Origin: a virus
IMG/VR virus record: IMGVR_UViG_3300026518_000040
Location: 1 to 30,864 of that record
Length of the DNA: 30,864 bases
Strand: one strand, 5' to 3'
The translations under genes and the position numbers were made by a program. This document shows, one piece after another, positions 1 through 30,864 of this stretch; the stretch's first letter is position 1, and every line of letters begins with the position of its first letter. The notes beneath the pieces were generated by a model, which ran no database searches, was not told where the DNA came from, and saw nothing but the letters and a program-made list of their open reading frames with translations.

Positions 1-61
1 TAGAAAAGAGGACAGTTCTTTGAAGATTTTAAGAAAGTTAAGGGAGGGAGGAAGACTTCCT

Positions 62-172
62 ATGGGTAGCGAAGGGTATTATATGGTTGAAAGGGGGAAG
101 GAGGGGTTTAGGGTTAGGATTAAGTCGGGGAGGAGGAAGGTTGTTTTTGAAGGGGGATGGGGAGGGGATTGA
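62..172 (+). CDS. possible 36-residue basic Gly/Arg/Lys-rich protein
   Basis: This is a short reading frame in a strikingly purine- and G-rich stretch. The ATG lies 10 nt after a GGGAGG ribosome-binding site, and the frame stays open to the left edge, so the gene could begin outside the window. The product is dominated by Gly, Arg, Lys, Glu and Val with alternating charged and hydrophobic residues, as in a small beta-strand segment. No family is recognised. The same frame continues after its TGA (170-172) straight into the next gene. The composition differs sharply from the AT-rich neighbours, so it could be a real small gene, the tail of an upstream gene, or non-coding. Confidence 0.3.
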   Translation: MGSEGYYMVERGKEGFRVRIKSGRRKVVFEGGWGGD

Positions 173-202
173 GTTTGCTATAAGGTTAATGGTTGTAAGT
201 AT

Positions 203-394
203 ATGAAAAAAGAGGATAGTTTACTGCTTTGTAGAGTATGCGAAGGAAAGCCACATATAGTACATGTATTTTGCACAGGGCGGTATTATGAATGTGATTG
301 TGGTAGAATAGCTTATATATTTCCTATTCCGCAAACAGAAGGCCTAGCTAAAGAAGTCTGGAACAAAATGAATAAAACTAAGGAGGGAGTATGA
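203..394 (+). CDS. Lar-like small zinc-ribbon protein
   Basis: A 63-residue protein with the layout of the Lar restriction-alleviation family: a first Cys pair (C10, C13) followed by GKP, a central C-x-C-G knuckle (residues 31-34), then a helical end with the A-x-x-x-W-N signature. In characterised phages and prophages, Lar proteins modulate the host type I restriction enzyme, but many relatives are untested, so the anti-restriction role is inferred. The ribosome-binding site is weak. The gene overlaps the next start by ATGA, so it belongs to the closely coupled accessory operon. Confidence 0.55.
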   Translation: MKKEDSLLLCRVCEGKPHIVHVFCTGRYYECDCGRIAYIFPIPQTEGLAKEVWNKMNKTKEGV

Positions 395-522
395 AAGTAT
401 TATTCTATTATAAAGGTGCTGATATAGCAAAAGAAATAGTGGAAGGGCGGGGAAGAAAGTTACTGAACAATAAAGTTAAGTTTACAGAAAACTGGGATAA
501 AGGAGAGATAGTTAATGATTGA
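391..522 (+). CDS. 43-residue hypothetical phage protein
   Basis: A short gene whose ATG overlaps the preceding stop as ATGA and whose TGA overlaps the next start by 8 nt (515-522). GGAGGG just upstream serves as ribosome-binding site. The product begins with a hydrophobic beta-strand-like segment (residues 1-9) followed by a basic, Lys/Asn-rich helix. I do not recognise a family. The overlaps on both sides and the ribosome-binding site are the main evidence that it is translated. Confidence 0.5.
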   Translation: MKVLFYYKGADIAKEIVEGRGRKLLNNKVKFTENWDKGEIVND

Positions 523-961
523 TTTTAGAAAAGCAGATGTTGGCCTAGAGGTTAGTGACCCTAGACATGGAAATGGAAAGATATTTAAAATTACAACCAG
601 ACCGGATGATCCCTATTGTATAAAATGTGAGTTTGAAAGTGGGGGGTACATATATTATGATAAAATGGGTCGGTTTTTTAGAGGTGATGTTTGGGCATCG
701 TTGTGCGTTGGGCATGATACAGCTAAACTTAATCAAGGAGAGCTACATTATAAACCAAAGAAGTTAGAGTTTGATGGAACACCTAAATGGGGGTATGTTA
801 GTAATGTTTGTGATTATATAGATGGTATAAAGAGAGACAAACGGTATGTTCTGGCAGTGTACGATGGATTTTACATAGCTATAGACGATGGGGAAGATAC
901 ATTAAAGAACGATAACTGTATAGTTAAGTGGAAGTATGCTTGGGAGATCGAGGGTGAATAG
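515..961 (+). CDS. hypothetical phage protein with SH3-like N-terminus
   Basis: A 148-residue soluble protein. Residues 1-60 follow a pattern common in phage accessory proteins: V-G-x-x-V-x-D-P-R-x-G-x-G-x-I, two beta-strands with a C-x-C-x-F segment, then Y-D-x-x-G-R, suggesting a small beta-barrel. The C-terminal half is rich in Tyr, Trp and Asp with no catalytic motif I can name. It is preceded by AAAGGAG (499-505), 9 nt before the start, and its stop overlaps the GTG start of the next gene. The function is unknown. Confidence 0.7.
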   Translation: MIDFRKADVGLEVSDPRHGNGKIFKITTRPDDPYCIKCEFESGGYIYYDKMGRFFRGDVWASLCVGHDTAKLNQGELHYKPKKLEFDGTPKWGYVSNVCDYIDGIKRDKRYVLAVYDGFYIAIDDGEDTLKNDNCIVKWKYAWEIEGE

Positions 962-1226
962 TATTTATCAAGAAATAACTGGAGTAGCTATAAAACATTC
1001 TGATGGAAGAATATTTCAACTACCTAGACCATTTAGGCACCATCATGTAATAAAAGTAATGGCACAAGTCTGTGAGTTACCAACGCCTATTACAGGGGAA
1101 CAGGGATTTGTTACTGAGGAAGGATTGTTTATTGATAGAAGATTAGCGGCAGATTTAGCCTTAATAGCAGAGATAGTTGAGGAATTAATAGACCCACCAA
1201 ATTTATGTAGTGAGGACTTATGGTGA
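954..1226 (+). CDS. conserved hypothetical phage protein (GEQGF type)
   Basis: A 90-residue protein of a type often seen in phage accessory operons. It has an N-terminal A-I-K-H-S-D-G-R-I-F strand, the P-R-P-x-R-H-H-x-V-I segment, G-E-Q-G-F (about residues 49-53), an alanine-rich helix and the ending S-E-D-L-W. The His pair and Cys could bind a metal, but no activity is known to me. I chose the GTG at 954 because GGGAG lies 7 nt upstream and the overlap with the preceding gene is short. An ATG at 936 would add six residues that lack the family pattern. Confidence 0.65.
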   Translation: MNSIYQEITGVAIKHSDGRIFQLPRPFRHHHVIKVMAQVCELPTPITGEQGFVTEEGLFIDRRLAADLALIAEIVEELIDPPNLCSEDLW

Positions 1227-1384
1227 AAAATGTAACTGTTTCAGTATTTAGTGGGCTAATAGTGCTATTTCTTTTTTGGTATGGTGGAATAGATCTGCTA
1301 GCTAGAGGGGTAGATAGTGCTATGTCATTATTCTTATCCTTGCTAACAGGTCTTATTGTATTTTTAGTGCTAAAGTCTGTATGA
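1223..1384 (+). CDS. 53-residue two-pass membrane protein
   Basis: A short gene starting with GTG that overlaps the preceding TGA (GTGA, 1223-1226). The 53-residue product is almost entirely two hydrophobic segments, about residues 5-24 and 34-51, joined by a short loop carrying Asp and Arg. This is a typical small phage inner-membrane protein. The size and two spans also allow a holin-like or superinfection-exclusion role, but a clear holin sits in the lysis cassette, so I do not assign one. Confidence 0.6.
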   Translation: MKNVTVSVFSGLIVLFLFWYGGIDLLARGVDSAMSLFLSLLTGLIVFLVLKSV

Positions 1385-1402
1385 GGCTAGGAGTAAGTAA
1401 TT

Positions 1403-1486
1403 ATGTATAGAAACCATAAAAGAGTTAAAATTGAGGTAAAATGGTGTTTAACTTATTTTTTAATTATGGTAATTGTGTATTGGTAG
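1403..1486 (+). CDS. possible 27-residue membrane peptide
   Basis: A very short frame with a good ribosome-binding site (AGGAG at 1389-1393, 9 nt before the ATG). The product has a basic start (Y-R-N-H-K-R-V-K) followed by one hydrophobic stretch, positive-inside like a single-pass membrane peptide. It fills the gap between the two-pass protein and the coiled-coil membrane protein. Only the ribosome-binding site and the hydrophobic pattern support it. Confidence 0.35.
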   Translation: MYRNHKRVKIEVKWCLTYFLIMVIVYW

Positions 1487-1518
1487 GTATTTTATTAATA
1501 TATTTAATTGGGTAAAAA

Positions 1519-1788
1519 ATGAAAAGCTATAACAGAGGGCTGCCCTTTGGACTAGGGCCGATGGTACAGTGTGACACTGGTAAATGGGTTTTGTATAAAG
1601 ATGCTGAAGAATCTAACAGTAAACTAGATTCAAAATACATGAAAGATTGTATGAATCTAAATAGGGAAATACTAAATAAAACAAAACAAATAGAAAAATA
1701 TAAAAAGAAGTTAGTTAAAAGCTTAATGATAGGTTATGTAGTTGGCCTTATTATTGGGGTAATGGTTGGTGCTGTATGGTTTGTGTAG
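1519..1788 (+). CDS. coiled-coil protein with C-terminal membrane anchor
   Basis: An 89-residue protein with three parts: a Gly/Pro-rich N-terminus (residues 1-24), a Lys/Asn/Glu-rich helical region likely to form a coiled coil (about 30-67), and one C-terminal transmembrane helix (about 68-89) with repeated small residues (G-x-x-x-G type), which favours helix packing in the membrane. It has no signal peptide, so the helical part probably faces the cytoplasm. I do not recognise the family. Confidence 0.6.
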   Translation: MKSYNRGLPFGLGPMVQCDTGKWVLYKDAEESNSKLDSKYMKDCMNLNREILNKTKQIEKYKKKLVKSLMIGYVVGLIIGVMVGAVWFV

Positions 1789-1828
1789 TAATGACAATGT
1801 TAATTTAAATTTTAATAAAGGTATAGTT

Positions 1829-2044
1829 ATGAAAAAAGGTGACATTTTATTATTAATTAAACCCTCTGGTTTTGTTGAAAGTGAAGTGATTAGAACCCAT
1901 GGTGATTACGTAAATATAAATAATGAATGGCAGGATAAAGCCACAGTTGAATCAAATCTTATTGATGTTATTGGTAAAGTACGTTATAAATACGTACCTT
2001 TTATGGGCAAAGTAAAAACTATTAAATATTTTGGTGATTCATGA
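1829..2044 (+). CDS. 71-residue hypothetical protein
   Basis: A small soluble protein starting M-K-K-G-D, with alternating hydrophobic and charged residues suggesting a compact beta-fold. The ATG at 1829 is preferred because AAAGG (1817-1821) lies 7 nt upstream. The frame extends back to an ATG at 1766 inside the preceding gene, but that extension has no ribosome-binding site and low-complexity Asn-rich sequence. Its TGA (2042-2044) lies within the ribosome-binding region of the deaminase gene, so the two are probably translationally coupled. Confidence 0.6.
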   Translation: MKKGDILLLIKPSGFVESEVIRTHGDYVNINNEWQDKATVESNLIDVIGKVRYKYVPFMGKVKTIKYFGDS

Positions 2045-2056
2045 GGATTGAAAACC

Positions 2057-2602
2057 GTGCCATTACTATCACACAATGAATTATTGAAACTAATCGAGGA
2101 TGGTGTAATTAGCGCTAGTCCAGAGAATATTAATGCTGCAAGTATAGATTTAACCCTGGATGACACTATTTTACTTGAAGAACCTCTACGATTTAGCTCG
2201 GTAATAGATTTAAAGGGAAAAGAAAATATTGGGACAAAGGAATTTAACTTATCTGAACAAGGCTATATTATATCACCAGGGGAGTTTATATTAGCAAGCA
2301 CAAAAGAAGTATTTAATCTACCGAACAACATCAGCGCAGAGTACAAATTAAAGTCAAGTATGGCTAGAAATGGACTAGACCATGCTAATGCGGGTTGGGC
2401 GGATGCAGGTTTTAATAACTCTAAATTAACATTAGAGTTTAAAAATATATCCAAAAAACATAGTTTAATTATAAAAGCGGGTATGAAATGCGGTCAAATG
2501 GTTTTCTTTCGACATGAACCTGTGCCCGACCATGCCAGTTATGCAACAAAAGGGCATTATAATAACCAAACTATGGTAACAGCTAGTAAAGGAGTTAGGT
2601 AA
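2057..2602 (+). CDS. dcd: dCTP deaminase / dUTPase-family enzyme
   Basis: A 181-residue protein of the Dcd/dUTPase trimeric fold. It has the family start (L-L-S-x-x-E-L-x-x-x-I-E-x-G-x-I), the N-A-A-S-I-D-L-T-L strand (residues 26-34), I-S-P-G-E-F (72-77), K-S-S-M-A-R-N-G-L (99-107), A-G-W-x-D-x-G-F (112-119), the T-L-E-F strand with the expected catalytic Glu127, and a C-terminal G-H-Y-x-x-Q segment like the nucleotide-capping tail. Such enzymes convert dCTP toward dUTP or dUMP, feeding thymidylate synthesis and lowering dUTP. Whether this one also hydrolyses the triphosphate is not visible. I chose GTG at 2057 because TGAGGA lies 9 nt upstream. A TTG at 2048 has no proper spacing. Confidence 0.85.
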   Translation: MPLLSHNELLKLIEDGVISASPENINAASIDLTLDDTILLEEPLRFSSVIDLKGKENIGTKEFNLSEQGYIISPGEFILASTKEVFNLPNNISAEYKLKSSMARNGLDHANAGWADAGFNNSKLTLEFKNISKKHSLIIKAGMKCGQMVFFRHEPVPDHASYATKGHYNNQTMVTASKGVR

Positions 2603-2606
2603 AAGT

Positions 2607-3014
2607 TTAACCTACCCTTTCCCAAGTTTTTCCGTCTATACAATGAAAAATTTGTTTTCTTTCGACTTCTTTAAAGTCGCAATGGATAAAATTATTGTTA
2701 ACATATAGGCATACTCTTGTATAGGCGGAATCTACCATCAATTCCCACAATTCCCCAAACCTAGAAGATTCACAAGTTATATCAACTGCACCTTTTCCTT
2801 TATAGCAATGTTCTGAGTTACCACTTCTACCTTTTTGAAGCTCGTACCATCTAGGTCTATATCCGGAATGCCGGGAAATAATTATAGGGCTTTTAAGTTT
2901 TTCTCTAACTTTATTTAGCTCAGGTATATGATACTTTTCTATTTTTTCCTTAACATCAGAAAGTAGAGCTATCTCTGGTTTATGAAACTCAGATAAACTA
3001 AAATAATTTTTCAT
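2607..3014 (-). CDS. endolysin, M15-family peptidase
   Basis: A 135-residue enzyme of the phage M15 group (D-Ala-D-Ala carboxypeptidase/VanY-like fold), expected to cut the peptide cross-links of peptidoglycan at lysis. The zinc site is visible: S-G-Y-R-P marks the substrate-binding loop, S-E-H-x(6)-G-A-V-D-I supplies the first His and Asp, and I-H-C-D-F supplies the last His near the C-terminus. There is no signal peptide, so it should need the holin for export. The ATG at 3014 has GGGAG 5 nt upstream. A GTG four codons earlier is less likely. It ends the late block and converges on the deaminase gene 4 nt away. Confidence 0.88.
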   Translation of the reverse strand: MKNYFSLSEFHKPEIALLSDVKEKIEKYHIPELNKVREKLKSPIIISRHSGYRPRWYELQKGRSGNSEHCYKGKGAVDITCESSRFGELWELMVDSAYTRVCLYVNNNFIHCDFKEVERKQIFHCIDGKTWERVG

Positions 3015-3213
3015 GGCGGCTCCCACTTGTTAATTTCCAAGAATCAAAGTTCTTAGGGTTTTGTAAAAGTTTTAATTTTACCATATTTCTAACTTTTCTG
3101 CAACAATTCAGTGTAAGAGGTTCATCTAGCCTTCTAGTGGCTACTGTAACTCCTTTATATATGAAAGATACAATGGTTACTTGTTTTTGTGCCATTGGAT
3201 AAGAGTATTGCAT
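2998..3213 (-). CDS. 71-residue hypothetical protein in the lysis cassette
   Basis: A small basic protein between the outer spanin and the endolysin, overlapping both (3177-3213 and 2998-3014). An N-terminal beta-hairpin pattern (V-T-I-V-S-F-I-Y-K-G) is followed by T-R-R-L-D-E-P-L-T-L and a Lys/Leu-rich helix. No membrane segment is present. The ATG at 3213 has AGAAGG upstream. A second ATG at 3195 (M-A-Q-K) matches the start of the conserved-looking part but lacks a ribosome-binding site. The lysis-gene position suggests a lysis or late function, but none is known to me. Confidence 0.55.
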   Translation of the reverse strand: MQYSYPMAQKQVTIVSFIYKGVTVATRRLDEPLTLNCCRKVRNMVKLKLLQNPKNFDSWKLTSGSRHEKLF

Positions 3214-3455
3214 TGATTTTTAGCCTTCTTATATTTATTAATGGTTTGGGTTAAGTAATTTATAAGGTCGATTTCCCTAACATTTGATCTATTATTCTTT
3301 TCTTTCCCTGTTCCTTTAATTGGCTGAAGTTGCTCTATATCAGTTAATAAGTTATTTTCCGGTTCCCTACATATCCTTGATGTAACTGTTGAGCAACTGT
3401 TTAGTATGCTTAGAAAGATTGCAAACACTGTCGATTTTTTTATATTTTGTAACAT
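3177..3455 (-). CDS. Rz1: outer-membrane spanin lipoprotein (Rz1-like)
   Basis: A 92-residue protein beginning inside the Rz-like gene in another frame and running past its end. The N-terminus has a basic start, a hydrophobic core and the lipobox L-N-S-C with the modified Cys at residue 21, so it should mature as an outer-membrane lipoprotein facing the periplasm. Together with the inner-membrane partner it would fuse inner and outer membranes in the last step of Gram-negative lysis. The mature part is charged and Asn/Lys-rich rather than the Pro-rich sequence of lambda Rz1, and longer than lambda's. The assignment rests on position, overlap and lipobox. Confidence 0.72.
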   Translation of the reverse strand: MLQNIKKSTVFAIFLSILNSCSTVTSRICREPENNLLTDIEQLQPIKGTGKEKNNRSNVREIDLINYLTQTINKYKKAKNQCNTLIQWHKNK

Positions 3456-3687
3456 ACATAGGCACCTTTTTAATAACTATTTTAGTTTTGGTAGCTCTTG
3501 TTTTTTCAAGATTTTCTAGTTTTAAAGATAATTCCTTATTCGTCTTATCGTTTTCCTCTAGTATTTTTCTGTCTTTGACAAGTAACTTAGCTTTTTCTGC
3601 TTCTGATTGTAAATTTCTTAAAGCATAACCAGAACTAAAACCAAGAAGCAAAGAGATACTACAAGAAATAAGTATAACCTGTAACAC
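3367..3687 (-). CDS. Rz: inner-membrane spanin (Rz-like)
   Basis: A 106-residue protein with an N-terminal membrane anchor (about residues 3-22), a long charged coiled coil (about 26-62), a short basic linker, and a C-terminal helix with one Cys near C-N-L. This is the topology of i-spanins: anchored in the inner membrane with the body in the periplasm. The Rz1-like gene is nested out of frame over its 3' end, the classic arrangement. It follows the holin with its start overlapping the holin stop. A Cys in the anchor (L-I-S-C) resembles a lipobox but lies too near the N-terminus. Confidence 0.75.
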   Translation of the reverse strand: MLQVILISCSISLLLGFSSGYALRNLQSEAEKAKLLVKDRKILEENDKTNKELSLKLENLEKTRATKTKIVIKKVPMYVTKYKKIDSVCNLSKHTKQLLNSYIKDM

Positions 3688-3959
3688 TAATCTTCCTCTG
3701 GGGTTTTATTCAAGGCGCTGTCCAAACTATAACCTATACCAAAGGCTATTGCAAAGGTTTGTTTAGATAGTTCAATATCACCAGCAGCATAAAGAGCTGT
3801 AATCGCAGCGAAAATGGATATAACAGAGTTTTTAGTAGCGTTTCTATGCTTTAACATATAATTTTTAAAACTACTTAAAGTTTGTTTGCGAGTTCTTTTC
3901 TTTAACCAATGAAGAAAAAGACCAAAATAGGCAGTTAGAATTAAAGTTATGAAGCTCAT
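3687..3959 (-). CDS. phage holin
   Basis: A 90-residue membrane protein with two hydrophobic helices, about residues 2-19 and 44-61, separated by a strongly basic segment (K-K-R-T-R-K-Q), a third moderately hydrophobic region at about 66-80, and a charged C-terminus (T-P-E-E-D). Size, topology and position at the head of the spanin/endolysin genes fit a pore-forming holin that times lysis. The basic loop followed by S-S-F-x-x-Y is typical of a holin type seen in lambdoid-like phages. The gene ends exactly where the Rz-like gene starts. Confidence 0.75.
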   Translation of the reverse strand: MSFITLILTAYFGLFLHWLKKRTRKQTLSSFKNYMLKHRNATKNSVISIFAAITALYAAGDIELSKQTFAIAFGIGYSLDSALNKTPEED

Positions 3960-4003
3960 AGTTTTCTCCTGTTTAAAAGGTTAATTTGTGAATAGGTACT
4001 CCG

Positions 4004-4330
4004 CTACGTCCCTACAGATAATTTTAAATCTCCAGCTCTTCTAGGATATATTTGAATATTACCAGCAGAATCAGTATAGGTTAGTTTAACATCATATACC
4101 CCTTGTTCAGTGAAGGAGTTTGCACTTCTATTTAAAGTAAACGTCCCGTTACTAGCAACATCTATACTGGCAGATGTAAAATTTACTGTGGTTCCTGTTT
4201 CTGGGTTAAAAGCACTTGCAGATATGCCTGAGGCACCTGTAACATCTATAGGGCTGTCTGTAGAAGAGTCATATAATTGAACAGTTAGTGGGTAACTAGA
4301 CCCTATTTGTGAATATATTATAATAGTCAT
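4004..4330 (-). CDS. small beta-sandwich fibre-associated protein
   Basis: A 108-residue protein rich in Thr, Ser and Gly, predicted all-beta. It follows the pattern of small Ig-like or BppU-N-like tail proteins: V-Q-L-Y-D-S-S-T-D-x-P-I-D-V-T-G near the start, a central T-V-N-F strand, and G-x-Y-D-V-K-L-T-Y-T-D-S-A-G-N near the end. It overlaps the repeat fibre upstream by 4 nt (ATGA), so the two are coupled. A protein of the same size and apparent fold follows the other repeat fibre at 29588. It probably caps, chaperones or attaches the fibre, but this is inference. Confidence 0.6.
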   Translation of the reverse strand: MTIIIYSQIGSSYPLTVQLYDSSTDSPIDVTGASGISASAFNPETGTTVNFTSASIDVASNGTFTLNRSANSFTEQGVYDVKLTYTDSAGNIQIYPRRAGDLKLSVGT

Positions 4331-5292
4331 AGTTTAAACCTAATTTTTTCTACATCAATAAATTTTATTTTTGTTGTGTCGTTTATAAATTTTGAAGCGC
4401 TTGAGTTATTAGACCATGTTACTCTAATTTTGGCAGGCGCTACTAACGGTTGCAAACGTATAGATCCTGTACTGTTAGAAACCACATAACTCTGTAATAA
4501 AGTAGCTGTTGTTAATGAAGTTGCAGAATTATCTATAGAAGCTGCCGTGCCTGATACATAAATTTGCTGTAAAAAGTTAACTTGACTGTTATCGTTGGAA
4601 GAAACAACAGTTTTAGGAGTTACTATAGTTGTAAGATAAGCATTTACTTGGTCAGTGGTAGTGGATGTGGATGTTGTTGTTGTGCTAGTCTTAACAAGAA
4701 ATTGGGTGGAGTCAGAAAAGACACCTGTTCCACCTGTTACTGGGGTTAATACATATAACTGGCTGTTACTTGCATCAGTAGAGGTTGCAGTAGCGCTTGC
4801 ATGTACTCCGTTTTGGAAAACTACTATGGTAGTTATTTCATTACTAGCACTTGTAGAAGCTACTCCCCCAACTATAACCATTGCAGAAGCTATATCACTA
4901 GAGAAAGCGGTAGAATTTGGTGTTACCTTCGTTGTTAAGGAAAATAAATTAACCTCATTTGATATTGCTGTTGATGAGGATAAAGTTTTAGTAGCTACTG
5001 AAAAACTAGCAACATCATTTGAAGCTGCACCTGAGGAAGCTGTTATCCCATTATGCGAGACAAGTAAAGAAGAAATCTCGTTACTGCCTTGTGTACTATG
5101 TGTAGTAACGGAGAAGGATACGTTACTAGCTGAAGTTTCTGTAGAAGCTACAGCACTTGCGGCAAATATGGTTCCTAGGGCTAAAGCAAAAACACTAGAT
5201 GTAGATGAACTGGCAGTGCTAGTTACTTTTATTGGAGGGGAACTACCTATATCTGCTACAGGTGCGTTTGCTACTGGTGAAAATGCTGTCAT
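4327..5292 (-). CDS. Ser/Thr/Ala-rich repeat fibre protein
   Basis: A 321-residue low-complexity structural protein lying among the tail-tip genes. Residues about 57-262 are a degenerate repeat of about 20 residues marked by S-N-E/D followed by a hydrophobic strand (see the repeat entry), as in beta-solenoid or beta-prism fibres. The last 60 residues are different, with a Trp-containing strand and a basic end that could be an attachment or folding domain. No signal peptide or enzyme motif is visible. It lies 2 nt from the glycine-rich tip gene and overlaps the downstream beta-sandwich gene. A tail fibre or tail-surface decoration role is inferred from context and composition. Confidence 0.6.
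   Translation of the reverse strand: MTAFSPVANAPVADIGSSPPIKVTSTASSSTSSVFALALGTIFAASAVASTETSASNVSFSVTTHSTQGSNEISSLLVSHNGITASSGAASNDVASFSVATKTLSSSTAISNEVNLFSLTTKVTPNSTAFSSDIASAMVIVGGVASTSASNEITTIVVFQNGVHASATATSTDASNSQLYVLTPVTGGTGVFSDSTQFLVKTSTTTTSTSTTTDQVNAYLTTIVTPKTVVSSNDNSQVNFLQQIYVSGTAASIDNSATSLTTATLLQSYVVSNSTGSIRLQPLVAPAKIRVTWSNNSSASKFINDTTKIKFIDVEKIRFKL
4507..5124 (-). repeat. about ten degenerate 20-residue repeats in fibre gene
   Basis: In the fibre encoded at 4327-5292, a motif of Ser/Thr, Asn/Ser/Thr and Glu/Asp recurs near residues 71, 92, 112, 132, 151, 173, 193, 214, 233 and 254, a period of 19-22 residues. Each copy is followed by four to six beta-type hydrophobic residues and then Thr/Ser-rich turns. 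The repeat is clear in protein and weak in DNA, so it is old or under protein-level selection rather than a recent tandem duplication. Confidence 0.6.
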
Positions 5293-5293
5293 T

Positions 5294-6178
5294 TTAGTAT
5301 TCTATTAGGACTAATCCATCCCCGCCTAAAGCAGCTGTACTATTTATAACTCCTGCTCCGCTACCTGTAGATGGGGTTGCATTTGACCAATTACCATCTC
5401 CGCTACCTCCTGATTCTGGGGTTCCGGGTGCTGGTTTTGACCCTTCTAAAGCTCCCCCGGAGCCTAATTTCCCTAAGGAGTTAGTTCCTCCATTATTTCC
5501 GTTTCCTGATTTACCTGCCCCAGAGCCCCCAGATGCTAGGGATGAAAGTACTCCAGAACCCCCAGTTTTTAAAATATCTCCTATAATACCCGAACCCGGA
5601 GATGTGCCTGTAGCACCTGCAGCAGAGACTAAAGTAGTAGGTATGGAGTCATTAAAAAGAGATGTACTTTCTGCTGCCCCTACGGTAATAGAATAAGATT
5701 CGCCGGGGGTTACTGAAATTATTTTAGAAGCATATCCCCCACCACCCCCCGAGCGACTATTTGCTACTGAGGTTCCACCACCCCCAATACAATGCACTTG
5801 CAATTTATATACATCAAGCGGAACAATAAAAGTATAAGTTCCCGCTAAATTGTATGTAGTGTAATCTGTAAACATATTTACCCCATTAAAAATATCAGCC
5901 ACATAAGTGCTGAAAATGTTTTTAGTTCCAGTTCCAAAATTAACCAAAACATTGTTATTACTGGATGACAATACAGTTGTTCTGGAAAGCGTTGTGCCGT
6001 TAAAAGTTCCTATTCCTGTTTCCCATAATGTTCCATCTTCTATGCAATAGTAAACCTGGTCGCCATTGGAAAATGCATTGGCAAAAGACTGGAATCCCTG
6101 AACTGCTCCTCCTAGAGTTACTGCTCCTGTACCTGTAGTTGTGGTTGTTTCTTTAACCCTATCTGCTAATTTCGGCAT
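5294..6178 (-). CDS. tail fibre/adhesin with glycine-rich tip domain
   Basis: A 294-residue protein with two parts. Residues 1-95 match a widespread phage tail N-terminal module ([11 protein letters not shown]-x-G-T-G, then F[13 protein letters not shown] and T-L-S-R-T-T-V-L), probably for virion attachment. Residues about 110-294 form a glycine-rich domain with I-G-G-G-G, a run of five Gly, and G-S-G/G-G-S-G loops before a hydrophobic end (G-L-V-L-I-E-Y), as in phage adhesins whose poly-Gly loops contact the receptor. It follows the tandem-domain tail protein by 6 nt. It is the best candidate here for the distal receptor-binding protein. Confidence 0.75.
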
Positions 6179-6184
6179 GGTTAT

Positions 6185-6985
6185 TTACCCGATCGTGTAA
6201 TCAAAATTACCTACTGCAATAGATGGTGCAGCATCGCCATTATTTACAGTTACGCCAGTGAAAGACCCATAAGTAATTAGGTTTGTTCCAATATATACCC
6301 CAGCAGCTACTACCGTTCCCCAAGATGCGCCTACAGGGGCAGGAAAAAGAATTGCGTTGGTATTTTGTGTATGTCCATCCCCAGATACTGTAGCATCAAA
6401 GGCAGTATCCGCAGGTATTACACTAGCTCTAGAGTACGCACCACCACTAACTTCAATACCTCCGCCTGCCGCTGTAGGAGCTGTGGTAAATAGGGCAAAA
6501 CTTAAAGACGTTGGTTTGGTAAACGCTACGCCTCTAAATAACCAATCAGCCATAATTTGTGCGAGGTAGTTAGTTGTGTAGGTAAAGTTAAATGTAAAGG
6601 CATTTATAGGCCATTCAGGAGCAGGACTAGAAGCGCCAATAACCTTACTTGCATCTAATACTCCGTAGGCAAGTAGGTTCCCTCCGGTTGGCTGGTCGTA
6701 AATACCCCAGTGAGTAGCTGTTCCCCATGCACCAGAAGGGGCGTTAAAGGTAATAGCTACTGCATTCTTAACTGTTTGTCCTGTTCTGGAGAAGTTAGTT
6801 ATGTTTCTAGCCATACTTACCCGGGCATATCCATTAGTAAAGCTAAATTCTGACACTGCCCCTGTTTCTCCGTTTGTTACACCTGATAGAAAGGCGAAAT
6901 GCAGGTTAGTTGGGGGAGTATAGCTTGCTGTCCTAAAAATATGGTTTATTATTTGGTTTTCTGTATAGTCTGTTAACGCTGCCAT
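6185..6985 (-). CDS. tail fibre protein with two tandem domains
   Basis: A 266-residue protein made of two copies of a phage tail domain of about 125 residues. The first (about 1-130) has L-H-F-A-F-L-S-G-V-T-N-G-E, G-Y-A-R-V, and W-G-T-A-T-H-W-G-I-Y-D. The second (about 140-266) starts A-D-W-L-F-R-G and repeats the order: L-S-F-A-L-F-T-T-A-P-T, G-G-A-Y-S-R-A, then W-G-T-V-V-A-A-G-V-Y. This family is common in siphovirus tail tips and is thought to be structural. It follows the hub gene directly. The duplication seems old, because the copies keep only the motif framework. Confidence 0.7.
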   Translation of the reverse strand: MAALTDYTENQIINHIFRTASYTPPTNLHFAFLSGVTNGETGAVSEFSFTNGYARVSMARNITNFSRTGQTVKNAVAITFNAPSGAWGTATHWGIYDQPTGGNLLAYGVLDASKVIGASSPAPEWPINAFTFNFTYTTNYLAQIMADWLFRGVAFTKPTSLSFALFTTAPTAAGGGIEVSGGAYSRASVIPADTAFDATVSGDGHTQNTNAILFPAPVGASWGTVVAAGVYIGTNLITYGSFTGVTVNNGDAAPSIAVGNFDYTIG

Positions 6986-6996
6986 TATATTTCCTA

Positions 6997-9900
6997 CTAA
7001 GGTAATTCTGTTAAATTTACGATTACAGAAGAGCTTGAATTAGATAAGGATATTACTCTCCATAATACGTCATATAAAGTAACCAAGTCCCCTACCTCTA
7101 AGTAACTAAATGAATAAGGTAATCTTAAAGTAACCTCTCTAAGCAAATTTGTCTTTAACGCAACTCTAGCTGTTAGAGCAATATTTGCCGAAGTATCTGT
7201 TTGTAGCCACTCAGCGTCTATAGTTGCTTTGTTAGTCAATTTTAACGTATTTTCTGTTTTTTTGCAAGTTAAATTATTAGTTTTATTTGCATTTACTATC
7301 TTATTAAACGAATCTGTAAGATAGTTTTTGTTGTAATTTATAGTTATGTCAGTTTCTCTATTAGAAGCATAACTAATAGTTGGTTGAACGAGACAGTCTT
7401 TTTCAGCTATAACTACACTATCATTTGAATAGTCTAACCAGCGAATAGGATAGACTTTTCCGTTGTTTCTTGCAAGTAAAATTGCTGCTTGCTCACTTAA
7501 AAAAGTTAAAATGGTTAAACCATCTATAGGATCCGCGATACGTCTAGCAACTGTAAAATTATTAGTAGTTGACCAATCCTTTAATGTAGATTTAGCAGTT
7601 ATATCTATTTTTTCATTTAATGAGGTTAGTAAGGAGTCATATACATCCGCTAAATTACCACTGCTTCCTTGCACCGTAGCAGACATATTTGTTGGGGTTG
7701 ATCTTGTTTCTTTACTAAACTCCACAGCTATATAAGCCCTAACTAATGCAATATTAGCTGCTGTACTACCATTAGCCCATTGGATTCTTAATTCTTGATT
7801 AGTTAAATCTTGCCAGTCATTAACCCAAGGTAAAGAGAAAGTATTTACTGTAGTGCGTGGAGAAGAAGGCACACGTATGTTTATATTTCCTCCAAGTAAG
7901 GATACATTTATACCTGTATTAGGCAGATAGTTGTTCTGAACAGTTGTACTTCCATAAGCTGGAGTGTTATTTATAGTTATTGGGGATACATTCCAAGTTA
8001 CTTGTATTGTATGTGCTTTTGGCTCTGTTTGGTAGTCTTTCGAACCATATAATCCATTTATTATTTCATGAGTGAAGGTTAATATTTGGTTAGCAGATAC
8101 AAATACTGAAAAAGTAGTTACAGAAGCTGCAAGACTTTTGCTTACTCCCCCTAGATTAGCAAATGCTTGGTTTGAGGTAGTATAGGAGTGCATAGATACA
8201 GAAAAACTGTATGTTCCTGCAACTAAATTTGAAGGCGCAACTATGTTTTGTCTAGCTCTATAAACAAAAAGTCCTACATTACTAGGTACTTCAGCGTAAG
8301 AAACAGGCCAAGCAACTTGGTCCGTCGTAGTTAGATTACTTAAACTACTTGTTCCTCCACCGATTGATGTTGCTATATCGCTGTTGTTAAAAGAAGAACT
8401 GCCTTGTGTTATTGTGTCTACTATAACTGTTTTGTTTATCGTTGTTCCGGCTTCTTGTTGTTGAGTTAGAACACCAAGTTGCTTTCCCCCAAAACTTACA
8501 GAGACTGTACCGGCTAAAGAGTCTGTACTAAACCACTCAATAACTAGATTAGTTTTAGAAATATCCCCTAAATTAGGGTTATCTGTCGTCTGAAGAGCTG
8601 TAAAAGTTGTATTACTAGGCCATTGTAGCGTTGCATAATTGGCATTATCAAGGTTCCCTGTGACTACTGTTCTTTGTAAGGTGGTTATAGTAACTGTGCC
8701 TCCTCCTGAAAGTTGTATGGGGATGTTATCAGTATCATTGTCAAAAGTAAAATTGCTTATTGAGTAGACTACAGTACCATTAGAAGCGTAGTAGACAAGT
8801 TTATTAGCTATAGATAATCTAGCCTCGCCGGAGAAACCCGCTAAATTTATAGAGAAGGCTACAAAGTATTCTCCAGAAATAATCCTATCATTGTTTGGTC
8901 TTGGAAAAATAGCGAAAACAGTAGTACCTGCTGAGGTAGCTCCCGGCAAACTAGAAGCTGTTTGGTTAACTGCGCCTGTAGCTCCTTTTATAGCATTTAA
9001 AGGATTTAACGCAGGGGTTGTGTTAGAGGTAGCCGACCAAACTACTTGTATGTCTTTTAATGTAGGTAGGTTAGTAGTATTTCCAAGATTAGTAAAATGC
9101 GTTAAGTGTAGAGCAGAGCTATTAGTTATACTTATTTGTACTATTGTGCTTCCAGCAGTTTTCGTTAGATTTATAGGACTACCATTTAAATAAGCCACCA
9201 TTGCTTGTGGTGCATTTGTAATACTTGTATCTGTTTGTCCATTCCAAGATATTGTAAATGAGTAGGTTCCTGCAGTTACGTTAGAAGGTGGGATTATAGC
9301 AACATCAAGATTGTCTAACATTATATACCCATTAGCGTTTTGATTTGCTATGTTATATTTTATCTTGTAAAGTTGCTGCCCAGAAGAGTCAATCTTATCG
9401 AAATTAACTTCTTTAGTAAAAATCTCAGAAAGTTTCTTACTTATAGGTGGGGTTGGAAATGTTATTTTAGAATTAACTAAATCTGGCACCCAACCAGAAA
9501 TAACTGAATCATCAGCTTTTACTGTAGTTATACTACTTACACCATGCCCTGCTGCTAAATACTCCCATAGCCCTACCTGTGCTACTATTGTACCTTGTTT
9601 GTGGTTTACTGTTACCGTAACACCAAATAATTCTGTATCTATTTTACTAGAGTATTGTATTGTTTCACCGTCTACCCAGATTGCGCCAGACTGTGTAAAT
9701 CCAGAAGCATCTTGTACTTTTATGCTAGTATCTCCCGCAAAAAGATTGACACTAAGAGTAGAAAAGTAAGGACTAGATATAGGTATTAGAGGACAATTTT
9801 CTACTGTTCCTATTATTTCCGGCTTAAGTTGCCCTATCGAGTTAGAAGGTGCGTAAGGAAATTCTGTGTTAGTTATTTTTCCAAACCTAGGAAAAAATAC

Positions 9901-10272
9901 TACAATCTCGCCTTTATCACTCAAAGAAAATGACCAAATATTGCCTGTTCTTATAGGTTCTTCTTGTACTACTTTTGTATTAAGTAAAGTACCACATGCT
10001 ACACTTCCTTGTGAATTTACACACTCATAGACTCTACATTCTCTATTAGTCCAAAAAGAATGATTATATATAGAGGGAAGATTAGTAGAGTTTATAGAAA
10101 AATTACTATCGGATAAAGAAGTTATTACGCCGTAAATCTTATCACTACCCAACTTGCAATTTTTTCCAGAGATATAAAGTAAGCCTTCATCTAAGCCTAA
10201 GGCAATTACTTTAAAGGAGGTAGAGGCATTAGAAGATAGGTCTGATTTTAGTTCGTGAGGCAGTAATTTCAC
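6997..10272 (-). CDS. tail-tip hub protein with inserted beta-sandwich modules
   Basis: A 1091-residue protein following the distal tail gene with a 4-nt overlap (ATGA, 10269-10272), the position of the central hub or baseplate protein. Residues 1-300 look like the hub N-terminus, including G-D-T-S-I-K-V and an I-W-V-D-G-E-T-I-Q-Y strand. Residues about 310-860 are Ser/Thr/Asn-rich beta modules, at least two related (P-S-N-V-T-A-G-T-Y-S-F at about 329 and P-S-N-L-V-A-G-T-Y-S-F at about 680, each followed by an I-Q-V-x-W strand). Residues about 910-1091 resume a compact hub-like C-terminus (E-V-G-D-L-V-T-L-Y-D). The hub probably organises the tip that penetrates the envelope. The modules may bind carbohydrate. 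Confidence 0.65.
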   Translation of the reverse strand: MKLLPHELKSDLSSNASTSFKVIALGLDEGLLYISGKNCKLGSDKIYGVITSLSDSNFSINSTNLPSIYNHSFWTNRECRVYECVNSQGSVACGTLLNTKVVQEEPIRTGNIWSFSLSDKGEIVVFFPRFGKITNTEFPYAPSNSIGQLKPEIIGTVENCPLIPISSPYFSTLSVNLFAGDTSIKVQDASGFTQSGAIWVDGETIQYSSKIDTELFGVTVTVNHKQGTIVAQVGLWEYLAAGHGVSSITTVKADDSVISGWVPDLVNSKITFPTPPISKKLSEIFTKEVNFDKIDSSGQQLYKIKYNIANQNANGYIMLDNLDVAIIPPSNVTAGTYSFTISWNGQTDTSITNAPQAMVAYLNGSPINLTKTAGSTIVQISITNSSALHLTHFTNLGNTTNLPTLKDIQVVWSATSNTTPALNPLNAIKGATGAVNQTASSLPGATSAGTTVFAIFPRPNNDRIISGEYFVAFSINLAGFSGEARLSIANKLVYYASNGTVVYSISNFTFDNDTDNIPIQLSGGGTVTITTLQRTVVTGNLDNANYATLQWPSNTTFTALQTTDNPNLGDISKTNLVIEWFSTDSLAGTVSVSFGGKQLGVLTQQQEAGTTINKTVIVDTITQGSSSFNNSDIATSIGGGTSSLSNLTTTDQVAWPVSYAEVPSNVGLFVYRARQNIVAPSNLVAGTYSFSVSMHSYTTSNQAFANLGGVSKSLAASVTTFSVFVSANQILTFTHEIINGLYGSKDYQTEPKAHTIQVTWNVSPITINNTPAYGSTTVQNNYLPNTGINVSLLGGNINIRVPSSPRTTVNTFSLPWVNDWQDLTNQELRIQWANGSTAANIALVRAYIAVEFSKETRSTPTNMSATVQGSSGNLADVYDSLLTSLNEKIDITAKSTLKDWSTTNNFTVARRIADPIDGLTILTFLSEQAAILLARNNGKVYPIRWLDYSNDSVVIAEKDCLVQPTISYASNRETDITINYNKNYLTDSFNKIVNANKTNNLTCKKTENTLKLTNKATIDAEWLQTDTSANIALTARVALKTNLLREVTLRLPYSFSYLEVGDLVTLYDVLWRVISLSNSSSSVIVNLTELP

Positions 10273-10907
10273 AGAGCCTCCTTAATGTTCCAAGTTCCTG
10301 TCCATCTACTTTTACTGGTTTCTGATAGCGGATAATCACCTAAACCTCTAACTAAAAGAGCAGAGTCAAAATAGGCAGATTCAATAACTACAGGAAGTCT
10401 AAACCCATTACTTCCTAGATAAGCTTTTTTGAATAACAAGTGTTCTGTTTTAGGTAAAGATAATTGTATTCTTCCTTTTCGTGCAGTATAAAGAATTTTA
10501 GAAAATCCAACACCCCCTAATGTTTCTGAATCAACAGATACTACGTCTGTCTCTAATCTTGACGAGATTACAGGGTCTTTTACAACTATACTTTGTCCAA
10601 AATAAACTGTTCCTAGACTACCTATAATTCCGGTATTAGTTATTTTCCAATATTTGTCTGAGATATCTATAGTAAGTGTAAATATGTTACCAGTGGGTAC
10701 TATTGTCCCTGTCGTAATTCTATTAGTCCAACTTGTTCCGTCAACTGAAGAACTTATAGAGACAGATTGTAAATTGCTATCTAAGAAAGCTATTGTATTA
10801 ACAATAGGTGTGTTTTTGTAAAAAAATACTTTAACTTCTCCTGTTTGGAGCAGTATTTTAACTTTCCTAGAAGCTATGGCTGGCTCAGGACTATAAACTA
10901 TTCTCAT
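10269..10907 (-). CDS. distal tail/tail-tip connector protein
   Basis: A 212-residue beta-rich protein between the tape measure (overlap ATGA, 10904-10907) and the hub (overlap ATGA), the usual site of the distal tail protein that joins the tube to the tip. It contains a repeated strand/turn pattern and a Y-W-K-I-T-N-T segment typical of tail-tip beta-sandwiches, then a basic second half. I assign the role from position and fold type and do not recognise a specific family. A lambda M- or L-like minor tail protein is the main alternative. Confidence 0.55.
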   Translation of the reverse strand: MRIVYSPEPAIASRKVKILLQTGEVKVFFYKNTPIVNTIAFLDSNLQSVSISSSVDGTSWTNRITTGTIVPTGNIFTLTIDISDKYWKITNTGIIGSLGTVYFGQSIVVKDPVISSRLETDVVSVDSETLGGVGFSKILYTARKGRIQLSLPKTEHLLFKKAYLGSNGFRLPVVIESAYFDSALLVRGLGDYPLSETSKSRWTGTWNIKEAL

Positions 10908-13900
10908 CCGGCTAAAGTTCCTGTCGTTTGTAGTAGATTAGGGTTAACTCTGAGCTGTTGTTTTAATTCTGAGATAAACTCTTGGTAATTACTGACGTTG
11001 GGTAAACTTAGATTATTTATATGTATGTTGGTGTCATTGGTAGGTGTAGTTACTTGTTGGTTTGGTGTTTGAACTATAACTTTTTCTCCTTTGGTAGCCC
11101 TGAAAGCTACTAGGGAGGAGTCAACTGCACCATTTCCACCAACGGTAAAAGACCCTCCTGTGGCAAAAGCAGGTAACTTTTTGGCAAGTTCTGCTACTTT
11201 AGTTTGTACAGAAGAGTCGAAAGTTAGGGTGTTATTTTGCCGAAAAATACCTTCTTTTGCAAGTGCTAATATAGCTAATTGTTCTAACTGACTTAGGCTA
11301 GTTACCTGCCCCACTGAGGAGGCTTTTTTAGCTACAGCTATTTCGTTTTGTGCTTTAACAATAGATTTTGCAGCGTTTATTTCTGTTTGTACACGTTGTT
11401 GTGCAGCTTGAGTTTCCACCTGATTTATAGCAGCTAAGTTAGATTTAACAGCATTAAAACGCTTTGAATTTAGATCAAGTAATTTGTTTTGAAAATTCTG
11501 TTCTATGACAGCCCGGGCTTCTTGATTACCTTTTACAAGGTTTAGCTGCTCATCTCTACTTTTTTTAAGTTGCAGAAGCTCCAAGTTATAATGGTCTTGT
11601 TCAGTACCTCGTAGATTTGCTAGTATTTTAGCTGTTTCAAGATTAGCCGTTTCTAGTGCTTTTTTCTTTTCGTTTTCTAAAGAAATAGCCAAGTTTCTTC
11701 TTGAGGATTTAAGGGAATCTATAATTTTTAGTTGTTTTCTAAGTGCTGCCGTGTCTACAGTATCAGAACTTTGAAGAATTTTTAGCTGGGTTTTAGCAGT
11801 TTCGATCTGAGTATCTAAATCTTTTAGCTGTAGCCTTTGTTTTTCTTTATAATAATCTTCAACAGTTAACAGGTTATTATCATATTGTTCTTTTAAGGTT
11901 ACTAAAGAGTCTTTTATATTTTTTGAGGCGGCATATTGTGCATCGGAGTATTCTTTAACTAAAGAGTTTAACTTTTTTAAAGTTGCTGATCTACGCTGTT
12001 CTGCCGCTCTAGCTTTTTCTTCCGCAGTGGCGTTTTCTTGAGCTGTTTTTGCGTTATCTTTAGCTATTTTTAATTGCTTCTTAGCCAAAGAAAGGGCTAA
12101 TTGTCCAGAAACAAGTTTATACTTAGTAGAGGAAAAAGTAAAGAAAAATAGGTCTTTTTCTATTTTTGCCTTAAGTTTAGTTAGCCTTATAAATTTTTTT
12201 ACTAGCCGCAGTCGTTCTTTAGCTGCTACAACACTGGGGTCGTCTTGTAAATTTATTTTTAGACGCTCAGCCGCTGTAGCATTAGCTAATTTTGTTTCCT
12301 TAGCTATAGTATGCTGGATTTTCGCTATTTGACCTAAGACATTTGCGTACTTTTCATTCTGCTTTATAATCTCAAGTAGCCCTGCTATAAAAAGTATAGG
12401 GCCTAATTGCTTTCTAGCTAAAGCTATAAGGTCTACTATATTACCCCATATAACTCGTAATAACTTTGATTGTAAAACAGCTTGAGTTATACCTCCGACC
12501 AATAGAGCTAGCCCTACTTTACCTACTTCTTTTATTGAAACAGATATAGCATCTGTCCCTTTAAGAATACGGTTTAATCCATTAACCAGATCAGTAACCA
12601 CACTTAAAACAGCCGTCATTGAGTCTTTTGTCTGAGCAAAGACAGTTTCACCTAAATGAATTAAACTTGTTTTATATCTTCCTATAGCTGCCTGTAGCCC
12701 ACTTTGTGCAATAGCAAAACCTGCTTTAAAGTCTATAGCCATCTGTCTAACAAACTTTACCATTGTATCATGGGCAAATACCAACCCAGCTTTCATAGAT
12801 TTAGCTAAATCTTGTGTACTTGGGAAAAGATCTGCATTAGCTTTTTGAAAACGAGCAAACGCTCCAGGAAGCAGGTTGCCTAATTGTTTAACAAGTTCCT
12901 CTGACTGTACCTTTGTCTTGTTAAAGATCTGAGAAATAGCTAAAAAAGTTAACTTAACTTTATCTGCTGGAAGGTGCAGAGCTGTTGTAACTGTATTAAG
13001 ATTAGTAAATAAGTCCCATACTGTTTGGGTACTTTCGCCAGCTAAGCCCATTGAAGCATTAAGATTCCTAAAATTTTCCCTCAGTGTTCCTATATCTATT
13101 CCTGTTCTCTGTGCTTCTTGATTTAACCCAGAAAAAACTGCCGCTACTTTAGCCCCAGAACCTAGAGTAGATTCTAACACAGCTTTTGTAGTTTGTAATT
13201 CTATACCTATTCTGGGAACAGCAGAAATAGCTGCTACCGTTGTATTAACTACTGCATTAAAAACCCTATAAAGTCCTATACCCTCTGCAATTTTAACCGC
13301 CCAATGGACTTGCTCCCTAGAACCTCTAGCTATAGATCTATTTACCCTGTCTTGTTCTGCCCTAACTTTTCGTTTAGCTGCAAGAATATCTTTATTTAAT
13401 TTAACTACCTTAGCTTCTTCTACCTCTACTTTTTGTAAATTTTTAGCTATTTCTAAGGACTCTCTACGAAATTTAGAAAATACTTTAGTTTGCGCAGCTA
13501 CTCTATTTTTTAAGGAACCTTCTGCGCTTCTTTTAGATATATCTGCTAAATCTTTCTGTAATTTTTCTTCTATGAGTCTGGCTTTTTCGGCAGCTTTTAA
13601 GCGAACGACTATTATGTCATTAGCACCTTTAGCTATAATAGCTTTTTGTAGGGCTATTGTTCTTTTATTCGCGGCAAGAAGTCTTTGGTTTTCTGCCTCT
13701 ACATTAGCTTGTCTAGTGTTTTTGGCAGATAGTATATCTCTATATTGCTGAGCTTGTTGTTTTCTAAGAGAAATACCTTGTTTAACCCGCTCTTTCTCTG
13801 CCGCTTCCTCTTCTTTTAATTCTTTGCGAACATTAGCTAATAAAGCTTTACTTATAGTTTCCCGTTCTCGCTTATAAGCTTTATAAGCTGCTACGCTTTC

Positions 13901-14182
13901 TGCAAGAGGGGCCTGTGTTGTAGCACCTGTTGTAAAACTACCTACCCCAGATAGGGCTAATTGTGTTTTAAGAGTATTTAGCTTTTTTAATGAATCAGCA
14001 GCTATTTTAACAGAATGAGTCCATTCTTCTACACCTTTCTTGTTAATAGTATAAACAGAAGTTAAATTAGTTACTTTGGCACCTAACTTATCTGTTTTAG
14101 AAGTTATTTTATCTAAAACAGCGTCCCCGTCTGATGTGGTTTTTATCCGTAACTCTAGTGTTTTATTTGTTTTCTGCGCCAT
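10904..14182 (-). CDS. tape measure protein
   Basis: A 1092-residue protein, the longest in the window with the hub. A conserved tape-measure domain lies at about residues 310-500, with I-E-L-Q-T-T-K-A-V-L-E-S-T-L-G, T-L-R-E-N-F-R-N-L-N-A-S, and the Q-L-G-N-L-L-P-G-A-F-A-R-F segment. Long charged coiled-coil stretches flank it (about 100-290 and 690-960), and hydrophobic segments lie at about 555-615. It runs through the tail tube and sets its length. At roughly 0.15 nm per residue, as in characterised phages, the tail would be near 160 nm. Its start overlaps the end of the frameshifted chaperone by 20 nt, as usual. Confidence 0.92.
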   Translation of the reverse strand: MAQKTNKTLELRIKTTSDGDAVLDKITSKTDKLGAKVTNLTSVYTINKKGVEEWTHSVKIAADSLKKLNTLKTQLALSGVGSFTTGATTQAPLAESVAAYKAYKRERETISKALLANVRKELKEEEAAEKERVKQGISLRKQQAQQYRDILSAKNTRQANVEAENQRLLAANKRTIALQKAIIAKGANDIIVVRLKAAEKARLIEEKLQKDLADISKRSAEGSLKNRVAAQTKVFSKFRRESLEIAKNLQKVEVEEAKVVKLNKDILAAKRKVRAEQDRVNRSIARGSREQVHWAVKIAEGIGLYRVFNAVVNTTVAAISAVPRIGIELQTTKAVLESTLGSGAKVAAVFSGLNQEAQRTGIDIGTLRENFRNLNASMGLAGESTQTVWDLFTNLNTVTTALHLPADKVKLTFLAISQIFNKTKVQSEELVKQLGNLLPGAFARFQKANADLFPSTQDLAKSMKAGLVFAHDTMVKFVRQMAIDFKAGFAIAQSGLQAAIGRYKTSLIHLGETVFAQTKDSMTAVLSVVTDLVNGLNRILKGTDAISVSIKEVGKVGLALLVGGITQAVLQSKLLRVIWGNIVDLIALARKQLGPILFIAGLLEIIKQNEKYANVLGQIAKIQHTIAKETKLANATAAERLKINLQDDPSVVAAKERLRLVKKFIRLTKLKAKIEKDLFFFTFSSTKYKLVSGQLALSLAKKQLKIAKDNAKTAQENATAEEKARAAEQRRSATLKKLNSLVKEYSDAQYAASKNIKDSLVTLKEQYDNNLLTVEDYYKEKQRLQLKDLDTQIETAKTQLKILQSSDTVDTAALRKQLKIIDSLKSSRRNLAISLENEKKKALETANLETAKILANLRGTEQDHYNLELLQLKKSRDEQLNLVKGNQEARAVIEQNFQNKLLDLNSKRFNAVKSNLAAINQVETQAAQQRVQTEINAAKSIVKAQNEIAVAKKASSVGQVTSLSQLEQLAILALAKEGIFRQNNTLTFDSSVQTKVAELAKKLPAFATGGSFTVGGNGAVDSSLVAFRATKGEKVIVQTPNQQVTTPTNDTNIHINNLSLPNVSNYQEFISELKQQLRVNPNLLQTTGTLAG

Positions 14183-15019
14183 TAGATACTTGTCTTGCTG
14201 CTAATAGAATGTTAGCGAATCCATTATGTATATGAGCTAGTCTATAATAAGTTTTTTGGGCGGGAAGATTATGTTCTTTTACAATTTCTATCATAACGGC
14301 AGGGTCTATAGAGTAATCTTCTCCACGAAGGAATAGGTATATAACTTTATACACAGAAAAAAGCAGTTCATTATCTTCATCGAGATAAAAATAAACTGCT
14401 TCTATTTCTTCTTTTTCCTCTTCCTCTTGAGCTAATTCAGGAAACTCATCGGCTAAAGATTCTTCCTCTTGCCTTCTTTTATCTATTTCTGCCTTCTGAG
14501 TTTCCCATAAAGTAGCTTTTCCAAGAGCTTCCCCTGCCTCTATGAGTTTTTTAGTTGCTCTGCCTCGTAATCTACATTAAGTAATGCTTTTTGTAGAGCA
14601 GTAATAAGGGACGACCTCCAAGGAGCCGCAGATAAATATAGATCTAGGAGGGCGGCTAGACATTCGTCCGAAGTCCCCCAGAAGTCGTCATTAGGTTTAG
14701 CTTTCCGTGTATCAGGAACAACAAGCTCAATAGTTTTATCGTTTTCACTATCATAAATTTCTAGTTTTGCTTGCTTTATATAAATAACTTGGCTCTTGAT
14801 GTAAGCATCTATTTCTTTTGAAGCTAAACTACCATCTTTCATATCTTCTATCTGTTGTTCCAGAAGTTCTTGGAAAGTAGTTAGTTCTTTTTCGGCTTCT
14901 TCAAGTTTATACCTTTTAAACCCTACTACGATTTTGTCAGTTGCCCCACTCGAATCTTTAGCTTTGATAGTAAGCTCAATTACCGGCGTTTGTAATTTTA
15001 CGAAAAGTTGTTTTGCCAT
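14163..15019 (-). CDS. tail assembly chaperone GT fusion (-1 frameshift)
   Basis: The long form of the tail chaperone, made by a -1 shift at 14546-14552. The first 158 residues are those of the short form (14540-15019). After the slip, translation re-reads base 14546 and continues open to the TAA at 14163-14165, adding 127 residues for 285 in all. The added part starts L-I-E-A-G-E-A-L, has a very acidic stretch (repeated E-E-E) and ends in a helical domain. Lambda-type siphoviruses make G and GT this way to hold the tape measure during tail assembly. The open -1 frame, slippery heptamer and position immediately before the tape measure agree. Confidence 0.85.
14540..15019 (-). CDS. tail assembly chaperone G (short form)
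   Basis: A 159-residue protein between the tail tube gene and the tape measure. It has a beta-rich N-terminus (I-E-L-T-I-K-A, then V-V-G-F-K-R-Y), a helical acidic middle, and a C-terminal domain (D-D-F-W-G-T-S-D-E-C-L-A-A-L-L-D-L-Y) that looks like the conserved core of this chaperone. It terminates at TAG two codons after the slippery site, so most ribosomes should make this form. It coats the tape measure and recruits tube subunits but is normally absent from the finished virion. Confidence 0.82.
   Translation of the reverse strand: MAKQLFVKLQTPVIELTIKAKDSSGATDKIVVGFKRYKLEEAEKELTTFQELLEQQIEDMKDGSLASKEIDAYIKSQVIYIKQAKLEIYDSENDKTIELVVPDTRKAKPNDDFWGTSDECLAALLDLYLSAAPWRSSLITALQKALLNVDYEAEQLKNS
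14546..14552 (-). other. programmed -1 frameshift site A AAA AAC
   Basis: Read on the minus strand in the G frame, the codons CTA AAA AAC precede TCA TAG, giving the slippery heptamer A AAA AAC in the correct register. Slipping back one base at AAA and AAC opens the frame that runs to 14163. I see no strong downstream hairpin, only a weak AGAG/CTCT pairing. The heptamer is an efficient bacterial slippery sequence by itself. Confidence 0.85.
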
Positions 15020-15047
15020 TAGATTTGCCCTCTAAAGTTATTAAAAA

Positions 15048-16280
15048 TTAAGATAAAATAATGTCAGTTGTTCCGACATTACGGAAAGTTAAATCTTGTC
15101 CAGTATAGGCAGCTACTGTGGAATTAGCTACATTAGATAACTGCATCTTATTAAAAGTAATCTCTACCTTTTTGCCAATAACACTGCCAAAGCCAAGCCT
15201 TAAACCATGTAAATCTTCTAAATGATTATCCGGGTTATAGCTTGCTCCTGCCTCATCTTCAAGGATAGTCATAGTAACATCAGTAGGAGTAGCCCCTTTA
15301 GACCAACCATCCAAACACCCTGTTAGGTATCTGCTGTACTCGAAACCAGACATATTAGATGATTGTAGTTTATCGAAGCAAACATTTTTAGTTGCTGGAG
15401 TAAACGTCACTGTTGTACCTGAATAAAGAGCTAATTCTGATTGAGTAATAGTTGTACTTTTAATAGAAGGGGCGTGTTCTACCTTTTGATCACCAAAATC
15501 TGGGTTAAGTTTTACTTTCTGTGTTACATTAACTAAATTCCCTTGGAAAGAAAATTTAAGTTTAGCTCTTGTACCTACAGTGGAATCTAAATCAACAGTC
15601 CCTCTATTATCTGTTGTGGTAAATACTTTTTGTGTAGCAATATCAGGAGAGGTTCTACGAATTTCTATAGTTAGATATTCATTAGAGGTTAAACCATTAG
15701 TAAATTTGGCTTGATCATTAGCAGTAAGGTCTAAGGCGAAGCCACAAGCACCCATCCAATCAACTAAAGGCACTTCACTTGCTAAAGGAGGGGCTCCCGG
15801 AGTTCCTATAGTTCCTAAACTAGGCATAAATGTTTCAAAATCAAACTTAGCAAATTTGTCTGTAATGACTGTTTCCTCATCACGAGATAGTTCGTCACCT
15901 GTAAACTGAAAAGCCTCAGATGTAAGCTCTGTAGAGAAGTTAAGATTAAGAACTGCTAGTGCGTTTTTAGGGCCAAGGCCAGTTGCAAAAGTTGCTGCTG
16001 TTACTGCTACCTTAGCATTTGCTGTTAATACTGCATGTAAGTCATCAGTAACAGAGGCAATTTGCCCTACTTCTGCCCCAGAGTTATTATAAATATAAGC
16101 CCCGGGTGCTAATTGGGATAGAAAAGTTGTACCTATACCTGTTACTGCTGTAGAACTAACTAAAGTAGTGATTGCGCCTGTAGTCTGTGAAGTAGACAAT
16201 ACTGCTGATTGCCCTTCTGCTGTTTGGGCAACACCGAAAATTGCTATTGCTTTTTGGTGAAATTTAACTATACCTGCCAT
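15048..16280 (-). CDS. major tail (tube) protein
   Basis: A 410-residue protein just before the chaperone genes, the position of the tube subunit. After a short start (M-A-G-I-V-K-F-H), residues about 28-105 form a Thr/Ala/Gly-rich module (V-S-S-T-A-V-T-G-I-G-T-T-F, then G-A-Y-I-Y-N-N-S-G, then A-V-L-T-A-N) like a small beta-barrel inserted near the N-terminus. The rest is alternating strands with F-Q-F-T-G-D-E-L-S-R-D-E and L-R-L-G-F-G-S-V-I-G-K-K-V-E-I-T. It should stack as hexamer rings around the tape measure. Its ATG overlaps the stop of the 59-residue upstream gene. Confidence 0.78.
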   Translation of the reverse strand: MAGIVKFHQKAIAIFGVAQTAEGQSAVLSTSQTTGAITTLVSSTAVTGIGTTFLSQLAPGAYIYNNSGAEVGQIASVTDDLHAVLTANAKVAVTAATFATGLGPKNALAVLNLNFSTELTSEAFQFTGDELSRDEETVITDKFAKFDFETFMPSLGTIGTPGAPPLASEVPLVDWMGACGFALDLTANDQAKFTNGLTSNEYLTIEIRRTSPDIATQKVFTTTDNRGTVDLDSTVGTRAKLKFSFQGNLVNVTQKVKLNPDFGDQKVEHAPSIKSTTITQSELALYSGTTVTFTPATKNVCFDKLQSSNMSGFEYSRYLTGCLDGWSKGATPTDVTMTILEDEAGASYNPDNHLEDLHGLRLGFGSVIGKKVEITFNKMQLSNVANSTVAAYTGQDLTFRNVGTTDIILS

Positions 16281-16459
16281 TACAGGGCTCCTTTATCTTT
16301 AGGGTTTTGTTTCGTGTTTAAATTGTCTTGTATGCAGGGAGAAGGTTCCTTACCTGCTTTAATTGTGTCGTCTTTAATTTTTTGAGCTATTTCACTTAAA
16401 GTTTTTCCCTTTTTAAGTATAAGGATATTTCCCTCGCCGTCTTTAGAATAAACTGCCAT
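16280..16459 (-). CDS. 59-residue hypothetical protein before tail tube gene
   Basis: A short gene in the space between the terminator-like gene and the tail tube gene. Its TAA (16280-16282) overlaps the tube ATG as TAATG, so translation is probably coupled. The product starts M-A-V-Y-S-K-D-G-E-G-N-I-L-I-L-K-K-G-K-T-L, a small beta-hairpin pattern, followed by a helix (S-E-I-A-Q-K-I-K-D) and a polar tail with one Cys. I do not recognise a family. It may be a minor tail or neck component or an assembly factor. Confidence 0.6.
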   Translation of the reverse strand: MAVYSKDGEGNILILKKGKTLSEIAQKIKDDTIKAGKEPSPCIQDNLNTKQNPKDKGAL

Positions 16460-16510
16460 AATAGTTCCTAAATTGTCTGATTGTTAAGTATAGATAAACT
16501 TTATCAAAAT

Positions 16511-16924
16511 CTACGCGATCTGTGGCATGTGTAAACCAACTATCTCCTGCCACCAAGCTTTATTCCCTGTTTTAGCGACCATAGTAGCTTCAATAAAAAC
16601 AAGATTAGAATAATCACCATCGGTAGGAAAAGGAGAAAATCCATGATAAGCATTTTTAATATTTGTTCTAACTTCTGCAAGTTTATCCCTCTGACAAAGA
16701 AATTGAATAGCTGTTAAAAGAATCTCTCTATTTTCTATTTCATGAAAGCCGTCAGCAACTAAATCTTCTGGGAATTGCTTTTTTATACCTAGATGACCAA
16801 TAAATATTCTAGGTTCTAGCAAGTCGATGTGAACAAGGTCAATATTACTATCATCGGCATAGTCAACTTTAGTGTAGGGAGTTTTATCCTTAATTCGTTG
16901 GATTAAATAACTTTCATCAAACAC
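16511..16924 (-). CDS. tail terminator-like protein
   Basis: A 137-residue protein two genes before the tail tube, the usual place of the tail terminator (lambda U-like/gp37-like). It starts with a helix (M-F-D-E-S-Y-L-I-Q-R-I), has a central strand set (P-R-I-F-I-G-H-L-G) and a long helix (L-T-A-I-Q-F-L-C-Q-R), then a beta-hairpin near L-V-F-I-E-A-T-M-V. This alpha/beta order fits the small terminators that cap the tube and set the head interface. The assignment rests mainly on position and size. Its start overlaps the upstream stop by one base. Confidence 0.5.
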   Translation of the reverse strand: MFDESYLIQRIKDKTPYTKVDYADDSNIDLVHIDLLEPRIFIGHLGIKKQFPEDLVADGFHEIENREILLTAIQFLCQRDKLAEVRTNIKNAYHGFSPFPTDGDYSNLVFIEATMVAKTGNKAWWQEIVGLHMPQIA

Positions 16925-17241
16925 TATAGAACCTCAATAAGTTTAACTTGTAGATCTATCCAGCCGGTTAGATCGTCGGTAAAGGAAATAATTTCAAATT
17001 TATATATTTTATTATTTAAAGTATATAAGAACCTGTCTTTTGGCTGAATACTTAAAGAGAAAAAAGACTTATGAGCTACTTGAAAATTAAAATCTTGCTT
17101 TTTAATATCATAAGGAGAATCGAAACTTTGAACATTAAAAACTAGGTCTCCCGGAATACCAAGCAAAGTCCCATTATTAAATTCTAGTGTCTCTCCACAA
17201 AAAGAAAGTGTTAGGTCTATTTGTTCTTGTGTTTCAAGCAT
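16924..17241 (-). CDS. hypothetical neck/head-tail joining protein
   Basis: A 105-residue all-beta-looking protein between the Z-like and terminator-like genes, touching both neighbours by a single base. It has repeated beta-strands (L-T-L-S-F-C-G-E-T-L-E-F, F-N-F-Q-V-A-H-K-S-F-F-S-L-S-I) and a C-terminal strand W-I-D-L-Q-V-K-L-I. No family is recognised. The position between capsid and tail genes suggests a head-closure or stopper protein, which is inference only. Confidence 0.55.
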   Translation of the reverse strand: MLETQEQIDLTLSFCGETLEFNNGTLLGIPGDLVFNVQSFDSPYDIKKQDFNFQVAHKSFFSLSIQPKDRFLYTLNNKIYKFEIISFTDDLTGWIDLQVKLIEVL

Positions 17242-17837
17242 TATATAAAGTTATCAATTATATTTAATTCAAGGGCATCTATTACTTTATGCACTGATTT
17301 ATCATTATGTAATGCCCAATTAATCATATTAGCAGTATTAGGCCCATAAAGAACTCGTAAAGGAAGTTTTTTACTACTTGTTCTTTCAAACATTTGAGAG
17401 CCTTTATTAAATATTCTACTTACTTTACCCCTAGAGTCCCTAGGTTGAAAACCCCCTCGCTGATCTTTACCATGACTTACTTTTTTATTACCCCTTATAA
17501 TTGTTACTGTATGAACTCTTCCTTTTCTATCCGCAGGATTTATATTTCCCCAATACCATGTTGTAGGAAATTTTGATAAATCATTAATCTGCACATTATA
17601 GATTAAACCTGATTCTACAATCCCTTTACCAAAAGAAACTATAGAAGAACGTCTAACTAATTGTTTATCTAAATTATTTCTAGCAGTATAGCGACGAAAA
17701 ACAGCAGACTTTAATGAGTTATGAAGTTGAATAACCGCTATTGCTAGACTCTTAGCTGTAGCATCTTTCAGTTTCTCCTTAGAGAACTTATCCTTAACTT
17801 CTTTTAACCCATAAATGCCTACTGTAGTCGTCGCCAT
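17241..17837 (-). CDS. minor tail protein Z-like
   Basis: A 198-residue basic protein with the hallmarks of the lambda GpZ family: an N-terminal helical part, a central region with W-Y-W-G, and the segment M-F-E-R-T-S-S-K-K-L-P-L-R-V-L-Y-G-P-N-T-A-N near the C-terminus, followed by a helix. In lambda, Z acts at the top of the tail and is needed for infectious particles. It lies just after the capsid gene with an 8-nt gap, as expected for the neck-gene cluster. Confidence 0.75.
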   Translation of the reverse strand: MATTTVGIYGLKEVKDKFSKEKLKDATAKSLAIAVIQLHNSLKSAVFRRYTARNNLDKQLVRRSSIVSFGKGIVESGLIYNVQINDLSKFPTTWYWGNINPADRKGRVHTVTIIRGNKKVSHGKDQRGGFQPRDSRGKVSRIFNKGSQMFERTSSKKLPLRVLYGPNTANMINWALHNDKSVHKVIDALELNIIDNFI

Positions 17838-17845
17838 TACAAACT

Positions 17846-18970
17846 TTACATTACTTTCCAGGAAACGTAAGAATCGATGTCAATTGCACCCATTAAGTAG
17901 TTAGCATGAACTTCCCACTCACGTTTACCAGTTTTAGGGTTTTCCCAGAAATTAAGCCAACGAGGCATAGCAGCATATTTAGCTCTTGGGTGCATAATTC
18001 TACCATAGACCTTAACACCTGCATCAGGGCTAGGAAGAACTGCTGCATAGCCATTAGGTACATAATTGGTAGCTACACCAGTTGTTCTATCATGATAAAT
18101 AGCGTCGTAGGTATAAATATCTACAAACTGGCCTTGACCTACAGGATAACTACGACGGAAATTCAAGCTTTCATACTGCTCAACTACTGGCAGAACCTTC
18201 AACTCAACTCTGTTCAGTACGGATACTGTTAAAGTAGCAGCGTCTTTATAGTTAGTCTGTAAATCCTTCTCAAATAAGTCATAAGCATCAGATGCCATAA
18301 CTACTGCATTAACACGTTGTCGTCTATTACAAGTGTTAACCATAGTGATTAGGTCTTTAACAGGAGTACTACCGGCGTTAGTCCAAGCTCTAGCACCAAC
18401 ACCACCTCCAGGATTTAGCGTAGTTAAATCAACCTCTGGAACATACCCAGAATTAAAACCAGCCGCTGTAGTAATCTTAGTCCGACCAAAGTTATAAATA
18501 ACCTTAGGATGTTTTTCACTTTGAGCAGTATGACTACCTGTAAATATGATGTTGGCTGCGTTTAATTCAAATAAGTTCTCGAACCGTTGTTCTGCAATAG
18601 CTAGTTTAGCTCTAATATCAGCAATTTCATTAGCCATTACATCTACTTTGCCAATTGGTTGTCCTAGGCGTCTGGTATTTATCTCCTCATAATCTGGGGA
18701 GTTAAGACCTTCTTTTGCATAGCTAAAAGATAACTCTTTATGCCCATAAGTAGGTAATTGAATAGGAGTAGCATCAACATCAGGAGCTACATACATACCC
18801 ATTACATTCTTAGTAGCAAACTCAGCATCAAAGTTGACAGTTTTATCTTCTGTAGTACGAGTTTGCCCAAAGAAAGTTTGCAACCAGTTAGGTCTGTTAA
18901 CTTTATTAGCAGGAATTACACCACTTAACAATTTAGCAGTGGTGTAAGGGTTCATAAATTCAGTTGCCAT
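17846..18970 (-). CDS. major capsid protein, lambda E family
   Basis: A 374-residue capsid subunit of the lambda E-type HK97 fold. Supporting segments are an N-terminal arm (F-M-N-P-Y-T-T-A-K-L-L), L-P-T-Y-G-H-K-E-L-S-F-S-Y, a long spine helix (N-E-I-A-D-I-R-A-K-L-A-I-A-E-Q-R-F-E-N), an insertion with N-P-G-G-G-V-G-A-R-A-W, V-V-M-A-S-D-A-Y-D-L-F-E-K-D-L, and P-V-G-Q-G-Q-F-V-D-I-Y-T-Y. It lies directly after the decoration gene, overlapping it by one base, and before the Z-like gene. Length is close to that of lambda E (about 340). Confidence 0.9.
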   Translation of the reverse strand: MATEFMNPYTTAKLLSGVIPANKVNRPNWLQTFFGQTRTTEDKTVNFDAEFATKNVMGMYVAPDVDATPIQLPTYGHKELSFSYAKEGLNSPDYEEINTRRLGQPIGKVDVMANEIADIRAKLAIAEQRFENLFELNAANIIFTGSHTAQSEKHPKVIYNFGRTKITTAAGFNSGYVPEVDLTTLNPGGGVGARAWTNAGSTPVKDLITMVNTCNRRQRVNAVVMASDAYDLFEKDLQTNYKDAATLTVSVLNRVELKVLPVVEQYESLNFRRSYPVGQGQFVDIYTYDAIYHDRTTGVATNYVPNGYAAVLPSPDAGVKVYGRIMHPRAKYAAMPRWLNFWENPKTGKREWEVHANYLMGAIDIDSYVSWKVM

Positions 18971-19773
18971 TATACAGCCTCCCCAGCAGTTAAGAATCCT
19001 AACTCAGAAAAGCCAGAATTTTCTACAAATTTTTGTTTAAGCAAGTTAGATGCTTTAGAAGTACCAAAGCAACCGGTATTATAAGTAGTCACAGCTTTAG
19101 TTGTACCATCAGATAAAGTAATTGTATCTACTGCTGGGTCAACAGCCCAAATCAATGCGTCTGCCCAAAAACTAGCATCATCAAAAGCGGTTGCTTCTAC
19201 GTCACTAGCACTAGCATCTACATCGAAAGCAAGTACACCGGCAATAGGGGAAAATGAAGTAGATCCTTGGACAATAGTAATTGTTGCAGAGGATGCCCCT
19301 GTACCAGTTGCAGCTACATCAGTTGCATTTGTTTTAGCAGAAACTGCATTAAAGATAACGGTGTCGGTATCAACTTTTTCTGTATTGTAGCCAGTTAAAG
19401 TACCAGAAAAGACTCCACCTGCAACCGTACCACCTGTATAACCAGCAGATAAACCAGACCAAACTGTAGCTAGTTGGACAGCAGTTGTCCCAGAACTACC
19501 AGCAGTAAACGTCAGCCCAGCCATAGCCAACGTTTGTCCAGCGGTTAAAGCGGTAAAAGTAACTTGTGCGGACTCTGACAAACCACTATGAGCAATTACT
19601 TTACCTGTCGCATCAGTTTCAAGAAAAGAAAAAGCTTTTAGGACTTGTCCAGCTTTTACAGTTACAGGCTTTGTATAACGGTCATTGGCACGGAAAAAGG
19701 TTTTCTTTTTAACATTATCCGGGTAAACGTCAAACCCACCGTTCTTCTGAGAGTAATAAGTATCAATAGCCAT
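18970..19773 (-). CDS. head decoration protein (D-like) with inserted domain
   Basis: A 267-residue protein in the lambda D position. Residues about 25-65 and 173-267 follow the decoration pattern: K-A-G-Q-V-L-K-A-F-S-F-L-E-T-D-A-T-G-K-V-I-A, then I-A-G-V-L-A-F-D-V-D-A-S and a late C-F-G-T-S-K-A-S. Lambda D is about 110 residues. The extra length is a Thr/Ala/Gly-rich block (about 68-172), beginning V-T-F-T-A-L-T-A-G-Q-T-L, like a beta-sandwich surface module found in adhesins and phage structural proteins. The protein should trim the capsid threefold axes and display the insert outward. Confidence 0.72.
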   Translation of the reverse strand: MAIDTYYSQKNGGFDVYPDNVKKKTFFRANDRYTKPVTVKAGQVLKAFSFLETDATGKVIAHSGLSESAQVTFTALTAGQTLAMAGLTFTAGSSGTTAVQLATVWSGLSAGYTGGTVAGGVFSGTLTGYNTEKVDTDTVIFNAVSAKTNATDVAATGTGASSATITIVQGSTSFSPIAGVLAFDVDASASDVEATAFDDASFWADALIWAVDPAVDTITLSDGTTKAVTTYNTGCFGTSKASNLLKQKFVENSGFSELGFLTAGEAV

Positions 19774-20165
19774 TATCTAACTCCCCACTCTACTTTAGCT
19801 TCTGCATCTACTTTATCAATAGCTGCGTTAATTTGTGACATGAAGTCAGGTTCTTCGGTTACCACAGTTTCTTTATTAACTGTTGCAGAAATTGGCACAT
19901 CTGTATCAATTGCAGTTGTTTTCTGTACTGCTTCTGCTATATCTTCAAACAAAGAAACTGATTCTTCAACAGAAGTTCCTGCTTTAATACGTTTTACCGC
20001 AATTTCACTAGATAATTTCAGTGTACTTGCAGCATTTAAAATACCTAAGATTCTAGTTTGTTCTTCACTAGCGGCAGCTTTAGCAATAACTTCTGCTTTT
20101 GCTTTTACCTCTGCTAATTCAGATGACAACTCCACATTCTTAGCTAAGGCTTCTTCTAAAGTCAT
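19773..20165 (-). CDS. nested capsid scaffold (Nu3-like)
   Basis: An internal in-frame start within the protease gene would give a 130-residue protein equal to residues 284-413. The ATG at 20163-20165 is preceded by AAAAGG (20173-20178), 7 nt away, a strong ribosome-binding site inside a coding region. The product begins M-T-L-E-E-A-L and is mostly charged, Ala/Glu/Lys-rich helix with no fold typical of enzymes, as in lambda Nu3, which is made the same way from gene C. It should guide capsid assembly and be removed by the protease. Confidence 0.65.
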   Translation of the reverse strand: MTLEEALAKNVELSSELAEVKAKAEVIAKAAASEEQTRILGILNAASTLKLSSEIAVKRIKAGTSVEESVSLFEDIAEAVQKTTAIDTDVPISATVNKETVVTEEPDFMSQINAAIDKVDAEAKVEWGVR

Positions 20166-21014
20166 AGTCTTACCTTTTGATGTTGTTAAAATGGTTGATT
20201 GATTGCTTCCTTTCTGTTGAACTACAGCATCTATAGATGAGACAATAGAGTCAACTAATCCTAAAGTTTTAGCTTCTTCAGCTAAGAAATCTGCACCTTT
20301 CAATGAGATTATTTTATCTACTGAAAGGTTTGTTCTGTATTTTGCTACTTTTTCATTAAAAATACTGTCTACTTTCATAAGCATAGACTGGTATTTGTCT
20401 AAAACCTCGCTAGTTACTTTTTCATGGGGATTCCCAAGAGCTTTCTCGGATTTACTTCGTAGGATGTAATAGGCTAAACCATCAGCCTTATCCATTTCTG
20501 TTTGGTCAACAAGCCCCATAATAGTGGCTATACTTCCTACTTGGGATGTTTCAGTAGCGTAAATCTTTCCTGTTGCGGAAGCAATAGCATAAGCTGCACT
20601 TGTGCCTTGTCCATCTATAACAGCAGATGTTTCAACTCCTTCTCCTTTTAATGAAAAAATATAATCTGTCAGTGCAAAAAGCCCATTAACTTCCCCGCCC
20701 GGAGAGTCAATGTTAAAAACTAACTTCTTTGCCCCATTATCTAACTTACTTTGGATATTTTTTCGTAAATCTTCGTATGAAGTAAAGCCACTATCACCAA
20801 GTCCTTGTTTAGAAACTAGGGAGTCAAATACATTAACTACAGCAACGCTAGAAGTAACTGTAGGCTCCTTATGCTTGGTTGGTTCAATAGATGGAATACT
20901 CTCCCCTGATAAAAGTTTTATACCTACATTACTTGAAATAATATCAAATTTATTTTGACTTATGGCTAGGGGCGTGTTATAAATTCTCCCCAATATTCTC
21001 AAATACTTAGACAT
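19773..21014 (-). CDS. S49 (ClpP/SppA-type) prohead protease, C-like
   Basis: A 413-residue protein with an N-terminal protease (about 1-265) and a C-terminal scaffold part (about 284-413). Catalytic features of phage S49 proteases are present: N-I-D-S-P-G-G at 101-107 forms the oxyanion region, G-Q-G-T-S-A-A-Y gives the nucleophile Ser139, and K191 in S-E-K-A-L-G-N-P is the likely general base. The ribosome-binding site is AGGA/AAGGA about 8 nt before the ATG. In lambda the C protein matures the prohead, degrading scaffold. Its end overlaps the start of the decoration gene by one base. Confidence 0.87.
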   Translation of the reverse strand: MSKYLRILGRIYNTPLAISQNKFDIISSNVGIKLLSGESIPSIEPTKHKEPTVTSSVAVVNVFDSLVSKQGLGDSGFTSYEDLRKNIQSKLDNGAKKLVFNIDSPGGEVNGLFALTDYIFSLKGEGVETSAVIDGQGTSAAYAIASATGKIYATETSQVGSIATIMGLVDQTEMDKADGLAYYILRSKSEKALGNPHEKVTSEVLDKYQSMLMKVDSIFNEKVAKYRTNLSVDKIISLKGADFLAEEAKTLGLVDSIVSSIDAVVQQKGSNQSTILTTSKGKTMTLEEALAKNVELSSELAEVKAKAEVIAKAAASEEQTRILGILNAASTLKLSSEIAVKRIKAGTSVEESVSLFEDIAEAVQKTTAIDTDVPISATVNKETVVTEEPDFMSQINAAIDKVDAEAKVEWGVR

Positions 21015-21039
21015 TAAATTTTCCTTTCCTGTTCTTGAT

Positions 21040-21068
21040 AGGGTAGCACAAGATTATCTACCTGTCAA
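21040..21068 (-). promoter_or_regulatory. possible promoter before protease/capsid genes
   Basis: The 57-nt gap between portal and protease genes holds, on the minus strand, a perfect TTGACA (21063-21068), a 17-nt spacer and TACCCT (21040-21045) preceded by TGC as in extended -10 promoters. The -10 hexamer is poor, so strength is uncertain. It would boost protease, scaffold, decoration and capsid transcription inside the late block. Confidence 0.4.
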
Positions 21069-21071
21069 TGA

Positions 21072-22511
21072 TTAATTACTAGAACTATTAGACTTAGGCT
21101 TATTATTGTTCACTTGATTGGTATTTACAGCAGTGCCGTTAAGAAGTGAATCTATGCCTGCTTCTTTTATTCTAGTTCTGTCCGCTATAATTTCTTCAAA
21201 AGTTGTATGTCGTTCGTCTAGTTTACTTTCTAAGGTAGACATTCCATTTTGTACTTCCAGAAGGTCTGCTTGAGTATCTTTTAAATCATCAACACCATAC
21301 CAACGAGGAAGTTGAAAGGAAGGAACGGCAGAAGCTACGTTGTACCTAAGTTTAGCTAATTCCTTAAATCTAGCAGCTAAAGGAGAAAGACCAAGAGGAA
21401 TAGTATAAAAATGATGGATATATTCCAATCGTCCTCGCAACTCTATTGCTATTGCCCGAAGCGAACTAAAATCTAAGCCAGACGTATCACCAGTTAATGA
21501 ATGATACGGAATACCAACCGCCGAAGCTATCTTTCTAAGCTCAGAAGCAACTAAGTCTTTTAGATTAGCTCCAATATCAGTTGATTGGTAGAAATGAATC
21601 TTTTCACCTTTGTTCAGATACTGAGTAGAACCACCTTGTGCTTTAAAAACTACTTTCTTTTTCTTCTCGTCTTTTGGGTCTGTCACAGAAACAGGCGTGC
21701 CAGTAGGTGTCATAGAGATTGGGTTTGTATTCTCAATTATCCAAGAAATAGCCTGTGCCGCTTTTTGTTTGGCCACTGTGGCATCAGTTAATTCATCTAG
21801 CTCATAAAGAGTAAGTAAAACAGGGGCTAAACTAGGAATACCTATCCATTGTCCCGGAGTTTCCCTTTGGAAAATATGAAGTAGGCTATTTGCTTTAACT
21901 TCTTGAAGTTTTCCTAAATCTTGTCCGTACCAGACATAACTATATAGATTCTTTCGAAAGTAGTAAGTTACAGGTTTAGAATTTTTAAACTTTATACCAT
22001 TTTTAATTTTATCAGTCGAACTTTCTCCATTATAAAGAACATCGTGCATTTCACTAGGAATAGCTTTGAGTTTTAACGGGACTCTATTTCTATTTCCTTG
22101 CTTTTCTATAAGTAACTGAGAAAAAGCATTACCTGATTGAAAAATAGAACTATGCCAAACTGACTGTGTATTACTAAGAGTGCCATAACCATCATAGTTT
22201 GGGTTACCTGCAAATTCGTCCCAAAGCTCTTGCATTGATTCATGTTTCTTTCCATCTTTTCCTTTCCAGTTAACCTTAACAGCACCAAGAGAAGTAACAT
22301 ATTTAAGTAATGCGGCCTTTGCATGACCATTATTACGAATAGCATGAGCAGACCGCATTTGCAAGTTAAGAATTTCCCTTGCGGCTAAAGTATCTACATC
22401 ACCGGATAACAACCCTTTTTGACTTAACCGATATGAAGTAGCTGCTCCTTCAAAAACAGGTTGCTCTATTTGTGAGTAGTAAATTGCGTCTATTTCTGCC
22501 TGAGTAGCCAT
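21072..22511 (-). CDS. portal protein, lambda B family
   Basis: A 479-residue portal subunit of the lambda family. Recognisable segments are L-N-L-Q-M-R-S-A-H-A-I-R-N-N (about 47-60), W-D-E-F-A-G-N-P-N-Y-D (about 96-106), L-L-H-I-F-Q-R-E-T-P-G-Q-W-I-G-I-P in the middle, and L-T-G-D-T-S-G-L-D-F-S-S-L-R near the stem. Twelve copies form the channel through which DNA enters and leaves the head. It sits between the W-like joiner (1-nt overlap) and the protease, exactly as in lambda. The C-terminal tail is rich in Asn and Ser and not conserved. Confidence 0.92.
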   Translation of the reverse strand: MATQAEIDAIYYSQIEQPVFEGAATSYRLSQKGLLSGDVDTLAAREILNLQMRSAHAIRNNGHAKAALLKYVTSLGAVKVNWKGKDGKKHESMQELWDEFAGNPNYDGYGTLSNTQSVWHSSIFQSGNAFSQLLIEKQGNRNRVPLKLKAIPSEMHDVLYNGESSTDKIKNGIKFKNSKPVTYYFRKNLYSYVWYGQDLGKLQEVKANSLLHIFQRETPGQWIGIPSLAPVLLTLYELDELTDATVAKQKAAQAISWIIENTNPISMTPTGTPVSVTDPKDEKKKKVVFKAQGGSTQYLNKGEKIHFYQSTDIGANLKDLVASELRKIASAVGIPYHSLTGDTSGLDFSSLRAIAIELRGRLEYIHHFYTIPLGLSPLAARFKELAKLRYNVASAVPSFQLPRWYGVDDLKDTQADLLEVQNGMSTLESKLDERHTTFEEIIADRTRIKEAGIDSLLNGTAVNTNQVNNNKPKSNSSSN

Positions 22512-22777
22512 TATAAATCCTTACCAACTATCATTGGAATTTGCATATTAAGTTTAAAGTTAGGAGTATTTCCTTCTAACACATCTATTATAGCAAGAAG
22601 TTCATCTCTGTGTGCTTTTAAATTATCTAATGTAAGGTCGGAGAAAGCATAAAGTCTAGCAAAACTGCCCGAACCTACTCGAAGTTGTGTTAATCGTTTA
22701 CCAGAAATTAAGGCTTCTATTGCTGCATTCACAGTTGCTAAAGCTGCTTCTGCGTCTGCTAATGTCATTTGTGCCAT
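22511..22777 (-). CDS. head-tail joining protein, GpW-like
   Basis: An 88-residue protein between the large terminase and portal genes, the position of W in lambda. It has an N-terminal helix (M-T-L-A-D-A-E-A-A-L-A-T-V-N-A-A-I-E-A-L), the signature S-G-K-R-L-T-Q-L-R-V-G-S-G-S-F-A-R-L-Y, a second helix (L-D-N-L-K-A-H-R-D-E-L-L-A-I-I) and a short C-terminal extension ending at M-I-V-G-K. GpW completes the filled head by plugging the portal and making the platform for tail attachment. Length is slightly above the usual 65-75. Confidence 0.82.
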   Translation of the reverse strand: MAQMTLADAEAALATVNAAIEALISGKRLTQLRVGSGSFARLYAFSDLTLDNLKAHRDELLAIIDVLEGNTPNFKLNMQIPMIVGKDL

Positions 22778-22786
22778 GTTTATTCC

Positions 22787-24736
22787 TTATTTGTATAGGT
22801 AATTTTCTATTGCTTGCCAATTTGCATGACTATAGTTCCTAAGCCCTATTGCGTAACTGGCGTGAAGAGCATTCTTTTCCGCGTCCATCGCTTCTTTTCT
22901 TTTACCCGGAATAAGTTTAAATACGGACTTATTATAGCTACTTCGACTATCTATAATCTTTCTGCAAGAAGTCATTTGCTCTTCATATCCACCATAACTT
23001 TGCTCATTGAAGTAGTAAACATTCTTTTTAATGTCCCTATTCAGGTTTAAAGAAACTCTGCGCAGTATCTCTTCATGTGCGCGATGGGCTCCTAGTGGAA
23101 AAACAGTTACCCCCATTGTCTCAGCGAGACTTCTTCTAAGTTGCTTATCTCTTTCTACATCTAATTGGCTAGGTTCCCTATATATTTCATCATCAGACCA
23201 TCTAAGATCACGAACGCCTTTAGTAGCAAAAACTTGCGGATTATGTTCCTGCATCTTTCTAACCCATTTATAGACAAGCTCTGTATTATCTCCAGAATCA
23301 ATGGACACTGCTGCGATATTTAGATATTTTCCTGAGGCATGAGGAATCTTAGCTGTGACTGTTTTATCTGTAAGTTCTTGCCAAACCGGGTCATCTTCAT
23401 CTAGTACATTTCCAAATATTTCTTCCCATTTAACTAGCCAAGAGTTATTATTTCTTCCCCAAGCCCGAATTATATAACCAAATCTATTATCCTGAACGTC
23501 TGTTCCAACAGTAAGAACTAGCCCATCCATAGGAACAATACCTTCTGGATAATTACTTCTAAGTTTCTTCATTTCATCGGCTTCGAGTGAAGAAATACCA
23601 CTAGCATAAGGAAGTCCGTCACTATTATTTCTAAAAGACTTCATCAACCCTTCGTTACTTCGTTGTAAAGCTAGTTCTGCAAGTATCTTTTTCTCTGCAA
23701 GCTCTACAAAGGTAGAACTAGATAAAGTAGAAAGCAATTCCGGTATGTGGAAACCAAAAATCTCTGTTATATCTGGTCTTTTAGGATGCCAACCTTTGGA
23801 GAACCTACCTGTGAAATCTGTAAATCCGAACTTTTTACCTGCTTCAATATTTTTGTTCTTTTCTTTAAACGACCAAACACCTTCACAATGAGGGCAAGTA
23901 TAGTAAGCTGTTTCTGGATTATATTTTCCGTAAACTTCATCAATGTATCTATCTGGGTATTCATCATAATGGATGTTATCTGTAGATAGCTCACTTAATT
24001 CTCCACAATGATGGCATTGGGCTTTGAAGACTAGCTGATTTGATTGCTTGTATCCTTGTTCTACCCTAGAAAAATCTTTATCCGTAGGAGTTCCGCCAAA
24101 AATAAGTTTCTTAAAGCCAATAGGAAAAGTTTTCTGCCTACCTTTTAAGTTTTCTAAAGTGTCACCTTGACCTCTAACATCATCCTTAACATCATCAGGC
24201 TCTTCAACCCCTATAAAAGGAATAGAACTTGTTTTAGCAGCAGAAATACTTCCCAGTGTAGTTAGTTTAAGAAAGCCGCCCGGAAATTTAAAATAGGAAA
24301 AACTCTCTTTTGCTACATTAACGTTAATAATATCTCGCAGAACCTTTGTTCCTTCAAAAAATGGTTTAAGTTTCTCCCGAGAATATACCTTCGCTGGTTC
24401 TAATGAAGGAAAAGCCCATTGCATCTTAGAAGGATTAGTATGGATATTCCGACCAATAACATTATTAGTTAGCTCACTCCAACCAATCTGGCTACCTTTC
24501 ATAGCAACAACAACGTAAATTAACCTGTTATCACAGCACTCATAGATATATTCTAAAGCTGGAATCTTTCCACAATCAAATTTACCTATATGATGGGATT
24601 CTTCAGAGGTTAAAACCCGGAAGGTTTCCGCCCATGCAATAGTAGGCATACGAACAGCTGGCTTAAGCAAAGAAAGAAGTTGGCCGATGAACCGTCTTTC
24701 CGAAGTATTTTTAAAAGAACGAGTAATTTTACCCAT
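22787..24736 (-). CDS. terminase large subunit, GpA family
   Basis: A 649-residue packaging motor and nuclease. The ATPase half has the divergent P-loop K-G-S-Q-I-G-W-S at 80-87 and the acidic Walker B-like pair E178-E179 after F-I-G-V. A zinc knuckle lies between the halves (C241, C244, C281, C284). The nuclease half begins around V-L-T-V-G-T-D-V-Q-D-N-R-F-G with D413 as a likely metal ligand, and I-A-A-V-S-I-D-S-G-D further on. Length matches lambda A (641). It cuts concatemers and drives DNA into the prohead with the small subunit encoded just upstream. Confidence 0.93.
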   Translation of the reverse strand: MGKITRSFKNTSERRFIGQLLSLLKPAVRMPTIAWAETFRVLTSEESHHIGKFDCGKIPALEYIYECCDNRLIYVVVAMKGSQIGWSELTNNVIGRNIHTNPSKMQWAFPSLEPAKVYSREKLKPFFEGTKVLRDIINVNVAKESFSYFKFPGGFLKLTTLGSISAAKTSSIPFIGVEEPDDVKDDVRGQGDTLENLKGRQKTFPIGFKKLIFGGTPTDKDFSRVEQGYKQSNQLVFKAQCHHCGELSELSTDNIHYDEYPDRYIDEVYGKYNPETAYYTCPHCEGVWSFKEKNKNIEAGKKFGFTDFTGRFSKGWHPKRPDITEIFGFHIPELLSTLSSSTFVELAEKKILAELALQRSNEGLMKSFRNNSDGLPYASGISSLEADEMKKLRSNYPEGIVPMDGLVLTVGTDVQDNRFGYIIRAWGRNNNSWLVKWEEIFGNVLDEDDPVWQELTDKTVTAKIPHASGKYLNIAAVSIDSGDNTELVYKWVRKMQEHNPQVFATKGVRDLRWSDDEIYREPSQLDVERDKQLRRSLAETMGVTVFPLGAHRAHEEILRRVSLNLNRDIKKNVYYFNEQSYGGYEEQMTSCRKIIDSRSSYNKSVFKLIPGKRKEAMDAEKNALHASYAIGLRNYSHANWQAIENYLYK

Positions 24737-24737
24737 A

Positions 24738-25451
24738 TTACAACACCGGTTCTGGCAAGCTATCTATAGAGATGTCAGACAAGTCAATTTCTGTTTTCAT
24801 AACAGTGTCAATGAATTTATCACTATCTCTGTCTGCCTGTTCAACCAAAGTAACTCCTAACTTATAAAGGTTATCCATTATTTGGTCTACTTGTTTCTGT
24901 ACTGTTTCGTTTTCAAGGGAAATAGAAAGAAGGCTTTGCCGAATAGTCATAATTAAAGGTTCGCAAAGTTCTGTTAATTCCTCAATAGATAAATACTCTC
25001 CTCTTTCTATAGAAGCTTTAACCCATAATTGCTGTTCCCTAGCCCGACCCAAACGAATATCTTGTTTAGTTTTAGCTGCCATGAGCGGAGGCATACCATC
25101 GTCTAGCTCTATTCCGCCGAAGTCTCTTCCCTTACTTTCCCTTGCTTTTTCTTCTGCTTCTAACTTTGCCCTATACTTTCTTTCTTTAAACTCCAAATCC
25201 TTCTGTAACTTTGCTTCTTTTAATCTTGCTTCGTTTTTTTCCTTCTCTATCTTTAAATCTTGGTTCTTTTTAAAATGGTTAATATACTTCTGTAATGCTT
25301 CTCTATACGTATGTTCAATTATAGGGCTAGGTAGCCTGCCAGCTTGGCATTCCTGATATATAAGAGATACATTACAACCGATTATAGAAGCTAAAATAGC
25401 TGGGGAACAATTGCTATCAAGGTTTATTATTGCTTCTTGCTTTCCTTCCAC
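24738..25451 (-). CDS. terminase small subunit, Nu1-like
   Basis: A 237-residue protein directly before the large terminase (1-nt gap). Residues about 10-60 look like a winged-helix DNA-binding domain (S-P-A-I-L-A-S-I-I-G-C-N-V-S-L-I-Y-Q-E-C). A long charged coiled coil follows (about 60-108), then R-L-G-R-A-R-E-Q-Q-L-W-V-K-A and further helices, with an acidic end (E-I-D-L-S-D-I-S) probably for binding the large subunit. It should recognise the packaging site. The start is GTG with AAAAGG (25460-25465) 8 nt upstream. It is the first gene of the late block. Confidence 0.82.
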   Translation of the reverse strand: MEGKQEAIINLDSNCSPAILASIIGCNVSLIYQECQAGRLPSPIIEHTYREALQKYINHFKKNQDLKIEKEKNEARLKEAKLQKDLEFKERKYRAKLEAEEKARESKGRDFGGIELDDGMPPLMAAKTKQDIRLGRAREQQLWVKASIERGEYLSIEELTELCEPLIMTIRQSLLSISLENETVQKQVDQIMDNLYKLGVTLVEQADRDSDKFIDTVMKTEIDLSDISIDSLPEPVL

Positions 25452-25506
25452 GAGAACGCCTTTTATAAGTTATTGAAAAACAAAGGAAAGTCTATGGTTT
25501 CATTCC

Positions 25507-25535
25507 TTGCTTTTTTATGTAAAAACGGTTATACT
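25507..25535 (+). promoter_or_regulatory. sigma70-type promoter for the second structural operon
   Basis: In the divergent gap before the plus-strand operon, TTGCTT (25507-25512) is followed by a 17-nt spacer and TATACT (25530-25535), about 46 nt before the likely start codon. A small imperfect inverted repeat (AAGGAA at 25483-25488, TTCCTT at 25503-25508) overlaps the -35 element and could be an operator. No equally good promoter is seen toward the terminase. Confidence 0.5.
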
Positions 25536-25580
25536 TGGGTAAAAGTGTAGCAAAAATTGGGCAAAATAGCAAGTGAATCT

Positions 25581-26072
25581 ATGTTTAATACAGATATAAC
25601 CAGACGCCTAGAAAATCTCGAGGAAAAGATACAAAAACATGATGACCAAACGGCCAAGTCTGCTATAGTTGAAGCTGAACTATCATCACAAATAAAAGAA
25701 CTAGCTTCGTTTCTAAAAGAATTTGTACACAAGGAAGAAACTTTTATGAAGGAACAAAGAAATAGAGAAAAAGATTCTTACTTGGAAAATACAAAGATTT
25801 TAGAAAAGATACGTTCAGACATTCACACTATAAAGTCAGACCTTTCCTCTCAACCCAAAGATATGGAAGTTCTATTGCTTAAACAAAAAGATGAAATAAA
25901 AGATTACTGCAGAAAGACTTTCGCTACAAATGAAGAACTTACAGAAGGATTATCTAGTATCAGAAAACAAGCCAAATTGCTATGGGTAGTTATAATGGCT
26001 GGCTTAGCTGGTACTGCATGGATTATTGATGAAATAACCAAACTCGCAAACTTAACAAATATAGGAAAATAA
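25581..26072 (+). CDS. coiled-coil protein with C-terminal membrane segment
   Basis: A 163-residue protein opening the divergent plus-strand operon. About 120 residues are charged coiled coil starting with R-R-L-E-N-L-E-E-K-I, and one hydrophobic helix near the C-terminus (W-V-V-I-M-A-G-L-A-G-T-A-W-I-I) anchors it, leaving a short polar tail. Such proteins in phage structural operons have been proposed as spanin-, holin- or entry-related factors, but this is not shown here. The ATG at 25581 is preferred. A TTG at 25557 would add eight residues, and neither has a strong ribosome-binding site. Confidence 0.6.
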   Translation: MFNTDITRRLENLEEKIQKHDDQTAKSAIVEAELSSQIKELASFLKEFVHKEETFMKEQRNREKDSYLENTKILEKIRSDIHTIKSDLSSQPKDMEVLLLKQKDEIKDYCRKTFATNEELTEGLSSIRKQAKLLWVVIMAGLAGTAWIIDEITKLANLTNIGK

Positions 26073-26073
26073 A

Positions 26074-26493
26074 ATGGCTAATGCTTTATATCCAAAATGG
26101 AAAGAAACACTTTTACAAAATGATGCTAACAGTGCATTAAATAGTGCAGAAGGTGCTACAGGTGTATATGTTGCTCTTATAGACACAGGAGTATACACCT
26201 ACTCATCTGCGCATCAATTTTATAGTAACCTCTCTGGTATTGTTGGAACAGATCAAGAAATTCTAACTAAAACCCAACTAAATGGTCTGTTTGATGGAGC
26301 AAACGTAACTTTCCCATCTGTCACAGGCAACTCTGTAGAAGCTATTGTGCTTTACAGAAAGAATGCTGGAGCTAATACAACTTGGCCGTTAATCATGTAT
26401 ATGGATACTGGTGTTACTGGGCTTCCTACCGCTGCTTTAAGTGCCACAGACGTAACTATTACTTGGAACGCTTCTGGAATCTTCCAATTATAA
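26074..26493 (+). CDS. tail-fibre-like structural protein
   Basis: A 139-residue protein 1 nt after the membrane coiled-coil gene. Its layout matches phage tail proteins of the kind also seen at 6185-6985: a start helix (Y-P-K-W-K-E-T-L-L-Q-N-D-A), V-Y-V-A-L-I-D-T-G-V-Y-T-Y-S, a hydrophobic middle with N-V-T-F-P-S-V-T-G-N, V-E-A-I-V-L-Y-R-K-N, and an ending with V-T-I-T-W-N. It is probably virion-associated. The specific family and site in the virion are not certain. Confidence 0.6.
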   Translation: MANALYPKWKETLLQNDANSALNSAEGATGVYVALIDTGVYTYSSAHQFYSNLSGIVGTDQEILTKTQLNGLFDGANVTFPSVTGNSVEAIVLYRKNAGANTTWPLIMYMDTGVTGLPTAALSATDVTITWNASGIFQL

Positions 26494-26502
26494 AAAAATA
26501 TT

Positions 26503-26931
26503 ATGAAAGACTACAGTGTTTTAAAAACAAAATTGGCTGACCCTGCTATTACTGGATTAGCGGGTGATAGAGCGCGAATGGGTGCGCTTAATGCTAAAAC
26601 AATAGTAGCAAAAGTACCTATTCCTGTAATTGCAATAGAAAAATATCTAGCAGCTTCACATAAATATATCCCAATTGTAGATAGCGTTGATACAAATGCT
26701 CGTGAAGCAACTCTTGCATTAGATAAATTCACCAGTTTCGACACGAGTAATCCTACTTATCTAGCTACTTTAACTACTATTCTTGATAATTTGGTTACAC
26801 TTAATTTGCTAACCTCAGCAGATAAAACATACATTTTAGGTATGGCTGATACAATGATTAGCTGGTCTGAGCAGAACTGGTCGGGAGATATCACGTTAGA
26901 AGATATTGCTATTGCAAATGGAGTGGCTTAA
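26503..26931 (+). CDS. 142-residue helical hypothetical protein
   Basis: A soluble protein of mostly helical character. The opening (M-K-D-Y-S-V-L-K-T-K-L-A-D-P-A-I-T-G-L-A-G-D) recalls a group of small phage proteins that begin with L-K-x-x-L-x-D-P-x-x-x-G and follow tail fibre genes, but the match is only to the pattern. The second half has L-T-S-A-D-K-T-Y-I-L-G-M-A-D and a Trp-rich W-S-E-Q-N-W-S. It lies in the second structural operon between the fibre-like protein and another small helical gene that it touches by one base. Function unknown. Confidence 0.55.
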   Translation: MKDYSVLKTKLADPAITGLAGDRARMGALNAKTIVAKVPIPVIAIEKYLAASHKYIPIVDSVDTNAREATLALDKFTSFDTSNPTYLATLTTILDNLVTLNLLTSADKTYILGMADTMISWSEQNWSGDITLEDIAIANGVA

Positions 26932-27131
26932 TGACTAAAACAGAAACAAAAGTAATACAGAGAACATTAAAACTTGCTATAGCTACGCTGGAATCTATGG
27001 AATCTTCTACTAATAATACAAAATTAATAGAGTTACTAAATACACTGTCGCTTTCTCTAAATGATGAAAATACTAATCAGGTTTTCGCATTGAGTAGGTT
27101 ATTACAACTTATAACTAATGGTATTGGATAA
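26931..27131 (+). CDS. 66-residue helical hypothetical protein
   Basis: A small protein rich in Leu, Thr and Asn, predicted as two or three helices (V-I-Q-R-T-L-K-L-A-I-A-T-L-E-S-M and L-L-N-T-L-S-L-S-L), with no Cys. It starts on the last base of the preceding gene and ends on the first base of the next, so the whole set is one translated unit. No family recognised. It could be a chaperone or assembly partner for the neighbouring structural proteins, as small helical genes beside fibre genes often are. Confidence 0.5.
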   Translation: MTKTETKVIQRTLKLAIATLESMESSTNNTKLIELLNTLSLSLNDENTNQVFALSRLLQLITNGIG

Positions 27132-27544
27132 TGGCTACTTTATATGCTGGTTATTCAGCAGCCGCAGATATAACCCCAAGTGACCTAGCAAGTTTACCTA
27201 ATACAGGTGTTTCTTCTGCAGGTTTAGAGCAAAATAACACAACTACAAGATACATATCTGCTCAGTTAACTTTTAGTCTTACTGGCTCTGCAGGGAGTAC
27301 GGGTACAGTTGATGTTTATATCTTACATGGTAATGTCACGGGAGCTGAAGCTGATGCCTTAAACAAAACAATATTAGGCTCAATAACTCTTAACAGCGCA
27401 ACTGCTGTAAAGAAAACATTGACCTTTGATTTTGAAACTGTATCTGCTTTTTGGAAACTCTATATAGTTAATAATTCTGGCGGAAATTTAGCTGCTACAG
27501 GTAATTCAGTTACTGTTGTTGGTTATAATCCAACTGATGTATGA
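27131..27544 (+). CDS. 137-residue beta-rich structural protein
   Basis: An all-beta-looking protein with alternating strands: Y-I-S-A-Q-L-T-F-S-L-T-G-S, G-T-V-D-V-Y-I-L-H-G-N, K-K-T-L-T-F-D-F-E-T and F-W-K-L-Y-I-V-N-N-S-G-G. This resembles jelly-roll modules common in phage tails and decoration proteins, though I cannot name the family. The stop overlaps the next start by ATGA. Its place next to the LamG fibre suggests a virion surface component. Confidence 0.55.
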   Translation: MATLYAGYSAAADITPSDLASLPNTGVSSAGLEQNNTTTRYISAQLTFSLTGSAGSTGTVDVYILHGNVTGAEADALNKTILGSITLNSATAVKKTLTFDFETVSAFWKLYIVNNSGGNLAATGNSVTVVGYNPTDV

Positions 27545-27699
27545 CTATGATTAGATTCTGGCCTCTTTATAATGAGCGCAAATGGTTAATCAATATGATT
27601 AATGGTCACAAGAAAATGGTTATTCATTTTGAAAAACTATTATGTGACATTGAGACCAGGACAGAGCGCGGGGAACATTATTTGAGGACAGATAAATGA
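27541..27699 (+). CDS. 52-residue basic hypothetical protein
   Basis: A short gene overlapping its neighbours by 4 nt on both sides (ATGA at 27541-27544 and 27696-27699), which is strong support. The product is basic and helical with R-F-W-P-L-Y-N-E-R-K-W-L near the start and R-T-E-R-G-E-H-Y-L-R near the end. Its second half carries several CpG steps, unlike most of the window, and so does the following LamG domain. The two may have been acquired together. No function is recognised. Confidence 0.55.
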   Translation: MTMIRFWPLYNERKWLINMINGHKKMVIHFEKLLCDIETRTERGEHYLRTDK

Positions 27700-29591
27700 C
27701 GTTTTTTGTGCCGCGGTGGGAGCGGTTTAAAGATAAAAAGCCGACTACGCCGCAAGAGATAGATTGGTCTAATGAGCTAACTGATGGGTTAGTATTAGCA
27801 GCGTATCCATCAGAACCAAAAACAATCGATTTAGTTGCTCAACAGGTCTCTAGCCGTGGCGCGCAAAACGCTATATATATCGGAGACGATGGTCTTGTAA
27901 CGCGCTATGATAACAATTACGATGCATTTCCAGGAACGCCGTTAGAAACTGTTTCAGAATATTCAGTCACTATGCGTTGTGGTATGGATAATACGAGCAG
28001 TTGGGGTTGGAGCGGGTTATTTGGAAAAATAAACCATGCAGCCAATTTTCTCACTGGATTTAAAGTATATAACTATTGGGGTTCAAATCAGTTTAATTTT
28101 AGCAATTTAACTACAGATATTACTTTAACGGGACTGTATTCTGCCTTAATATCAGCGAAGTTATCTACTTTTACATTAAATGTCGATAAATCAAACTTAC
28201 TATCGCTTACCCATGAAAAAAACACGCTTCTCAGTCTGATTAATGTAGGGGTGACGACACCGGGTGTTGGCGATTTTCTGGTATTTGGTAATACTGATGT
28301 TCAACAATCTTACGGGCAAGTAGCCTTCACCTTAGCTCATGCAAGAAGTTTATCCTCTGATGAAATAGTCGCACTCCACGAAGCCCCCTACCAAATCCTA
28401 AAACCCCACAGGAAATGGTTTATTTTTGGCAGCACAACCACAACATCAACATCTCTTACACCAACTTTACTAACAAACCAAAACACCTTACTACTTCTAT
28501 CTGTTCAAACAACAACAAAACTATCCCCATCCTTAGTAACAAACACATCTACAGAATTTACTCCAACAGTAGTTAATAATATTGCTATATCCCCAGCATT
28601 ATTTACAGAAACAAATACTTTTCTTTCCCAAACCGCAGGAACAAAAACAACACTAACACCACAAACTGTTGTAAACAACCAAACTTTCTTTTCCACAACA
28701 GTTGGGATAGGCAATAATCTTGCCCCACAGCTTGTAGTAAACAGTAATACTCTGTTTTCCCCAATTGCTAAAACAAAAACATCTTTAACTCCTCAAGTTG
28801 TTACCAATATCCCTACATTTCTTTCTGCAACAATAGGGACGGGTGGAAATTTAGTACCTCAGCTAGTAACAAATGTTAGTTATTTCTTTTCCCCAACGGT
28901 TAAAGGAAAAGTTACTTTACAGACTGGGTTAGAAACAAACACAAGTACTTTATTTTCTCCAAGTATTGTAACAGGTGTAAACTTATCAGCAACTTTGGTA
29001 AATAACCAAAACAGCCTGTTTAACCCAACTGTTTCCACTGCAACGACTGTTACACCAAGTTTATTATATAACCAAAGTAATATTTTCTCTCAGGTTGTTA
29101 CAACAGGGATAACTTTATCACCTAATCTGCTAGCCAACCCAAGCAATATATTATTCCCACTTGTTAATGTTTCTGGCTCAGCTTCGATTTCTCCTAACTT
29201 ATATGTAAACAACCAGACTTTATATCCAGCTACAGTTAACTTAACTAAAATTAATTTAGCAGCAAGTTTAGTAACAAGCAGCCCTACTATTTATTCTGCT
29301 GTTATCACAACAGGTAAAACGCTTCAAGCTTCCGTTTTTCTAAACAATACACAGTTATTTGCTCCAAATATATTTAAAACGGATAAGCTGCTCCCAACTG
29401 TATTAGCTAACCAATCTGTGTTTTACTCCAGTATAGTTACAGCTCCAGTTGCAATTACCTTAACACCAAACCTAGTAGTCAATTCCTCTGTATTTTACTT
29501 ACCTAATGTAAATGTTCCTTCAGTTTCTGCTCCATATACGCTAGAATATACAGCTAGTCTTCCAGAACCCTACACAGTAATTTTAAAATGA
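27696..29591 (+). CDS. LamG-domain tail fibre with 22-residue repeat shaft
   Basis: A 631-residue two-part protein. Residues 1-240 resemble a concanavalin-like (LamG) domain: T-D-G-L-V-L-A-A-Y-P near the start and A-H-A-R-S-L-S-S-D-E-I-V-A-L-H-E-A-P-Y-Q-I-L at the end, the usual C-terminal signature of phage jelly-roll domains. Residues about 250-600 are some 16 copies of a 22-residue unit forming a repetitive shaft, and the last 30 residues are distinct. The first part is CpG-rich and the second almost CpG-free, so the gene looks chimeric. It probably binds host-surface glycans. The following beta-sandwich gene overlaps it by ATGA. Confidence 0.72.
   Translation: MTFFVPRWERFKDKKPTTPQEIDWSNELTDGLVLAAYPSEPKTIDLVAQQVSSRGAQNAIYIGDDGLVTRYDNNYDAFPGTPLETVSEYSVTMRCGMDNTSSWGWSGLFGKINHAANFLTGFKVYNYWGSNQFNFSNLTTDITLTGLYSALISAKLSTFTLNVDKSNLLSLTHEKNTLLSLINVGVTTPGVGDFLVFGNTDVQQSYGQVAFTLAHARSLSSDEIVALHEAPYQILKPHRKWFIFGSTTTTSTSLTPTLLTNQNTLLLLSVQTTTKLSPSLVTNTSTEFTPTVVNNIAISPALFTETNTFLSQTAGTKTTLTPQTVVNNQTFFSTTVGIGNNLAPQLVVNSNTLFSPIAKTKTSLTPQVVTNIPTFLSATIGTGGNLVPQLVTNVSYFFSPTVKGKVTLQTGLETNTSTLFSPSIVTGVNLSATLVNNQNSLFNPTVSTATTVTPSLLYNQSNIFSQVVTTGITLSPNLLANPSNILFPLVNVSGSASISPNLYVNNQTLYPATVNLTKINLAASLVTSSPTIYSAVITTGKTLQASVFLNNTQLFAPNIFKTDKLLPTVLANQSVFYSSIVTAPVAITLTPNLVVNSSVFYLPNVNVPSVSAPYTLEYTASLPEPYTVILK
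28443..29510 (+). repeat. sixteen degenerate 66-nt repeats (22 residues)
   Basis: Each unit follows about T-x-x-x-L-x-P-x-L-V-x-N-x-x-T-x-F-S-P-x-V, with L, P, L, N, T/S and F/Y as the fixed positions. Most units are exactly 22 residues; two near the C-terminal end are longer. Copies differ greatly in DNA, so this is not a recent tandem array. Period and strand-turn pattern suggest a beta-solenoid or beta-prism fibre shaft. Confidence 0.85.
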
Positions 29592-29923
29592 TGCCAACAA
29601 AAGTACATATATTTAAAAAACACGGGGATACTAAACAGATTATATTCCATGTTGTTTCTAAAGACGCGCCAACAGGGGTTAATCTAAATGGATGGGCGAA
29701 CTTCGTTCTACGAATTGACCCAAATGAGTTTCCAACGAACGGAACTAGCTTGGTAGAAACTATCTCTGGGGTAATAGTTGATTTAGGAAGCGGGAAAGTA
29801 GGTTTTTCGCCTAGTGGGAATGTCCCTACTGGAAATTACTTTTATAATGCCAGAGGGACAGATGCAGCTGGAGGGATTTTCACTTTTGCACAAGGTAAGT
29901 TTGTTGTAGAAGGGGACATATAG
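29588..29923 (+). CDS. small beta-sandwich fibre-associated protein
   Basis: A 111-residue all-beta-looking protein following the LamG fibre with ATGA overlap. It starts with K-V-H-I-F-K-K-H-G-D-T-K-Q-I-I-F, continues with W-A-N-F-V-L-R-I-D-P and ends with Y-F-Y-N-A-R-G-T-D-A-A-G-G-I-F-T-F-A-Q-G-K-F. This matches Ig-like/BppU-N-like tail modules. The gene pairing repeats that at 4004-5292 on the other strand. It may attach or fold the fibre, or lie on the virion next to it. Confidence 0.6.
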   Translation: MMPTKVHIFKKHGDTKQIIFHVVSKDAPTGVNLNGWANFVLRIDPNEFPTNGTSLVETISGVIVDLGSGKVGFSPSGNVPTGNYFYNARGTDAAGGIFTFAQGKFVVEGDI

Positions 29924-29928
29924 TTTAC

Positions 29929-30264
29929 TTATTCATTCTCCTTTAACTCCATTAACCTGTATAACCAATCAAAAGCTTGGTTACTCTTTACTTGGTCAGG
30001 GGTAACTCTAAGAACAGTCCAACCTAAACACATAGCTTCTGAATACTTAACTATATCGGCTGTAAAACCTTTTGGATTAGTATGGCGAGATTGTCTTTTG
30101 CCTTTTAACCAAATCCCGCCTTCGACTTCCGTGGCTAATTTATACTCAGGCCAAGCAAAGTCAAATCTCCATTTTCTACTTGGATGGAACCTAAACTCCC
30201 TTTTAAAATCAGGAAAGTTATACTTAATTAACTTTTTAGCAAAATTCTCTTCGATATAGCTCAT
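29929..30264 (-). CDS. PD-(D/E)XK-type endonuclease (Vsr-like)
   Basis: A 111-residue protein with the core of small phage nucleases. R-F-D-F-A-W-P-E-Y-K-L-A-T-E-V-E-G-G-I-W gives the catalytic Asp and E-x-E pair, followed by a basic segment, R-H-T-N-P-K-G-F, then D-I-V-K-Y-S-E-A and G-W-T-V-L-R-V-T as the final strand. This order fits Vsr/MutH/VRR-NUC relatives often seen near the ends of phage genomes. Its substrate is unknown: it might nick DNA for repair, recombination or host defence evasion. It overlaps the preceding gene by ATGA and converges on the beta-sandwich gene 5 nt away. Confidence 0.75.
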   Translation of the reverse strand: MSYIEENFAKKLIKYNFPDFKREFRFHPSRKWRFDFAWPEYKLATEVEGGIWLKGKRQSRHTNPKGFTADIVKYSEAMCLGWTVLRVTPDQVKSNQAFDWLYRLMELKENE

Positions 30265-30494
30265 TGAAGGTTCGTAAGTATAGAGTTATAAATAGTTTCA
30301 TAATCTTTCTCACTACACTTTGCAAGGAAAGAATAGACTTTCTTTAGTTTACCTTTGCTAGTTTTTCTTTTTTCTTTAAAAATTGGTCTTATTTTGTTTC
30401 CAAACTCCTTTTGTATACCTGTATCTAGAAGAACATTATATAGTTCAGCCAAATCTTCATGTTTTAAACTTAAAACTAACGAAGATATTGTCAT
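30261..30494 (-). CDS. 77-residue hypothetical protein upstream of nuclease
   Basis: A small helical, lysine-rich protein that overlaps the nuclease start by 4 nt. TTAGG lies about 9 nt before the ATG. It has an N-terminal hydrophobic helix pattern (S-L-V-L-S-L-K-H-E-D-L-A-E-L-Y-N-V-L-L), a basic middle (K-E-K-R-K-T-S-K-G-K-L-K-K) and a last helix (D-Y-E-T-I-Y-N-S-I-L). No known motif is visible. It could be a DNA-binding partner of the nuclease, but this is only inferred from coupling and charge. Confidence 0.5.
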   Translation of the reverse strand: MTISSLVLSLKHEDLAELYNVLLDTGIQKEFGNKIRPIFKEKRKTSKGKLKKVYSFLAKCSEKDYETIYNSILTNLQ

Positions 30495-30570
30495 ACTTAT
30501 TTACCTAAATCAAATAAAGCAGCACATAAAATTTAAACAAAGGTAACCATATTTCTTTCTTTTGTATCCT

Positions 30571-30822
30571 TTATCCATCGTTACTCTCATTTTTACTTTT
30601 AATTTCCTTCCCACAAAACATACAATATTTCATACCAAGTTCTTCTGGATACCCTTCATTTAGAATAAAGGCATTGCTGCAACCAGTTTCGTAATAACCG
30701 ATATCTTTTTCTAAATCTAATACCCAGACACATATTTTATGATCTCTTATACTGTTTTTACTACTGTTAGAAAGCATTTTATCTGTTAATTTTCTACTTT
30801 GTAAATTTTTAATCGTCAACAT
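30571..30822 (-). CDS. small zinc-binding phage protein
   Basis: An 83-residue protein with the C-terminal knuckle Y-C-M-F-C-G-K-E-I and an earlier Y-E-T-G-C-S-N-A-F segment, giving three Cys in a common phage zinc-protein layout (W-x-x-D..., E-T-x-C, then C-x-x-C-G-K-x-I). The fourth ligand is not clear. An upstream GAGGG, 9 nt before the ATG at 30822, sets the start. It sits in a minus-strand operon with the unknown and nuclease genes and overlaps the end of an upstream gene by 14 nt. Such proteins are small accessory factors of unknown role. Confidence 0.6.
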   Translation of the reverse strand: MLTIKNLQSRKLTDKMLSNSSKNSIRDHKICVWVLDLEKDIGYYETGCSNAFILNEGYPEELGMKYCMFCGKEIKSKNESNDG

Positions 30823-30862
30823 TTTTTTTATCCCTCATCTGCTTACAAAGCCATTCTACTTC
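30809..30862 (-). CDS. C-terminal end of a gene entering from the right edge
   Basis: A minus-strand frame open from the right edge ends at TAA (30809-30811), giving a tail E-V-E-W-L-C-K-Q-M-R-D-K-K-N-V-D-D. It overlaps the start of the zinc-protein gene by 14 nt, and the GAGGG used by that gene lies inside it. This is typical of tightly packed phage operons. Only 17 residues are visible, so no family can be named. Confidence 0.35.
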   Translation of the reverse strand, partial: EVEWLCKQMRDKKNVDD

Positions 30863-30864
30863 AC

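What the first reader, a model, noticed from the sequence alone, without database searches (positions are those of the whole stretch)
25507..29923. Second structural operon divergent from the terminase
Lambda-like phages normally keep virion genes on one strand. Here a promoter-led plus-strand operon upstream of the small terminase carries a membrane-anchored coiled coil, a tail-fibre-like protein, two helical unknowns, a beta-rich protein, a 52-residue unknown, a LamG fibre and a beta-sandwich protein, all within 1-10 nt of each other except one. The ensemble is not a set I recognise and is the best candidate here for an undescribed virion-surface or entry system.
Basis: partly seen in the sequence, partly recalled or inferred. 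Interest (0 to 1): 0.65.

Follow-up and report, generated by a model that had tools for sequence, protein, structure and literature searches.

The report
Phage adhesin operon opposite the terminase
A compact set of eight genes on the strand opposite a phage's DNA-packaging genes most likely builds the tail appendages that grip the host cell; the position is shared by a large group of uncultured phages, but the genes themselves are mix-and-match members of known tail-protein families.

Summary
The operon is real. Eight plus-strand genes (25581-29923) lie end to end, diverging from terS. Seven of eight have coding-like codon usage, and across the clade the intergenic region holds promoter-like sites in both directions beyond chance. 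It is most likely a late tail-adhesin module. g2 is a homologue of the 'tail wing arm' gp31 of mycobacteriophage Bxb1 (profile E 3e-10 to PDB 9D93). g8 belongs to phrog_1084, whose members in sister phages also match 'L-shaped tail fiber assembly' families. g7 is a LamG-like domain plus ~17 copies of a 22-residue repeat. g1 (coiled coil, C-terminal TM) occupies the slot where relatives carry holin/hemolysin-like membrane proteins, so it is more likely lysis-linked than surface-exposed. The divergent arrangement is clade-wide (33 of 36 metagenomic relatives at >=41% TerL identity; none cultured), but content is mosaic: only g2, g3, g5 and the g7 N-terminus persist in the nearest relative. A g3-x-g5-g7 cassette also occurs in a phage with an unrelated terminase. 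In sister phages the divergent unit can hold lysis genes or tail-core genes including the tape measure. Not a new entry system: a conserved layout variant carrying known kinds of parts.

The parts
25507..25535 (+). Divergent-operon promoter candidate TTGCTT-17-TATACT
   Evidence: Same layout at the same place in L004 (TTGCTT-17-TATAAT). Over 23 clade intergenic regions the mean sigma-70 score exceeds all 5000 shuffled sets. Weak when scanned alone.
25544..25572 (-). terS-direction promoter candidate TTGCTA-17-TACACT, overlapping the divergent one
   Evidence: terS-direction scores also exceed the shuffled sets clade-wide.
25581..26072 (+). g1: 163 aa (171 if TTG 25557 is the start), long coiled-coil-like region then one C-terminal TM. 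Positional equivalent of the holin/hemolysin-like first genes in relatives
   Evidence: Hydropathy 1.85 over residues 139-157. phrog_3556, unknown function, E 2e-4. No homologue in viral contigs by this search. First gene of the divergent unit in relatives: LydA holin in L005, phrog_689 holin in L104, phrog_937 hemolysin in L106.
26074..26493 (+). g2: 139 aa, phrog_644, homologue of Bxb1 tail wing arm gp31; tail-appendage adaptor
   Evidence: phrog_644 E 2.7e-15; 269 relatives in viral contigs; profile hit to PDB 9d93_Ra E 3.3e-10; 54% to Pam2 'minor tail subunit'.
26503..26931 (+). g3: 142 aa, conserved with the fibre cassette, function unknown
   Evidence: 47% to L012/L004 and 51% to L251, same order. 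No PDB, PHROG or cultured-phage match.
26931..27131 (+). g4: 66 aa small protein, orphan; unrelated small genes occupy this slot in L012 and L251
   Evidence: No hits. The slot in L012 holds a phrog_3342 protein.
27131..27544 (+). g5: 137 aa, predicted beta-rich from composition, conserved with the fibre cassette
   Evidence: 42% to L012 and 41% to L251, same order. No PDB match.
27541..27699 (+). g6: 52 aa, ATGA-coupled on both sides, coding status doubtful
   Evidence: Negative codon-usage score. Absent between g5 and g7 in L012 and L251.
27696..29591 (+). g7: 631 aa; N-terminal anchor-like segment (about 33 aa) + LamG-like domain (to about residue 245) + about 17 copies of a 22-residue repeat; likely the main host-binding fibre
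   Evidence: N-terminus conserved in L012 and L251. Laminin_G_3 in the L251 homologue E 0.0015. 22-residue period. Repeat shared with Pam2_68 E 2e-26.
29588..29923 (+). g8: 111 aa, phrog_1084; likely Ig-like fibre-anchor protein
   Evidence: phrog_1084 E 4.7e-5. Family members in sisters also hit phrog_3304/15373 'L-shaped tail fiber protein assembly'.
4004..4330 (-). Second phrog_1084 protein, at the far end of the minus-strand tail operon
   Evidence: phrog_1084 E 6e-9; 19% identical to g8.
5294..6178 (-). Fibre-like protein whose N-domain homologues sit next to g2 in other phages and in the divergent unit of four sister phages
6185..6985 (-). phrog_240 protein; N-terminus matches a virion-associated protein of PDB 8jou
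   Evidence: Adjacent to the g2 homologue in Pam2.
2607..3959 (-). Lysis genes (M15 endolysin, two spanin-like, small TM protein); homologues of three of them are in the divergent unit of L006
24738..25451 (-). terS, start of the divergent head-tail operon
   Evidence: phrog_57 E 3e-6.

Best explanation
The plus-strand unit is the phage's divergent late operon for tail-tip appendages (host adhesion), probably led by a lysis-linked membrane protein. Inferred working: both late units start from back-to-back sigma-70-type promoters between terS and g1. g8 (Ig-like, BppU/p132-type anchor) and g2 (wing-arm-type adaptor) attach an adhesin, g7, to the tail end. g7's short N-terminus docks it, its LamG-like domain or the long repeat region contacts the cell envelope, and everything after the first ~33 residues is replaced between relatives as host range changes. 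g3 and g5 are co-inherited accessory or assembly proteins. It is the same appendage set that other phages keep in one cluster; here it is split between the end of the minus-strand tail operon (4004-6985) and this divergent operon. Shown: operon structure, homologies, conserved position, mosaic content. Inferred: late expression, presence in virions, who binds what, the lysis role of g1.
For: g2 to Bxb1 wing arm gp31 in PDB 9d93, E 3.3e-10 over ~100 residues, entry identity from PMC13148394 and PMC13243192. g8 in phrog_1084, with sister members also matching L-shaped tail-fibre assembly families; T5 p132, the collar that anchors the L-shaped fibre, has an Ig/BppU-N fold (PMC10038345). g7 LamG-like with 22-residue repeats shared with Pam2_68, which lies in a tail-like cluster with g2, p240 and phrog_1084 relatives. 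Divergent unit conserved in 33 of 36 clade loci with fibre, collagen-like and tail-fibre-PHROG proteins. Fibre gene replaced after ~33 aa in L004/L012. fib5294 homologues lie in the divergent unit of L102, L108, L109 and L123. Paired promoter signal.
Against: No direct evidence that any of these proteins is in virions. g3, g4, g5 and g6 have no characterised homologue. Both structure predictions failed (pLDDT 37 and 29), so Ig-like and LamG folds rest on sequence families. g8's own family match is modest. The link of g1 to lysis is positional.
Confidence: 0.75

Rival explanations
1. Accessory (moron-like) operon that modifies the host surface or lysis from inside the cell, e.g. a superinfection-exclusion or lysis-control cassette, and not virion parts.
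For: g1 is a predicted membrane protein. Sister divergent units include lysozyme, holins and spanins. Small orphan genes g4 and g6.
Against: g2 is homologous to a resolved virion protein. g7 has fibre-like N-terminal conservation with a swapped remainder. g8 belongs to a fibre-anchor-related family. Only g1 has a TM signal; g2-g8 do not look membrane-bound.
Confidence: 0.12
2. A genuinely undescribed virion-surface or entry apparatus built from all eight proteins.
For: g3 and g5 are co-inherited with g7 even into L251, a phage with a different terminase family, and have no characterised homologue.
Against: The eight genes are not a unit: g1 and g6 are absent and g4 is replaced in both other cassette carriers. 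The recognisable members are from known appendage families.
Confidence: 0.08
3. Chance inversion or assembly artefact in one contig.
For: Single IMG/VR contig of 30,864 b; tail operon and divergent unit are on opposite strands.
Against: The same divergence occurs in 33 of 36 related contigs, including a relative with the same genes in the same order (L004/L012), with a shared promoter region.
Confidence: 0.02

Closest known systems
Bxb1 tail wing (wing arm gp31, PDB 9D93)
   Same: g2 family is homologous to gp31 over ~100 residues.
   Different: No homologue of Bxb1 wing base or brush was identified here; g7 is LamG plus 22-residue repeats; the operon is divergent from terS.
T5 collar p132 / L-shaped fibre and TP901-1 BppU
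   Same: phrog_1084 proteins in sister phages also match L-shaped tail-fibre assembly PHROGs; T5 p132 is Ig-like and anchors the fibre (PMC10038345).
   Different: g8 itself hits only phrog_1084; fold not confirmed; no T5-like genome context.
Pseudanabaena phage Pam2 cluster (Pam2_61-68)
   Same: phrog_1084 member, collagen-like, p240 relative, g2 homologue (54%) and a 22-residue repeat protein in one cluster.
   Different: All on one strand in Pam2; repeats and adhesin are separate genes; no g3 or g5.
L251 (IMGVR_UViG_3300023439_000062) cassette
   Same: g3 - small gene(s) - g5 - g7 in the same order; 75-82% DNA identity to L012 over this cassette.
   Different: Terminase of another family (phrog_2 / phrog_51), cassette co-directional with terS and TerL, no g1, g2 or g8.
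Phage WO (Wolbachia) rearranged structural modules
   Same: GpA-type TerL relative (26%); structural modules occur in different orders and orientations (PMC9203015).
   Different: Prophages of endosymbionts; the divergent adhesin unit next to terS was not reported there in the passages read.

Membership tests
phrog_644 / Bxb1 wing-arm family (g2) | Significant profile match over most of the protein | tested here: met
   phrog_644 E 2.7e-15, residues 1-138; 9d93_Ra E 3.3e-10
phrog_644 / Bxb1 wing-arm family (g2) | Gene lies in a tail-appendage cluster | tested here: met
   Fibre-like gene directly downstream in several g2 loci; Pam2 cluster
phrog_644 / Bxb1 wing-arm family (g2) | Protein present in the virion | not testable with these tools
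   Needs proteomics
phrog_1084 / T5 p132-like anchor (g8) | Match to the family profile | tested here: met
   phrog_1084 E 4.7e-5, residues 1-111
phrog_1084 / T5 p132-like anchor (g8) | Match to L-shaped fibre assembly profile (phrog_3304) | tested here: inconclusive
   Met for sisters L096, L099, L008, L104, not for g8 itself
phrog_1084 / T5 p132-like anchor (g8) | Ig-like BppU-N fold | tested here: inconclusive
   Prediction failed, pLDDT 37
LamG / ConA-like lectin fibre (g7) | Pfam LamG match above cut-off | tested here: not met
   g7 none; homologue L251 19.1 bits against cut-off 27.6. LamG-like only, not filed as a member
XhlA / holin-type lysis protein (g1) | Profile match to a holin or hemolysin family | tested here: not met
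   No such match for g1; met only by positional equivalents L005, L104, L106
XhlA / holin-type lysis protein (g1) | Coiled coil plus C-terminal TM | tested here: met
   Hydropathy and sequence; coiled coil judged by eye
GpA-type TerL siphophage clade with divergent unit | TerL at least 41% identical and a multi-gene unit divergent from terS | tested here: met

The most novel reading that the evidence does not exclude
A large uncultured siphophage clade keeps a regulated divergent 'exchange slot' beside terS. Adhesin, lysis or tail-core modules are swapped through it from unrelated phages, and here it carries a new appendage sub-assembly (g3-g5-g7) that moves as a cassette between phages with different packaging machines.
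Probability: 0.25. Interest if true: 0.55.

Novelty: new variant of a known kind. Interest (0 to 1): 0.38.

Why it matters
It gives functions to most of an otherwise unannotated operon in a phage group with no cultured member. It shows that splitting virion genes into two divergent units is a stable clade trait, not an oddity, and it points to the place (between terS and the convergent end) where these phages exchange host-recognition genes, which is useful for predicting hosts and for finding adhesins in metagenomes.

Tried and rejected
Structure prediction of g7 residues 1-267 (3 sequences) and g8 (2 sequences) failed (pLDDT 29 and 37); no fold search was run on them. Scans for relatives of g3, g5, g8 and g1 from single sequences found none in viral contigs; g3 and g5 relatives came only through L004/L012 and L251. 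tblastn of p1084b, g3, g5 and the g7 N-domain in cultured phages: no match. PDB searches of g3, g5, g7, g8, u6997: nothing significant. Single-window promoter and terminator scans were at or below chance. Rejected: prophage-moron reading, assembly artefact, and 'eight genes travel together'. The greedy ORF caller is unreliable for GC-rich outgroup prophages, so the absence of the divergent unit there is only indicated by the large co-directional genes upstream. Literature searches for a description of this layout found no match; the library is open-access only.
Full report
WHAT IS THERE. The window is a 30,864-base IMG/VR virus record. Minus-strand genes run from terS (24738-25451) and TerL (22787-24736, GpA-type) through portal, protease, major head protein and tape measure to fibre-like genes and a lysis cassette ending at 2607. 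Plus-strand genes g1-g8 occupy 25581-29923, divergent from terS. Their spacing is 1, 9, -1, -1, -4, -4, -4 nt. Seven of eight score as coding in the annotated frame when judged by the codon usage of the phage's own head and tail genes; g6 does not. g1 probably starts at ATG 25581, not TTG 25557.

PROMOTERS. Simple scans of the window are at or below chance. Comparison helps. Across 23 terS/divergent-gene intergenic regions (near-duplicates removed), the mean best sigma-70 score is 8.70 in the divergent direction and 8.33 in the terS direction, against 7.71 for shuffles; none of 5000 shuffled sets reaches either. The related contigs are not independent, so this is support and not proof. In the window the candidates are TTGCTT-17-TATACT (25507-25535) and, on the other strand, TTGCTA-17-TACACT (25572-25544).

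THE GENES. g2: phrog_644 (E 2.7e-15), with 269 relatives in viral contigs. A 23-sequence profile finds PDB 9d93_Ra, 'Tail wing arm, gp31', at E 3.3e-10; 9D93 is mycobacteriophage Bxb1 (PMC13148394, PMC13243192). The nearest cultured homologue is Pam2 'minor tail subunit', 54%. In several other phages a homologue of the window's minus-strand fibre-like gene 5294-6178 lies directly downstream of g2 on the same strand. g7: a conserved N-terminal segment, a LamG-like domain (Laminin_G_3 at E 0.0015 in the L251 homologue, below cut-off) and a C-terminal region with a 22-residue period, shared with Pam2_68 at E 2e-26. g8: phrog_1084 at E 4.7e-5. A second member lies at 4004-4330 at the other end of the genome's structural genes. 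Members in the divergent units of L096, L099, L008 and L104 hit phrog_1084 at about 1e-21 to 1e-23 and also 'L-shaped tail fiber protein assembly' PHROGs. In T5 the protein that anchors the L-shaped fibre, p132, has an Ig fold related to the BppU N-terminus (PMC10038345); that g8 shares this fold is inference, as the prediction failed. g3 and g5 are found only in L004/L012 and L251, in the same order. g4 and g6 are orphans. g1 has one C-terminal hydrophobic segment and no informative homologue.

THE CLADE. A TerL profile search gave 36 loci with usable sequence left of terS at 41-85% TerL identity (several are near-duplicates). In 33 a multi-gene unit diverges from terS; the exceptions are L112/L113 (rearranged) and L110 (unclear). 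Where terS was not recognised by BLAST (L125-L127), the co-directional gene before TerL was taken to be terS. The best cultured relative is Marinobacter phage PS3 at 33%, whose genes upstream of terminase are co-directional. Outgroup prophages at 30-37% also appear co-directional, with large plus-strand genes upstream (the ORF caller is rough there). The only bacterial-genome record above 41% is a contig in a metagenome-assembled Roizmanbacteria bin, 54%.

CONTENT VARIES, POSITION DOES NOT. The first gene of the divergent unit is usually a small membrane protein: an 80-aa family in nine loci, a LydA-type holin in L005 (E 2e-18), coil-plus-TM proteins matching holin or hemolysin PHROGs in L104 and L106. 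g1 has that slot and topology. What follows is mosaic: phrog_1084 proteins, collagen-like and fibre proteins, or lysis genes: L006 carries phage lysozyme and homologues of the window's holin/spanin genes 3177-3959. In L120, L121, L122, L134 and L136 it holds the tape measure and neighbouring tail genes. In the nearest relative (L004 = L012, TerL 85%), g2, g3, g5 and about 33 residues of g7 are kept in order; g1 is missing, g4 is replaced, g6 is absent.

A MOVING CASSETTE. L251 carries g3 - small genes - g5 - g7 on the strand of its own terS and TerL, which belong to other families (phrog_51, phrog_2). L012 and L251 are 75-82% identical in DNA over ~1.07 kb of this cassette although their terminases are unrelated. 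This points to horizontal exchange of the fibre cassette.

INTERPRETATION. The evidence fits one appendage gene set that other phages keep together, here split between the end of the tail operon (phrog_1084, fibre, p240 at 4004-6985) and the divergent unit. Its likely job is host adhesion, with g1 tied to lysis by position. Presence in virions, timing and contacts are inferred. Nothing here requires a new entry mechanism; the noteworthy part is the stable, clade-wide divergent slot with exchangeable content.

Noticed in passing
window 14163-15019 (-): Tail-chaperone-like ORF (159 aa) ends just after a slippery-looking 'ctaaaaaactcatag', with a continuing overlapping frame before the tape measure: a possible programmed frameshift.
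   Followed up: no
L251 7876-8751 (+): TerL reading frame runs into Hint/intein-like sequence after about residue 227.
   Followed up: no
window 1-2000: Early plus-strand genes show extreme positive GC skew (0.52 and 0.37 per kb) compared with the rest of the window.
   Followed up: no
window 6185-6985 (-): N-terminus of the phrog_240 protein matches a virion-associated protein in PDB 8jou (E 8.5e-8), although PHROGs names the family 'head protein'.
   Followed up: partly
L120, L121, L122, L134, L136: In these TerL relatives the divergent unit contains the tape measure and adjacent tail genes, so head and tail genes are on opposite strands.
   Followed up: partly
L171: A contig binned as Candidatus Roizmanbacteria carries a 54% TerL; it may be a misbinned phage contig.
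   Followed up: no
window 29929-30264 (-): Small protein of phrog_503 with weak HNH-endonuclease-family similarity, convergent with g8.
   Followed up: no
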